Assembly: GCA_026692725.1 (NCBI GenBank)
Contig: JAPMUG010000002.1
Span: 62,001 to 126,000 of the forward strand
Direction: 5' to 3'
Source of the DNA: Ecytonucleospora hepatopenaei
Lineage: Eukaryota > Microsporidia > Enterocytozoonidae
Length of the DNA stretch: 64,000 bases
Of the stretch, positions 1 through 64,000 are shown piece by piece. Under the pieces are notes generated by a model that saw only the letters and a program-made list of their open reading frames with translations, made no database searches and was not told where the DNA came from. Position numbers and translations under genes: made by a program. The first letter of the stretch is position 1. Each line of letters begins with the position of its first letter.

Positions 1-636
1 AATGTATTTATTTTTAAAAATTTCTCTATCGTTAAATAACATTTCTATCTCTTCATATTCAACCTTGTTTATCTTTTCCCGTAAAAAAGAATCTGGATAA
101 ACCGGATCTACGTTTGTCGTAAAACATCTCGATAAATATATTTTGTATAGTTGGGCAAAATTAGGCAATAATATTTTTAAAAAAGAAAAAATGTTTGTTA
201 CTTTCTTTCCAGGTTCCCAATAGTAAAGCTCATCCTTAACTTCTCGACTATTTACAAATTCTAAAATATTTGAAAACAATTCTTCTTTTCTTTCGTCTTG
301 CAAAAATTCTAAATATTTTTTGCCAAACAATTGCTGTTCTTCGCATAGATTCAAAATATTTATGGTCTTTAAAGTGCGCCAGTTAATTTTTTTCTTTTTA
401 CTTCTTTCTAGAAGATCTTCTTTTAGCTTTTGAGCACACACATGCTTTATGTACGTAGTTTGTTCAATATTTATTCCCAAATTTTTTAAAAAATCAAAAG
501 TTCCTGTCTCAATAATTTTATCTTTATTCATTTTAAGCAAATTTAGCTCTTCTAAAAATGAAAGTGGTTTTTCAATCTCTTGCTTCTTTTTATCTAAAAA
601 TTCAACTGCTGCACCAACTTCTTGTTTTTTCTTCAT
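1..636 (-). CDS. Hypothetical protein, 3' end outside window
   Basis: An open frame of 212 codons starts at the ATG at 636 and runs off the left edge with no stop, so the C-terminus is missing. The product is lysine/glutamate-rich at its N-terminus (MKKKQEVGAAVEFLDKKKQE) and then looks like a soluble helical protein. It has a tryptophan-containing stretch (ELYYWEPGKK, about residues 154-163) followed by a hydrophobic helix (FSFLKILLPNFAQLY). I see no signal peptide, zinc motif or P-loop, and I do not recognise the family. It is divergent from the gamma-tubulin complex gene, with about 137 bp between the two starts. The uninterrupted frame and compact setting make a real gene likely; the function is unknown. 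Confidence 0.75.
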   Translation of the reverse strand, partial: MKKKQEVGAAVEFLDKKKQEIEKPLSFLEELNLLKMNKDKIIETGTFDFLKNLGINIEQTTYIKHVCAQKLKEDLLERSKKKKINWRTLKTINILNLCEEQQLFGKKYLEFLQDERKEELFSNILEFVNSREVKDELYYWEPGKKVTNIFSFLKILLPNFAQLYKIYLSRCFTTNVDPVYPDSFLREKINKVEYEEIEMLFNDREIFKNKYI

Positions 637-751
637 CAAACCTAAAAATATAAAAAATCACAAAATATTAAAACAATCTTGTTTTTAAATCTATTAATTA
701 ACCAAAATGTCTTTAAACAGTGTTTTTTAGTAGTTTTGTAAATTATGGGTT

Positions 752-773
752 AAATTTATATTTTCAACCCTAT
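752..773 (+). promoter_or_regulatory. AAATTT...CCC start signal of the gamma-tubulin complex gene
   Basis: AAATTT at 752-757 and CCC at 768-770 lie immediately before the ATG at 774. This matches the CCC-type signal known at microsporidian starts. It decides the start, because a longer frame from a GTG at 720 would read through the signal. Confidence 0.7.
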
Positions 774-2990
774 ATGTCAAAAGCAAACAGAACAGGTAAA
801 ACAACAAGTTTATTTGAGGACAGCAATATTTCATTAGAAGAAAGTACTTTAAAGTTAAATGGCACAGTTAAAAATAATTCAAAAATAAGCATAAAAGAAG
901 CTAAAAAAGAAAAAAATTCTAAAGAAAATTCAAGCAAAATTCACTTTCAGGATTTTAAGAAATGTGAAGCAAAAACAAAAAATGAAATTAATAACACACA
1001 AACTATAGATGCTATAGATGGTAAACTTGAGAATACTAAATGTGAAAGAGTGTTAAACAAACCTTCTGAATTAACCTTAAAATTATTAAACAATTTGTTT
1101 AATCCAAACAAACCCTCAAAGTATTTCTTACATGAAGTAGCATTAGAAGAATTTCAAGGTGATGTCTGTTTAGATGGAGATGTGGACATTTCATGTAATT
1201 TATCAGGAGAATCGCATAAAATATACAAAGAAATGGGTTCTTCCATTGCTAAGCAATTTTCACATGCATTGTTTTTGCTAAAATCTGAACAAAAGCAAGA
1301 AAAACCACTTTTGGAAATTTTTAAAGATAATTTAAAAAATATGGCATTGGGAATGGTTTTTGACGAGGATTTGGTAAAATCAGGAAGTTTTGGTAAATTT
1401 ATAATCGGAGAAGAAGAGCATAACATTCATTCTTTATCCAAAAAACTAAAACCTCATTTTCATGAAATTATAAAAGAAATATTAAAAAGAGGATTTATGT
1501 ACAGGAAAATAAAACTTACTTTTTTTGAGAAACATTCACTAACTATGAAAAAATTCTTAGAAGATGCCAAAGAATTAATTACTGCGTATGAAAAAAATGT
1601 TTTAGAATTAAATGACAATTTTTTGCATTTTGTTGCTAAATCTCATGTAAATGGAGTTAAGTTAGAAAAGGCATATTCTATTTTTATGGAAATTAAAGAA
1701 AGAAAGTTTATGGTTCCTAATACAAGCCAAAAAGAAAACAAATATTTTGTGTTTAAAGAAGTTTTGGGTAGTTTTAAATACCATGCAAAGGTAATAAGTA
1801 AAATTGCAATGGAATATATGGAAACGGGTCAGATAAACGATAGCTGTGAAGAATTTTTTATAAAAAACCATGTAGTTGATTATGGAATTGTTCCAGGCTA
1901 TGTACAAAATAGTATAGCAGAAAAGATATGTTATATTGGAAAATATATAGCGGTGTTAAAAGAAAATGGACATTATCTCGATAAAAATACTACAAACAAT
2001 ATAAAAGAGGAAACTGTATTGGATTTAACATTACCAACTTCTTTTGGAATTATAAACAAAATGCTTAAGAGTTTAAATGAATGTTTTAAAGATTTTATTT
2101 GCAATGATATAATGACAATGTACAATTTTATTAACAATTTATTTTTATTTAGAAGATGTGATTTTATGGATTTTTTATTTCAAGAATTTAAGGAAAATAG
2201 AAATTTGAATAAAAAAAGTATTTTATCAATAATTGAGGAAGGATTATTGCAAGTTAATCTTACGGATTCTGAATTGGCCACAATAGACATTAAGGCAGAT
2301 GTTGCAAATATCGAATTTAAAACAAAAAACTTTGATTTACCTGATCCCATCTTTTTAGAAGAACCTTTTGCACTTTTTTGCAAAATGAATGAAAAAATTA
2401 AAACTATTTATGATTTACCTGTAATTTCACACAAATTGACGGTCATTTTTAAATTTTTATGGAAATTAAAAAAGGTGGAAAATTTGAGCATAAGAATAAA
2501 ACATGATTTTATTTATAAGAGCAAATTCTCAAATAGTGATAATAAAGCCAAAAGTATCAATAGCATGATAAACAAAATAAATGTATTTGTAGGTTTATTT
2601 TTACAGTATGTTTATTATGAGGTAATCCACCCAAACAATTTAAATGTTGGATTTGATGCTAATGGATTGGTTTTAGATAATTTATCAAGTGATTTAAACA
2701 AAAAGCTAGATAATATTATTAAACATTTGTATTTAAATACAGATAGAAGGTTAATAGAACAAATTTTATGTAATTTTGAAGTGTTTTTTATTGGATTAGG
2801 AAATTTAAAGAGGAAAATTTACAGGGATACAGAGTATAATTCTTTTTTAGCAGAAGAAAACATACAAAAATCAGTTTCTGCGGTTTTTAAAGATTTAAAA
2901 GAATCTTTTGCGTGTTTTAATTCACTTTACCTCAAAGAAATAGAAAGTGGAAGTAGCCTCATTTCGTGTATAAACATGTTTTTATCATAA
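774..2990 (+). CDS. Gamma-tubulin complex component (Spc97/Spc98/GCP family)
   Basis: Family members bind gamma-tubulin and nucleate microtubules at the spindle pole body. Two GCP signatures are visible. The first, at about residues 345-360, is METGQINDSCEEFFI, which matches the 'G.I.D...EFFI' signature of the N-terminal GRIP domain. The second, at about residue 550, is KLTVIFKFLWKLKKVE, which matches the gamma-tubulin-binding GRIP2 region. A segment near residues 440-470 (FNNLFLFRRCDFMDFLFQE in outline) also fits the family. The product is about 738 aa, within the range of fungal Spc97/Spc98. The first ~80 residues are Lys/Asn/Ser-rich and probably disordered. I chose the ATG at 774 because a CCC signal directly precedes it. 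I cannot say whether this is the GCP2 or GCP3 type. Confidence 0.85.
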   Translation: MSKANRTGKTTSLFEDSNISLEESTLKLNGTVKNNSKISIKEAKKEKNSKENSSKIHFQDFKKCEAKTKNEINNTQTIDAIDGKLENTKCERVLNKPSELTLKLLNNLFNPNKPSKYFLHEVALEEFQGDVCLDGDVDISCNLSGESHKIYKEMGSSIAKQFSHALFLLKSEQKQEKPLLEIFKDNLKNMALGMVFDEDLVKSGSFGKFIIGEEEHNIHSLSKKLKPHFHEIIKEILKRGFMYRKIKLTFFEKHSLTMKKFLEDAKELITAYEKNVLELNDNFLHFVAKSHVNGVKLEKAYSIFMEIKERKFMVPNTSQKENKYFVFKEVLGSFKYHAKVISKIAMEYMETGQINDSCEEFFIKNHVVDYGIVPGYVQNSIAEKICYIGKYIAVLKENGHYLDKNTTNNIKEETVLDLTLPTSFGIINKMLKSLNECFKDFICNDIMTMYNFINNLFLFRRCDFMDFLFQEFKENRNLNKKSILSIIEEGLLQVNLTDSELATIDIKADVANIEFKTKNFDLPDPIFLEEPFALFCKMNEKIKTIYDLPVISHKLTVIFKFLWKLKKVENLSIRIKHDFIYKSKFSNSDNKAKSINSMINKINVFVGLFLQYVYYEVIHPNNLNVGFDANGLVLDNLSSDLNKKLDNIIKHLYLNTDRRLIEQILCNFEVFFIGLGNLKRKIYRDTEYNSFLAEENIQKSVSAVFKDLKESFACFNSLYLKEIESGSSLISCINMFLS

Positions 2991-3125
2991 AACTTGATGT
3001 TTAATTAGTATGTGTAATTTTATATTCTTACATTATATAAATAGTTATATAAATATTTTAATAAACATTTAAAAATATGATCAAATAAATATATAAAGTC
3101 ACAATTTATTATAAAATATTAAGCC

Positions 3126-5306
3126 CTATGTTTTTGCATCAATAGCGATTTTTTGAGTAGGAAGTGTATAAACAATTCCTAGCTGTGATATTTGTTTGTT
3201 TAAGTAGCAAATAAAGTTGCTTTTTAACCCTAAATAATGCTCATAATTCTGTATATTTGTTTTATATTGCATAAGAACCTTAATGTATAATTTGTTTGAA
3301 TCTACAACTTTTTCGTAGTTCACCAAAATGTAATCCGTGTAATAATTTGGATATTTTTTAACGTATTTTTGCAAATTTCTCTTAAGGTCATAGAGTTTTC
3401 TAACATCTGTTTTTGAAGATATTTGAATGTGGTGGTATTCCATTAGTGGTCCACTTCTTCTTATATTGCAAATTGCAGTTTGAGATAAAATTGAATTTGG
3501 CACAAAAAAGCAAGTCCCATCCCACCTGTAAAAATGTGTAGAAAATACGTTAAGCTCAGAAACAACCAAATTTTCTAATTTCCCTCCCAGTGTTATAAGA
3601 ACCCTGTCTCCTACGTCGTATGGATGGGTTACAAACAAAAACATAATCGGCTGAATAAGGTTTTCTCTAAGCAATGAAGCAATTATAGGTATTCCCAAAA
3701 TTGCTGAAATAAGTGCACCTGTGCTATCCTTGTCTGTTTTTCCCGTTAAAAATATAGACAAAATATAGATGGAAAAAATAAGAATTTGAACAGCAAATGA
3801 CACTCTATCTATGGCATTGTGCAGCTGCTTTAATGAATATGAAATCATATATTTTTCTTTATAGCACTTTTCTATAAAAAATTCTAAAAAATCTTTTGTA
3901 ACCTCATCTGATTTTTTAAGTCCTGTTTGTTCCAGAAACACCGTAAAAACAGAAGGGTTTTTAAAAATAAACTTAAAATCTTTCATGTTTTTTATTTTGT
4001 TATCCCTAACTAGCTTTTTATATAAAAAGTTGCTTTTACCCTTGGCCTTTTCCTTGATTTTGTTCAATACGCTTAAAATTGGCTCATTGTTATATTTATA
4101 CCTCTGGCACATGCTTTTAAATTCATTCAACAAAATAAATTTAGTCCCAAATGTCATTAAATTCCTTGAAATTGTAAAACGAGAGTCAAAAATATACGTA
4201 TAAAGCTTTTTACTCTTTTTTGCCCTACTACGGACTGGAACAAAAATGTTGCTGTCGTCCACAAATTTATCAGGTGGTCCTTCATAAACATAGTCCTCCG
4301 TCTCATCCCTCTTGAAATCATTAAAGTTGTTCATTATCGTTATAAACAAGTCCATAAATAATGTACGCTTTATTCTTTTCAAATATGTTGAATAATTAAA
4401 TGAAAAAGTGGTATTTTGAGTGGTACATTTTTGTAGAGCAAATAACAAAACAAATGCAATGGTAAGAGGCAGCACAATTTTGCTATGCAGCTCAAACCCT
4501 GTAAAATTTCCTGCAACAAAGTCACCTATTGTTAGCCATATAAATATCATTAAGCTTAAAATGCTTATCGTTAGGGAAATGTGAAATGAACATCCATTTA
4601 TGTAAAAAACAACAGAATTTGTGTTTGAAACGGTGTTTTTAAGAATTTTAAAGGTAATCCTTTCAATAAACCATCCTAAAACTACCGTAAGAGACAAAAA
4701 TGCACACGTAGCCACAAAAAACTTGTTAATTGCAATTTTGTATGATTTGCTTTCTGCTGTTGAAATGTTAACGTAAATTTTCTCTGTAAAACACGAAGCT
4801 ATTCCAAAGGCTATTGCAATTAAAGAAAAAAAGAATTTTTTGTTACACACAAAATCATGAAGAAATTCTATAAATTTGTTTGTTTTAATTATTTCCTCTT
4901 GAATATCTGCATTTGTTGCCTCACTGTCTTCAATTTCATTTTTAGAGGCATTTGAATCGCTAGAAAAGTCTCTGTCACTGCTGTCTGTTAAAGATGCATC
5001 TGAGTTGCGTCCGAAAGAATTGTCGTATGAATTTGTTGAATTTGCTATGTTTACAGCAGCCAAATTTTCTTCTAATTCCTTAATGTCTGGATCGTAAACA
5101 TTAAAATCTCTTTCGTATTCTTCTGGGTTATCGACGTAATGGGAGGCCTGGATACTTTCAAAATTACTGTTTTCATTTTGATGTTCGCTGGCACCAATGT
5201 CTTCTTTGTAAAAATTTAAATTGTCATCGCCTGAATAATTTGTGTCTTTGTTAGTTTCATGATTTTTTACCTTTTCTTCATTATCGTGTTTTTTCTTGTT
5301 TTCCAT
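3126..5306 (-). CDS. MscS-family mechanosensitive ion channel (eukaryotic MSY-like)
   Basis: The 726-aa product is a predicted multi-pass channel. The first ~145 residues are acidic, Ser/Asn-rich and probably cytosolic. Hydrophobic segments follow at about 150-170, 190-212, 240-262 and 275-292, then a long charged linker, then two more helices at about 505-555. Directly after the last helix comes the MscS beta-domain signature: HPYDVGDRVLI, then LNVFSTHFYRWDG and VPNSILSQ. In this family the pore opens with membrane tension and relieves osmotic stress, plausibly in endomembranes as for yeast-type MSY channels. Osmotic control matters in spore germination, but a link here is inference. GGGG at 5312-5315 on the plus strand gives the CCCC signal a few bases before the ATG. 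Confidence 0.85.
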   Translation of the reverse strand: MENKKKHDNEEKVKNHETNKDTNYSGDDNLNFYKEDIGASEHQNENSNFESIQASHYVDNPEEYERDFNVYDPDIKELEENLAAVNIANSTNSYDNSFGRNSDASLTDSSDRDFSSDSNASKNEIEDSEATNADIQEEIIKTNKFIEFLHDFVCNKKFFFSLIAIAFGIASCFTEKIYVNISTAESKSYKIAINKFFVATCAFLSLTVVLGWFIERITFKILKNTVSNTNSVVFYINGCSFHISLTISILSLMIFIWLTIGDFVAGNFTGFELHSKIVLPLTIAFVLLFALQKCTTQNTTFSFNYSTYLKRIKRTLFMDLFITIMNNFNDFKRDETEDYVYEGPPDKFVDDSNIFVPVRSRAKKSKKLYTYIFDSRFTISRNLMTFGTKFILLNEFKSMCQRYKYNNEPILSVLNKIKEKAKGKSNFLYKKLVRDNKIKNMKDFKFIFKNPSVFTVFLEQTGLKKSDEVTKDFLEFFIEKCYKEKYMISYSLKQLHNAIDRVSFAVQILIFSIYILSIFLTGKTDKDSTGALISAILGIPIIASLLRENLIQPIMFLFVTHPYDVGDRVLITLGGKLENLVVSELNVFSTHFYRWDGTCFFVPNSILSQTAICNIRRSGPLMEYHHIQISSKTDVRKLYDLKRNLQKYVKKYPNYYTDYILVNYEKVVDSNKLYIKVLMQYKTNIQNYEHYLGLKSNFICYLNKQISQLGIVYTLPTQKIAIDAKT

Positions 5307-5518
5307 AAAAAGGGGTTTTCTAAATAAAATTAAGCAAATAAATATTTTTATAAATTTATTTTAAAACTGATATTTTACTTGTTTTATTAATTAAATTCTA
5401 AATAAACATGCTTTTATTAATTCTAAACTCAGTATAACCTTGTTTAATGAAATGTTTGTCTTAAATTTATGCAATGAATTTCAGGTCAAAAATATTTTAC
5501 CCTTTTAAAATAAAAACA

Positions 5519-6619
5519 ATGCATGAGTCTTTGTATTCAGATAAAATTACTGTTTATAGCAGCAAAGGCGCCAGTGTTATGAAGGTTGACATCATAAAAC
5601 ACGAGACATACATTGAAATTCGGCTAATTGAAATAGAAAATATTTTTACTCTTTTTATATGCACAATTTCAGAAAGTGACTTTTATTTGTACAAAAAAGA
5701 ACAGGATATTTTAGTAAAGTATGATAGATTTGTACCAATTTTGGTAAATTTATTTTATAAGGTAAAAAACAATGTTGATTTGACAGCTAACATAATTAAC
5801 AAAAGCGATAAAGAATTGCGTTTGCAGTTTATAGAGCAAAATGAGTTTAGAAACATTGTAAAACTAGAACTTCCATTTCAAAAACCAGAAGAATTTCAGT
5901 ACAGAAAGTATTTAGGAGATTTACTGGGGAGAATGGAAAAGGACAATATTGCATTAATCAAGGAAAATAAAATTTTGAGGGAAAAAGCTATCAAAGGTGA
6001 CCAAGAAAAAAATAGCAAAATAAAGTATTTGGAAAGTGAAAATACAGAAATAAGAAAAAGACTAGAATTGATGAATGAGGAGTTAAATTCAATAGAAATG
6101 AAGTATAATGTTGAGAAAGAAGAATTTTATAGTGATAAGAATAAAATTTCAGAACTTGAAAAAATTAACACGCAGCTCAATTATGAGCTTGAAAACCTTA
6201 AAAAGGCAAATTACAGGGAAAAATACGAAGAAAAAGAAAAAGAGGCAAAAGACCACAGGATGAGAATACTTGAATTAGAGCATAAAAGTGAAAGCCTGAA
6301 CAGAGAACTTGAAGAAATGAAGAAGGAGAAAAGAAAACTGGAATATGATTTGGAAAGAGAGTTTGGTGCAAATTTGAACGCAGAAGAAATAAAATCTAAA
6401 CTTTCACATTTGGAGGGAAGAATTAAAACATATAAACAAGAGAATAGGGAAAAGAAGGAAAAAATAGAGCAACTTCAGAGTGAAAACAAAAGTCTTGTAA
6501 AAAAGTTGGAAAATGCACAAAATGTTTATAATCACTTTCTTAAGAGTAAAGTCGAAGATAATGACATAGATAATCTAGGAAATTATAGTTTTGAACCTGA
6601 AAATCCACATAACAAATAA
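5519..6619 (+). CDS. SAS-6-like protein (N-terminal head plus coiled coil)
   Basis: SAS-6 builds the centriolar cartwheel; its globular head dimerises and the coiled coil forms the spoke. Residues ~1-138 here follow the SAS-6 head: strands around YIEIRLIEIENIFTLF, then CTISESDFYLYKKEQDILV and FVPILVNLF, matching the conserved PISA region, then NEFRNIVKLEL. Phe110 sits at the position of the head-head interface Phe in the animal 'NPFKHLTHL' motif. Residues ~138-350 are a heptad-rich coiled coil with Glu/Lys dominance, and the tail is short and acidic. I prefer the ATG at 5519 (366 aa): ACCC lies 16 nt upstream and the N-terminus then aligns with animal SAS-6. An ATG at 5474 would add 15 residues. 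Other XRCC4/SAS-6 superfamily members (XLF, CCDC61, XRCC4) are alternatives. The superfamily call is firmer than strict SAS-6 orthology. Confidence 0.65.
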   Translation: MHESLYSDKITVYSSKGASVMKVDIIKHETYIEIRLIEIENIFTLFICTISESDFYLYKKEQDILVKYDRFVPILVNLFYKVKNNVDLTANIINKSDKELRLQFIEQNEFRNIVKLELPFQKPEEFQYRKYLGDLLGRMEKDNIALIKENKILREKAIKGDQEKNSKIKYLESENTEIRKRLELMNEELNSIEMKYNVEKEEFYSDKNKISELEKINTQLNYELENLKKANYREKYEEKEKEAKDHRMRILELEHKSESLNRELEEMKKEKRKLEYDLEREFGANLNAEEIKSKLSHLEGRIKTYKQENREKKEKIEQLQSENKSLVKKLENAQNVYNHFLKSKVEDNDIDNLGNYSFEPENPHNK

Positions 6620-6722
6620 ATTTTAAATAGAATCTGTTTTCCTCAATTTTTTGTGTTAAAATTTATTATATTAAAAATTAATCAATATAAATCCTATTAA
6701 ATTAAATTTGATTGATTTTTAA

Positions 6723-7340
6723 TCATAAAAAATATGTAGAAATTATAAAATCAACCTCATTAAGTGTAAGATTTATAGATTTGCTTGTTTCAACTATAAA
6801 ATCAAATTTAAAATTCTTGGCAAATTCCATGCTTTCTTTCATTGTTTTTTTCCTTGCATTTATTTCCTCCTCTGTGATATTTTTTCTTTGTTTTAAGCGG
6901 TCTAAAATTTCATCTTCACCTGCATGAACATAAACAAATTTTATGTTCTTTAACTTACTAGAAAAACATTCAATACCTTTTTTATCACAGTCATAGATTA
7001 CAATATGTCGGGGGTCTCCCTGATTTTTTGGTGTTCCGTAATAATTTTCATTAAAGAATGTATACTCTACGAAAAAACCTTCTTTGATTTTTTCTTCAAA
7101 TTCCTTCTTTGACACAAAAAAGTAATCAATTCCATGCTTCTCACCCTCTCTCATTTTTCTCGTAGTGTAAGAAACTGAAAAAACAAATTCTCTGTACTTG
7201 CTAAGAATGTGTTTAATGATTGTTGTTTTACCAGAACATGAGCAGCCAAAAAATGCAAGTGCTCTCTGTGTACTTTTTGTTTCATTTGTATCTTTTTCTT
7301 CTTTTTTTCCATTCTCTTTTATTTCTTCTTTTATTTCCAT
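6723..7340 (-). CDS. GUK1: Guanylate kinase
   Basis: The enzyme phosphorylates GMP to GDP with ATP in the cytosol. After a charged 25-residue N-terminus comes the P-loop GCSCSGKTT (residues 32-40), in place of the usual GPSGSGKST. The GMP-binding stretch SYTTRKMREGEKHGIDYFF follows, then the family segments FVEY...YYGTPK and the lid-type arginine region RLKQRKNITEEE. At 205 aa the length is normal. The two cysteines in the P-loop are unusual, but the Lys and Thr/Ser needed for ATP binding are kept. GGG at 7342-7344 on the plus strand gives CCC directly upstream of the ATG. The gene is convergent with the SAS-6-like gene and divergent from the HECT gene. Confidence 0.93.
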   Translation of the reverse strand: MEIKEEIKENGKKEEKDTNETKSTQRALAFFGCSCSGKTTIIKHILSKYREFVFSVSYTTRKMREGEKHGIDYFFVSKKEFEEKIKEGFFVEYTFFNENYYGTPKNQGDPRHIVIYDCDKKGIECFSSKLKNIKFVYVHAGEDEILDRLKQRKNITEEEINARKKTMKESMEFAKNFKFDFIVETSKSINLTLNEVDFIISTYFL

Positions 7341-7670
7341 TGGGTATTTAAGCGTAAAAAGAAAACTTTTTTGAAATATTATCCATCAAAATAAACTTTG
7401 TATAAAAAATTAGTCGTTCCTTAAAACTTTAAAATATTTTATATAATTTAAATAACCATACAATCATCGTTTTCTCTATTTAAGTTAAAAACACCCTAAA
7501 AAACTAAGTAAAAACAATAAGTTAACATTAATTTATAAATTATATTTTATACATAAAATTGTTAACTATTTATATTTATACCCTTGTTAATTATTTAAAA
7601 CATTTTATATTATTGTAATAAGAAAAAATATAGGTAAAAAGTTAAAAGTTTAATTCAGTTGTTTACTTTT
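7341..7670. other. Divergent intergenic region, guanylate kinase / HECT ligase
   Basis: This 330-bp AT-rich spacer lies between two divergent starts. It holds the CCC of the guanylate kinase start (7342-7344, minus strand) and a CCC at 7581-7583 on the plus strand, 88 nt before the HECT ATG. I see no RNA gene or further ORF. Confidence 0.6.
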
Positions 7671-9215
7671 ATGTCTCTTTTTATATCAAGCATAGAATTT
7701 AAGTGTAATTTTGGATTTAACTTTTTTAAACAGATAAATTTTAAAATACTTGAAAATAATGCTATTTTTATAAAAGAAAGGATTAAAAGCAGTATAAGCA
7801 TTAACATAAACACGTTATTTAAAAATGTTTATATTTTAATAGACGAAGAAACAATTTCGGGTGAAAATCTACATAAGAGCAAAAATGAATTTAAATTTAA
7901 GGATTTTAAGGTGATTATAAATATTGTAAAAGATACCAATCTTATTTTAGATAAATTTAGAAACATTCTTTGTACAAAAGTAAATTCTAAGGAAGGCTCA
8001 AAAGAAAAAAATGTTCCTGACTTTATTTTGGACAAGATTTCTTATGAAATAGAAAAGGCTAGGATAAAAATGAACCATGAATATTTTTTAGACAAAATGT
8101 ATGGAAATGTCAAGCATATGTATAAGAAAAGAGTTGTTGTGAAAGTGGATAGAAAGAAAGTGTTAGAGGAATCTGTCCCTCTTTTTTTATCATCCCAACT
8201 TTGTATTTTTGGATTTAAAGTTCAGTTTAAAAATGAAATTGGATTGGATTATTTAGGAATTAGAAGAGAATGGTTTTATTTGATAAATGAAGAATTAGTG
8301 GAATCTAAATACTTGGTAAAAAATTTTGATTTTGGTTCAAATTCATTTGTTTATGACATAAATAGAGATTTAGAACATTTAGAAAATATAAAAATGAACA
8401 CAAATCACAGTGCGATATTTTTTCCATATGTTGCAGATAAAAATGTTAAATTCTCTACTGCTTTGGATGACATTCGTGAAAATTGTGGTAAAATAGAACA
8501 GTTTTATGTTTTCTTAGGGATTTTTATAGGATTGTCATTTTTGTATTCAGAAGAATTAAAGGTGAAATTTTCCACAGGTTTTTATGAAAATCTACTGGAT
8601 AAAAAGTATAAGACAGAAAATATAGCAGATGAAGAAATTCTTGAAGTAATAAAAAATATTGAAAAGGAAAATGAATCCAACGCAAAAGAATTTCTAGAAG
8701 ATTATTTTAACAATGCACAATATGAATGCATAAGATTTGGTTTTTTACATGTTTTTTCACAATTGGTGTATGATGGAATGGATTCACATGAACAGTTGTG
8801 TGGAGTATTTACACGCAGTGACTTACAAATGTTGTTTTCTCCTGTAAAAATATACAAAGAACAGGTTAAAAAGCATTTTGTATTTGATTTGGGATTTAAA
8901 AATTTATCATACGATGTTTTTAAAAAAGAAAAGGCATTGGATATAAGTAACAAATATCCCCAAGAGGTTTTTTGGTTTTATCAAATTGTTGATGATTTTA
9001 CCGAAGAAGATATTTGTAAATTAATGCAATTTACCATAGGAAATTTGACCCTAAAGGAAAAAATCAAAATAAAACAAAATTCGTCCAAGAATTCTCTGAT
9101 TTCTGCATCCACATGCAGCTGTCTGTTGTTTATAGGAAAATACAGTTCAAAAGAAATGTTTAGTAAAAAAATAAAAGATTCCATTTATGAGTGTGAAGGA
9201 TTTCACATAAGGTAA
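7671..9215 (+). CDS. HECT-domain E3 ubiquitin ligase
   Basis: HECT ligases accept ubiquitin on a catalytic cysteine and pass it to substrates. The N-lobe begins near residue 165 (VVVKVDRKKVLEESVPL, then EIGLDYLGIRREWFYLI, the canonical 'G.D.GG..REWF' region with one Gly replaced by Leu). The C-lobe carries FWFYQIVDDFTEEDICKLMQFTIG, the usual 'W.....F......LLQF.TG' pattern. The active site is SASTC, with the catalytic Cys at about residue 482, followed by LLFIGKYSSKE and the C-terminal EGF motif. The ~514-aa protein is almost all catalytic domain with a short N-terminal region, so substrate recognition cannot be inferred. The ATG at 7671 is used; an in-frame TTG at 7659 is the only earlier option. 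Confidence 0.88.
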   Translation: MSLFISSIEFKCNFGFNFFKQINFKILENNAIFIKERIKSSISININTLFKNVYILIDEETISGENLHKSKNEFKFKDFKVIINIVKDTNLILDKFRNILCTKVNSKEGSKEKNVPDFILDKISYEIEKARIKMNHEYFLDKMYGNVKHMYKKRVVVKVDRKKVLEESVPLFLSSQLCIFGFKVQFKNEIGLDYLGIRREWFYLINEELVESKYLVKNFDFGSNSFVYDINRDLEHLENIKMNTNHSAIFFPYVADKNVKFSTALDDIRENCGKIEQFYVFLGIFIGLSFLYSEELKVKFSTGFYENLLDKKYKTENIADEEILEVIKNIEKENESNAKEFLEDYFNNAQYECIRFGFLHVFSQLVYDGMDSHEQLCGVFTRSDLQMLFSPVKIYKEQVKKHFVFDLGFKNLSYDVFKKEKALDISNKYPQEVFWFYQIVDDFTEEDICKLMQFTIGNLTLKEKIKIKQNSSKNSLISASTCSCLLFIGKYSSKEMFSKKIKDSIYECEGFHIR

Positions 9216-9349
9216 ATATTAAATAAATTTATTTTTTTACTTTAAATAGCTTAATATTAAAATTTATTAATTTTATTTCTGTAAAAACGATTTTAATTAC
9301 ACAAATTAAATTAAAACAAATTTTAATAGTATAAAATCCTTGTTTAAAT

Positions 9350-9369
9350 TAAATTTAATAACCCTAAAC
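9350..9369 (+). promoter_or_regulatory. AAATTT/CCC start signal of small secreted-protein gene
   Basis: An AAATTT followed by ACCC (CCC at 9362-9364) ends five bases before the ATG at 9370. It supports that start over an upstream TTG at 9340. Confidence 0.65.
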
Positions 9370-9777
9370 ATGTTATTTTTTAATCTTGCATATAGCATTC
9401 GTTTAATATATAAATATGACAATACAGAAGGATGTGAACCATTAAAAAGAAACCAGATAATCCTTCAACCTGATCATGGAGAAGGAGCATATAAGGTAAC
9501 TGATATTTTAACAAATTATGAACTTCCTATTAATAGCTTGTGTATAATTTATCCTGATTTAATACAAGATTATATTAACAATGGTTTTGAAGCAAAAGAT
9601 GAATGTGGATATACAATTACAAAGTCAAATGGTGATGTTTTTACAGTGGTTTGTAGCAATACTGGTCCTAGTGAAATAGAAGAGGGAATTTTATCAAATC
9701 AATCAGAGGCATTAGAAATTTTGAATCAAATAGGCTTGTTTTTAAGCATTAAAAAGAAAAACACAACAGATGATTAA
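9370..9777 (+). CDS. Small putative secreted protein
   Basis: The product is about 135 aa and starts with a likely signal peptide (MLFFNLAYS, predicted cleavage near residue 9-10). The mature part is soluble and has three cysteines (in GCEP, LCII and ECGY) plus another in VVCSN, enough for two disulfides. It has no further membrane segment and the C-terminus is basic then acidic. I do not recognise the family. Secreted cysteine-bearing proteins of this size are common host-exposed proteins in microsporidia, but nothing here points to a specific role. Confidence 0.7.
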   Translation: MLFFNLAYSIRLIYKYDNTEGCEPLKRNQIILQPDHGEGAYKVTDILTNYELPINSLCIIYPDLIQDYINNGFEAKDECGYTITKSNGDVFTVVCSNTGPSEIEEGILSNQSEALEILNQIGLFLSIKKKNTTDD

Positions 9778-9983
9778 TAATTTAAAATATAAAACTATTT
9801 AAACATATAAATAACAAATTTTATACTAAAATAATGTAAATTTAACATTAAAAAGTATTTTATAAAATAAAAACAATATCATACAATATTATACAATAAT
9901 AAATAGAAATAAAATATTTGAAAATATTTAAATAATTCAAAAAATTACCCATAAATATTTTTTAGAATTTTATTTTATTTATA

Positions 9984-11027
9984 ATGAATAATAAAGTAAA
10001 TATAACTAAAAAACTTTTAAACATTAAGAATAAAAAAGTTTTAAACAGTAATAGTAAAATAGAAAACATTAAGAATAAAAAACAAGAAAACATTAATAAT
10101 AAAACAGTTTTAAATAATAATACTGAATGTATGTTTGAAAAAGTACTCAAAAAAAGATTAGAAGGAGGACAATTTAGAATGTTAAATGAAAAAATGTACA
10201 AAAACAAAGAATTAGATGCTGAACAAGTTGAAAGATACCATACATTCTATAGAAATCAAGTTAAGAAATGGCCTATTGATCCCAACACTATGGTTTTAAA
10301 GGAACTGGATGAAAAGTTGGTTAAGCTTAATTTTTTGCATAAAAATACAAAAATTAAAGTTGCAGATTTAGGGTGTGGGGATGTTTCAAAATATAAAAAT
10401 TACAAATTTACATGTAAAAATACAGAATTTGATTTTTATGATAAATATGTGATAGAAGACACAAATAGTGCAATTGGTAAAAAAGAAAATAAAGACATAA
10501 ATTATTTTAATCCTGTAATAAAATGTGATTTAACAGACATTAAAATAAAGAGCAATTCCTATGATGTTGTAATATGTTGTCTAAGTCTGATGATGGATGA
10601 TATTACAAATGTTATGGTTGAAATAAACAGAATATTAAAGATGGGTGGTATATTTATATTTGCAGAAGTAAGAAGTAGAATAAATAGTATTCATAATTTT
10701 GTTAATAAATTATGTAAGTATGGATATAAAGCAGAAAATGTTAATTCAAGTAACAAATATTTTACAATTATAAGAATGGTTAAAATAGAAGAAGTATATG
10801 ATTATACGAAGGAAAATATAAATAATACTGAAAATATTAGTGAAAATATAAATAATACTAATAATACTGAAAATATAAATAATATTAATAATACCAATAA
10901 TACTGAAGATAATATAAAAGAATGTAAAAAAAGTAAAAAGTCTTTGTTAATTTCCAAAGTAAAAAATTACATGAAAAAGAAAAACAATAGGTTAATTCTT
11001 AAAACATGCAATTATAAGAAAAGATGA
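9984..11027 (+). CDS. RRP8: Rrp8-like rRNA (adenine-N1) methyltransferase
   Basis: Rrp8 methylates N1 of an adenine in large-subunit rRNA in the nucleolus. The signature blocks appear in order: GGQFRMLNEKMY (about residues 62-73), YHTFYRNQVKKWP (about 84-96), the SAM-binding ADLGCGD (about 130-136), CDLTD, DVVICCLSLMMDDITN and GGIFIFAEVRSR. The N-terminus is an Asn/Lys-rich basic tail of the kind that targets nucleolar proteins. After residue ~265 comes a repetitive NINNTENINN tract, then a Lys-rich C-terminus (KNYMKKKNNR). The low-complexity tails mark the start of the AT-expanded block; the catalytic core is intact. CCC at 9948-9950 precedes the ATG by about 34 nt. Confidence 0.9.
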   Translation: MNNKVNITKKLLNIKNKKVLNSNSKIENIKNKKQENINNKTVLNNNTECMFEKVLKKRLEGGQFRMLNEKMYKNKELDAEQVERYHTFYRNQVKKWPIDPNTMVLKELDEKLVKLNFLHKNTKIKVADLGCGDVSKYKNYKFTCKNTEFDFYDKYVIEDTNSAIGKKENKDINYFNPVIKCDLTDIKIKSNSYDVVICCLSLMMDDITNVMVEINRILKMGGIFIFAEVRSRINSIHNFVNKLCKYGYKAENVNSSNKYFTIIRMVKIEEVYDYTKENINNTENISENINNTNNTENINNINNTNNTEDNIKECKKSKKSLLISKVKNYMKKKNNRLILKTCNYKKR

Positions 11028-11438
11028 TTGAAATAAATTAATTATTAAATAATGAATAAAATATAAATATATTAAATAATGTATATAATGTTAATATATT
11101 GAATAATTTATAAAATATAAATATATTAAATAATGAATAAAATATAAATATATTAAATAAAAAGAATATTTATTACTAAAAATATAAATATGTGTTATAT
11201 ATAAATATCAATAAATCAATATCAATTATTTGTTTTGACCCTTTTATTTTTTATTATTTGATATTATATATAATATACTATATAAGTAATTATATTTTAT
11301 TATTTGATATTATATATTTTATACTATATACTTTATATTTTATTATTTGATATTATACATAATATACTATATAATTAATTATATTTTATTATTTGATATT
11401 ATATATTTTATACTATATACTTTATATTTTATTATTTA
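11028..11438. repeat. AT-rich intergenic tandem repeats
   Basis: The first ~140 bp repeat an 'attaaataatgaataaa'-like unit. From about 11257 to 11430 a ~94-bp unit containing ATTATTTGATATTATA is present twice almost perfectly. A CCC at 11239-11241 (GACCCTTTT) precedes the duplicated block, so the expansion lies between the presumed start signal and the next ATG. No gene seen. Confidence 0.75.
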
Positions 11439-12572
11439 ATGTTTTGTTTTTATATTTTAAATAGTATTCTATGTATTAATAACATAAATAATGAAATAAA
11501 TAATGAAATTTTAAATTCAAGTAATAAAATTAAAATATGTAAAAATCAATTAATTACATGTTATACATTTGTTAGTAGAAATAAATCATTTTATTTATTA
11601 AATGGTTTAAAAGCTACATTAAGCCATAAAGATAAAATAACATACAAAGATGCTAGAAAAAATACGCTTAATTATTTTTACATGTTGACTATATTTTTAC
11701 TAAATAAAGATAGTAAAATTATATTAAATAAAGATAGTAAAATTATATTAAATAAAGATAGTAAAATTATATTAAATAAAGAACACAAAATTTTAAACTT
11801 AAAAAATAGCAATAGACTTTTACTTAAGGAAATAACATCATATGAAGATATAGCAAATATAACAAACAATAAAGATGAAATATATGATATATATGAGAGT
11901 ATAAAGTTAAGAGTGTTAGGTATAAAAGAAGGTAAAAATGATGAATTATATGATTTAACAGATAATATAAAATATAATAATATAACTGATTATAATATAA
12001 AATATAATGATTATAATATAAAATACAATAATACAAATTATAACAATAATAATATTTATTATGATATTAATATATTAAATAATAATAAACATTTTACCAT
12101 AAAAATAGAAAATATAGAAAAATTAAGAAAGTTTGAAATATTTAAATATATTTTAAATAATAAAAATAAAGAAATAAAATATAATATATTATATCAAACA
12201 ATAGTTAATAATAAATATAATAATAGTATTTTATTTAGTAAATGTGCATTTTATAGAAAAGAAGAATTAGAAGAATTTCTAAGTGATACTGAACAAAAAA
12301 CAATATGTTTTACATTTGAATTTATAAATATAAATGAAATAGAATGTATTGATATATTTAAACAATTAGATTATATAACTAAATATACAAAAGAAGAAAA
12401 TATAAATAATTCTGATAATACTACTAATACTGATATATGTAATAATACTAATAATAATAAGTTAAATATTAAAAATATTATTTTTATTATAATATGTATA
12501 ATATTATCAATATGTATTATATTTTATATAATATATAATTATAATAAAAAGAAAAGAAATATCAATAAATAA
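11439..12572 (+). CDS. Asn-rich putative type I membrane protein with LNKDSKII repeats
   Basis: The 377-aa product starts with a short hydrophobic signal-like segment (MFCFYILNSILC) and ends with one strong transmembrane helix (about 347-369, IIFIIICIILSICIIFYII) and a basic tail NKKKRN, so it is probably exported with a lumenal or extracellular body. A 24-bp unit repeated in near-perfect tandem at about 11699-11782 encodes LNKDSKII three times, followed by a partial fourth. The rest mixes ordinary sequence with poly-Asn/Tyr tracts. It shares layout, though not clear sequence, with the genes at 12879 and 19875, suggesting a local family of exported proteins. No enzyme motif is visible. Confidence 0.6.
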   Translation: MFCFYILNSILCINNINNEINNEILNSSNKIKICKNQLITCYTFVSRNKSFYLLNGLKATLSHKDKITYKDARKNTLNYFYMLTIFLLNKDSKIILNKDSKIILNKDSKIILNKEHKILNLKNSNRLLLKEITSYEDIANITNNKDEIYDIYESIKLRVLGIKEGKNDELYDLTDNIKYNNITDYNIKYNDYNIKYNNTNYNNNNIYYDINILNNNKHFTIKIENIEKLRKFEIFKYILNNKNKEIKYNILYQTIVNNKYNNSILFSKCAFYRKEELEEFLSDTEQKTICFTFEFININEIECIDIFKQLDYITKYTKEENINNSDNTTNTDICNNTNNNKLNIKNIIFIIICIILSICIIFYIIYNYNKKKRNINK

Positions 12573-12878
12573 AATATTATAATTATATATTTATACATTT
12601 ATACATTTATACATTTATATATTTATACATTTATATATTTATATATTTATATATTTATACATTTATATATTTATACATTTATATATATTAACTATTAGTT
12701 TTTGATCATTTTTTTATATATCAAAATATATTTTTTAAAAATATTTGATATAACCCTTAACAATATTTTATAATATTTTTATAATATAACTAATACTATA
12801 TAAATAATTAATAATCAATATTTTATAAATAATTAATATTTTAAAAAATATAAATAATTAATAATTAATATATTGTAT
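12573..12878. repeat. ATTTATACAT-type tandem repeat and start region
   Basis: Decamer repeats alternating ATTTATACAT and ATTTATATAT run from about 12590 to 12690. A CCC at 12754-12756 lies 123 nt before the next ATG, with further AT repeats between. No gene seen. Confidence 0.7.
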
Positions 12879-13949
12879 ATGTTTAATTTATATTTTAATT
12901 TATTATTATCTGATAATATGTTTAATATTTATAATATATTAAATAATGATAATATATTAAATAATACTACTGATGATATAGTTATATATAAAGATACAAC
13001 TATCAACTGTAATTTTACTATATATAAAGGTAGTAATATACCTAATGGATATAAAGTAGATATACCAGTGGAAATAACCAATAGTGATGTTAATTTACTG
13101 AAATATGATATGTATGTTAATTTTACAATAGATAAAGGCATAGCATATGGTGTAACACAGAATGGTGATAGCAACAAAATATTAGAAAAGAGAGCAATTA
13201 AAAATAAAATATTAGAGCATACAGCATATTTAGATATAGATAATATATTATTATATATTACATATAATACTAATACTAATACTAATAATAATACTAATAC
13301 TAATACTAATAATAATACTACTAATAAAATAATATTAACATGTTTTAGAAATAATACATATTATGATCCATATATTATATTAGGTGATAATATTAATTCT
13401 AATAATCAATATATGCTATTAACATATGAATTAAAAGGTTATAGTGCAAAACTATCACTATATCATTATTATAAAAAATTAAATTGTATGAGCTTATTTG
13501 ATTTGATCAAAGGCACAGCAGGAAAAGGCATAGAAGTATTAAATAGGGATGAATTGATGGGTATTACTATGTTAACTAGTGATGCACTGTTTAACTTACA
13601 AAAGAGTGAAAATAGTGATAGTTTCCATTATGAGTATACAGTAAAAATAACATTATTGGATGATATAATAGGGAAGGGGATATTAAGGGATGAAGAGACA
13701 TTTAAGAATAAAATAAGAAATAAAATAGGAGAGAATACAAATTATAATTTATATAATAATAGATTATACAATAATAGTAATTTATATAATACAGATTATA
13801 ATACTAAATATAATAATAAATATAATAATACAGATTATAACAATAATACTAATAAATATAAAATATTATTTATATCACTAATAAGTATTATAGGTATAAT
13901 AGGTATAATAATAATTATAAGTATGGTATATAAATATATGAAGAAATAA
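12879..13949 (+). CDS. Putative type I membrane protein, Asn/Thr-repeat insert
   Basis: The 356-aa product has an N-terminal hydrophobic segment (MFNLYFNLLLSDN), a lumenal-type body of about 290 residues and a C-terminal transmembrane helix (ILFISLISIIGIIGIIIIISMVY) with a KYMKK tail. A (TNTNNN)-type insertion lies near residues 130-150 and an NNRLYNNSNLYN-type repeat precedes the membrane helix. The body between them (for example VNFTIDKGIAYGVTQNGDSNK and LFDLIKGTAGKGIEVLNRDELMG) reads like folded sequence, possibly beta-rich. I do not recognise it. The start is the ATG at 12879, two codons after an in-frame TTG. Confidence 0.6.
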   Translation: MFNLYFNLLLSDNMFNIYNILNNDNILNNTTDDIVIYKDTTINCNFTIYKGSNIPNGYKVDIPVEITNSDVNLLKYDMYVNFTIDKGIAYGVTQNGDSNKILEKRAIKNKILEHTAYLDIDNILLYITYNTNTNTNNNTNTNTNNNTTNKIILTCFRNNTYYDPYIILGDNINSNNQYMLLTYELKGYSAKLSLYHYYKKLNCMSLFDLIKGTAGKGIEVLNRDELMGITMLTSDALFNLQKSENSDSFHYEYTVKITLLDDIIGKGILRDEETFKNKIRNKIGENTNYNLYNNRLYNNSNLYNTDYNTKYNNKYNNTDYNNNTNKYKILFISLISIIGIIGIIIIISMVYKYMKK

Positions 13950-14089
13950 AATATATATTAACTATTAGATATAATATCAATTTTATAAAATTTATCCCTT
14001 TAATTTAAAAATAATATAATAATATAATATAATAATAATATATAATATAATACGTAAAAAATAATATAATACGTAATATAATATATAAT

Positions 14090-14242
14090 ATGAATATATT
14101 ATTTAATATACTATTATATTTATTATGTAATATTAAATTGATAATAATATTATGTACTATATTAATAATTAGTATAATAAATATAATAATAGTAATATTA
14201 TTAAAGAAGAAGAAAGATAATATAAGGAATAGACATATATAA
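14090..14242 (+). CDS. Small 50-aa putative membrane protein
   Basis: A short ORF encodes an N-terminal hydrophobic segment (MNILFNILLYLLC), then a second strongly hydrophobic helix rich in Ile and a KKKKD basic end. A CCC at 13996-13998 lies ~92 nt upstream, the same spacing pattern as its neighbours. The long hydrophobic run could be a by-product of A/T bias (ATA/ATT/TTA codons), so this is a tentative gene. Confidence 0.4.
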   Translation: MNILFNILLYLLCNIKLIIILCTILIISIINIIIVILLKKKKDNIRNRHI

Positions 14243-14575
14243 ATAAATTATATTATAAATATATATATATATATTATTGTATTGTATTATTATAAATAAA
14301 TATATTATAATTTATGTCATATTATCATATTTTATGATATATGATATATGATATAAATGTATAAGTGATATATCATAAATATTTTATCCCTAATTTAAAT
14401 ATAATATAATAATATAATAATATAATAATATAATAATATAATAATATAATATATAATAATTAATAATATAATAATATAATAATATAATAATATAATAATA
14501 TAATAATAATATAATAATATAATAATATAATAATATAATAATAATATAATAATATAATAATATAATATAATATAT
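14243..14575. repeat. (ATAAT)n / (AAT)n microsatellite between CCC signal and next ATG
   Basis: ATGATAT repeats are followed by TTATCCC (CCC at 14388-14390), then about 170 bp of nearly pure ATAAT/AAT repeat up to the ATG at 14576. No gene seen. Confidence 0.8.
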
Positions 14576-15064
14576 ATGTATTGTTTTTTATATTGTATTT
14601 ATAATAGTCAAATAGATAATCAACATGAATATAATAATATGCCATATAATGTAAATAATAATAATATATATGATTATAATCATGAATATTATACTATAAA
14701 TGCATATGATGATATAAATGCATATGATGATATAAATGCATTTGATTGGGATTATACTGATAGTTTAGTAGAATGTACTGATAGTAGTATGGATTCAGAT
14801 ACATTATTAAATGATACAATAGTTAGTGGTAGTATAAAGAATGATAATACTGATAATACTGATAATGATATAATAGTTAATAATGATAATGATATAATAA
14901 ATGGTTATATAAGACATAATGATAATGATAATAGTAATATAATAAATGGATATATAAGACATAATGATAATATATTAAACAATTCTATTAATGGTTATAT
15001 TAGACATGATCAAGAAGATAATCATAATGATATAATAAATGGTTATATTAGACATAATAAATGA
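14576..15064 (+). CDS. Repeat protein with four INGYIRH(N/D) units, putatively secreted
   Basis: The 162-aa product begins with a short hydrophobic segment (MYCFLYCIYNS) that may be a weak signal peptide. It carries three NAYDDI/NAFDW-like repeats at about residues 41-57 and an acidic middle. The C-terminal third has four copies of INGYIRH(N/D) with variable Asn/Asp linkers of 9-13 residues, the last at the C-terminus. The conserved heptamer against degenerate linkers suggests selection on the repeat, for example as a binding or processing motif. No homologue recognised. Confidence 0.55.
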   Translation: MYCFLYCIYNSQIDNQHEYNNMPYNVNNNNIYDYNHEYYTINAYDDINAYDDINAFDWDYTDSLVECTDSSMDSDTLLNDTIVSGSIKNDNTDNTDNDIIVNNDNDIINGYIRHNDNDNSNIINGYIRHNDNILNNSINGYIRHDQEDNHNDIINGYIRHNK

Positions 15065-15155
15065 TAATAGTATACTAAATATTTATTAATCAATATATAT
15101 TATATTATATTATACTATATTATATTATAATCAATATATATTATATTATATTATA

Positions 15156-15665
15156 CTATACTATCTCATATATAAATCCTTTATTAAATTTCTTGGTCAC
15201 TATCCCTTCCTTTACTAATATCCCTAATATTGATATTGTCTTGTACTTTGATAGCTTTGCTATCTTTACTAGCTCATCCAGCATTACACTCTTTTTCTCT
15301 TGTAATGCATTATATAATAGTTTAGATGCTATTTTAACTTTTTTATTTTCATTACTAAAAAGAATATCAATATTGGTTATATTGTTAGTATTATTCTTTG
15401 TATTATTGTTAGTATTATTGTTTGTATTATTCTTTGTATTATTGTTTGTATTATTGTTTGTATTATTGTTTGTATTCTTTATATTATTAGTATTATTACT
15501 GTTACTTATATCTAATGTATATGTTTCTATTGATAATAAATATGCTTCTAACTTAGCATTAAATAACTTTAATTTATTAGTGCTATTTGTTAGTTTATTA
15601 ACCTTATGTTTTATACTTATACATATATTAAGTATATCATTTTGTAGAGTAGAAATAGTATTCAT
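15156..15665 (-). CDS. Hypothetical protein with poly-Asn/Thr insert
   Basis: The 169-aa product has two ordinary-looking parts separated by a NTNNNT tract (about residues 58-97). The N-terminal part is helical. The C-terminal ~60 residues (LDELVKIAKLSKYKTISILGILVKEGIVTKKFNKGFIYEI) have the rhythm of a winged helix-turn-helix: two helices, then a strand-turn-strand. That would fit a transcription or complex-assembly factor, but this is shape only. GGG at 15765-15767 on the plus strand would be the CCC signal for this minus-strand gene, 100 nt upstream. It is divergent from the gene at 15865. Confidence 0.55.
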   Translation of the reverse strand: MNTISTLQNDILNICISIKHKVNKLTNSTNKLKLFNAKLEAYLLSIETYTLDISNSNNTNNIKNTNNNTNNNTNNNTKNNTNNNTNNNTKNNTNNITNIDILFSNENKKVKIASKLLYNALQEKKSVMLDELVKIAKLSKYKTISILGILVKEGIVTKKFNKGFIYEIV

Positions 15666-15864
15666 AAATTAAATATTATATTTTATTGTTTATTGTTATA
15701 TTTTTATATTTTTATATATAATAAATTAGTTATATATTGTTATATTGTTATATTTCTTTTATATGGGTATAAAATTATATTATAAATATAACCCATACCT
15801 TAAAATAGATAATAAGTATATAATATATAATATATATAGGTATATAATATAATATATAATATAT

Positions 15865-16884
15865 ATGCAAAATACTAATAATACTACTAATAGATTGTTA
15901 CAAAATAAAAATAACAATATATTACCTAATAAAAATAAATTACCTAATAAAAATAAATTAAATGATATAAATAGTATAAACGATAATAATGATATAAATA
16001 CTAATGATATAACATCAATATGTAATAGTACTGATGACAACAAAGAAAATGTTAGTGAAATATTTTTGGAGGGAAAAAGCATAAAAGAAGATATAAGAAA
16101 TAAATCATTAGATATAGATGATAATATATTAAATAATAACAATAGTAATATAAATAGTATAGATGATATATTAAATAATAGTATAGATGATATATTAAAT
16201 AATAGTAATAATAGTGATATAAGTAATAACAGTGATATAGATATGATAGATGTATATTATACTAAATATGCAATAGATAGAGTAAAAGAAGAAGAGATAA
16301 TAAATAAGAAAAGAATAAATGATAATACTAATAATACTAATTTATTATATGATAATGCTAATAATACTAATTTATTATATGATAATACTGATAATACTAA
16401 TTTAATATATGATACTACTAATAATAACAATAATACTAATTTATTATATGATAATACTGATAATATATTAAATATATGTGATATAAATACTAATAATAAA
16501 TGTAATAAAATAAAAAATAAAATATTTAAATTAATATATGATGAAATATATAAAATAGAAGAGAGATATATAAATAGAATAAAAGAGTTAGAAGAAGAAA
16601 ATATAATATTAAGGAATAATACTGATAATAAATATTATACAAATAGTAAAGTATATGATAATACAAATAGTAAAGTATATGATAATAATAGTAATAATAC
16701 AAATAGTAAAGTATATGATAATAATATATTATATAATAATATAATTAATAAGGTAATATATGAAAATAACATATATCTTAATAAATATAAAGAAGTATAT
16801 AAGTATAAGGTATATGAGAGTGTAAAGAAATATTTAGAAGAGTGGAAAAAAGAAGCACAGGATAAAATAAATAAATATAAATAA
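15865..16884 (+). CDS. Hypothetical Asn-rich protein with C-terminal coiled coil
   Basis: The 339-aa product is dominated by Asn/Asp low complexity with tandem units (LPNKNK twice, NSIDDILN twice, NTNLLYDN about four times, NTNSKVYDN about three times). The non-repetitive parts are a short helix near YYTKYAIDRVKEEEIINKKR, a coiled-coil-like KIFKLIYDEIYKIEERYINRIKELEEENIILRN in outline, and a charged C-terminal helix (VYESVKKYLEEWKKEAQDKI). No signal peptide. A structural or complex-subunit role is possible; I do not recognise it. CCC at 15792-15794. Confidence 0.55.
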   Translation: MQNTNNTTNRLLQNKNNNILPNKNKLPNKNKLNDINSINDNNDINTNDITSICNSTDDNKENVSEIFLEGKSIKEDIRNKSLDIDDNILNNNNSNINSIDDILNNSIDDILNNSNNSDISNNSDIDMIDVYYTKYAIDRVKEEEIINKKRINDNTNNTNLLYDNANNTNLLYDNTDNTNLIYDTTNNNNNTNLLYDNTDNILNICDINTNNKCNKIKNKIFKLIYDEIYKIEERYINRIKELEEENIILRNNTDNKYYTNSKVYDNTNSKVYDNNSNNTNSKVYDNNILYNNIINKVIYENNIYLNKYKEVYKYKVYESVKKYLEEWKKEAQDKINKYK

Positions 16885-16993
16885 AATATTTTTATAACCC
16901 ATAAAATTTATAGTTAATAGTTTATATAATTTATAATATAATAATATAATAATATATATAAAACGTAGAATATAATATATAATATAATATAAT

Positions 16994-18535
16994 ATGTCTA
17001 ATTATAGTGAAAAGAAATTAATAAAAATAAAAAAAGATGTTAATAAAATAGCAAAAGAAATAGAAAATACATCAATATATAAAGAATATATAAATAATAC
17101 TAACAGTATATCAAATACTAATAATATATCAAATACTAATAATATATTAAATGATAGTAAAAAATATAAATCTAAATCATATAATACTAAAATATATTTT
17201 AATAAAAAGAAAGTATCATGTATAATTGATCATTTTAAAGATATATCATTAATAAAATATAAAAGTATAAAAGATAAAGAAAACAATACAATAAACAGTA
17301 ACAATATAAATAATACTGATATATTAAATAACAATATAAATAATTCTAATTATAATCTATTTGATGATAATAGATATGTATATTGTATTAAGAAGTTAAA
17401 ACTATTTCCTAATTATCACAATAAAGAATTATTAAAGAAGTATGAATTAGATAAGACAAAGGCATTAAGAGATAGGTGTATAAGGAATGAGGCAGAGGAG
17501 TTACCACGTAAGACATATAAAATAGTATATAATACTAACAATACTAATAATACTAACAATATATTATATGATAATACAAATAATAACAGTAATACATTAT
17601 ATGATAATAACAGTAATAATACAAATAACAGTAATATAAATAATACAAACAATAACATACATTATGATAGTGTAACAATAGAAATAGAATATGATAATAA
17701 TATAAACAGTAATATAAATAACAGTAAAAACATTGTCACCCTTAAGAAAGTTGATGCCATTGAATACTTTGAAATTGAATCCTACGACAGGAGTGAGTTT
17801 GAATATGCCGTCTATAAGTTTGGTGACGACATCACTACCATTGCCAGGTACATGGACATGCCTATCAAGAAGGCCATCCTCCTCTTCTACGTCTTCCACT
17901 TCCAGTTCAGGCTGACTGAGTCTCTCTGCGAGGTGGTGGCGGTGAGGGAGTGGTGCAAGGAAGACAGGGAGGTGTTTGCCGAGTGCTACAAAAAGTATGG
18001 GAACATGACGCTGAAGAACATCACCCCCGCCTATTTCAAGGACTACAAGACAGAGAAGGATTTAAGCTTATACTACTATTACCATAACAACCAGGTGATA
18101 AATAGCAAGTGGAGTAAAGAGGAGAGAGGGATATTTCAAGAATTATATAAGATATTTAGGAAGGATTGGGAGATGTATACAGATAGGGGTATAAGTATAA
18201 TTAACAGTAATATAAATAATAGTATAATACATAATAGTATAATACATAATAGTAATATAAATAACAATAACAGTATATATGATAATATATTATATGATAA
18301 TAATATAAATAACAGTATATATGATAATATTACATATAATACTATTAATAAAGATATTAGTGATATTAAATCATATTATAATAATTATTATAAAAGACTG
18401 AGCGATAAAGAATTAATTGATGATGAAAGTAGATTTACATATAGAATGGATATACCATTAATAGAAAAGATAGAAGAGAGATATAGTAAGTTAGATAGGA
18501 AGAAGAGAAAGAAGAAAGTAGAGGAAATAATATGA
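16994..18535 (+). CDS. SANT/Myb-domain protein, corepressor (Snt1/NCoR)-like
   Basis: The 513-aa product has a compact conserved region (about residues 245-400) inside Asn-rich sequence. It reads as consecutive SANT-type modules: FEYAVYKFGDDITTIARYMD..., then WCKEDREVFAECYKKYGNMTLKNI...KTEKDLSLYYYYHNN, then WSKEERGIFQELYKIFRKDWEMYTDRG. The 'LYYY.H' ending resembles the NCoR/SMRT/Snt1 SANT domain, which in yeast works in a histone deacetylase complex. A nuclear, chromatin-linked role is therefore likely; the exact orthologue is not secure. DNA at 17731-18130, over this region, switches to GC-rich codons while both flanks are almost pure A/T. The C-terminus is strongly basic (RKKRKKKVEEII). Confidence 0.6.
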   Translation: MSNYSEKKLIKIKKDVNKIAKEIENTSIYKEYINNTNSISNTNNISNTNNILNDSKKYKSKSYNTKIYFNKKKVSCIIDHFKDISLIKYKSIKDKENNTINSNNINNTDILNNNINNSNYNLFDDNRYVYCIKKLKLFPNYHNKELLKKYELDKTKALRDRCIRNEAEELPRKTYKIVYNTNNTNNTNNILYDNTNNNSNTLYDNNSNNTNNSNINNTNNNIHYDSVTIEIEYDNNINSNINNSKNIVTLKKVDAIEYFEIESYDRSEFEYAVYKFGDDITTIARYMDMPIKKAILLFYVFHFQFRLTESLCEVVAVREWCKEDREVFAECYKKYGNMTLKNITPAYFKDYKTEKDLSLYYYYHNNQVINSKWSKEERGIFQELYKIFRKDWEMYTDRGISIINSNINNSIIHNSIIHNSNINNNNSIYDNILYDNNINNSIYDNITYNTINKDISDIKSYYNNYYKRLSDKELIDDESRFTYRMDIPLIEKIEERYSKLDRKKRKKKVEEII

Positions 18536-18826
18536 TATAAATTTTATAAATTATATGATATATAGTATATTATAGTATATTATAATATGATATATATAGT
18601 ATGATTATAGTATTATAGTATTATAGTATATGATATAATAATATTTTACACCCTTATTAAATAAACATATAAACATATAAACATATTATACTATAAGAAC
18701 ATAATAATATATAATACTATAATACTATAATATAAACATATAATAATATAATAATATAATATATAATACTATAATACTATAATACTATATAATAATAATA
18801 TAACAATATAACAAACATATACTATA
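18536..18826. repeat. AT microsatellite-rich spacer with CCC signal
   Basis: Short ATAGTATT/ATAATACT-type repeats fill this spacer. A CCC at 18651-18653 lies ~174 nt before the ATG of the broken ORF at 18827. No gene seen. Confidence 0.6.
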
Positions 18827-19120
18827 ATGGCACCCTAACAAAGATATAAAAAGAAAATATTACATAATACTAATTGTACTACTACTGATAATATAAATAG
18901 TACAGTATATAATGATAATAATATAAATAGTACTAATACTAATGATAAATGTAATGAAAATACTACTAATAAATGTAATGATAATATAATATGTAATGAT
19001 AATACTACTAATAAATGTAATGATAATATAATATATAATGATAATAAATGTAAGAATAAAAATAAAATTATTAAGGTTATTAATAAAATAGGTAAAATGT
19101 TAAGAATATTTAAGAAATAA
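18827..19120 (+). pseudogene. ORF of ~98 codons interrupted by TAA at codon 4
   Basis: From the ATG at 18827 the frame reads Met-Ala-Pro and meets TAA (18836-18838), then stays open for 93 more codons to TAA at 19118-19120. The downstream part has a Lys-rich beginning, Asn/Thr/Asp repeats with regularly spaced cysteines (TNKCNDNII twice) and a basic amphipathic end (KIIKVINKIGKMLRIFKK). There is no other ATG in this frame until near the end. The CCC signal spacing matches neighbouring genes. It is either a gene inactivated by a point change, a readthrough case, a non-ATG start or a sequence error. No homologue recognised. Confidence 0.4.
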
Positions 19121-19303
19121 ATAAAATAGTAAAATATATTTTATACCCTTATTATATAAATAATTGTTAATTATAATATAATACATATAACAGTATAATA
19201 TAATATAATACATATAACAGTATAATATAATATAATACATATAATATAATACATATAATATAATACATATAATATAATACATTATTTATTGTAATATTTT
19301 TAT

Positions 19304-19543
19304 ATGCTTGGATTCTTTTCTATTTTCTATGCTCTTTTCCTTATGGCTAATGCCATTGTTGTCTTTGATGACAGGAGGGTGCTTACGCCTTTGAAACTGC
19401 CGCTGGGCAAGGAATACAGGGATAAAATGGGTGGAGTGAGACAGAGGATTGTTGAGTTAATATCAGCAGTAAGGACACTATTTGAATTGGCATTGTTAAT
19501 AATTAATATGTTTTGTGTATTATATGAAGTATTCTTTGGATAA
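19304..19543 (+). CDS. YOS1: Yos1/IER3IP1-like ER-Golgi membrane protein
   Basis: Yos1 works with Yip1/Yif1 in COPII vesicle transport from ER to Golgi. The 79-aa product has the family layout: an N-terminal hydrophobic helix (FSIFYALFLMANAIVVF), the conserved DDRRVL segment matching 'NA+AVL.EERFL', a short loop, then VRQRIVELISAVRTLFELALLIINMF and the C-terminal FG. Length matches Yos1 and human IER3IP1 (about 80 aa). Despite lying in an AT-expanded block it has no Asn insert, and its first ~100 bp of core use GC-rich codons. CCC at 19146-19148 lies ~155 nt upstream, with ACATATAAT repeats between. Confidence 0.88.
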   Translation: MLGFFSIFYALFLMANAIVVFDDRRVLTPLKLPLGKEYRDKMGGVRQRIVELISAVRTLFELALLIINMFCVLYEVFFG

Positions 19544-19874
19544 ATAAATATATAAATATATTACTATATTAATTTATAAATATATTACTATATTAATATA
19601 TATAAATATAATACTATATATAAATAAATAATATTATAATATTATAATATTATAATATTATAATATTATATAAAATTAACTTTTAACCTTAATTTATTTA
19701 TATTTAAGTTGATATAATAATATTACCCATCTATATAATACTTTATTAATATATACTTTATATAATATTTTATATTTATATTATAATACTTTATATAATA
19801 TTTTATATTTTATATTATATTATACTTTATTTATATTTTATTAATACTATTTATTATATAATATTAAGTTATAA
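19544..19874. other. AT-rich spacer with repeats and CCC signal
   Basis: This 331-bp spacer contains 'aatatataaatatattact' and 'ttataatat' repeats, a CCC at 19726-19728, and further TTTATATAATAT repeats up to the next ATG. No gene seen. Confidence 0.6.
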
Positions 19875-21530
19875 ATGTATTATATGATATATATGCTATA
19901 TCTATTTAAAATTATATTAAATAGTGAATTATGTTATGATTCTTTGTTTGTTAAAAATAAGGTTAAATATTTAAATAATGATTTTATGCTTAATGATAAA
20001 CAAATAAAACATACTAATACTACTACTAACACTACTAATACTGATATATATAATATAAATAATATACGTAATAACAATAATATAAATAATAATATAAGTA
20101 ATATAAATAATAACAATAATATAAATAATATAAGTAATAAATATAATTTAACTCTTATAGCTTTAAAAGAAAGAACATTAGAAGAAAAATTAAGAATTAT
20201 TAAGATATTAAAAAGAAATCAATATAAAATAAAAAATAATATAAATACTAATGATACTAATAACAAATGTAATGATGATTTTAATGTTAATGTCATAACT
20301 ACTAATGATAACAAAAGAATTAAAAAATTGATTGAATTATATAAAAATATAATAAATAGTGTTACATATGTAGATAGGAGAGAAATAGTAAGAATATGTG
20401 ATATAATAGAAAATATTACTAATACTGATAATAATATACAATATAATAATACTAATAATAACTTAAAATATGATAATACTAATAATAATATACAATATGA
20501 TAATGATAATAATATAAGTAATAATACTTTTAAATTAATATTGTTTAATATTTTAAATTATAAAGAAAATGATAATAAAACCATAAAATTAATAATTGAA
20601 CCTAAATATAATAAAATAGTGATTAGTGATGAAATATTAGAGAGTGATGATATTAATGATAATTTATTAATATCATGTAATATATCAAACTATAAATTTA
20701 CATTAATAATTGAAAAAATTATTAAAAATACTGCTAATACTAATAATATAACAGATAATACTAATAATATAACAGATAATACTAATAATATAACAAATAA
20801 TACTAATAATATAACAAATAATTTAACAGATAATAATTCTAATAATATTTTATTTAATAATCTTATTGAAATATGCTCTATCCGTGATTCTTTTCTAATT
20901 AACAATTTAAATGATACTCAAATTGACTGTTTAAATAGTGAAATGGTTAAAAACAACTGTAAAATGAAAGTTAAAATACATCCAGAAAAGAATGAAATTC
21001 TTATAAAAACACTAAATAAAGATAAGATTGAAAATAGCAGCAATTTAAAAAATACATCTAATAACAGTAATATTACTGATAATACTGATATTACTAATAA
21101 TGATAATAATGATAATACTGATAATAATTTACAAAATACTAATAATACTAATAATACTTGTTGTAGAGATCAAAAAGTAAAAAATGATAATATTTTATGT
21201 GAATGTAATATTAATGATAATTTACAAAATGATACTGATAATGATAATGATAATACTGATAATTTACAAAATGATACTGATAATGATAATGATAATACTG
21301 ATAATGATACTGATAATACTGATAATGATATAATTAGAGGTAAAGAATTTTCCTCTTTAATTAATGAAATTGTTAAATCTGATAATATTACATTTGATGA
21401 TAGTGTAAATTTTACTAATGAATTTATTAATGATAATAGTACTATAACACAGATGAGTAATGGTATAATATCAAATTGTTACATATCATATATTATAATA
21501 TTTATTACAATTATATTGGTGATATTTTAA
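19875..21530 (+). CDS. Large Asn/Asp-rich putative type I membrane protein
   Basis: The 551-aa product begins with a signal-like segment (MYYMIYMLYLFKIILNSELC) and ends with a transmembrane helix directly at the C-terminus (ISYIIIFITIILVIF), with no cytosolic tail, which would also suit a GPI-anchor signal. Between them, folded-looking segments (for example LIALKERTLEEKLRIIKILKRNQ, VTYVDRREIVRICDIIEN, LILFNILNYKENDNKTIKLIIEP) alternate with tandem low complexity: DNTNNIT about five times and QNDTDNDNDNTDN twice. Several cysteines lie outside the repeats. It shares its layout with the genes at 11439 and 12879. Unknown function, probably surface or secretory pathway. Confidence 0.6.
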   Translation: MYYMIYMLYLFKIILNSELCYDSLFVKNKVKYLNNDFMLNDKQIKHTNTTTNTTNTDIYNINNIRNNNNINNNISNINNNNNINNISNKYNLTLIALKERTLEEKLRIIKILKRNQYKIKNNINTNDTNNKCNDDFNVNVITTNDNKRIKKLIELYKNIINSVTYVDRREIVRICDIIENITNTDNNIQYNNTNNNLKYDNTNNNIQYDNDNNISNNTFKLILFNILNYKENDNKTIKLIIEPKYNKIVISDEILESDDINDNLLISCNISNYKFTLIIEKIIKNTANTNNITDNTNNITDNTNNITNNTNNITNNLTDNNSNNILFNNLIEICSIRDSFLINNLNDTQIDCLNSEMVKNNCKMKVKIHPEKNEILIKTLNKDKIENSSNLKNTSNNSNITDNTDITNNDNNDNTDNNLQNTNNTNNTCCRDQKVKNDNILCECNINDNLQNDTDNDNDNTDNLQNDTDNDNDNTDNDTDNTDNDIIRGKEFSSLINEIVKSDNITFDDSVNFTNEFINDNSTITQMSNGIISNCYISYIIIFITIILVIF

Positions 21531-21867
21531 TATATGATATATAATTACTATTTATTTAACAAATTAATTTAACTAAACTTAAAAACGAATTTATTTAAAA
21601 TATACCATAATATATTAGTTATAATTTATATAATAGTAAATAATATTATATAATAGTAAATAATATAATATAATATATAACTATATCTGATATATGTAAC
21701 AACTTATAATTATAATGCTGAGTATAATTTACAATTCAAATGGTAAATAATTTTAAAAATATTATACCCTTTATAATCAAATTTAAATAATCGATTTAGA
21801 TCATAAATATTTTAAAGAATAAAGTACATTGTTTAGTATTTTTGATAATAAAGTATATTAAAATAAA
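21531..21867. other. AT-rich spacer upstream of the 21868 gene
   Basis: This spacer contains a short tandem 'tataatagtaaataat' repeat near 21630-21670 and a CCC at 21767-21769 about 98 nt before the ATG. No gene seen. Confidence 0.55.
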
Positions 21868-22623
21868 ATGAATAAGAAAACATTAAGAAATATTATAATT
21901 GGTTCTATAATATTAGCATTAACTATTACTGGTATAGTTTTGGGTATTGTTTTTTATGATAAAAAAAGAAACAAAGACTCTCTTTATATGAGAGTTCGTT
22001 CTAATAATAAGCAAGAACTAGTTTTAAATGATTTTAAATGTTTTAAATTTGCATTGCATGGCTATGATGGATATAAAATTATAATAAGAAGAAATAATGA
22101 AACAATTACATATGGTGAGTTTTTAAATTTATTAGATGGTAAAGATATGGTAAAAATACTTAACTTCTGCATATATAATTATAACGCTTTTAATGCAGTT
22201 TATTTCGAAGCACCACCTGTTACGTACAATGAACTAAATAAAAAACCATTTGAATTTGTGATAATCAATGCACCTAGCTTATACAATATTACAGAAGATA
22301 AGCATGCTTTTAAAGACCATTTTAATGGCAATGATGTGGTTGCTTTTGACAGTTTGGGTGGAGATGCCAGACTTATTGTGCCTTGTCCTGTAAGTGGCTG
22401 TAATAAAAATACATTTGCACATTTAGCAAATTTTATCAGACATGCTAAAAAGAAGCAGATAGCAAGTTTTTGGTCTTTGGTTGGAAAGGAAATGAAAATA
22501 AAACTTAAAAAGGATAAAAATAAAAAAGTATGGATGTCAACCAGTGGGAATGGTGTATATTGGCTGCATCTGAGATTAGATGATAGGCCTAAATATTATA
22601 ATTATAAGGAATATACTAAATAA
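21868..22623 (+). CDS. Single-pass membrane protein with a domain shared with uncharacterised bacterial-type proteins
   Basis: The 251-aa product has an N-terminal signal-anchor helix (about residues 9-29, IIIGSIILALTITGIVLGIVF) and a folded domain of about 210 residues. Its C-terminal half carries distinctive blocks: FEFVIINAPSLYN, VVAFDSLGGDARLIVPCPV, FAHLANFIRHAKKKQIASFW, WMSTSGNGVYWLHLRLDDRPKYY. From memory these resemble an uncharacterised protein family (possibly DUF6940) found mainly in bacteria and some algae; I cannot check the name. If so, transfer from bacteria is possible. Unlike its neighbours to the left it has no Asn repeats. The gene just downstream looks like a shortened relative. 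Confidence 0.65.
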   Translation: MNKKTLRNIIIGSIILALTITGIVLGIVFYDKKRNKDSLYMRVRSNNKQELVLNDFKCFKFALHGYDGYKIIIRRNNETITYGEFLNLLDGKDMVKILNFCIYNYNAFNAVYFEAPPVTYNELNKKPFEFVIINAPSLYNITEDKHAFKDHFNGNDVVAFDSLGGDARLIVPCPVSGCNKNTFAHLANFIRHAKKKQIASFWSLVGKEMKIKLKKDKNKKVWMSTSGNGVYWLHLRLDDRPKYYNYKEYTK

Positions 22624-22765
22624 ATATTATTTTATTAAATTAAACTATTATATATAAATATAAATATTATTTTATTAAATTTAATTAATTATATATGTAT
22701 ATAAATATTATTCAATTTTAGTTTATAAAATTTTATATCTTTTTTTGATTAAATTTTTAGCCGCT

Positions 22766-23134
22766 ATGTTTGTGATTTTTCTTTTACTAAAAATAATTTT
22801 TTCAATAGCAGTAGTTGTATTTGAAGATAAAGAAGGTGAACAAATAGTTTTTCATGATTTTTATTCTTTTGATGTGGTTAAAAATGGAGAATACATGAAA
22901 AAAGATAAGACGTTTATAATAAAGACGAATGAAATTTTAGAAAAAATAGATAAAAGGATGTTTGTTTTAGACTTTAAAGATCATAAAGGAAATGATATAC
23001 AGGTCGTATTTTCTAAAATGCCTACAACTCCAATAAATGAATCATTAATGGAAAATTATATGATTCTTTATAATTTCTGTATTAAAAACGAAATAAATTT
23101 GGAAATAAAACTTAAGGAAAAATTAAATGACTAA
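22766..23134 (+). CDS. Small membrane protein, probable truncated paralogue of the 21868 product
   Basis: The ~122-aa product has an N-terminal hydrophobic helix (MFVIFLLLKIIFSIAVVVF). Its body follows the N-terminal half of the preceding gene's domain: VFHDFYSFDV against LNDFKCFKFA, and VVFSKMPTTPINESL against VYFEAPPVTYNEL. It lacks the C-terminal half with the LGGDA and WLHLRLD blocks, so if that half carries an active site this copy would be inactive. Start is the ATG at 22766, preceded by AAATTTTTAGCC. A tandem duplication followed by truncation is the simplest reading, but the similarity is weak. Confidence 0.55.
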   Translation: MFVIFLLLKIIFSIAVVVFEDKEGEQIVFHDFYSFDVVKNGEYMKKDKTFIIKTNEILEKIDKRMFVLDFKDHKGNDIQVVFSKMPTTPINESLMENYMILYNFCIKNEINLEIKLKEKLND

Positions 23135-23300
23135 ACAAAAAGATTGCTGTCTGTTATAAGGAAATAATATTTTAAATTTTTTATACCTTTAAAATTTTAA
23201 ATATTTTTTTATTTTATTTATTTTTTATATTATATTGATAATATTATAGTTTTTATTTAAAACATTAACATTTAATACTATTATTATATAAACATATAAA

Positions 23301-24233
23301 ATGACAAGTAATATTGAATCTTCTTATAACGAATATCTTTTAAAGAAAATCAAAGAAATTTTTCCAAAAAAAGAAGTTGATGCTTTTTTGGACGCAAATG
23401 AAACGGAAAGACCTACTGTAGTAAGAGCTAACACACTAAAAACTAACAGGAAGGAACTTATGCAAATGCTGTACAATAGAAAAGTAGATGCAGATGCACT
23501 GGAATGGTGTGAAGAGGGAATAGTTGCTTTTAAGTCTGGAAATCCACTTGGTGCTACGCCTGAATATCTGGCAGGATACTACGCAATACAAGGGGCATCT
23601 TCATTTCTGGCTGTTTTAAACATGGAGATATTAGAAAATCAAACAGTTGTAGATTTATGCGCAGCACCTGGAGGGAAAACCACCTATTTGGCAGCCTTGA
23701 TGCAAAACACAGGTGTTTTGTATGCAAATGAATTGTGTAAGGATAGAACGTACAGTCTCAAAGGAAATGTGCATAGAATGGGGGTAACTAACTGCATAAT
23801 CACCAATATGGATGCGTTAGATTTTAGCATAAAAAAGGTTGATCGAGTTCTTCTTGATGCTCCTTGCTCAGGCACAGGAATCATTTCCAAGGACAAAAGC
23901 GTTAAAACATCAAAAACAGCATCAGAAATAAAAAAGACGCAAAAATTACAGCAAAAACTTATTTTGCATGCGTTTGATATGCTTAAACAAAATGGATTTA
24001 TGGTTTATTCCACGTGTAGTTTTTTAGTAGAGGAAAATGAGGAGGTTGTTGATTATTTGCTTAGAAATAGAAAAAATGCAAGGATAGACATTCCTGATGT
24101 TGGAATTGGTAGGGATGGTTTTACCAGCTTCAGAGGGAAAGATTTTAGTAATGAGCTTAAAAAGGCAAAGAGAATATATCCGCACGTACATAACATGCAT
24201 GGGTTTTTTTATGTTAAAATCAAAAAGATTTAG
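23301..24233 (+). CDS. NOP2: Nop2-type rRNA (cytosine-C5) methyltransferase
   Basis: Nop2 methylates a cytosine of large-subunit rRNA and is needed for 60S assembly in the nucleolus. The NOL1/NOP2/sun motifs are all present: RANTLK (43-48), LGATPEYLAGYYAIQGASS (motif X region), VDLCAAPGGKT (117-127) for SAM binding, DRVLLDAPCSGTG (181-193, Cys189) and the catalytic YSTCS (Cys239). The ISKDKSVK that follows the Cys motif is typical of Nop2 rather than other NSUN proteins. At 310 aa it keeps only the catalytic core and lacks the long charged N- and C-terminal tails of yeast Nop2, in line with microsporidian reduction. An AAATTTTTTATACC lies upstream near 23186. Confidence 0.92.
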   Translation: MTSNIESSYNEYLLKKIKEIFPKKEVDAFLDANETERPTVVRANTLKTNRKELMQMLYNRKVDADALEWCEEGIVAFKSGNPLGATPEYLAGYYAIQGASSFLAVLNMEILENQTVVDLCAAPGGKTTYLAALMQNTGVLYANELCKDRTYSLKGNVHRMGVTNCIITNMDALDFSIKKVDRVLLDAPCSGTGIISKDKSVKTSKTASEIKKTQKLQQKLILHAFDMLKQNGFMVYSTCSFLVEENEEVVDYLLRNRKNARIDIPDVGIGRDGFTSFRGKDFSNELKKAKRIYPHVHNMHGFFYVKIKKI

Positions 24234-24309
24234 GTTTATTTTAAAATATACTGATTTATTAAATTATTTTTATTTATTATTAAAATATTTTTTTATTGGT
24301 TTATAATGT

Positions 24310-24361
24310 TTTGTGAAACACTTTTAATACTTTATGTTTTAAAATAACATCTGTTTCAACA
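24310..24361 (+). promoter_or_regulatory. Two GAAACA-type half sites upstream of the Gly/Asn-rich secreted gene
   Basis: GTGAAACAC (about 24313-24321) and, inverted, CTGTTTCAAC (24351-24360) lie 30-80 nt before the ATG at 24390, where no CCC signal is evident. They resemble the TGAAACA palindromes before the polar-tube-like gene at 43878. Confidence 0.35.
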
Positions 24362-24389
24362 TATTTTTTCTTATTGTTTTATATTACTC

Positions 24390-25286
24390 ATGAATATACT
24401 ACATGCATTTTTGGCACTGATTATATGCAGAAATTCACGTAGACCTAGACCACATCCATGCAGGCCTTATATGAATGATTGTCATGGAATGAATCAAAAT
24501 AATAGACCTGGTTTTGGAGGAGGACAAGGATGCGATCCGCAACTTAGTCATAATTTTATGCAAACATTGGCCAAATACTTGGCAAATAGTTTGGTGGGAT
24601 GTAATGGGAACGGTGTTCAACACCCTGGAAATTTCCAGCAACAAGGACCTTATCAACCAAATGTCTTTGGTCCAGGTGGAAAAGGAATAAATAGAGTGTG
24701 TAATTCAATGGACAATTTGTTAGGAGGAAGAAGTACGCGACCAGCAGAATGTGATTTAAACAATTTAAATTATGGTAACATGATAGGATCATTTATGAAG
24801 AAACCAAATCACTGTGCACAACAAATGAATTGTGATACATCTAACAGTGGACAAAATTGTATATGTTTTGGAGGAAATAATGGTTATCCTGGTATGGGTG
24901 GCAATAATGGTTATCCTGGTATGAACGGTTGTAACAATGGATATCCGGGTATGGGTGGTAATAACAATTTGATGAATAATAATTGCAAACCAGGATATGG
25001 GGGAAATAATGGTATTCCTGGAATGAACAACTGTAGGCCTGGAATAGATGGTATGGGTAATGCTTCTACTTTGCCTATGAGACCGCCTTTTAATCCTTGT
25101 GCAGGAATGGGTGTAGGAGGAAACACTACAATGCCAGGATTTGGAAGTCCAGGTGCAAATAGCAATTGTGTATCCATGCAACCACTTGGATGTTATGGTA
25201 GTCATGGAAATAATTATTATGATAAATGCAGACAAAAGAAAAGAAGACATAGAAAAAGAAAACACCACGACAGCAGCAGTTCTTAA
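24390..25286 (+). CDS. Gly/Asn/Pro-rich secreted protein, polar tube- or spore wall-like
   Basis: The 298-aa product starts with a signal peptide (MNILHAFLALIIC). The body is rich in Gly, Asn, Pro, Met and Cys, with tandem NNGYPGMGG/GNNGYPGMN units at about residues 165-215 and at least a dozen cysteines. The C-terminus is a highly basic, His-containing tail (KKRRHRKRKHH) ending in DSSSS. Signal peptide, Pro/Gly repeats and many cysteines are the layout of polar tube protein 1-type and some spore wall proteins of microsporidia. I cannot assign it to a named PTP. Its base composition is less A/T-biased than its neighbours, suggesting high expression or constrained sequence. Confidence 0.6.
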   Translation: MNILHAFLALIICRNSRRPRPHPCRPYMNDCHGMNQNNRPGFGGGQGCDPQLSHNFMQTLAKYLANSLVGCNGNGVQHPGNFQQQGPYQPNVFGPGGKGINRVCNSMDNLLGGRSTRPAECDLNNLNYGNMIGSFMKKPNHCAQQMNCDTSNSGQNCICFGGNNGYPGMGGNNGYPGMNGCNNGYPGMGGNNNLMNNNCKPGYGGNNGIPGMNNCRPGIDGMGNASTLPMRPPFNPCAGMGVGGNTTMPGFGSPGANSNCVSMQPLGCYGSHGNNYYDKCRQKKRRHRKRKHHDSSSS

Positions 25287-25496
25287 TTTAATAAATTTTA
25301 ATGTATTTTATGTTTTGTTTTATAATAATTTGATTTAAAATATATACATTACAAATATAAAAGTAAATTTTATAAGAATTTTAATGTTTACACTAATAAT
25401 ATTATTGATTTCATTTTTAACTGTTTTTTAATTTAAATTTAAATGTTTTGCGTTTATTTTTAATGATAAAAGATATATATTTGAGGTTAACTAATT

Positions 25497-25697
25497 TTAA
25501 AATCCAAAGTTAATTTTACAGTCTAAATCCTCCTCCTTCGGTTCATTTGTTTTGTCCATATCTAATTCAGAATCCAGGTTCATTTCACTTCTTATATTAT
25601 CATTAAGTATTTCAAATATTTCTTCACTATTTAAAAGCTCTAAATCTTCTTCTGATAGTAAAACAGTCCTATTGTTTGTTTCTATATGATTTTGCAT
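25497..25697 (-). CDS. Small acidic protein, unknown
   Basis: The 66-aa product is strongly acidic (runs such as SEEDLELLNSEEIFEIL and KEEDLD) and ends in CKINFGF. It has no signal peptide or membrane helix and I do not recognise it. On the minus strand AAAATTTTCCCC lies just upstream of its ATG (GGGG at 25715-25718 on the plus strand). That good start signal is the main reason to treat this short ORF as real. It is the last gene before the transposon-rich region. Confidence 0.6.
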   Translation of the reverse strand: MQNHIETNNRTVLLSEEDLELLNSEEIFEILNDNIRSEMNLDSELDMDKTNEPKEEDLDCKINFGF

Positions 25698-25988
25698 AAA
25701 AAATAAGGTTTGGAGGGGAAAATTTTGTTAAATTATTGTATTAAATTCATTTTTAAATTGCTTAAAGTTTATTTTAAAATATTGTTGCTTTTTAGTCCTA
25801 AAATCAAAAATAAAAAACACTATGATTTTTTTGACAAATTATACAAAAACAGTTAATTATATTCATTTACTTTTTTGTTTTACCACAGATTCTTACACTC
25901 GAATTGAATAAAGAATTTTCTTTACTTGAGATTTTTTAAAAAATTCATGAAGATTTTGTTTTTTTAACTTTTTAATAAATTTTTAACC

Positions 25989-26879
25989 ATGTCATTCTAT
26001 TTTTGCAATGTCTTGGAGCGTTTACTTACAGGTTCTATGGAACCAGTAAATGTATTTCTGCGAGAAAGGTGAGTTTAAAACGTAACATGCTTGTAAAAGT
26101 TGTGAAGAACTTATGGACACCTCACCTTATTCTCGAAATAAGGACAAGTTTGCATTTAGGTGTAAAACACTTAGGTGTATGGAGTACAAAAAGTACGTCT
26201 CTATACGAAAAAATTCTGTGCTGGATAGTTTTAGCACTTCTCTCCAGTCTTTTTTAAAGATATGCTGGAAGTGGTTCATTAACCATACTCGAAAGCAAAT
26301 TGCTGCTGAGTGTGTTTTATGCAATCCAACAGTCTTCGCCATTGTTGGTTTTTTTAAGACAGCAATGTTCTTTTATAATGAGGCCAATCCTGTAAGATTA
26401 GGCGAAGATGGACTTGTTGTTGAAATTGACAAAAGTTTGTTTAGTCATAAACAAAAGTACCATGTTGGTAGGCAGCCTGCAAGAGAAATGTGGGTTTTTG
26501 GTCTGGTTGATAAAAATCCAGTTAACAAAATGTTAAGTTAACATTTAGTCGCTAACAGGAAAGAAACAGCCCTGCTTCCAATTATTGAAAGAGTGTATTT
26601 ATCTGACACTATAATTTATAGTGATAAGTATAGGTCTTACAGCCAGATAAACTCTCGACTGCACTTTGTTCATGGGACAGTGAACCACAGCAAGCATTTT
26701 GTTGATCCAGAATCTATAGTTCACACTCAAACAAGTGAGTCTTGCTGGAATTGGTGTAAGTACTACATTAAAGTGCAAAAAAGCATTGTGGGAATTAAAT
26801 AGGATGATCTTTTGGCTGAATTTATGTTTAAACATAATGTTGGGAAGCAGGAAGTGTTCGAATCAGTTTTTAAGTTATA
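25989..26879 (+). pseudogene. Merlin/ISXO2-like transposase, degraded copy A
   Basis: Most of a DDE transposase of the ISXO2/IS1595-Merlin type can be read. There is an N-terminal zinc-ribbon remnant (ACKSC, then FRCKTLRC), the core with the first catalytic Asp (VVEIDKSLFSHKQKYHVGR then WVFGLVDK), the second Asp in IIYSDKYRSY, and VNHSKHFVDP...HTQTSESCW holding the final Glu. From 26113 the frame is continuous to the TAA at 26876-26878 apart from two in-frame stops (ending at 26541 and 26802); at least one frameshift lies upstream near 26050-26090. It is the best-preserved copy in the window but cannot be functional. Confidence 0.8.
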
Positions 26880-26995
26880 AAGATAAGTAAAGTTTAGTTT
26901 TTAATATTTTCTTTTTTTAATACGTTAACTTTCCTCAAGGAGGAAGTTTTTTTACTTGACATTTTAGAAGGGAAGAGTTTTTTATTTGAAAAGCA

Positions 26996-27030
26996 GGGGG
27001 GGGATTTTTTACCTGATCCAAAAAATTAAT
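26996..27030. repeat. Fragment of the GGGGGATTTT...CCAAAAAAT element
   Basis: A G-run followed by ATTTTTTACCTGATCCAAAAAAT repeats, in direct orientation, the right end of the small element at 34695-34935 (GGGGGGATTTTACACTTGAGCCAAAAAAT). It appears to be a truncated second copy. Confidence 0.5.
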
Positions 27031-27229
27031 ATTCTTTTAGGCTATAGCAAAAGTTTAAGTCTTGCATTTTAGAAACCTGGGATCATTCCAAAAGCCCTGT
27101 GAATACTTTAAGGGAAAAGTATAAAATTTTTGATTTTTTAGATAAATACAAAAAATATTCTGTGATTTTAAAAATACGAAATCAGAAACATGCAAAGAAT
27201 GTATGATTTTTTAAGTAAAATCATAACAT

Positions 27230-27480
27230 TAAATTTAAAAATGCTTTTAGTATTTTACAAAGTATAGAATTGATTTTAAAAATTAAGTTTAATGATGACA
27301 GAATATATTTAATGTCATATTTAAGAAAAAGGACATCTGCCCATTTTTTAAAAAGATATGTTTTAAATAAAAATTTAATCAATCAAAATAATGTTTTTTT
27401 TACTATCTGCAACAGGAGCAGCAGTAGAAAGGTCTTTTAGTATGCCAAAAAACATGGTTAGGGATAATAAAAATATTAAA
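27230..27480 (+). mobile_element. hAT transposase C-terminal relic
   Basis: In one frame, 27403-27480 reads LSATGAAVERSFSMPKNMV followed by RDNKN, matching the C-terminal dimerisation motif of hAT transposases ('.SA..ERLFS......R..L'). Upstream sequence in nearby frames is compatible with the preceding part of the domain, but stops and frameshifts break it. No complete ORF or ends are visible. Confidence 0.6.
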
Positions 27481-28079
27481 ATTTTTTTCTTTATTCAATT
27501 ATAATAAATTATGAAACAAAATTTTTAAAAAATTGTTTTTTACGAAAAAAATAATAAATATTGTGGCTTGGATGGTGGTTCAGAGCCTCATAAGCAGCGC
27601 CCCTTTCACACACGGCTTGAAATAGCTAAAATAAGTGTATGCCGACTACAAAAGTGGGTGCGTGAAAAATTTGCTTTATAATTCCAATTTATAAGTTTTA
27701 AAATAGTAAAAGTATTGAGAAAAGATTTAGAACGGATTTGTAATAGTTTATCAATAACTGAATGTTTACGACGTAAGTTTTCTACCCATTTTTCAACTAA
27801 GACGTCTTTAAATGTCATCTGCCTAAACAAATGTGTGAACAAAAAAGACTTGTATATAAAAACACTGTTTTAGAAAACTTTTTAAATGATATTATTTAAG
27901 TTATTAAAATAGCTAATATGTTATTTTTAAACATTTTCAAATTTCAAATTTTTTCTATATTCCTTATAAATTCAAAAATTTTTAAAAAGTTATTTACTCG
28001 GTGAGTGATCAAATTAAAAAAAATTTTAAAGATTTACAGATAAGATAAATGGTTTGGAAAATTGTTGAAATTGATAAAG

Positions 28080-28420
28080 TATTTTTAGTAAAATGAAATA
28101 CAACAGGGACCACCATGTAGAAAGAGTTTGGATGAAGAGGAAGGTTAAAAACATCCCAAAAAAAAGAATAGTTCTTATATCAGCTAAAACAGAAATACAA
28201 AAAACGTTTACTGAAATTATTTTCCACTATGTTAATTTAGGATAGGTCATTTATACTGATAATTGAAAGGGATGTGAAAAATTGAAAAAAGTTTATTCAT
28301 AATGTAGCAAATCATTATTGGCACTTTGTTGATCCTAAAACAAGTGTTCACATTAACACTTTTGAAGAAGGTTAGACCTCTTTAAAAAAATATATCCATA
28401 GATGGCGTACTGAAAAAAAT
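28080..28420 (+). mobile_element. Merlin/ISXO2-like transposase fragment B
   Basis: Broken frames read PKKRIVLISAKTEIQKTFTE (the 'P.......I...I..' stretch), a YTDN at the second catalytic Asp position, then FVDP...SVHINTFEEG, matching the 'NH...FVDP....HTN.IE' block of copy A. Many stops are present. Confidence 0.55.
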
Positions 28421-28689
28421 AGGGTTACCATTAGTTATTGTTATGGTAAACAGGAAAGAATGCATAAATATATCCATTATTGTTTTTATTAAAAAAATTG
28501 TTAAATGTTTTAAACTGTTAGTTTTTTGGTCTACTTTGTGTTTTTTATGTTTGTAAAAACTTGTTTAAAAAACAAAATTTTTACGCAATTTACTTTTGTG
28601 GTACTTAAAAGGGTTCTTGTATTAATGATAAACATATATTTTGAAGCTGAGCAAAGAAAAAAACAAAAAAATTTCAAATATTTACAGAA

Positions 28690-28975
28690 CGTATTTATTT
28701 GGTAAAAAAATTCATAATAACAGATATTGATCTTGTAGCCAAATAAACTCTAGATTGCACTTTGCACAATGACAGTTAACAACAGCAAACGCTTTGTGGA
28801 TCTACAAAATGTTGTTACACTCAAACAATTAATATGTTAAAATCGGGATAATACAGAAATAAAATGCAAAAAAGTAATAAAAAAATAAAATAATTTATTA
28901 GCTAAATGTATGTAAAAACATAATGTTAAAAAGCAGGAAGAAATTTTAAAGCATTATTTTAAGTTTTAAGAAAAG
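28690..28975 (+). mobile_element. Merlin/ISXO2-like transposase fragment C
   Basis: The nucleotide sequence follows copy A from about 26594 to 26875, including 'ccaataaactct.gattgcactttg' and 'cacaacagcaa.c..tttgt.gat'-like blocks, with many substitutions and small indels. Only the 3' third of the transposase is represented. Confidence 0.6.
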
Positions 28976-28999
28976 TCAAAGAAGATGTTATAGTTTTTA

Positions 29000-31860
29000 A
29001 TTTTTTAGCATCAAAATTGAATAAAATTTTATTTGATAAGCAATAAACAGAATTTTGTGTTTTATTCAACATTTATTTATTGAATAAAAAAATTAATGGA
29101 TATTTATTATATTTTTTAAGTCTTTTACTAATATTTTTTTTTACCCATTATAAAAAAACATAAGATAAAAACAAAAAAAAACGTTTAATAAAAATATAAT
29201 TAAAAAAATATTACTTGATATCTTAGTTTTTGTTTTTGTAAAAAAACAAAATTTTATCATATATTAGATCTATCATAACTAATGCTTAAACTCTTTCTGC
29301 ATGGCGGCCCAAAGTTATTTTTAAATTCTTTTAATATTCAAAGTCTTTAAAAAACTTTTTAGTTATTTCATTTTAAATAGTTTTTTAAATTTCTTAGGAG
29401 CTTGATTTATTGCATGAAAAATATTTGGTTAGACATTAATCTATGTCTAAAGGTTTAAAAATGAATAAATTTATATTTTTTTAAAAAAAAGTTTTATCAA
29501 AAGTATTTTTTAACATATTTCATTTTTTATTAATCTTATTTGAAAGAAAATAAGTTTATTGAAAAAAATGCAATAAAAAGCTTATTTAAATTAAAATATT
29601 TTTCTGTAACTAAAGAACTTCGAAGGCTTAATCTATCTTTAAAAAATCTAAAAACATGTTAATAAAAAAAATTGAACAATATATTTGTTAATACTTTATT
29701 TAATAACAACTTATTATGATTAAAAAAAATTTGACAAAACTAAGAGTTTTTTAATTAAAAAAACATATAAAATTTAAAAAAAATTCTTAGTTTTGTCAAC
29801 TCAAAAATTGGGTTAATAATTGAAACTTTTAACTAAAGTTTTGGCATTAGTGTATAAAATATAGATTGATTCTGTTTGTGTATAGTAATCCCAAGACAAA
29901 AAATAACGTCCGGTTTTTTTTAAATTGTCACTAAAAATGTATTAGTCGCTAGTGCGTTTTTAAATTCTTTTCAGGCTTTGTTTAATGCATTCAAAATATA
30001 AAGGTAAGCATGTTCTTATATGATTTGTTATTTTATAAATAAATTTTTAGATATATAACAATTAAAATTTTGTTGTATGTTTATTATGCGTTTATATGTT
30101 GTTAAAAATTTTAACAAATTTTTATTATTTATATTTTTTAATACTATAAAGTTATTTACTACTTCAAATTTTTTTATAAAAAACCGTGAGCTGGACATTC
30201 AACAACTGTTTTACCTTTAACCAGCATTCTCTATATATTACTCTTTGTTTTTTAATACATATTTAAACAGTTTTGCTGTTTGTTACCTTCGTGCTTATGT
30301 TAAAATCTTGGTTTTAACATTACTAGACTTTTTTAAAAAACTATTTTTTACATAAGCTTAATAAACATTTTTAAATTTTGCAAAAAAAAATTTTTGTTTT
30401 TAAAAAGCTTCTAAGAATTTTGGTTTAAATAATAAAATGTTAAAAATTTTTTATTTTAAAAAAGTAACAACAATTTGTAAATGAATGAAATTATGTATAT
30501 ATAACATTGTTATAATTTGTTTTTTTATAAACATTATATGCATGTCTATGTGTGCTTGATAAAAATCTATAAAAACAAACAATTAATTATTACTTTTAAA
30601 TATTAAAATTTTTTGTATTATTTTTGTAAATTTTAAAAAGGGTTTACATGTTTTAATTATCAAAACATATTTTAAAAAACTACAAAAACATGTTTAACAA
30701 AACTTTTTATAAACATCCTATAATTAGTTTTCAATTTAAACTTGAAAGATTTATGAAGCGTGAATCTCAACGATTTTTAAAATGCTTTATACTCATTTTA
30801 TTGAACTCTTATTTTAATTTTAAGCATTAGAATTTTTAAATTTTTATATATATGCTTTTTTACTTCTTTGTAAAAATTTTAAAAGATAAGTTTTAAATCT
30901 CTATTTTAAATTTTAAACGTTTTAGTTTTGTACGAAAAAATTCGAATATCTTCTTTATGAAAGTTACAACTGTCGTAAAATATTAATTTTCTTGTGTAAA
31001 AAATAATCAATTTGTTTTCTTGATTAAAATTTTTTTGTTAAAAGTTTAATTCAAAAATTTTTTAAATTCTTTAACATCTTAAACAATTTTCTTCATATTT
31101 GTTTAAAGATAAAAACCAAATTTTTTATAAGAGTTCAAAGACAAGAAAAAGCAAAGCGTATCAAAATTTGACGACGAAATGCCAAAATACAAACACAGCT
31201 TTTAAAAAAACTGTTTGAATGAAATGTGTCAAAATGCAATGAAATATTTTTTTAAACAAAAAAATGTTAAACTATGATGTATAAAATGTAAGATGAAATA
31301 TTTTACTATATAATATTTTATATATATAAATAATTGAAAAGGCTATTTAAAAAACATTATTGCTAAAGATTTTTCAAAATTATATTTTCATACATTTCCA
31401 AACTGTTACTTTTTGTTCTTTTAAAAGTGTTTTTTTTAAATTCAAATAAAAACTTGTTAAATTTTTATTTTTTTTGTTTAGTATAATTGTTTTTTTATAT
31501 TTTGAACAACAAAAAACAAAAAACAATTTTTAAATTTGAACATAAACGTTAGCTTTTTTTAAAATACGTTTGATGCATTCTTTTTTTTTTGGTAATATTG
31601 AAAAAAATATTGCAAAACTCAATTAAATAATTAAAATGTATAAACTGCATTGGTATATAATTTGTGTTTATAAAATTTTTATTTATTCAAAATCATTTTG
31701 CTTAAGATGTGTCTAATGCATAAACGCAATACGAAAATCAATTATTATGACATAAAATATATACAAATTTATTCATTACTAAATTACTCACAAAAAATTC
31801 TATAAAAAACATCATTCTAGATTTTGCCAAAAACAAGTCCTTAGGATAAAAAAATCAAGA
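29000..31860. other. Gene-free AT-rich region
   Basis: I see no ORF with coding character, RNA gene or CCC start signal in this 2.9 kb. The sequence is A/T-rich with homopolymer runs but differs in texture from the pentanucleotide-repeat blocks elsewhere. A short stretch at 31130-31230 resembles the dispersed repeat at 34519 and 36310. Probably old transposon sequence. Confidence 0.5.
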
Positions 31861-31933
31861 AAAAAACCTGCGGCTTTCATCCCGCCTTGGGATCACCATA
31901 CACAAACTCACACTATTCTATAAAATACAATAA

Positions 31934-32022
31934 TGCCGAAGTGCTTCGGTCAAAGGCTTTAATTTCAAGCCGTGTGTGAAGGGGTGTTTGATAAATAAGG
32001 TGTATTTAAACAAACACCCCTT
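31934..32022. repeat. Nested hairpins at the right end of the 27.6-32.0 kb inverted-repeat pair
   Basis: CCGAAGTGCTTCGG (about 31936-31949) is a short palindrome. AAGGGGTGTTTG (31979-31990) pairs with CAAACACCCCTT (32011-32022) around a 20-nt loop. Together they form an unusually GC-rich structured spot in the transposon region. Confidence 0.6.
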
Positions 32023-32029
32023 AAGTGTA

Positions 32030-33584
32030 TCTGATTAAGAGGTTTAGTAATATGCCTCACAAGTACCCCTTTGCCCCCCTTCTTTGTAAAAAATTTACTC
32101 CATTGCAAAAATTAAATTTTTCAGCTAGCAGTAAATTGCCAGTAAACATTAAAAAAAACATTCCTTTTGGACCTCTATCTTATTATCCTATAAATCTTCA
32201 TAATTCACACTTTATCTATTTTTTCCCTTTGTCTTATTCTTATGTTTGCAAGAGCTCACGAGAATTTTTATTATGGCGGAGGGGGGGTGACATAAAAGAA
32301 TTAAAGAAAAAAATTAATATTAAGCACGTAAAAAAGTGTTTAAAAATTGTGCTATATTTGATTAATTGCCAAATTTTTTTATTGATAGAACAAAAAACCT
32401 GAATAAATAATTTTTTTAAATTAATGCTGCTTTACAACCAACACTTTATGCAATATTTTGTTTTTATAATCTTTTTAAATAACTTGATTATGTTATCCAC
32501 AAAACAAATTAATTTTTTAAACTAATTTAATATAATTTATCAAGCGACTAATTTTCTCTTGTATTTTTTGTTATAATGTAATCAATAGTATGTTAAATTT
32601 TATAGTCATAAAAATTTTTTAATCAATTTTTAGTTTACAATGAATTATTTTGCTTCGTTTAATATATTATTGTCAATAAATTTTTTGACAATACTTGTGA
32701 TGTTTATAATTAAAATTAATAAATTTGTAATCGTATAAAACTTTAAATTTTCTTTTTTCTGTTTAAAAAGTTTTTTTTTAGTTTTTTTGTTGTTTTTTTT
32801 ACAAACAGTAAATAAAATTTAAGTAAAATATAAAATATTGTTTATTTTACTATTTTTTAAAAAACAAATATATTTTTGACAATGATTATAAACATGTTAA
32901 AAAATGCACAAGTTTTTTCTTAAAAAAATAAAAAAACAGAAGCTAATTATAAAAACTTAGTGTTTATTTTTATTGAAAATGTTATTTTAATAAAAAGAAT
33001 AAATTGCACGACTTTCTTTTTTACCTGCTTTTGTAATGTTTTTAACATTTTTTTCTCTAAATTTTTATTAAAAAAATAATGTGCATTGATTTAACTAATT
33101 AATCTATAACAAGTACAAAATCTTTCACAGAAAAATTTTTCATTTAATTTAAAGTTTTTTGCTTTTTGAATAAATCCAGTTTTTTTTGCAAAATAAAAAG
33201 TTTAACACTTTTGTACTGACGTAACTCTACGTTTTCAAGGTTTTAAATATTTTTTAGTAAAAGTTAATAATACATAAACTACAATAAACTTGTTTTTGTC
33301 AATAAAAATGTTTTTTTTGTTTTTAAAAATATTTTTTATCATATATAGTAAAATCTTTTTTTAAAACTATTCAAATTTTATTTTGGTGCATAAACATCAA
33401 ATTTAAATTTTTTCAAATTATGCATTATTGTATTTTCATTAACACACATTTTTTTATTAAATATAGCAATAACAAGAAAAAAATTAAATTTTTTAGATTT
33501 TTAAATTCTTAATGCTTTTTTATTTAATAGTTAAAACAATATTTTATAACTATTTTAATAAAAAATATTTATATAGGATAAAAA
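32030..33584. other. Gene-free AT-rich region
   Basis: A 125-codon open frame at 32025-32402 has no recognisable features or start signal. The remainder is A/T-rich with no coding character. Confidence 0.45.
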
Positions 33585-34260
33585 CAGCTACACCCATAAA
33601 AAATTCTCAAAACTCATAAAAAACCTCTAAACCATTAAATCATTTAAACCAATCATAGAGTTTTTCGATCTATTTCGTTTTTGTCCCCATCAATTTCAAT
33701 AATTTCCCGATCAATTATAATTTATAAAGTCAAAATTTTATAATCCAAGGTTTTTGTGAAGGTTTCAAACAATATTAAAAACAATTTAATTATTGGTTTA
33801 AACAATAATACTACCACTAATATGTAAAAAAATAACCACGTGTTTTTTCTCGTTTTTTTTATTCTAAGGGTTTGTTTATTGCCAAAGTTAACATAATGTT
33901 TTTTATAGAATTTTCTGTGAGTAATTTAGCAATTAATAAATTTATTTTTTTCTTTTATTTTTTGAAAACGAAATTGTTCATTAAAAAGATGAACTAGATA
34001 GGGACAAAAACGAAATTGATTGGGAAAAGTCGAAATTGATACGGAAAAAAACAAATTGATCGGGAAAAAGACGAACTAGATCGGAAAACTCTATATTTAA
34101 CTTGGTTAATTAAAAATGAAGCTTCTAATTTATGGGTCGAAATACATATCTTATGGGTTTAGAGATTAATTTAATGGGTGGCGTTCAGACTTTATGTGTG
34201 AACAAATTTTTTTATGGGATTTGAGATTTTTTTAAGGGTCAAAAATTATCCACCCATTTA
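33585..34260. mobile_element. Foldback (inverted-repeat) element, MITE-like
   Basis: The left arm contains ATAGAGTTTTTCGATCTA then TTTCGTTTTTGTCCCCATCA (33655 on). The right arm contains the inverse, ending GATCGGAAAACTCTAT at 34094, with near-tandem units of about 20 bp (CGAAATTGATnGGGAAAA) at about 34005-34080. Outside these, CCCATAAAAAATTCTC at about 33593 is mirrored by TTTATGGGATTTGAG near 34213. No coding sequence inside. Long imperfect arms with internal repeats are typical of foldback or MITE elements. Confidence 0.6.
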
Positions 34261-34518
34261 TATATGCAATGCAATTAAAAATGTAACAAAACATAAAATT
34301 TTTTAAATTTATATTTTTCAAATATTTACTTTTAGCTTAGGATTTTTCATCATATTTGTAAATAACTTGTGTTGATATACATTTAAACATTGTTTGTTCT
34401 TGTTCTTATTTTTTATAAGTTTTTAAAATTGTTGTATGATCACTAAATGTATCCTTTTTGGTGTCAATTTATGAAGTTTTAGATTTAAAAAACTCTTAAT
34501 GTAGTTTAAAAACCAAAT

Positions 34519-34681
34519 TCAAGGTCCCTGGCGAGTCCTAAGAAGCAAAAGACAGAGCTTTTCAGGTTTTGACAATGTAAAGCAAAGATCTATATGCAAG
34601 CAAAGCAAGTTTAAGAAAAATTCATTAAAGAAATAATGTCTAATGCGCGGTCAAATATTTAATAATTAAAAGCAGCAATTT
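34519..34681 (+). repeat. Dispersed ~165-bp repeat, copy 1
   Basis: This stretch aligns along its length with 36310-36485. Shared blocks include CAAGG(T/C)CC near the start, GAGTCC(T/G)AA, CAGGTTT, CATATACAA-like text and GCGG(T)CAAATATTTAAT(A/T)ATTAAAAG(C/T)AG. A weaker partial match lies at 31130-31230. It has no coding content and is more GC-rich than its surroundings, probably part of a non-autonomous element. Confidence 0.6.
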
Positions 34682-34694
34682 ATTTTTTTGATAT

Positions 34695-34935
34695 AAAAAA
34701 ATCGGATCAAATGTAAAATTTTCCCCTTTTGCAAAACAAGTGTAAAAATTTTCCCCAGGACCTTATCAAGTGAAAAATCTTCCCCCAATAAAATTTTCCC
34801 AATATTTTAAAGAAAAAATTTTTAAAAACAAATATTTAACCAACTAACCTTTAACAAGTGTAAATTTTTGTCCCTCTAAAACACAAGTGTAAAATTTTCA
34901 CCGGAGGGGGGATTTTACACTTGAGCCAAAAAATC
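34695..34935. mobile_element. ~240-bp MITE-like element with CAAGTGTAAAATTTTCC repeats
   Basis: The ends are inverted: AAAAAAATCGGATCAAATGT followed by AAAATTTTCCCC on the left, and GGGGGGATTTTACACTTGAG then CCAAAAAAT on the right. Inside, CAAGTGTAAAA(A)TTTTxCC occurs about four times in direct orientation. A fragment of the right end is at 26996-27030. No coding sequence. Confidence 0.6.
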
Positions 34936-35248
34936 AATACTAACCAACATTATAAACAAACATTTATTTAATTATTTTTGGGATCAATTGCAAAATTTTT
35001 CTATGGAAAAAAAGTGCAAAAACCTCCTCATAAAACTTTATTTTAAAAAAATAAAGCTAAATAATTTATTTTATCTAAAAATTGATCAACATCATTAAAG
35101 CTTTTTGAAGCGCTAACGTTTTGCTTCCACATTCTTTTATACCAAAACATTCATTTTAAACTCTGAACATCCTTTTGCTGCTTTATAAATACTTGTAGCC
35201 GTTTCAAAACAATTCATTCTTTTGGTATGTATACCATTTGTAGTTTAC

Positions 35249-35938
35249 CTAAATTTTCACTATGATTAACCTTTTTGTGGGTAAATGAAGGTTAGTACTT
35301 AATTCTGAACAGGCTTTCCGCAAATCAGGATGAATTATGGTGCCTTTATTAAAGACTTTTCGATATTGAGATAAAAGTTTTAGCCTTAAGACTGATAACA
35401 TTTTTGAAACAATTTTCTTGGTTTTACTGATTTGTAATATACCAAAATCCAAATTTCACTTTTTGCCTGCTTTCCTCGGTGGTACTTTCGTTTGTGTACA
35501 AAAAGACTTTATTCGATTAATATGACACAGTCAGGACCACCAAGTTTTAATGGGTTTCGTCCTTTTTCGTGGCAAAGACTTCTTAAAAAAATTATACAGT
35601 TTATTATAGATTTTAAAGAAGCATCAACTTTCAGACACATTCACTTTTGCTAAAATTATTAAACTATCTCCACGTAATTTTTTAAAAATCCCTTGAAGAT
35701 ATGGCAAAACTTACCAGTAATGATTCTGTGCGTATAAAATATCCATTACAATATTTGTTGGAAAACTGAACGCCATTCCATCTTTATTTCTCTTGTACTC
35801 AACCGTATTAACTTGTATGCCACAAGATGAACAGTTAACTTTAAAATTATTTTGAGCGAAAGAACCCCATGATTGTTGCAGCAGGTACTGAATAAAGAAG
35901 CTCAACAACTCTTTAAAATAGTTTTTATACAAGGGCAA
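35249..35938 (-). pseudogene. Merlin/ISXO2-like transposase, degraded copy D
   Basis: Read on the minus strand in several frames, the order is that of the transposase: a zinc-ribbon-like CSSCGIQVNTVEYKRNKDG (about 35850-35780), the core LGGPDCVILIE then HKRKYHRGKQ (about 35560-35490), and KVFNKGTIIHPDLRKAC (about 35370-35310). It has frameshifts and stops; no single frame covers it. Confidence 0.7.
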
Positions 35939-35961
35939 AAATTATTAAAATTTATTTATGT

Positions 35962-36240
35962 CTAACAAGCGCAAAAATAAACAAAAACTCCTCTAAACAA
36001 CCAATTTTTTAGCCATTTCAATGGCCAATGATAACAAAATATTTTTTTAGTCCTCCATTTTTTAAAAACATTTTGCTTGATTGGAGTCCAAATACCTTTA
36101 ATAAAATTGATGTAAATATCTGTTAATGAATCTAGAAAGTGTTTTGAGTGGTTAACAGTCTTGTGAGTGTAATATTTAGAAAGAATGCGATACCTTTCCC
36201 ACCAATTTTTTATATAAAATGACCCTAGAGCAACATGCAT
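35962..36240 (-). mobile_element. Merlin/ISXO2-like transposase fragment E
   Basis: A 92-codon open frame contains KTVNHSKHFLDS...TDIYINFIKGIWTPIKQNVFKKW, the C-terminal 'VNHS..FVDP....HTN.IE..W...K' block. The final catalytic Glu position is changed and the upstream two-thirds of the protein is missing. Confidence 0.65.
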
Positions 36241-36309
36241 TCAAATTTTAATGCTTAAAGTTTCTTTATCAAAATTTTCTACTCTTGCTTACCCTGGATG
36301 GAGTTCCAA

Positions 36310-36485
36310 AGACCAAAGCCAAGGCCCCCAGAAGAGTCCGAATGAGACGGGAGGCAAAGTTGGTCAGGTTTGGGTAGGTTAGGGCAAGGGCCCATATACA
36401 AACACGGCTGGTTTAGGGTAAACAGTTAAGGAAAAGTGTCCAGTTTGCGGTGAAATATTTAATTATTAAAAGTAGTAAATAAATT
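36310..36485 (+). repeat. Dispersed ~165-bp repeat, copy 2
   Basis: Second copy of the repeat described at 34519-34681, in the same orientation and with higher GC. Its core around 36325-36410 is the most GC-rich part of the transposon region and lies next to transposase fragment F. Confidence 0.6.
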
Positions 36486-36499
36486 TTTAGTTGTAAAAA

Positions 36500-36933
36500 A
36501 TTTTCTACAGGAATTAGGAACATACATCTTTCTACTGTCCTTTCTATTATTCCTAAAATCCAAACACCATCAATTTGGTGCCCACAATTATGTTTCCTTT
36601 TGTCAATTTTCCTCTCGTCAATTTTAACAATTATGTCAGGTCCACCAATTACATCAAGTTCTTAAAACAATTCTTTTTAACACAAATTTTTTAGATTTTG
36701 ATAGTCTTTAGGCTTAATTTTGCTAATGAGCGTAGTCTTATTGACCCAATCAGCAATTTAAAGACTCTTAGTATTCCTTCTAAACCCTTGTTAAATTTTT
36801 TAAAGATACTTTCTAAAAAAACCGATCTTCTTGTTTTACTAATAGGGCGAGTACAAAAGAGCTGGAATGAATTTTTATATAAAAACTTGCGTTTCATTGC
36901 ATCTAAAATTTTATTTAATTTTAAACTCTTCAA
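36500..36933 (-). pseudogene. Merlin/ISXO2-like transposase, degraded copy F
   Basis: On the minus strand the first part (36933-36691) is an 80-codon frame matching the region after the zinc ribbon (MKRKFLYKNSFQLFC, then a helical stretch). In a second frame (about 36650-36500) the core reads GGPDIIVKIDERKIDKRKH, then VWILGIIERTVERCMFLIPV: the 'GG....VEIDE.KF.KRKY' and 'VWV.G.IER.....F..V' blocks around the first catalytic Asp. The two parts are out of frame and the 3' part is missing. Confidence 0.7.
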
Positions 36934-36940
36934 ATTTTGA

Positions 36941-37930
36941 ACATTAAAATTATTTAAATGTTGTTTTTGAAAATGCTATAATAGGGGTCAAAAAATAAAA
37001 GTTCATCTCAATAAAATATCATTTGGTCTTTAAAACTTTTTTATTAATATTTGGCACTTGTCTTTTAACGGATGAAAATTTGGCACTTGTTATTGATTAG
37101 TTAGTTAAACTAACAAAATTTTGTAAAAAATGTTAATAAAAAAGTTGTCGAAGAGGAATTTTTGTCACTTGATTTGAAGAATTGTATATAATTACTCCTG
37201 AAACATGCTCAACTTTAATTAAAAACAAGAAAAAACGAATTTTGGCTTTTTATGAAGCAAAAAAGACCTACAAAGTCTTAGAAAAAATTTTTTCCAATTA
37301 TCCAATTTTTTGCTTTTAAAATTTCGAAAAAAATTAAAACAACCAATTGATGTGCTCTGAATTTATTTCATAGGGTTGAACATTAAGGTTCTGTGGAAAT
37401 TAATTAATTTTTTACATTTGACAATTGATGTTTACTTATAACTAAAAGGATGTAGTAAATTGTTTAATACGCGCATATAGTTTTAAATTAAGGTTATTTA
37501 TCTAACAAAAATCACAATAAAATCATATCAGTTGCTCTGTGCACGTAAATAATTAATTATAAATTTTTGACCTCTATTAGATTAGTTAAAAATACATTAT
37601 ATTTTAAAAAAGGACAACTTTAATTAAAATTTAAAAAGTAAACTATTTGTCCCATTTTTAGTTACACTGCTGTAAATTATTTATATATTTTTATCTTCAA
37701 GAATAGTTTTTCTTTAAGACATGGTTTATAATACTATGAATAAGAATGAAATTAGACAATAACAAAGTTTAATTATGTGCTACAAAAACAAATAGTATTA
37801 AACAGACAATAAATTTTAAAAATCCGGAACAAAAACAAATAATAGTAAATAAATCTATATAAAAATAAAATTGTTTAACTACAATGAAAAAATAAATTTT
37901 AAAATTTTATTGAAATATTTTTATTTTTGG
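36941..37930. other. Gene-free AT-rich region
   Basis: About 1 kb between the last transposase fragment and the end of the next gene. I see no coding frame, RNA gene or clear repeat. Confidence 0.5.
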
Positions 37931-37943
37931 TCCATAAATTTAT

Positions 37944-39222
37944 TTAATCTTCTACATCTGTTGAAGAAGAACTTGATATAACTATAATATTGGATTCTAA
38001 AGGTTCATATGGTGCTTCTGCCTGTACTACAGCGGCTTTTTTAGCAGGAGGTTCAGCAACAGCTTGTCTATGTCCTGATGTGCTTGGATGTCCTAAATCT
38101 GAAACTTCTTGTAAAGTAAGTTGTCTTTTACCCGGCCCAAAAATTACACTTTGTACCTGTAGTGGTTGCTGAGCTTCCTGGGCTTGTTGTGGTACACTAA
38201 CAGCTGCACTAGCTGAAGATTGTTCTTTTTGTTGTTTTCTTCTTGTAAATTCCTGTAAAACGGAGTTTCTGTAAGACATACATTCAGGTATTGACACTTC
38301 TATTTTTCTAAATTTATTTTGCTGCAAAAAATCGTTAAGTTTAAAGTAGCTTAGTTTCAAAGGAAGTTGTACAATCTTAGTTTTCCACTCAGAACATAGT
38401 AAATCATAAAATAGACATGTTTTTACATTTCTTTCTTTAAAAAATGGAACACCGCAAGTTAATCGGTTACTGTTATCATTTTTATAAAAATCCTTTTCAA
38501 AATTCATAAAAAAATGTTGTGGTTGTCCAATTGAAAGTAAATGAAGCTGATACCATACCCATTTGTTGTTCGTTTTTAACATATAACATAGTTGTTTCCA
38601 AGAAATATACAAGGGCTCTGTTTAGAAAAAAATCATAAGCATAAAAAGAAGGAATTATACTTTTCATAGAATCTTTATCATAATTATGCAAGCAAAATTG
38701 ATGAAATTTATGTGATATGAATAAAATGTTCATAATCATATATTTCATTTGATCAAAGCATTCTTCTTCCAAATCTTTATATTTATCAAATGAAGGTGTT
38801 TTGTAAAGTGTGTTCATTTTTGTTTCAGGAGTAAAATCATCGGGAGTTACATCAGTTATGTTAACATTTTTAAAGCATTGAGATATTATTTCTTTAAACT
38901 TTCTTCTAAAGGTACTATAAAAATAAAACAGCTTATATGTGCACTCTAACACAGAAGGTAAATTAAAATCAACAAAGTTTTTGTTTAAATTTGTGTTGTA
39001 TTCAGAAATTTTTAAATTTTGTTCCGTTTCATTGACTAAACCATTGTACACCACTAACAGTTTATCTTTTGTTGTGCCGTCATTAAACAATTCCCTTAGT
39101 TTTTGAAAATATAATACTTCTTTGTCATATTCTTCTTGCAATTTAGCAGGATCTGTTAAATCATCATCTGTATAATTTGAAGCACATTTTAATAATTTAT
39201 AAAAAAATACATTTAATAGCAT
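37944..39222 (-). pseudogene. Putative secreted protein gene with a frameshift at a 7-base homopolymer
   Basis: The first frame (ATG at 39222, stop at 38497) begins with a signal-like MLLNVFFYKLLKC and continues as a helical protein with several cysteines. The second frame (open 38612-37944, without an ATG near its start) continues it: 'NFEKDF' on, an SIPECMSYRNSVLQEF segment, then a Gln/Ala/Pro-rich tail and an SSSSSTDVED end. The two meet at a seven-base A run on the plus strand (38508-38514); a one-base length change there would join them into about 420 codons. GGG at 39259-39261 on the plus strand is the start signal. It may be a sequencing error, transcriptional slippage or a real inactivation. 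No family recognised. Confidence 0.6.
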
Positions 39223-39510
39223 TGGTTTGATACAATAAATTAATTTTAATTTTATAAAGGGTCAAACTTAGCTAAGCGTAATTAAATTAAATTAAATTAA
39301 TTTCAATATTTAAAAAATACATGTTTATAAAAGCAAGAATACATAATCTAACGCATTTTTATATACAAATAAATTTAATTTTAAAATACCAGTAAAAATA
39401 AAATGCAAAAAAGAAATAATCTGTAAAAACATAAAAACTATTTTTATAAACATCTCTTTAAATATTTTTTATTTAAAAAATAGCAAATAATTTTATATGA
39501 AATAAAAAAT

Positions 39511-39669
39511 TCAATCATCAAAAGGATAAATGTTATGCTTCTTTTTATTTTCAATTCTATATTCGCTGTATTTATCTTCAATGCTAAATTTAGCAGGCAA
39601 TACTATTGTTGCATTTTCACTCTGTAAAGTATATTTCTTAACACCATTTTCCATTTTAAAATAAATCAT
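39511..39669 (-). CDS. NOP10: H/ACA snoRNP protein Nop10
   Basis: Nop10 is a core subunit of the H/ACA RNP that pseudouridylates rRNA and binds the Cbf5 catalytic subunit. This 52-codon ORF reads MIYFKMENGVKKYTLQS..., then LPAKFSIEDKYSEYRIENKK. It matches the Nop10 pattern: M..Y.....G.+.YTL near the N-terminus, then 'A+FSP+DKYS..R+..KK'. The usual length is about 58-64 aa, so it is slightly short. The final residues are IYPFDD, where the family has a short FG(L)-type end. Start at 39669 sits two bases after CCC (GGG at 39671-39673 on the plus strand), preceded by AAATTTTAA. Confidence 0.88.
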   Translation of the reverse strand: MIYFKMENGVKKYTLQSENATIVLPAKFSIEDKYSEYRIENKKKHNIYPFDD

Positions 39670-39670
39670 A

Positions 39671-39690
39671 GGGTTAAAATTTATAAAATA
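39671..39690 (-). promoter_or_regulatory. AAATTTTAACCC start signal of NOP10
   Basis: On the minus strand AAATTTTAACCC ends two bases before the NOP10 ATG at 39669, selecting this start over the internal ATG at 39654. Confidence 0.7.
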
Positions 39691-39780
39691 TTTCTTACAA
39701 TAAACTTAAACTTTTAACCATAAAATTTTTTAAACAAAACAGTAAAAATATAAAAAGTCTAAATTTATTCCTAAATAACT

Positions 39781-42342
39781 TTATAAGCTGTCAAAGTAAC
39801 TTGATGCCTCTAACTTTGTTGTTATCTTCTTGTATTCTCTCACTTCTTTTACTACCTGAGCCATAACAGAAGTTTCCTTTTCCAATGAACCTGGACATTC
39901 TGCATAATGGTCAAATGTTAGCGCAAATGTACAGAATCCCTTTGAAACTTCTCTCAAATCTTTGTTCAGTCCAAATGCTGCCTGCACCGGCAAAAATGCC
40001 TTAATTAACTTGCATCCATTTTCAATCTCAAATCCTTCTGTGTATCCTCTTCTCTGCTTTATCACATTTTCACACGCTGTTGAAAACTCCTCTGGTACTG
40101 TCATTGAACATGTAAATATTGGCTCATACAAAACAGGCCCTGCTTCCAAAATGAGTCCTCTTACCACCTGTTCTACAGGTCTAACCATCTGGTTTGCTCC
40201 TCTGTGGATTGCATCGGCGTGAAGAACCAAATCGACCAAATTAAATCTCCCCCCTCTGACTCCTTCTCCTATCATAGGTCCTTCCTTAGTTGCAAGTTTC
40301 ATTCCTTCAAATATGTGGTCCTTTACTTCGTTAAGGTACTGAATACCCTTGGACTCATCAACCATAACATTAGCTGGTTCAACTTCAGGTGCAAAGAACA
40401 TGATCTTCTTGACCCAATCCTCTTCAATTTTAAGCACTTCCCTAAATTTCTGGTTTCTAAGCTTTGCATCCTTAACATTCACTTCGTCAATATTTTCTAA
40501 GATTTCATCCGCAAGTGGCTCGCATGTCATGTAAATTCTGTTGTGTTTGTTTGCACTCTTTGTCATCATTGCCTTTTCTACAGTACCTGTGAATCCTTCA
40601 TAGTATTTAACCTGTGGCTTTTCAACCACAAAGTCACACTTTGCATAAAATTCTTTCAAATCGGACAAAATAATTTCCAAGTGCAATTCACCAGCACATG
40701 CTACAGTTGCCTGTCCCTGCTCATTGTACTCGATCACACACAAAGGATCAGACTTTGCAAGTTTTTCCAATCCTTCTTTGAAATGGTTCAAATCCTGACT
40801 CTTTTTTGGAGAAACTGCAACTTTGACAACCGGTGACACAGAGAACTTCATCGTCTTTATGTTGTAGCTGTTTGCCGCAGTTGATACTGTTCCTGTCTTT
40901 TTCAAAAATCCTTCAACACCGACCAATCCAACAATATTTCCTGCAGGACAGTCTGGAATTGAGCTGTATCCTCTACCCATCATAACACAAACCTTTGAAA
41001 TTGTCTTTTGAACTACATTAGGATTCTTCTTAAGTTCAGGATCTGGAATATAGTTTGGATTCTGAACATAAACTTTAGTACCCGGTTTTATATTACCAGA
41101 AAATACCCTTCCGAATGCAACGAAACCGTTGGCTCCGTCTGGAATCATCTTAGAAACATAAATGGTAACTGGATCACTATCACTTCCAGAACAGAGTTTA
41201 ATTGCTTCGTATGACTTGTCCTTTGGTCCAGTATACAAAGAATCTGCTCTTACGTTCTGAGACCTGTGTGGATTTGGTAACTTTAAAATAATTTGCTCAA
41301 GCAAGCATTCTGCAGCAGGAAGCCAAGCCTTAAAGGTAGCCTTGAAAAGTTGCTTTCCCGGCTGCTTTCCTTCCAAATCAAGCTTAGAACAGTCAACTCC
41401 AAATTTCTTCAAATACTCTTTGATTTCATTTACTTTTCCTTCAAAGCACCAATCTTTAACCTTAAAAATTGGACTCAAAACAAACATTTCAAACGGACTC
41501 TTCTTACCAGCAGGAATCTGTCCATCCACGATCTTTTCAAACTTGTATTCTGTTGCAAATTCGTCATCAAAGTCACAGTAGTGCTTCATAGACCACAAAG
41601 CAGCAGTGAATTTCTTTTCCTTTTCAAACGTGTGAGTCCCTTTATATTTTAAGTAAAAACGAGCGAACTTGTTAAGGGTAAATCCCCATCCTTGCAATCC
41701 TGAGCAAAATGAAATTTGGTTTTCCTTCACTGAGAGAGAACCGCAAATTTCTGAATCTCCTGCAATCATCTCCACCTTTGCGTTAAATGCCTCTATTCTT
41801 TTCTTAAGAACCGCGTACAACTCTGCCTCGCTGTAACCCAGCTCTAAAATAGCTCTGTCCAACTTATTAAGAACCAAAGTCAAACCAATCTTCTCTTGGA
41901 TTGCTTGTCTCATAACCGTCTCTGTCTGAACACAAATTCCATCCACGCAGTCAACCACCACAAGTGCACCGTCTGTCACTCTCAACGCAGCAGTGACCTC
42001 TGAAGAGAAGTCCACGTGCCCTGGGCTGTCTATCAAGTTAATAAGGAATTCTTCTCCATTGTAATCCTCTTTTTTTGCGTATGCTTCCAAAACTTCCTTT
42101 TCAACGCTAAAACTCATTGAAACTGCAGTTGATTTAATTGTAATTCCTCTTTCCTGTTCGTCTTTTCTTGTGTCCATATACCTACCACCATTGGCTTCCT
42201 TTGATGCAATTCTAGCCTTGATAAGCAAACAGTCTGTCAGTGTACTTTTACCGTGATCGACGTGAGCAATGACAGAAATGTTTCTTATGTTTTTAGTGTT
42301 CTTCATAAGTGTATGAATTTTCTGTGTTTGATAATCAACCAT
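39781..42342 (-). CDS. EFT1: Translation elongation factor 2 (eEF2)
   Basis: eEF2 is the GTPase that drives ribosomal translocation. The 853-aa product is full length and collinear with eukaryotic eEF2: P-loop AHVDHGKST (26-34), switch region RGITIKSTA, DSPGHVDF, NKLDR, then domains II-V. The diphthamide site lies in LHADAIHRGANQM, with the modified histidine expected at His713. The usual eukaryotic 'RGGGQI' after it is RGANQM here. DPH5, an enzyme needed to make diphthamide, is also in this window (48462-49427). Codons are less A/T-biased than in neighbours, as expected for a highly expressed gene. On the minus strand AAAATTTTAACCC lies just upstream of the ATG. Confidence 0.97.
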   Translation of the reverse strand: MVDYQTQKIHTLMKNTKNIRNISVIAHVDHGKSTLTDCLLIKARIASKEANGGRYMDTRKDEQERGITIKSTAVSMSFSVEKEVLEAYAKKEDYNGEEFLINLIDSPGHVDFSSEVTAALRVTDGALVVVDCVDGICVQTETVMRQAIQEKIGLTLVLNKLDRAILELGYSEAELYAVLKKRIEAFNAKVEMIAGDSEICGSLSVKENQISFCSGLQGWGFTLNKFARFYLKYKGTHTFEKEKKFTAALWSMKHYCDFDDEFATEYKFEKIVDGQIPAGKKSPFEMFVLSPIFKVKDWCFEGKVNEIKEYLKKFGVDCSKLDLEGKQPGKQLFKATFKAWLPAAECLLEQIILKLPNPHRSQNVRADSLYTGPKDKSYEAIKLCSGSDSDPVTIYVSKMIPDGANGFVAFGRVFSGNIKPGTKVYVQNPNYIPDPELKKNPNVVQKTISKVCVMMGRGYSSIPDCPAGNIVGLVGVEGFLKKTGTVSTAANSYNIKTMKFSVSPVVKVAVSPKKSQDLNHFKEGLEKLAKSDPLCVIEYNEQGQATVACAGELHLEIILSDLKEFYAKCDFVVEKPQVKYYEGFTGTVEKAMMTKSANKHNRIYMTCEPLADEILENIDEVNVKDAKLRNQKFREVLKIEEDWVKKIMFFAPEVEPANVMVDESKGIQYLNEVKDHIFEGMKLATKEGPMIGEGVRGGRFNLVDLVLHADAIHRGANQMVRPVEQVVRGLILEAGPVLYEPIFTCSMTVPEEFSTACENVIKQRRGYTEGFEIENGCKLIKAFLPVQAAFGLNKDLREVSKGFCTFALTFDHYAECPGSLEKETSVMAQVVKEVREYKKITTKLEASSYFDSL

Positions 42343-42704
42343 ATGTGGGTTAAAATTTTTGAAAAATATTTAGGCATAAAAAGATTAGAGAGTTATTTTA
42401 CATATTTATTTTTTGATATTTGATTAAATATGTTTTTTATTTAATAACTTATTTTCAACTAAGTAAATTAATTATATATATTTATTGTATAAATTGTTTA
42501 AGGTAAAATTTAAAAAACAAGTTTATTCTTAGATGAATTTTTTAAGTTAAATTATTCTTATAAATATTTTATATTATGAGTATATCATAAATTCTTCTTT
42601 ATAAAAAGATTAATTTGTTTAAATATGTTAAAAATAACCTTAAAATTCATCAATTATTTTTAAGTTTATTTTAAACAAATATCTTTTGTTTTTGTTTTTA
42701 CCCC
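42343..42704. promoter_or_regulatory. Divergent promoter region, eEF2 / SEC13-like
   Basis: This 362-bp spacer has a start signal at each end: GGGTTAAAATTT (42347-42358) for eEF2 on the minus strand, and TTTTTACCCC (CCCC at 42701-42704) abutting the ATG of the SEC13-like gene. The middle is AT-rich without visible structure or a further gene. Confidence 0.65.
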
Positions 42705-43544
42705 ATGAATGCAATAAAAAATGCAGAACAGAAAGAAGATTTTACGCACCTGGAAGTGGAATACACTGGAAAGTATGCATTAGGAAGCAAGGGTGGCGAG
42801 CTTCTTTATTTTTACGGCATTGAAAAAAATACCCTGGAGCAAATTTCTACAATTGACGGACATATGGGACCTGTAACAAGCATTTCGTTTAGCAAAAATG
42901 GAAAGTACGCTGTTTCAACTGATTTTGCAGGCGGTCTTATTTTTATGGAAATTTCAAATGGAAATGTTTACAAAAAATTTATAAAACAAATTACAGAAAA
43001 TAAGCCAATTTATGACACTGCCATGCTAACAGGAACTGTAGGAAATGAAACAGTATTTTGTGGGTGTGAAAATGGAGAAGTCCACATGATTGACGTGGGA
43101 AATGGAATAGAGCAGAATTCAAATGTTTTTGTTGCAGATGAAGATGCTATTATAAGTCTTGATTGTAATTCAGATTATTTGATAACGGCATCTTCTTCAG
43201 GTAATTTAAAGTACACTCAAATTTGTGGGAATAAACTGCTTGATTCAAAGAAAATTTCAACATTTCCCGGTGAAATTTCTGCTGTTAAAATAACAAAAAA
43301 GAATTGTTTTGAGAGGATTTACATAGCAGTGGGGTTAACAAGTGGTGGTTTATTTATTTGTTCATACGCAAATTCAGAATTTAAAGTGCTCGACAAGTTT
43401 GAATTGGGTTCTCCAGTGTACGCTTTAAAGTGGGCACAAGGTGGATTTTCATTAAGTGTTTTACATGGAGAGAATGAAATAAAAGTTTATGATTTACAAG
43501 AAGACAATACCTTTAAGGAAGTTGTTGTAAATCAAAGCAACTAA
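42705..43544 (+). CDS. WD40-repeat protein, SEC13-like
   Basis: The 279-aa product is a small beta-propeller of about six WD-like repeats with few canonical WD pairs. The opening (residues ~15-60: DFTHLEVEYTGKYALGSKGG then GHMGPVTSISFSKNGKYAVST) resembles Sec13, where 'D...DY.GK.LAT.SSD' precedes 'GH.GPVW.V.W'. The end ('SPVYALKWAQGGFSLSVLHGENEIKVYDL' in outline) also fits a final Sec13 blade. Sec13 is a COPII coat and nuclear pore subunit of about 300 aa, so the length agrees. Another small propeller protein, such as Seh1, is possible. CCCC directly before the ATG supports the start. Confidence 0.55.
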   Translation: MNAIKNAEQKEDFTHLEVEYTGKYALGSKGGELLYFYGIEKNTLEQISTIDGHMGPVTSISFSKNGKYAVSTDFAGGLIFMEISNGNVYKKFIKQITENKPIYDTAMLTGTVGNETVFCGCENGEVHMIDVGNGIEQNSNVFVADEDAIISLDCNSDYLITASSSGNLKYTQICGNKLLDSKKISTFPGEISAVKITKKNCFERIYIAVGLTSGGLFICSYANSEFKVLDKFELGSPVYALKWAQGGFSLSVLHGENEIKVYDLQEDNTFKEVVVNQSN

Positions 43545-43740
43545 AAAATTAATTATATACAATTAAAAACGTAAACAGTGGTATAAAATGAAGAATAAAT
43601 GTTTATTTTATATTTTTAAATAATATTTATATTTAGGTTTTGTTTATTTTATAAATAAAATTCTTTATTTTATAAAACATTACAAGGCAAAAAATATTAT
43701 TAACTACAAACAACAAAATAATATTTATAATATTTTATTT
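43545..43740. other. Spacer between SEC13-like and polar-tube-like genes, AT-rich part
   Basis: This is the first part of a 333-bp intergenic region. It is AT-rich with no ORF. The second part holds the TGAAACA palindromes listed separately. Confidence 0.5.
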
Positions 43741-43841
43741 TGAAACATGTTTCAGATTTGTTTTTGATTCTTTTTGCATCTAAATGCCTAACAAAAATAC
43801 TCAAAATTTTTAAAAACAAATAATTTCTGAAACATGTTTTA
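43741..43841 (+). promoter_or_regulatory. Paired TGAAACATGTTTCA palindromes upstream of polar-tube-like gene
   Basis: TGAAACATGTTTCAGATTTG (43741-43760) and TGAAACATGTTTTAGATTCA (43828-43847) are near-identical direct copies 87 nt apart. Each contains a palindrome of two TGAAACA half sites, the first perfect over 14 bp. They end 118 and 31 nt before the ATG at 43878. TGAAACA is the yeast Ste12 pheromone-response element. Two such copies in an otherwise featureless AT spacer suggest an operator for a stage-specific factor; the factor is unknown. Confidence 0.55.
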
Positions 43842-43877
43842 GATTCAGAAAATAAAAAGTATTAAGAAAACAAAAAC

Positions 43878-46800
43878 ATGATAGTTTTATCGAATGTACT
43901 TTTTTACCTAACATTCGTATTTACCAACAATCAAGACATTGTCGTTGGAAATATCAGTGGGGCTAATACCAAGACAGAAGGCGGCAAAATGGTAGGTTCT
44001 AAATTGATAGAGTCAGACCAGGATCGCATTTCATTTAACAGAAATATATTAGAAAATGCGTTTAAGCGTTCTTACGGTACAACACCACTTTCCAAAGATG
44101 AAAAAGATAAGGTTAAAGGAATAATAGAAAAAGGTGCGCATAACCACGGAGAAACTATAGACAAGCTTTTAAACAAAGGAATTTTAACACCAGAAGAGGC
44201 ACAGGCTTTGAAGAACACTTCCTCATGGGTAGGGAAAACTTATCCTTTCCCACACAGTCACAGCAGAACACCTTTTTCTTCGCCTAAACCACAGGGAAAA
44301 CATGAAAAGGCATTGCACGATGAGGAATTTGTAGATGAAGAACACGATCATAAAGATGACACAAAAACACCAACACAGCATGGAAGTCAATATGGTGATG
44401 AGTGGTACACAGAAACACATGAAGACTATACTCCACTCGGATCTCCTTCATCTCCAAAGTTTAGCCCAACTTCACCACCGCTGGATGAAGCACGTCAGGA
44501 TATGCTTGATGAACAATTTGCAGAATCACAAAAGGCACTGGATGAGTTAGTTCAGCACGCATATGATACATCAATAGATATGGGCATGACACCTGAAGAA
44601 GCACAGGCAAACTCAGAAGCAACCCGTTCATATGTTGAAACTTACCACGACTACCTTTCACAGGGATATTCACCACAAGAAGCAGATGACAGAGCAAGAA
44701 AAATATTTGGTAATCCAGAAAACATAGCACCAAATGCATCCAACCTTTTTGGAAACAACAAGGCTAAGGATGTTTCAAGAAAAACAGCAGAGGAAATAAC
44801 ACCAGGATCACTTGGAACGCAGTATCCACACGAATATTTGATGAAGGAAGCAGAAACAGCAAAAAGAATAGAAGAACAGCATTTGAACGACCGTAAAAAG
44901 GCAGGAAAAATTCTTACAGATGCTCTCAAACAAGATCAACAGCTCAGGGATATGATAAATCAAAAGTGGGAAACAGTCAAGACGTTCCTTGAAGAAATCC
45001 AGCAAATGAAAAACCAAACCATACAGGGAAGACATGAAACAAACAATATATTACCAGCAGCATTACAAGAAGATGGAATAAAAGAAACTTTTGAGGAAAA
45101 GAAAGAAACATACGAGCAACTTGCAAATAGTGTGGATGACCTTCCAAAGGAAATGACATACGATGAGCTCTTAAAAACCAGAGACAGAGACAGCAAAATG
45201 ATGGATAAATTAACAAAGCAAGTAGAAGAATACTTTACAACCAAACAGGAACAAGATCAGGCCAAGGATGAAATGATACAAAAGAACACAGAAGAATTTG
45301 AGAAGGAAGAAATACAAGAGAGAGAAGAAAATGAGTTAAAAGGAAACCAGGCATTTACAGAACAAATAGACAGCGTTATGATGGAGGCAGAAGAGCACAG
45401 AGCAAATGAGCAAGCAATTTTTGAGGAAAATGTAACGACCATCGTGCAACATGCAGGTCAAACTGCGCATGACAACGTTCTGGCAATGGGAGGAACACAA
45501 GAAGAAGCACAAGAGGCACAGCAACACGCAGAAGAACTCAAACAAAACCAAATAAACAAAGAAATTGAAGAAGCACAGGGAGCAGTTAAAGACGAGTTGC
45601 TAAAAAAGATGGACGAAGAAACAGCAGAAACGATGAGCCACCATATTGCAACAGTGCACGAGTTAGGGCCAAAATACGCAGAGACAGCACAAAAGAACAG
45701 AACAGAAATGAGTGATGTGCAGCTACCACCGGGAATGAGTTCCAGCCCAACCGCATCATCCTCAAGCAGTTCTTCAACCAACACCGTAACAAACACAACA
45801 GTAAATAACATAACAGTCAACCATGTTACGCATGTTACCCTTACGGAGGATCACCCTGAAGTTTTAAGCTTAATCCCAGACACCGAAACAACCGTTCCAC
45901 TAACTAACGGAACCATGCACCTTCCGGTCACAGAAAACCAAAGTGGACAAGTCGCTACAGAGGAAGAAATGGCAACAGAAGAAATGTTACAGGAAAGGAT
46001 GGACGAGTATAGAAACTCAGTTTCAAAGCCTGGTAAGGATGGAAAACCTTTGTACACTGGCCTTCCACAGATGGCAAGTGACGACCAGGAAACAGTAACA
46101 ACCTTTTCAGAAGGTCTTGAAGAAATTTTTGTTAAGGAAGGAGAACTTACAGTTTCAGAAGAGACACATAAGCATATGCAGAAAGACAAGATAGACACCA
46201 GTCCATTCCAAAAGAAAATTACAGACAAAGGTGTAGTTTATAGCATGCCTTTGGAAGATGCAGTCATAGGCGTAGGTTCAGAGGGTAACAGAACAGGAAC
46301 GACAGTTACTGTAGGAGAAGAAAAGTTTTCAATTAAAGACCATCCTGCAGATCTCCATGTTAAAGAAGGAGAAGCACGTATGACTCCACTCGATGACCTA
46401 AGAAAACTCTTCAGACCAACCATAGGCAAAGGAGCAGTACCATCAGACATGGAAGAGGAAGATCCAGTAGAAAGTGACTTGATAAATAAGTTTGCAGAGC
46501 AGGAAAGAGCAAGAAAGAAAGAACAAGGAACGAAAATAAGAGTGCATAAAGGTAAAGGAGGAGATGCAGTGGTAGTGAAAGATACGCCATATGGAACAAA
46601 AGAAGTAAAGCCAATGCAAACAGCCCAGGAAGAAGCAGCAAGTAAGCTTAAAACAGAAGAAGTGCACATGGAAACAAAGCCAAATGGAAATCCACTCGAC
46701 ATGGACGACATGGAGCACCATGAGGAAGATGGCACCCAGTCATTTATGAGTTGGGTAGAAACCCACATGGAGCATCCAAAGGTAGAGGACAAGCCATTCG

Positions 46801-48275
46801 TAATCAAAGACACCCATGAAGAAACCCCAGACGAGGAAGGAGTGGTAGAGGAGCAGCAAGTTCTCCGTAATGAGGACGGAACAGTGATGACAGCAGAGGA
46901 AGCAGCAGCCCACCGTCAAGCAGAAAAAGAAACAATGCAAACCATGGTGAATGGAAATACAACAGGAACAAGTCAAGAACAAACAGCATCAGGAGTGTCG
47001 CTAACGCAAACAACATCCAATGCAGGAATGAACACAACAACCAATACAACCACACAAACAGTAACTAACAATGTAGTAGTAGAGACACATCATACATCCC
47101 ACCCACCACAACCAGCAGGAAAGAAAGAGCCAAAGTTAAATTCACATTTACCAAAAGGAACTCCTCTAAACCCAACCAGTCCCCTCACAGGACAGCTCAA
47201 CCAGGACATGAATGAAAAGACAGGATATACAGAGACAGTTACAGAAACAATAACCAATGCAATGTTACCAGAAACAACACCAGCAAATAAAGTACACAAT
47301 GGAATGGTAAAGGATGCACCAGCAATAGCAGAGCAAACAGGAAAGAGCGTACAGGAGGTGGTTGAAACAATAGATGCAATAGACAAAGGATTGATGGAGC
47401 AGCTGATAGACGCACTGAAGACCCACCAGCCAAAGCACATAGTTGACCAGATAGTTACGGAGATAACAACAACCATAGTTGAGGAGAGAATAACAGAGGG
47501 AACCAACCCCCACTCGCCAAACGGACACAACCCAGTGGTGGATTCAATGATGCACCACGTGTCAGAAGAGCTGCAGGTGACGAACCCAGCAGCCAAGGTG
47601 ATTTCCCAGGTGCCAGTCGGAGACAGAGTGACGGTGCCAGGAGCAAATGGGCAGCCGCAGACATTCGTCGGAGCACCAGGTACCTCCCAAGTGGTGCAGA
47701 AGGTGGAGCTCCACGATCCAACCCAGCCGCTCAGATTCGACAAAAACCACCACCAGTCACTCCCACGTATTATAAATGGAACAGAAGTGCCACTGAGCAA
47801 GAAGAACATAGACAATAGCAATGCAATAAGTGGAAGTCCATACACAGGAAGCAATCCAAATATGAACATTCCACACTATAATAATGGTAGTAATCCAATA
47901 AGTAACAATGGTAATAGCCCAAATAATAACAATAACAGTAATCCATTAAATGGTAATAATCAATATAATCCATTAAATGGTAATAACAATAACAATAGTA
48001 ATCCATTAAATGGTAATGGCAGTAATCCAATAAGTAATAATGGTAATAACGGTAATGGTAATAACGGTAACAATCCAATAAATGGTAACAATCCAATAAG
48101 TAATAACAATAATAATCCAAATAATAATAGTAATCCATTAAATGGTAATAATCAATATAATCCATTAAGTGGTAATAATCAATATAATCCATTAAGTGGT
48201 AATAATCAATATAATCCATTAAATGGTAATAATGGTAATGGTGAAGATCTTCTAAATAATCAAATAAAAGTATAA
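43878..48275 (+). CDS. Large acidic secreted protein, polar tube protein 3-like
   Basis: The 1465-aa product has a signal peptide (MIVLSNVLFYLTFVFT) and a long, highly charged, mostly helical body rich in Glu, Lys, Gln and Thr with coiled-coil stretches (about 320-560). Thr/Ser/Val linkers (SSSSSSSTNTVTNTTVNNITV near 640) and a C-terminal Asn-rich tail with NPLNGNNQYNPLSGNN repeats (about 1345-1450) follow. There are almost no cysteines. Signal peptide, >1200 aa, Glu/Lys-rich core and lack of cysteine are the known features of microsporidian PTP3, thought to scaffold the other polar tube proteins. I cannot confirm orthology by alignment. DNA from 43878 to about 47800 is much less A/T-biased than its surroundings, then falls to AAT-rich repeats. 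Confidence 0.62.
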   Translation: MIVLSNVLFYLTFVFTNNQDIVVGNISGANTKTEGGKMVGSKLIESDQDRISFNRNILENAFKRSYGTTPLSKDEKDKVKGIIEKGAHNHGETIDKLLNKGILTPEEAQALKNTSSWVGKTYPFPHSHSRTPFSSPKPQGKHEKALHDEEFVDEEHDHKDDTKTPTQHGSQYGDEWYTETHEDYTPLGSPSSPKFSPTSPPLDEARQDMLDEQFAESQKALDELVQHAYDTSIDMGMTPEEAQANSEATRSYVETYHDYLSQGYSPQEADDRARKIFGNPENIAPNASNLFGNNKAKDVSRKTAEEITPGSLGTQYPHEYLMKEAETAKRIEEQHLNDRKKAGKILTDALKQDQQLRDMINQKWETVKTFLEEIQQMKNQTIQGRHETNNILPAALQEDGIKETFEEKKETYEQLANSVDDLPKEMTYDELLKTRDRDSKMMDKLTKQVEEYFTTKQEQDQAKDEMIQKNTEEFEKEEIQEREENELKGNQAFTEQIDSVMMEAEEHRANEQAIFEENVTTIVQHAGQTAHDNVLAMGGTQEEAQEAQQHAEELKQNQINKEIEEAQGAVKDELLKKMDEETAETMSHHIATVHELGPKYAETAQKNRTEMSDVQLPPGMSSSPTASSSSSSSTNTVTNTTVNNITVNHVTHVTLTEDHPEVLSLIPDTETTVPLTNGTMHLPVTENQSGQVATEEEMATEEMLQERMDEYRNSVSKPGKDGKPLYTGLPQMASDDQETVTTFSEGLEEIFVKEGELTVSEETHKHMQKDKIDTSPFQKKITDKGVVYSMPLEDAVIGVGSEGNRTGTTVTVGEEKFSIKDHPADLHVKEGEARMTPLDDLRKLFRPTIGKGAVPSDMEEEDPVESDLINKFAEQERARKKEQGTKIRVHKGKGGDAVVVKDTPYGTKEVKPMQTAQEEAASKLKTEEVHMETKPNGNPLDMDDMEHHEEDGTQSFMSWVETHMEHPKVEDKPFVIKDTHEETPDEEGVVEEQQVLRNEDGTVMTAEEAAAHRQAEKETMQTMVNGNTTGTSQEQTASGVSLTQTTSNAGMNTTTNTTTQTVTNNVVVETHHTSHPPQPAGKKEPKLNSHLPKGTPLNPTSPLTGQLNQDMNEKTGYTETVTETITNAMLPETTPANKVHNGMVKDAPAIAEQTGKSVQEVVETIDAIDKGLMEQLIDALKTHQPKHIVDQIVTEITTTIVEERITEGTNPHSPNGHNPVVDSMMHHVSEELQVTNPAAKVISQVPVGDRVTVPGANGQPQTFVGAPGTSQVVQKVELHDPTQPLRFDKNHHQSLPRIINGTEVPLSKKNIDNSNAISGSPYTGSNPNMNIPHYNNGSNPISNNGNSPNNNNNSNPLNGNNQYNPLNGNNNNNSNPLNGNGSNPISNNGNNGNGNNGNNPINGNNPISNNNNNPNNNSNPLNGNNQYNPLSGNNQYNPLSGNNQYNPLNGNNGNGEDLLNNQIKV

Positions 48276-48461
48276 AATAATAACAAATATAATATTTTAT
48301 TAGCTATATATGTTACATTAATAAATAATTTATAATATATACTTTATAATATATAATATAATATAAATAAATATTTATAATCATATAATATATATAAATA
48401 TTTTTATAAAAAATTTAACCATATAAAATATAAATATATAAATATATAAATATAATATAAT

Positions 48462-49427
48462 ATGCTCTATATAATTGGTACTGGTCTCAATGATTATAAA
48501 GATATATCATTACGTACATTAGAAGTATTATTAACATGTGATGAAATATATTATGAATGTTATACATGTATACAAAATAAAGAATTTAATGAAATAGAAA
48601 AGTATATCAATAATATATTAAATAATAATACATCAAATAATACTAACAAATGCAATTTTAAGTTAGCTAATAGACAGCTAGTAGAAGATGAATGTGAAAT
48701 TGTACAAATAGCAAAAAATAAGAGAGTGGCATTTTTAGTAGCTGGCACTCCCTTCTTTGCCACCACCCACGTAGACCTGTTGCTCCGTGCCAAGGAGGAA
48801 GGAGTGGAGTATAAGGTAATCCACAACGTATCAATTAGCAACGTAATGGGGTGTTATGGGTTATATTCATATAATTTTGGTAGAACAGTATCAATATGTT
48901 TATATGAAAATGAAAATATAAATGAATATATAGAGAATAATATATGTAACAGTAATTTAAATAACAATATAAATAACAATATATATAACAATAATATAAA
49001 TAACAATATATATAACAGTAATTTAAATAACAGTAATATTACTAATAATATATGTAACAGTAATTTAAATATTAATACTGATAATCTACCATTATCCTTC
49101 TATGATAATATTTATAATAATTATATAAATAACTTACATACATTATGCCTATTAGACATAAAAACAGACAGAGAATACTTTATGGATGCAAATAGAGCCA
49201 TAGCACAGATACTGCTGGCTGAGGAAGTAAGGCAGTATGGGATGGTAGACTACGACACAAAGCTACTGGTGGTGTGTAGGTTTGCAACAGACACAGAAAG
49301 GACATACTACGACAGTGTAAGGAATTTACTAAGGAAGGAATATGGGAAGCCATTGCACTCATTGATAATATTAGGGAAAGGGACATCAGTAATAGAAAAA
49401 GAGTTTATAGAAAAGATATTTGAATGA
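48462..49427 (+). CDS. DPH5: Diphthine synthase (diphthamide methyltransferase)
   Basis: DPH5 methylates the 3-amino-3-carboxypropyl group on the eEF2 histidine, a step to diphthamide. The family blocks are clear: MLYIIGTGLNDYKDISLRTLEVL at the N-terminus, a 'YTC' following it, VAGTPFFATTHVDLLLRAKEEGVEYKVIHNVSISN (about 96-130), LYSYNFGRTVSICLY, and LHTLCLLDIKTDREYFM (about 226-242). A run of NNNINNNIYNN (about 160-205) is inserted in a loop before the last block. The conserved blocks at 48740-48850 and 49180-49360 use GC-rich codons, while the insert is pure A/T. Its substrate eEF2 is encoded at 39781-42342. AAATTTAACC lies ~40 nt upstream. Confidence 0.92.
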   Translation: MLYIIGTGLNDYKDISLRTLEVLLTCDEIYYECYTCIQNKEFNEIEKYINNILNNNTSNNTNKCNFKLANRQLVEDECEIVQIAKNKRVAFLVAGTPFFATTHVDLLLRAKEEGVEYKVIHNVSISNVMGCYGLYSYNFGRTVSICLYENENINEYIENNICNSNLNNNINNNIYNNNINNNIYNSNLNNSNITNNICNSNLNINTDNLPLSFYDNIYNNYINNLHTLCLLDIKTDREYFMDANRAIAQILLAEEVRQYGMVDYDTKLLVVCRFATDTERTYYDSVRNLLRKEYGKPLHSLIILGKGTSVIEKEFIEKIFE

Positions 49428-49519
49428 ATAAATATTATATTATATTTAATATTAAATTATTTATAATATAACAAATATTAAATTATTTATAATATAACAA
49501 GTATTAAATATTAAATTAT

Positions 49520-52500
49520 TTATTTATAATCTACTTCTGATTTATATTCTATTATATATTTATATATATTCTTATCATAATATTCTTTAAATCTATCAAT
49601 ATTACATTGCATATCTACAAATATAGCACCAATAAATGCTTCAAATATATCACCATATAATTTATTATTAGGTTTATTACCATACAGTGTATTATTACTA
49701 TTACATATATTATTAGTATTACATATATTATTAGTATTACATATATTATTACATATATTATTAGTATTAGTATTACTATTATATAATATATATTTATCCA
49801 TTCCTATTCCCTTTACTATATTACCTAAACTATTGTTATTTACATATGCCTTTTTATTACTGTGTAAGTCTAATGGTGTAATGTTGCTATTATCCATATA
49901 TACCATTTCTACTACAAATAGGTCTAGTATAGCATCACCTAATAATTCAAGTATATTAAATTGATGAGAGTTAAATACATTACTACTAATATTATGTAAT
50001 ATATTGTTATTTATATTGTTATTACTTATATTGTTACTTATATTGTTAGTATTATATAATATATTAGTATTATTATATATATTACTGTTACTGTTACTGT
50101 TATATATATTACTGTTACTGTTATATATATTTATTATACTCATATGTACCATTACTCTCTCTAATAATCCTATATTAGTAAATTCATAATTAAATATATT
50201 TTTTATATATTCTATTTGTGTATTACATAATATACCAACATATACATAACCATTAAATAGATTACATATATTGTTATCTGTATTATTGTTATTTATATTA
50301 CTGTTGTTATTTATATTGTTATTTATATTGTTATTTATATTGTTATTATCTACATTGTTACATATATTGTTATTATCTGTATTGTTACATATATTGTTGT
50401 TATCTGTATTATTACATATATTGTTACATATATTGTTGTTATCTATATTACTAGTATCAAACATTTTCTTATATGAATTATGCTTAAATAACTTTATATT
50501 TTCTAAAAATAACATTATATTAATAAATGTATTATTATAAGATATAAAAGAATAATCATTAAAATATAAAATACTATTAGATTTATTAGTAATATTACTG
50601 TTATTACTTATATTAGTATTATTAGTATTATCACTTATATTAGTGTTATTTTGTATATTACTGTTATTTTGTATATTCTTCATATGTATATATAATATAC
50701 CTATTAATGATTCAATTATATCAGCATGTGTTTTATTAATATTAGTATTACATATATTAGTGTTACATATATTACTATTATAATTAAAATATTCTATATA
50801 ATTATATATATCACATACATTACATACATTATGTACATTATCTGTATTACATATATTATCTGTATTACATATATTATGTACATTATCTGTATTATCATAT
50901 ATTGTTGGTATACCTATCTTTTTATTCTTATTTATATATTCTATATATTTATATATATTACTAGTATAACATATATTACTTAGATTATCATTACCAATAT
51001 AAGTATCTTTAACCTTAACAACATAACTAACAACATCTTTATATATATTACTATTTATATTGTTATCAGTATTACTATTTATATTGTTGTTTATATTCTC
51101 TTCTATACGTGTTATTATTAAATAATATGTTGTAATAAACTTAAGTATACAATCACCTAAGAATTCCATTCTTTCATAATTAAATGGTATATTACATATA
51201 TTATTAGTATTATATGTATTATTAGTATTATATGTATTATATGTATTATTAGTATTATTAGTATTATTGGTATTATTGTTATTTTTATTTTTTATTACTA
51301 TTTTTATTTTATTACCATTATATGTATATGTATTTGTATTAGTGTTACTGTTATGTGTATTACTGTTTAATATATTATATAAATTTGTATTACTGTTTAA
51401 TATATTACCATTATATAAATTTGTATTATGTGTATTCCCTCTTGTTGTCAATGCCTGTAATATTAATGTACTATTACTTATATTATATACTTTACTCTTA
51501 AACTCATTTATTACATATGCATCTATTAACTGTTTATAATTATATATTAGTACATTATGATTATATAACATATTGATATCAATATTAGATATAACAAATA
51601 GTTCCATAGGTAATAATGATATATTATTATTATATAAATTATTGTTATTTATATTGTTATATATATTTATATTACTGTTATATAAATTTATATTACTGTT
51701 TATATTACTATATTCCTTTAATCCCATACCATAAAACATATACTTACCCTTCTTCCTTACTAACTGCACTCCATGTCTCTCTTCATAGTACTCATAGAAG
51801 TACCTCTGTCCCTTTATCACTCTCTGCATCCTACATGCGTGTGGGTTGTCCATATGGCTGTCCATCCTATCACCTATGTCTATATCACATGGATCAACAA
51901 AAACATAAAAAGATTTAAGCTTAAGGTGCCATATAAGAATATGCTTATTAGTATTATATAATGTATTAGTATTATATAATGTATTAGTATTATTATTTAT
52001 TATATTACTACTATATATACACATTGGTTTCTCTATAAATGTATCTATTATATTTCTAATATATTCCATATCAATAACATTACTATATATATTACTACTA
52101 TTATATATATTATTATATAATATATTATTAGTATTACGTATATTATATATATTATTATATAATATATTATTATTAGTATTACATATATTGTATATATTAT
52201 TATTTATATTATCTATATTATTATATATATTATTATCTATATTTATATTATTTATATTTATATTATCTATATTTATATTATTTATTATTAGTGGTACAAC
52301 ATAATAATATATATTAGTATTATTACATATACTACTATTATATATATTACTATTATGTATATTATGTATTATTGTCTTATAAAATATACACTGATACTTC
52401 TTAATATATTCTTCATCTTTATTATCTAATATTATATTATCATATATTTTATATATAATAGTATTATTAGTATATAATATATTACTATCAAATATATTAT

Positions 52501-55192
52501 TACATAATATACCATATAAATTAATATTATTACATAAATTAATATTATTACATATATTAGTAGTATTATTAGTATTACATATATTAGTATTATTTATAAA
52601 TATATATAATGTATATTTATTAGTATATTTAAATATATTATATAATTGTATATTATCATTTATATTACTGTTATTATCATTATATACTGTATTACTGTTA
52701 TTTATATTACTGTTATTATATAATGTATTACTGTTATTATCATTATATAATGTATTACTGTTATTTATATTACTGTTATTATATAATGTATTATTACTAT
52801 TATATGTATATTCTCTTTCAAATAACTTTATTGCCTTCTTTATCAATCCTTCCTGGTTTAACTTGCATATCCCTTTCTCTCTTTCACTTCTACTTCTCAG
52901 CTCTTCTGTCTTCTTATGGATATATTCACTCTTTATTCTCTGTATGGATAGATGGTCATTGGTACCAAACATACTATATAATATATTATCAATTCTATTA
53001 AACATATCAGTATTATGTCCACTATGAATATATTCAATGGTATTACTGTTATATGTATTGTTATTACTGTTATATGTATTATTATTATATAAATTAGTAT
53101 TATATGTATTATTATATGTATTACTGTTATTTATATCAGTAGTATTCTCTATATGTATCTTTTTTGTTATTGCATACATCTCTGCTATCACTGGCTCCAA
53201 TCTATCTGTTAGTAGTCCATGGTAGTGTAGGAAGTATAGTGCTTTATATGCTGTACAGTTAGTACAGTCTTTCTTTCTTATGTATTTATCAGAATCAAAT
53301 GTAAGTGAGAATATAGTTTTAAGCTTAAGAGTAGACATAAATAATAAATTATTATCATATAATATATTATTATTATTAGTATTATCATCTAATATACTAT
53401 TATTGTTATTATTGTTATTATCATATAATATACTATTACTGTTATTAGTATTATTATCATATAATATACTATTACTGTTATTAGTATTATTATCTAATAT
53501 ACTATTATCAAATATTTCTTCTATCTCTATATCTGTTATGTATATGTCTATTTTTGATAAATTATGCTTAATACTTTGCATTACCTTAGTAAACACTGTC
53601 TTACACATATTGAATGGCATATATGATATACCCACCAGTCTACAATCAATAGCAGGTGCACTATTATATAGTGATGCATATTTTAATGATATTTTATGTT
53701 TACTAATAGAAATATTACTGTTGTTAGTATTTAATATATTATTGTTTATATTATCATATAATATATTATTACTGTTTATATTACTGTTTATATTACTGTT
53801 ATTATTATATGTATTTTTTATGTTACTGTTTATATTACTGTTATTAGTATTATATAATATATTACTGTTTATCTTTATTTCCTTTAAAAATGACTCATCA
53901 CAATCAAATATCACCTGTCTCTCTTTTACATGTGTTTCTACATGTTCATGGGCGTGTGCATATAGCTCTGTTCTATTTGCTACAAACTCTAACACTCTGT
54001 CATCTATATCACCCTTTGTCTTTATGTCTATACCTTCTATAGAAATATCTTTAATAATATTATTAGAGATATTTACATTACTAATATCACATACATTATT
54101 TATATTACTGTTATTATATAAAATATTACTGTTGTTATATAAAATATTACTGTTATATAAAATATTACTGTTATATGTATTGTAATCTTCATCAAATAAA
54201 TATACTTTATCAAATATATTATAATTATAATCTATAAAATAATCAATAACAAAACATATTAAAATATTATTATCAGTATTATTAGTGTTATTGTTTATAT
54301 TATTATCAGTATTGTTTATATTATTTATAAGTAATGCATCTTTTAATTCTTTTATTTCTTTAAAATATCCTTTTGTTTTAGTAGTAGCATAATATAATAT
54401 ATTAATATTATTTAATTTATTATTTGATATATTATCAGTATTATCAATATTACTATTATCAATATTACTATTAGTATTTAATATTGTTTTTAATATAAAT
54501 CTATATTTCTGATCATTAAAATATAACAATAACTTATACCTTTGAAAGAAACTATTAAACACTGGCATCTTCACTGACTCATCACTTTCTGGGTCTAATG
54601 GCTTTTTTCTCTTTTTTGTCTTTGATCCCACTAGTCTGTAACTAACTAACTCTCTATGGTCATATTCTATATTATTTATCATATAATTGGAAACATCAGA
54701 TAAATCATTAGCAAATAGACAAATTAATGATGATTTGGTATTACTGTTTATATTATTATATGTATTATTATTTGTATTTGTATTAGTGTTATTTATATTA
54801 GTGTTATTTATATTATTATATAAATTATTTGTATTAGTGTTATTGTTTAAATTATTATATGTATTACTGTTTATATTACTGTTATCTGTATTATTACAAT
54901 TTAATATATTTTCATCTAATATTGGTACTGATACATATATTACTATTCTATCTATTATCTCTATATATTGGTTTATACAAAACATTACTTCGTCGGATAG
55001 CTTATGCAGGTTGAACTGAATTTGGACGTAGCCGCTGAGGCTTAGGGACTTGGTGTAGGTCTGGTGCATGAAGCTATTTACGTCTATATATGGGCAGCTG
55101 AGGCGCACGCTGCTGACCACCAGCACCTGTCCACTGACAGTCACTGCCCTTCCGCACTGTATGTCATCAAATGACATTTTTATAATATTCAT
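49520..55192 (-). CDS. DCR1: Dicer-like ribonuclease III without a recognisable helicase
   Basis: Dicer cuts double-stranded RNA into small RNAs. In this 1890-aa product I see a Dicer dimerisation/DUF283-like block near residues 620-690 (CTNCTAYKALYFLHYHGLLT), a PAZ-like region at about 1120-1200 (FYEYYEERHGVQLVRKKG then LLPMELFVIS), RNase IIIa (about 1335, YERMEFLGDCILKF; later HADIIESLIG) and RNase IIIb (about 1744, LELLGDAILDLF; later about 1842, KLYGDIFEAFIGAIF). The acidic catalytic residues of both domains are kept. No P-loop or DExH motif is visible in the first 600 residues, where the helicase would be. Asn-rich inserts (NNSNINNN, NTNNICNT) fill much of the length. CCC lies two bases before the first ATG (GGG at 55195-55197 on the plus strand). 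Confidence 0.85.
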   Translation of the reverse strand: MNIIKMSFDDIQCGRAVTVSGQVLVVSSVRLSCPYIDVNSFMHQTYTKSLSLSGYVQIQFNLHKLSDEVMFCINQYIEIIDRIVIYVSVPILDENILNCNNTDNSNINSNTYNNLNNNTNTNNLYNNINNTNINNTNTNTNNNTYNNINSNTKSSLICLFANDLSDVSNYMINNIEYDHRELVSYRLVGSKTKKRKKPLDPESDESVKMPVFNSFFQRYKLLLYFNDQKYRFILKTILNTNSNIDNSNIDNTDNISNNKLNNINILYYATTKTKGYFKEIKELKDALLINNINNTDNNINNNTNNTDNNILICFVIDYFIDYNYNIFDKVYLFDEDYNTYNSNILYNSNILYNNSNILYNNSNINNVCDISNVNISNNIIKDISIEGIDIKTKGDIDDRVLEFVANRTELYAHAHEHVETHVKERQVIFDCDESFLKEIKINSNILYNTNNSNINSNIKNTYNNNSNINSNINSNNILYDNINNNILNTNNSNISISKHKISLKYASLYNSAPAIDCRLVGISYMPFNMCKTVFTKVMQSIKHNLSKIDIYITDIEIEEIFDNSILDNNTNNSNSILYDNNTNNSNSILYDNNNNNNNSILDDNTNNNNILYDNNLLFMSTLKLKTIFSLTFDSDKYIRKKDCTNCTAYKALYFLHYHGLLTDRLEPVIAEMYAITKKIHIENTTDINNSNTYNNTYNTNLYNNNTYNSNNNTYNSNTIEYIHSGHNTDMFNRIDNILYSMFGTNDHLSIQRIKSEYIHKKTEELRSRSEREKGICKLNQEGLIKKAIKLFEREYTYNSNNTLYNNSNINNSNTLYNDNNSNTLYNNSNINNSNTVYNDNNSNINDNIQLYNIFKYTNKYTLYIFINNTNICNTNNTTNICNNINLCNNINLYGILCNNIFDSNILYTNNTIIYKIYDNIILDNKDEEYIKKYQCIFYKTIIHNIHNSNIYNSSICNNTNIYYYVVPLIINNINIDNININNINIDNNIYNNIDNINNNIYNICNTNNNILYNNIYNIRNTNNILYNNIYNSSNIYSNVIDMEYIRNIIDTFIEKPMCIYSSNIINNNTNTLYNTNTLYNTNKHILIWHLKLKSFYVFVDPCDIDIGDRMDSHMDNPHACRMQRVIKGQRYFYEYYEERHGVQLVRKKGKYMFYGMGLKEYSNINSNINLYNSNINIYNNINNNNLYNNNISLLPMELFVISNIDINMLYNHNVLIYNYKQLIDAYVINEFKSKVYNISNSTLILQALTTRGNTHNTNLYNGNILNSNTNLYNILNSNTHNSNTNTNTYTYNGNKIKIVIKNKNNNNTNNTNNTNNTYNTYNTNNTYNTNNICNIPFNYERMEFLGDCILKFITTYYLIITRIEENINNNINSNTDNNINSNIYKDVVSYVVKVKDTYIGNDNLSNICYTSNIYKYIEYINKNKKIGIPTIYDNTDNVHNICNTDNICNTDNVHNVCNVCDIYNYIEYFNYNSNICNTNICNTNINKTHADIIESLIGILYIHMKNIQNNSNIQNNTNISDNTNNTNISNNSNITNKSNSILYFNDYSFISYNNTFINIMLFLENIKLFKHNSYKKMFDTSNIDNNNICNNICNNTDNNNICNNTDNNNICNNVDNNNINNNINNNINNNSNINNNNTDNNICNLFNGYVYVGILCNTQIEYIKNIFNYEFTNIGLLERVMVHMSIINIYNSNSNIYNSNSNSNIYNNTNILYNTNNISNNISNNNINNNILHNISSNVFNSHQFNILELLGDAILDLFVVEMVYMDNSNITPLDLHSNKKAYVNNNSLGNIVKGIGMDKYILYNSNTNTNNICNNICNTNNICNTNNICNSNNTLYGNKPNNKLYGDIFEAFIGAIFVDMQCNIDRFKEYYDKNIYKYIIEYKSEVDYK

Positions 55193-55913
55193 TAGGGATA
55201 AAATAAAAATAGAAAAATAATTTATACACTATTATAATATAATATAATATAATATAATATAATATAATATAATATAATATAATATAATATAATATACTAT
55301 AATATAATATAATATAATATAATATAATATAATATAATATAATATAATATAATATAATATAATATAATATAATATAATATAATATAATATAATATACTAT
55401 ACTATAATATAATATAATATAATATAATATAATATAATATAATATAATATAATATAATATAATATAATATAATATAATATAATATAATATAATATAATAT
55501 AATATAATATAATATAATATAATATAATATAATATAATATAATATAATATAATATAATATATTTATATATTTATATATTTATATATTTATATATTTATAT
55601 ATTTATATATTTATATATTTATATATTTATATATTTATATATTTATATATTTATATATTTATATATTTATATATTCATATATTCATATATTTATATATTT
55701 ATATATTCATATATTCATATATTTATTTTATACTCTTTATTTAATAATATAATAATATTATATTATAATAATATTATATTATAATAATATTTATTTATTT
55801 TGTAAATATAATAAAAATATAATAAAAATATTTTATAAAAGAAGGTTAAAATAAAAAATATAATATATTTATATAATATTTTTATATAATATTGTATTAT
55901 ATATTATAAATAT
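55193..55913. repeat. 720-bp satellite: (ATAAT)n then (ATATTTAT)n
   Basis: From about 55228 to 55560 the sequence is almost pure ATAAT, some 65 units with a few single-base interruptions (ACTAT). Then an ATATTTAT octamer runs to about 55730 with a few T-to-C changes, followed by AATAATATT repeats. It separates two divergent genes, and the only start signal in it is the one beside the Dicer ATG. Confidence 0.9.
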
Positions 55914-57179
55914 ATGAAATATATTACTAATAACAATATAAATACTATAAATATAAATACTATAAACACTAACAATATAAATACTATAAACACTATAAAT
56001 ACTAACACTATAATTGATAATGAATCCAATCCTATGTTTGTCAATAAATTCAATGCACTTTATCAAAAAATAAAACTAATGCAGTCACATAATGAAGAAA
56101 TATGGAAAACATACTTTTTACACATGAAGTGCCAGAGGGTCAAGAACATGCGATTTACCAGCACAGGAGCATGTTTGGAAGAAAACAAAAGTGTGCCATA
56201 TGTAAAGATACTAAAGAGCCTGAAGGAAAGAAGGGCATTTAACAGAATACTGGAGCAATATAAACATAGTAGAATAGTAGAGAATAGAAAGATAAATAGA
56301 TTAGATACATGCATTACATTTATACATAATCATAATATACATAATCATAATAATAGTAATATATATAATATAAATAATTATAATATACATAATCATAATA
56401 TACATAATCATAATATACATAATAATATATATAATAACATATATAATCATAATCTATTAGATAGTGGTAAATGTTATGCACATATATTAGAAATGAATAG
56501 AAATAAAATAAGAAAGGAAAATAAAAAAATAGAAATAAAGATAAAAAGTAAATTTAATAAGTTTGGAGTATCAAAAGGTAAAAAGAAACATTTATATAAT
56601 ACACATAATACTGATAAAATAAATAATACTGATAATACTGATAATACTGATAATACATTATATACTGATAAAATAAACAATATAAATAATACTGATAATA
56701 TATATAATACTGATAATATTTATAATACTACTATTAAATCTATCAATAATTATAATTTTAATAATAATATTATTAATTGGTTAAATATACATTTTACTGA
56801 TAATTATTTTAATGAAATAAATACTACTAATATATATGATAATATATATAAATATAATAAATATGATAATACTAATATATATAAATATAATACTAATATA
56901 TATGATAATACTAATATATATAAATATAATACTAATAATAAAATTAAAAAGAATATTATAATAACTAATTTATATAAGAAAACAAAGAAAAATACTACAT
57001 ACACTCATATTAATAATACACTAACAAAATATAAGGAAAGAATAAAAATAGACATAAATAAATATAGAGAGGAATATTACATGCATAGAAAATATTATAA
57101 AGAAAGGAAAATAAGGTTAATACCAGAAGAAACAATAAAAGAATTTAAAGTGGAATTATATAAAAATATAAATAAATAA
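55914..57179 (+). CDS. Hypothetical Asn-rich basic protein
   Basis: The 421-aa product starts with NINTINTN repeats. It has one conserved-looking core at about residues 40-140 (NPMFVNKFNALYQKIKLMQ, then RFTSTGACLEENKSVPYVKI and LKERRAFNRILEQYKHSR), a basic stretch (NKIRKENKKIEIKIKSKFNKFGVSKGKKKH in outline, ~205-235), long Asn/Thr/Tyr repeats, and a basic C-terminal helix. The core is encoded by more GC-rich codons (about 56090-56260). It has no signal peptide. The Lys/Arg-rich character suggests a nuclear or nucleolar RNA-binding role; I do not recognise it. Confidence 0.55.
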   Translation: MKYITNNNINTININTINTNNINTINTINTNTIIDNESNPMFVNKFNALYQKIKLMQSHNEEIWKTYFLHMKCQRVKNMRFTSTGACLEENKSVPYVKILKSLKERRAFNRILEQYKHSRIVENRKINRLDTCITFIHNHNIHNHNNSNIYNINNYNIHNHNIHNHNIHNNIYNNIYNHNLLDSGKCYAHILEMNRNKIRKENKKIEIKIKSKFNKFGVSKGKKKHLYNTHNTDKINNTDNTDNTDNTLYTDKINNINNTDNIYNTDNIYNTTIKSINNYNFNNNIINWLNIHFTDNYFNEINTTNIYDNIYKYNKYDNTNIYKYNTNIYDNTNIYKYNTNNKIKKNIIITNLYKKTKKNTTYTHINNTLTKYKERIKIDINKYREEYYMHRKYYKERKIRLIPEETIKEFKVELYKNINK

Positions 57180-57355
57180 ATAAACTATACTATAAATATA
57201 CTATTTAATAAATAAAATATATTATAAATATAAATATAATATTTAATATACTATATAAATATAAAATAATATAAATATAAATATAAATATACTATATAAA
57301 TAAACTTATTATAAATATAATATAATTATAATATAAATATATAATAATATACTAT

Positions 57356-57673
57356 TTAATCAGTAAATTCATACATACATGATGTACATATGTAATACTC
57401 ATCCAGTGCCTTCTCTTCACTTTTGCGCATGTAGCTGACGCACCTGTTGTTCTCGCACTTTGTGCACTTTTTGCTTACCACTGGCAGTGTCACGTCATCC
57501 AGGAAATATTTTATGTTTTTGTGTTCTGCATTTTCATTTTTATTCTTTTCGTATACTATGCTAGATGCAGTATCTTCATATACATTACATTTATTACATC
57601 CTAATAAATATGTTTTATTTTCATATTTAGGATATAAAATATTATTACAATCTTTACAGAATTGAACTGGCAT
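57356..57673 (-). CDS. RPB9: RNA polymerase II subunit RPB9
   Basis: RPB9 is the zinc-ribbon subunit of RNA polymerase II that affects start-site choice, fidelity and cleavage of backtracked RNA. The 105-aa product has the two ribbons: FCKDCNNILYP...GCNKC (Cys 6, 9, 26, 29) and CTKCENNRC...YYICTSCMYEF near the C-terminus. The linker contains DDVTLP, the family 'DPTLPR' position. Length is close to the usual 110-125 aa. It has no Asn insert despite its AT-expanded surroundings, and the second-ribbon region uses GC-rich codons. A likely shared promoter with eL15 lies upstream. Confidence 0.93.
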   Translation of the reverse strand: MPVQFCKDCNNILYPKYENKTYLLGCNKCNVYEDTASSIVYEKNKNENAEHKNIKYFLDDVTLPVVSKKCTKCENNRCVSYMRKSEEKALDEYYICTSCMYEFTD

Positions 57674-58090
57674 TAAAAAATTAAATATAAAATATAATAC
57701 AATTATATATATTTAAATTATAATACAATTATATATATATATTTAAATTATTATAATACAATTATATATTTAAATTATTATAAATATACAATATAAACTA
57801 TTTAAATAATAAATTATTATAAAATATATATTTAAATTATTATAAATTATATTCTCCTAATATTATTTTATTAGGGCATAAAAATCTTAAATTTATTTTT
57901 TACAAAATTTTTACCCACCTTATAAACTATATAAATATATTATCTGTAAACTTATAGAATACTATTATATTATATTTAATAATACTATTATATTATAAAT
58001 TATATAGAATACTATAAATATTTAATACTATTATATTTTATTTATTAATACTTTTATATTTATAATATATAACAATATTTATTAATAAAA
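57674..58090. promoter_or_regulatory. Bidirectional promoter region, RPB9 / eL15
   Basis: Near the middle, about 57873-57915, GGGCATAAAAATCTTAAATT (followed by T) and AAAATTTTTACCC face away from each other. These are start signals for both divergent genes within about 45 bp. Each ATG is then 175-200 nt away, separated by AT repeats (ATATATTTAAATTAT and ATTATATT types). No other gene seen. Confidence 0.65.
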
Positions 58091-58705
58091 ATGTCATCAG
58101 CACAGATACTTAGAGAAATCCACAGAAAGAAACAGTCAGATGTAATGAAGTACATGACACGTATTTCATTAGTTGAAGCAAGACAGAATGAGGAGGTGTA
58201 TAGGAAGGAAAAGCCTACTTTCTTAGAAAGAGCAAGGAAGCTCGGATACAAGGCAAAGCAGGGAGTAACCATTTGGGGAGTGAGAATCAGAAAGGGAGAC
58301 GCAATCAGAGACTACAACAATGGTAACACCAGAGGAAAGTGCGTAAACGCAGGTATCCACCAGATAAAAAGCAAGCTAAACAAGCAGAACCAGGCAGAGC
58401 AGATCGTGGGAAAGAAGCTAGGAAGCCTCAGAATGCTCGGTAGTTACAAGATAGGCCAGGACCTGAGGTACCACCACTACGAGGTGATAATGGTGGATCC
58501 AATGCACAATGCAGTGAGGAACGACAGAGTGTTGAACTGGATCTGCAAGCCAGTGCACAAGCACAGGGAGATGAGAGGGCTGACGTCAGCCGGCCGCAAG
58601 TCCCGTGGTCTCGGTCATGGTATAAAGTACAATAATACCAAAGGAGGGTCAGCAAGTGCAGCATGGAGGAACAGAAATACGCTGTCATTGAAGAGATACA
58701 GGTGA
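58091..58705 (+). CDS. RPL15: 60S ribosomal protein L15 (eL15)
   Basis: eL15 is a large-subunit ribosomal protein. The 204-aa product is full length and collinear with the family: [20 protein letters not shown], then [55 protein letters not shown], the [15 protein letters not shown] region and the [14 protein letters not shown]-terminus. It has no Asn insert and its codons are strongly GC-biased compared with the flanking DNA, as expected for a highly expressed gene. I see no intron. Confidence 0.97.
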
Positions 58706-58819
58706 ATAAATTAAACTAATATTTTAAACATTTTTAATAAGTAATAATTAATTTATATTAAATTATTATAAACATATTAAATTCTTATAAACATATTAAA
58801 TAATAAATTTATAATTAAT

Positions 58820-59293
58820 TTAATATTTTCTATTATATTTATTATAATCATCATTATAATCATCTTTATAATCATCTTTATAATCTCTTTTATATTTTTT
58901 ATTATTATATGTATTGTTACTATTATATGTATTATTATATGTATTATTATATAAATTACTATTATTATTATAATTATATAAATTACTGTTACTGTTATTA
59001 TATGTATTATCTTTTACTGTGTTATTTTCTACAAATCCCCTTCTTTCCTTTTGCATCTCACAATATTTCAGCCATGTCTTCTCTGTAAATCCGTAGTTGA
59101 AATAGTCGGTGATATCTGCGCCTGGCTTGAGCCATGGCTTGTCTCTGTTCACCTCATACTCATACGCATTGGCATCTTCCATTTGCTCAATCTGCAGCTC
59201 TCCTTCTTCTGCCTTGTCCAGCACCACATGGACAGAATCAGAGTCAGAGGAAGATGAGTCATTACCAAGTAATTCATTTTTGATATCAGACAT
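58820..59293 (-). CDS. FIP1: Fip1-like mRNA polyadenylation factor
   Basis: Fip1 links poly(A) polymerase to the cleavage and polyadenylation factor. Residues 51-81 carry the Fip1 motif nearly perfectly: [19 protein letters not shown], then [11 protein letters not shown]. The N-terminal 50 residues are acidic ([20 protein letters not shown]), as in other Fip1 proteins, where this region contacts poly(A) polymerase. The C-terminus is an Asn/Tyr repeat followed by alternating KDDYKDDY units, echoing the charged low-complexity tails of larger Fip1 proteins. At 157 aa it is much shorter than yeast Fip1 (~327). The motif DNA is GC-rich and the repeat DNA nearly pure A/T. Confidence 0.92.
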
Positions 59294-59701
59294 AACTAAA
59301 TATTATATTAATTAAATATTGATTATAAAATTAAATACAATACTATTTATTAAATATAATATTAAATATTTAATTATATTCTAAATATTTCTGTATATAT
59401 TTTTGTATATATTTTTGTATATATTTTCTGTATATATTTTTGTATATATTTTCTGTATATATTTTCTGTATATATTTTTGTATATATTTTTGTATATATT
59501 TTTGTATATATTTTTGTATATATTTTCTGTATATATTTTTGTATATATTTTCTGTATATATTTTTGTATATATTTTCTGTATATATTTTTGTATATTTTT
59601 TAAGGGTTATTTTATAAATTATATAATATAAATTATTTTAATATATTTAATACAATTTATATTAATATATCTTAATATATCTTAATATATCTTAATATAT
59701 T
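59294..59701. repeat. GTATATATTTTT tandem repeat spacer
   Basis: About 16 units of GTATATATTTT(T/CT) run from 59394 to 59598, followed by AAGGGTTATTTT (a minus-strand CCC signal near 59608) and CTTAATATAT repeats. Frames of ~60 codons across it are by-products of the repeat. Confidence 0.8.
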
Positions 59702-60352
59702 ATGTCATGTCTTATTAAACCTTTATTAGCTTATTTTACTAATAAAATAAATTATGATGAAAATAAGCTTAAAGAATTAGGTAAAGAAATGGGTAGAAAT
59801 ATGATAATATATAACAGTAATTTATATCATAATATAAATAATAGTAATGTATATAACAGTAATGTATATAATAACATAAATAATAGTAATGTATATCATA
59901 ATATTGATATTATTAATATATTATACAATATTGTATATGTATATTTACCTACATATTATGACACTCATGAAATATCATTTACACCACTTGATAAGGTTAG
60001 TGCATTATATGACAAGAAGGACAAATATGCGTATAAGGTGGGAACAAAAAGAAGCATGGACAAGGGCAGTGGCAAGTATTACATAGTAGAGAATAAGCCA
60101 CTGCTAATGGGAGGGATGCAGTTTAAGAAGGGAGAGACATTTACATTAGACACAGTGACAGCAGGAGTAATAGAATATTTAATAGAAAATAATATAAAAT
60201 ATAATTTTATTGTAAATAACAATAATATAAATATATTTAACAGTATAAAAAATACTAATAATATAAATAATGTTAATGTTACTGCTTATACTAATTATAT
60301 TAATAATAAATATAATAAAACAATATATGAAATAGAAATTAGTAATTTATAA
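59702..60352 (+). CDS. TRS31: TRAPP complex subunit, Trs31/TRAPPC5-like
   Basis: TRAPP subunits of the Bet3/Trs31 fold tether vesicles in ER-Golgi traffic and activate Rab1/Ypt1. The match to Trs31 is by order of blocks: KLKELGKEMGRNMI (about 22-35; family 'L..LG...G.R+L'), a helix IINILYNIVYVYLP, then YYIVENKPLLMGGMQF (family 'Y.I.DNEPL....I') and VTAGVIEYLIENN (family 'F.AGIIEGVL...'), ending in a strand YEIEI. An Asn/Tyr repeat sits between the first two helices, and another before the last strand. At 216 aa the length suits Trs31. The central GC-rich stretch (about 59985-60160) coincides with the conserved core. Confidence 0.72.
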   Translation: MSCLIKPLLAYFTNKINYDENKLKELGKEMGRNMIIYNSNLYHNINNSNVYNSNVYNNINNSNVYHNIDIINILYNIVYVYLPTYYDTHEISFTPLDKVSALYDKKDKYAYKVGTKRSMDKGSGKYYIVENKPLLMGGMQFKKGETFTLDTVTAGVIEYLIENNIKYNFIVNNNNINIFNSIKNTNNINNVNVTAYTNYINNKYNKTIYEIEISNL

Positions 60353-60662
60353 ATTTATATTATTATATTATATTATATTATATTATATTATATTATATTA
60401 TATTATATTATATTATATTATATTATATTATATTATATTATATTATATTATATTATATTATATTATATTATATTATATTATATTATATTATATTATATTA
60501 TATTATATTATATTATATTATATTATATTATATTATATTATATTATATTATATTATATTATATTATATTATATTATATTATATTATATTATATTATATTA
60601 TATTATATTATATTATATTATATTATATTATATTATATTATATTATATTATATTATATTATA
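60353..60662. repeat. (TATTA)n satellite, ~60 units
   Basis: About 300 bp of essentially perfect TATTA repeat lies between the 3' ends of two convergent genes and stops at the forkhead stop codon. It is the reverse complement of the (ATAAT)n satellite at 55228-55560. Confidence 0.95.
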
Positions 60663-61616
60663 TTACATGTATATATTGTCATTATACTCCTCTTCTGTAT
60701 AGTGACACTGCTTATTCATGCTGTACCCGGGATAACTGCGGGTCACTCTGCGCTTCCTGTTGATCTTCCGCACCAGGCTCTTGTCTTCGGCCAGGGACCA
60801 GTACCCTCCTTTTCCGCGCTGGTACGCCTGGCGGGGGGTTTTCTTGAAGGCTGGGTTCAGGGACAGGTTGTGTCGGATGCTGTTCTTCCATATGGCATCT
60901 GCTGTTCTGAAGTACGGGTAGTTCTCTTCTATCCACGTGTATATTTCATTTAAGGTTAACATGCCATCTGGTGAGGTAGAGAGTGCCTTAAGTATCATAT
61001 ACGCATATGAGTCATCTGGTTTGTTAGGGTCATTAATAAATGTATTTTTTATATTATGCTTATTTATATTGTTTATATTATTGTATTTTATATTACTTTG
61101 TAAATTACTATTTGTATTATTTATATTGCTGTTAGTTATGTTATTATTTACGTTACTGTTGGTTATGCTATAATTATTTAATAGCACTGGACTTACGTAT
61201 TCTTGTCTTTCCTCTTTATCCATTAGGAGTTGGCATAACTCCATATAATTGTCATGCGATGGAATCTTAAATATATCTGACATGTATTCTGTATTGGTGG
61301 TAGTGTATGAATTGTTCGATGTATATGTTGCATAGTAATCATATGGGGTTGTTTCAGTAGATTCATTTGTTTTTTTGTTTTTATCTTTTTTAAGGTTATT
61401 GTCATAATCATATGGATTAGTATTAAGGTTATTGCCATGTAAATTAGTATAATTAGTATTATATGGATTAGTATAATTAGTATTATACAAATTATTATAT
61501 GTATTATTGCATTTATCAGAGGGATTATTTTTTACCGTATTGTTTTTCATATTCGTATTATACTCGTTACCAGCAGTATTGTTTATACCTTCTAGATCAG
61601 TTATATCCAAAAACAT
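60663..61616 (-). CDS. Forkhead-domain transcription factor
   Basis: The 317-aa product has a C-terminal forkhead DNA-binding domain at about residues 200-285: KPDDSYAYMILKAL, LTLNEIYTWIEENYPYF, then the recognition-helix region WKNSIRHNLSLNPAFKK and GKGGYWSL. All landmark residues of the fold are present. A basic stretch follows (RKINRKRRVTRSYPG), as in many fork-head factors. The first ~195 residues are Asn/Thr/Tyr-rich low complexity with NTNYTNPY repeats, probably disordered. The domain DNA (about 60703-60960) is the most GC-rich stretch of the block, while the N-terminal half is A/T-rich. CCC lies directly before the ATG and overlaps a GTAAACA site. The specific forkhead subfamily is not assignable. 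Confidence 0.92.
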   Translation of the reverse strand: MFLDITDLEGINNTAGNEYNTNMKNNTVKNNPSDKCNNTYNNLYNTNYTNPYNTNYTNLHGNNLNTNPYDYDNNLKKDKNKKTNESTETTPYDYYATYTSNNSYTTTNTEYMSDIFKIPSHDNYMELCQLLMDKEERQEYVSPVLLNNYSITNSNVNNNITNSNINNTNSNLQSNIKYNNINNINKHNIKNTFINDPNKPDDSYAYMILKALSTSPDGMLTLNEIYTWIEENYPYFRTADAIWKNSIRHNLSLNPAFKKTPRQAYQRGKGGYWSLAEDKSLVRKINRKRRVTRSYPGYSMNKQCHYTEEEYNDNIYM

Positions 61617-61625
61617 GGGTAAACA
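61617..61625 (+). promoter_or_regulatory. GTAAACA site overlapping the forkhead gene start signal
   Basis: GGG at 61617-61619 (CCC for the minus-strand forkhead gene) overlaps GTAAACA at 61619-61625, the consensus bound by forkhead factors. It lies two bases upstream of the gene's own ATG. Confidence 0.35.
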
Positions 61626-62050
61626 TGTACATATTTTTTATATTAAAACAAATAAATTGATTTTAATAAATTTATAAGACACAATAATACTGGATTGTTA
61701 TACGTATAAACACATTTTATTAGTTTTAAAATTTTTCAGGTAAAGTTTTAATATATCAAAAATATTAAAAAGATATTATTGGTGATGTATAATTTAAAAG
61801 TATGTATAACAGTGTATAGCATGTATTTAACAATATAAATCATCTTAAAGATAATCTTGTAAATCTTAATATTTTATTACAAACAAATAATAAATCAGTT
61901 TTGGAGGGAAAAATGATATGTAAAAATACCTTGATGATTTTATATATAAAACAGTTATATTAACAATAAAATTAATAATAAGTTAAATAATTTATAATCA
62001 TAATGGAAAAGGATGAAAGTATAAAATATATTTATATATAATATTTTTTA
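61626..62050. other. Spacer between forkhead and MCM4 genes
   Basis: An AT-rich spacer of about 425 bp without the pentanucleotide repeats seen to its left. The longest ATG frames on either strand are under 25 codons. I see no gene. Confidence 0.5.
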
Positions 62051-64000
62051 TTATATCTTTTCTATTATCTTTGTCTTATTATTATAATATACTAAATCTT
62101 CTCCTTGTAACTCATTTAATGCATCATATAAAATACTATCCTCTACTTTCATGTCTTTTAACACTTCTGAGAGCAACATTGACTTTCCTTTTCCTTCTTT
62201 ACTTCCTTTTTTCAATATTTTCATAATTTCCTTCTTTAAATCATCCACTAAAAGTCTTTTACTTCTTAAATTACCCGAAATCACCATGTCCATATCTATC
62301 TTTCCTGTACGTGGATCAAGGGCATATAAAAGCAGACTTTCCTTAATAAGACGCACTGCTTCTGAAACATCTGCATCCGTCACTTCTTTGCTCAGCCTCA
62401 TTCTTGCATGTGCCTCGCTAAGTCTAATTATACTTTCCAACTGCCTGGTTGTTGCTGTTATGCTGTTTCCATTGTCCAACTGTCTTAATTCTACGTACGC
62501 ATATGAAATGCTGTCCTTTGCTTGTTTTGTAAGGACTGGATTTATCTTTTTTGCTTCTTTAAGGTAAATCTTAAAAATATCGATAGGAACTACATCACTC
62601 CAACTATTTTCACCACCATTTTCACAAAACAAATCAACAATATGCTCAGCTACTTTTTTGTCTTGATTTTCTTCTGGTTTGTCGATTAGCAGGGCGACAA
62701 TGTCAAAACGGGAAAGGAGCGTAGGAGGCAAATTCAAATTTTCTACAATTGACTTTCTTACGTTGTATTTTGACTCAATTGGATTGCATGACGCCAATAC
62801 TGAACACCTTGCATTTAAAGTTGTAATTATTCCTGCCTTTGCTATGCTTACTGTTTGCTGTTCCATAACTTCATGCAAAACACTTTGAGTTGTTTCATTC
62901 ATTTTGTCAAATTCATCGATACAGCATATTCCATTGTCACTCAGAACCAATGCACCTGACTCAAGGACATACTGACCGCTATCCTTATCCCTTACAACTG
63001 ATGCAGTAAGACCAACTGCACTAGATCCTCTTCCAGAGGTATAAATTCCTCTTTCTGTAATTCTGTTTATAAATCCAAGCAACTGGCTTTTTGCTATTCC
63101 TGGGTCTCCTGCCAGCAAAATGTTGATGTCCCCTCTCAGTCTGCTATTTTTTAGATTTTTTTGGACGCCTCCAAAAAGTTGCAAAAGCAGCGACTTTTTT
63201 ACATTGTCCATTCCAAAAATTGATGGTGCTATACTTTTTGACAAAATGTCATAAATACGCGGGTTGTTAATCAAATGCTCTATTTTTGCAATGTCATCAT
63301 CATTTGTTTCATCCTTTGAACTTTCCCTAAAAGTGTCTCCCTCCACTTTTCCTGTGCCGTATTCCACAATGTTAAGCATTTGGATAAAAAGACGAAATGA
63401 ACTTTTTGCCTTTTTAACCAACGGACTTACCCTTACAGGCACTGCTTTTAGGATACCTATGACTGTTACCTTGTCACCAGGTACCAATTTATCAACAAGA
63501 TCGTCTTTGCTTACCAAGGTCAGGGTCATCGGAGTTGTTCCTTCTGGAATATTTTCTGGTAGTTCCTGGAGTCGAACCACCTGCTTGTCGGTGTATTCTC
63601 CGCTGTTTACCTGCAAGGAAAAAGAAAAGCGATTTCCACAATCACAAGCTGTAGGTTCATTTACAGTCTCTTTAATTGCATCCACTTTCACCATTATGCC
63701 ACATTTAACACACTTGTATGTAGCACTTTTTATTTCAGGAATGACACTGCTTGACCTATTTATCATGCCAGAAACTTTAACAATTTTGTCAATGCTTTTT
63801 GGTTCTATGTTTCTTATAATAATGTCACTTCCTATGTTTTTAGGCCTTATTTTTATTTTTACCTCTTCATCAGGCTTTCTTTCTGTGTAAATTTCATTTA
63901 AAACATTTTCAAAAATTGGCACAACTTCCTGGGGAAAATTTTCAAGCTGAAAATTTAAAAATTCGTAGTTTCCTAAAAAACTAGCACAGTCCAAATAAAA
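62051..64000 (-). CDS. MCM4: MCM4 replicative helicase subunit, N-terminus outside window
   Basis: MCM4 is one of six subunits of the replicative DNA helicase. Visible in order are the N-terminal YPQEV-type block (FPQEVVPIFENV), RNIEPKSIDKIVKVSGM, a zinc-binding region (CVKC...CDCG), QELPENIPEGTTPMTL, Walker A LLAGDPGIAKSQLL, Walker B CCIDEFDKM, SCNPIESKYN, and the arginine-finger block LPPTLLSRFD. 'SGMINRSS.VIPE' and 'NLNLPPTLLSRFD' favour MCM4 over its paralogues. The frame stays open to base 64000 with no ATG at the visible N-terminus (a TTG at 63994 is internal), so the gene continues beyond the window. About 650 residues are seen; the regulatory N-terminal tail is not. Confidence 0.9.
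   Translation of the reverse strand, partial: FYLDCASFLGNYEFLNFQLENFPQEVVPIFENVLNEIYTERKPDEEVKIKIRPKNIGSDIIIRNIEPKSIDKIVKVSGMINRSSSVIPEIKSATYKCVKCGIMVKVDAIKETVNEPTACDCGNRFSFSLQVNSGEYTDKQVVRLQELPENIPEGTTPMTLTLVSKDDLVDKLVPGDKVTVIGILKAVPVRVSPLVKKAKSSFRLFIQMLNIVEYGTGKVEGDTFRESSKDETNDDDIAKIEHLINNPRIYDILSKSIAPSIFGMDNVKKSLLLQLFGGVQKNLKNSRLRGDINILLAGDPGIAKSQLLGFINRITERGIYTSGRGSSAVGLTASVVRDKDSGQYVLESGALVLSDNGICCIDEFDKMNETTQSVLHEVMEQQTVSIAKAGIITTLNARCSVLASCNPIESKYNVRKSIVENLNLPPTLLSRFDIVALLIDKPEENQDKKVAEHIVDLFCENGGENSWSDVVPIDIFKIYLKEAKKINPVLTKQAKDSISYAYVELRQLDNGNSITATTRQLESIIRLSEAHARMRLSKEVTDADVSEAVRLIKESLLLYALDPRTGKIDMDMVISGNLRSKRLLVDDLKKEIMKILKKGSKEGKGKSMLLSEVLKDMKVEDSILYDALNELQGEDLVYYNNKTKIIEKI

What the first reader, a model, noticed from the sequence alone, without database searches (positions are those of the whole stretch)
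5519..6619. SAS-6-like head domain and coiled coil in a microsporidian genome
The N-terminal ~138 residues follow the SAS-6 head, including the PISA region (ISESDF...ILVKYDRFVPILVNLF) and Phe110 at the head-dimer interface position, then a long coiled coil. Microsporidia are generally described as lacking centrioles and flagella, and SAS-6 is usually counted as lost in them. A retained or repurposed cartwheel-type oligomer, perhaps at the spindle plaque or in polar tube or polaroplast organisation, would be new. A gamma-tubulin complex subunit lies 2.5 kb upstream.
Basis: partly seen in the sequence, partly recalled or inferred. Interest (0 to 1): 0.78.

Follow-up and report, generated by a model that had tools for sequence, protein, structure and literature searches.

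The report
A microsporidian SAS-6 cartwheel protein
This gene encodes a genuine SAS-6, the protein that sets up the ninefold hub of centrioles, in a parasite group described as having no centrioles; that microsporidia keep SAS-6 was already in print, so the open question is what it does there.

Summary

The premise that SAS-6 is counted as lost in microsporidia is wrong. A 2013 paper lists it in Encephalitozoon cuniculi 'as previously described'; [quoted passage not shown]

Added here: 59 such proteins, its own included, 14 with a species name. The head-dimer phenylalanine (F110) is kept in 58 of 58 usable. A C-terminal VYxHF motif is kept in nearly all of these, a PESP tail in most; neither pattern search nor tails showed it in the other SAS-6 examined. 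Most likely it is a SAS-6 kept for the spindle plaque; that role is inferred.

The parts
5519..6619 (+). SAS-6 coding sequence, 366 aa
   Evidence: ORF; Pfam SAS-6_N 3.9e-21; 58 further homologues
5519..5881 (+). SAS-6 head domain, residues 1-121
5699..5731 (+). alpha1-alpha2 linker, residues 61-71, counterpart of the rim of the head-dimer pocket
   Evidence: aligned with SAS-6 chains; mean entropy 0.81 bits against 1.44 for the whole head
5828..5872 (+). beta6-beta7 hairpin, residues 104-118, counterpart of the loop that enters the partner head
   Evidence: strands 99-107 and 112-121; mean entropy 0.81 bits
5846..5848 (+). codon of F110, the head-dimer phenylalanine
   Evidence: F in 58 of 58 (own included); aligned with Danio F131 and Chlamydomonas F145
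5891..6532 (+). coiled coil, residues 125-338, about 32 nm if continuous
   Evidence: predicted helices 125-281 and 289-338, low confidence at 282-287; length computed
6494..6544 (+). conserved end of the helix, residues 326-342, with the VYxHF motif
   Evidence: lowest-entropy 17-residue window of 123-342, 0.84 bits, against 2.22 for 157-325; the stalk's start is nearly as low (0.88 at 134)
6584..6607 (+). tail motif, residues 356-363 (PENP here, PESP in most homologues)
   Evidence: column 362 is S in 48 of 58, N in this protein
5500..5502 (+). CCC element upstream of the start codon
   Evidence: sequence read; role recalled, not from a call
774..2990 (+). gamma-tubulin complex component (neighbour, context only)
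   Evidence: Pfam GCP_N 1.2e-9; GCP_C 2.3e-7

Best explanation
This is the orthologous, vertically inherited SAS-6 of a microsporidian (identity about 0.97). It most likely forms a parallel coiled-coil homodimer whose two heads dock onto other dimers through F110 and the facing pocket, giving small rings, arcs or stacks. In a cell without centrioles, that scaffold most likely builds or duplicates the spindle plaque (the spindle pole body equivalent) in the nuclear envelope. The conserved end of the coiled coil and the PESP tail would hold a partner specific to microsporidia. Shown here by computation: identity, head fold, conservation of the contact residues and of the tail. Inferred: dimerisation and oligomerisation. 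Inferred and weaker (about 0.5): the spindle-plaque site.
Against: No localisation, assembly or genetic data were available here; the one localisation paper was not held. Fungi that lost centrioles build spindle pole bodies without SAS-6 (recalled), so a plaque does not in itself need it. TTK, cited above, is reported lost in Enterocytozoon bieneusi (PMC4280135, passages), so that link may not hold in this genome's neighbourhood. The gamma-tubulin complex neighbour may be chance. Head contacts are weak in other SAS-6 (Kd 50-100 uM, PMC7939395, passages), and a monomer model does not show an oligomer. With the single sequence alone the best match among solved chains is only E 8.9e-4, with unrelated glutamate receptors appearing from E 1.
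Confidence: 0.6

Rival explanations
1. SAS-6 still makes a cartwheel-like ninefold hub in microsporidia, a hidden or transient centriole remnant without microtubule walls.
For: F110, V66 and F71 kept in 58 of 58; stalk direction as in SAS-6 structures; coiled coil about 32 nm, within the 30-50 nm stated for SAS-6 (PMC7939395, passages).
Against: No match to Tcp10_C (SAS-4/CPAP), STIL_N or POLO_box in the genome, but these searches are weak: the same method missed a GCP_N domain known to be there, and E. cuniculi Polo boxes are described as too degenerate for a Pfam search (PMC2078597, passages). No centriole is described in the group (recalled).
Confidence: 0.2
2. SAS-6 was moved to the invasion apparatus (polar tube or polaroplast), as SAS6L was to the Toxoplasma conoid.
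For: Precedent: chains of the Toxoplasma conoid fibre structure 9y9z match the head, one of them named a SAS-6 N-terminal-domain protein; SAS6L in the conoid is the subject of PMC3697468.
Against: The protein has the SAS-6 architecture with coiled coil, not that of SAS6L. No localisation data were read, so this was not tested.
Confidence: 0.12
3. The head belongs to XRCC4, XLF, PAXX or CCDC61 rather than SAS-6.
Confidence: 0.01
4. It is a SAS6L (SAS-6-like) protein.
Against: Sequence match to that protein is weak (E 2.8e-4) against 4.3e-13 for zebrafish SAS-6, though C. elegans SAS-6 is weaker still (1.1e-3). SAS6L lacks the tail (PMC3697468, section read); this protein has a 214-residue helical stalk. 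No row known to be SAS6L was in the tree.
Confidence: 0.03

Closest known systems
SAS-6 of other microsporidia (Nucleospora cyclopteri 'Sas-6', Hepatospora eriocheir 'SAS6', Encephalitozoon cuniculi)
   Same: Same length (355-385 aa among the 59, apart from P0035, 312 aa and short at its start, and the fragment P0058, 178 aa), same head, coiled coil and C-terminal motif; 58%, 44% and 37% identity over nearly the whole length
   Different: The tail reads PENP where 48 of 58 have S in that place
Canonical SAS-6 (Danio, Chlamydomonas Bld12, Leishmania, Drosophila, human)
   Same: Head fold, head-dimer phenylalanine (F in 17 of 18 non-microsporidian proteins aligned), coiled coil behind the head
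   Different: Shorter: 366 aa against 470-671 aa for the 16 non-microsporidian proteins of at least 470 aa (lengths limited by the search); no long unstructured tail; own C-terminal motif; acidic residue where 12 of 18 others have glycine and 5 glutamate
SAS6L (Toxoplasma conoid)
   Same: Head domain
   Different: SAS6L lacks the coiled-coil tail (PMC3697468); sequence match weaker than to most SAS-6
CCDC61, XRCC4, XLF, PAXX
   Same: Head and stalk fold

Membership tests
SAS-6 | N-terminal SAS-6 head domain (PISA region) | tested here: met
SAS-6 | Hydrophobic residue at the tip of the beta6-beta7 loop for head dimerisation | tested here: met
   F110; F in 58 of 58; aligned with F131/F145
SAS-6 | Long coiled coil directly behind the head | tested here: met
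   Predicted helices 125-281 and 289-338, confidence falling after about residue 220; that it pairs as a coiled-coil dimer is inferred
SAS-6 | Long unstructured C-terminal extension (accessory, varies among SAS-6) | tested here: not met
   Only 28 residues after the helix; named as part of SAS-6 architecture in PMC7939395, but the filing does not rest on it
SAS-6 | Ninefold oligomer of dimers | not testable with these tools
   No multimer prediction or experiment available
SAS-6 | Role in centriole assembly | not testable with these tools
   The group is described as lacking centrioles (recalled); no functional data read
SAS6L | Head without coiled-coil tail | tested here: not met
   Helical stalk of 214 residues predicted; definition from PMC3697468
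XRCC4/XLF/PAXX/CCDC61 | Better profile or fold match than to SAS-6 | tested here: not met

The most novel reading that the evidence does not exclude
Microsporidian SAS-6 is a repurposed cartwheel subunit that scaffolds the acentriolar spindle plaque, with a head contact reinforced by an acidic-basic pair (D63-R111 here) and a lineage-specific C-terminal hook (VYxHF plus PESP) that binds a microsporidia-only partner; it would show that SAS-6 can organise a microtubule centre without the rest of the centriole.
Probability: 0.35. Interest if true: 0.7.

Novelty: new member of a known kind. Interest (0 to 1): 0.38.

Why it matters
SAS-6 is usually thought of as tied to centrioles. Its conservation, contact residues included, across a group with tiny genomes and no described centrioles suggests a job outside the organelle. 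That makes microsporidia a natural test of what a SAS-6 scaffold can do alone. The presence itself is not news; the conserved C-terminal motif gives a concrete handle for finding its partner.

Tried and rejected
Rejected: XRCC4/XLF/PAXX/CCDC61 origin; none of their Pfam families was listed at E up to 1. Rejected: chance open frame. Rejected: similarity to SMC and Rad50 models in NCBIfam, far below their cut-offs and lying in the coiled coil. Contamination by a host: rejected, since the window's head sits in starred sets of microsporidian rows.

Led nowhere: searches for Tcp10_C, POLO_box, STIL_N and PACT gave no match, and the tool itself says this does not show absence; GCP_N also gave none although the window's own protein matches it. 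I draw no conclusion on loss of SAS-4, STIL or PLK4. Published kinomes report Polo-family kinases in microsporidia (PMC2078597, PMC4280135, passages). Of five EF-hand matches, frames at two (L010, L012) were read and one (L010) was compared as a possible centrin: it matched myosin light chains and calmodulins better than centrin. Rows dropped: P0060 and P0061 (weak coiled-coil matches without a SAS-6 domain) and the fragment P0058. P0006 and P0031 did not come back, which shows that its candidate list was cut. The tree warned of long branches meeting, among them the branch between the two groups, and its root is only a midpoint.

Prior art searches: SAS-6 + microsporidia, SAS6 + microsporidia, centriole + microsporidia + Rozella + loss, NbSAS-6, SAS-6 + Encephalitozoon, spindle plaque + microsporidia + gamma-tubulin, SAS-6 + Nosema, spindle assembly abnormal + microsporidia. 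None was about the C-terminal motif and the Nosema paper was not held, so I make no claim that the motif is unpublished. PMC13358043 was looked at by passages only and does not mention SAS-6.

Full report
What is there. Window 5519-6619 (+) is an open frame of 366 codons plus stop. The same frame has an upstream ATG at 5474, but most homologues start at the Met of 5519, and a CCC element sits at 5500-5502; CCC lies within 40 bases of the start in 5 of the 6 genes looked at, not before the HECT gene and not before 5474. In a window of 24.6% G+C a frame this long has a chance of about 5e-16 under independent bases. The genome is about 3.09 Mb in 13 contigs with four full-length matches to the microsporidian small-subunit rRNA model (that model also rings in 9 of 14 prokaryote controls). 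The closest homologue with an organism name is 'Sas-6' of Nucleospora cyclopteri, 58% identical; an unnamed one is 68% identical.

Head contact. In C. elegans SAS-6 the beta6-beta7 loop enters a pocket made by alpha1, alpha2 and beta7, with one hydrophobic residue at its tip, and the mode is said to be highly conserved (PMC7939395, passages). Here strands 99-107 and 112-121 flank F110. together gave 59 proteins with a SAS-6 domain, the window's own included. One 178-aa fragment (P0058) was left out; in the other 58, F110, V66 and F71 never change, and the linker 61-71 and hairpin 104-118 have mean entropy 0.81 bits against 1.44 for the head. Position 63 is acidic with position 111 basic in 55 of 58; among 18 non-microsporidian proteins aligned (one of them, P0075, a fragment of another, P0064), position 63 is G in 12, E in 5 and Q in 1, and position 110 is F in 17 and V in 1. 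A crystallised engineered Chlamydomonas variant carries G94D and K146R, the equivalent places, with two further changes (entry title). That this pair forms a salt bridge here is inference.

Stalk and tail. The full-length model has helices 125-281 and 289-338, with confidence falling after about residue 220 and low from 340 on. 214 residues would span about 32 nm if continuous, within the 30-50 nm given for SAS-6. In four segments the best heptad register, chosen out of seven and so biased upward, has 50-80% hydrophobic a/d positions against 27-36% overall. Most of the stalk is variable (157-325, 2.22 bits); its start (123-156, 1.05 bits) and above all its end are conserved: 326-342 is the lowest-entropy 17-residue window of 123-342 (0.84 bits), with the window at 134 close behind (0.88). 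Y337 is Y in 58 of 58, H339 H in 57, F340 F in 57. A final PESP follows: P360 in 56, E361 in 56, S362 in 48, P363 in 52 of 58; the window's protein has N at 362. A search for Y-x-H/Y-F/I in the last 30% found it in 58 of 59 microsporidian-type proteins (the fragment lacks it); a search for V/M-Y-x-H/Y-F/I anywhere found it in 0 of 36 others. The two patterns differ slightly, and only 16 of the 36 are 470 aa or longer, so the rest may simply lack the end.

Ancestry. Fourteen named species were seen among the 59: Nucleospora, Enterospora, Glugoides, Hepatospora, Enteropsectra, Pancytospora, two Encephalitozoon, Ordospora, two Nosema, Gurleya, Astathelohania and Dictyocoela; that all are microsporidia is recalled. 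In a head tree of 45 rows, 27 microsporidian-type rows (27 of the 59) are one side of a branch (100/97) from 18 others. The others were green algae, two spiders, zebrafish and unnamed rows; none was known to be chytrid, Rozella or SAS6L, and the program warned that long branches meet there. Vertical inheritance is the simple reading.

What it does. E. cuniculi divides by closed mitosis with spindle pole bodies, and its TTK kinase was proposed to act mainly in spindle pole duplication (PMC2078597, passages); against leaning on that, TTK is reported lost in E. bieneusi (PMC4280135, passages). A SAS-6 scaffold at the spindle plaque fits, and I put it at about 0.5. A hidden ninefold hub (0.2) and a role in the invasion apparatus (0.12) remain open. 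I could not test the rest of the centriole set: Tcp10_C, STIL_N and POLO_box gave no match, but the same method missed a domain I know to be there, and E. cuniculi Polo boxes are described as degenerate, so these say nothing firm. Three tubulin matches were found.

What was known. PMC3697468 (passages, one section read) says SAS-6 is in the microsporidian E. cuniculi 'as previously described'. Dai et al. 2019, seen only as a reference, by its title identified and localised SAS-6 in Nosema bombycis. The papers I took to be the 2010 sources (Hodges; Carvalho-Santos, its number recalled) were not held. So this gene is a new member of a known kind; the premise of surprise is mistaken, while the biological puzzle behind it is real and, as far as I could see, open.

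Noticed in passing
window 49520-55192 (-): A 1890-aa frame with two RNase III stretches (Pfam Ribonuclease_3 1.9e-26) looks like a Dicer-type enzyme filled with asparagine-rich inserts; a possible RNA-interference gene in this microsporidian. No helicase or PAZ family was listed.
   Followed up: partly
window about 10000-22000 and 48000-58000: Two very A+T-rich stretches (G+C 14-20% in 4-kb windows) in which frames carry long asparagine-rich inserts (TP_methylase protein at 48462; a Myb-like frame at 16994, below Pfam's cut-off), whereas SAS-6, the gamma-tubulin complex, guanylate kinase and HECT frames read here do not.
   Followed up: partly
window 60663-61616 (-): Forkhead-domain protein (Pfam 1.2e-31) with an asparagine-rich N-terminal part.
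   Followed up: no
window 43878-48275 (+): A 1465-aa protein with a hydrophobic start and an asparagine-rich end, in the window's most G+C-rich part (42%); it resembles polar tube protein 3 by eye (recalled; no Pfam match).
   Followed up: no
window 774-2990 (+): The only gamma-tubulin complex gene found by the GCP_C genome search; a second, diverged subunit may have been missed.
   Followed up: partly
window 9370-9777, 11439-12572, 12879-13949 (+): Frames with hydrophobic starts, the last two ending in a hydrophobic segment (read by eye); function unknown.
   Followed up: no
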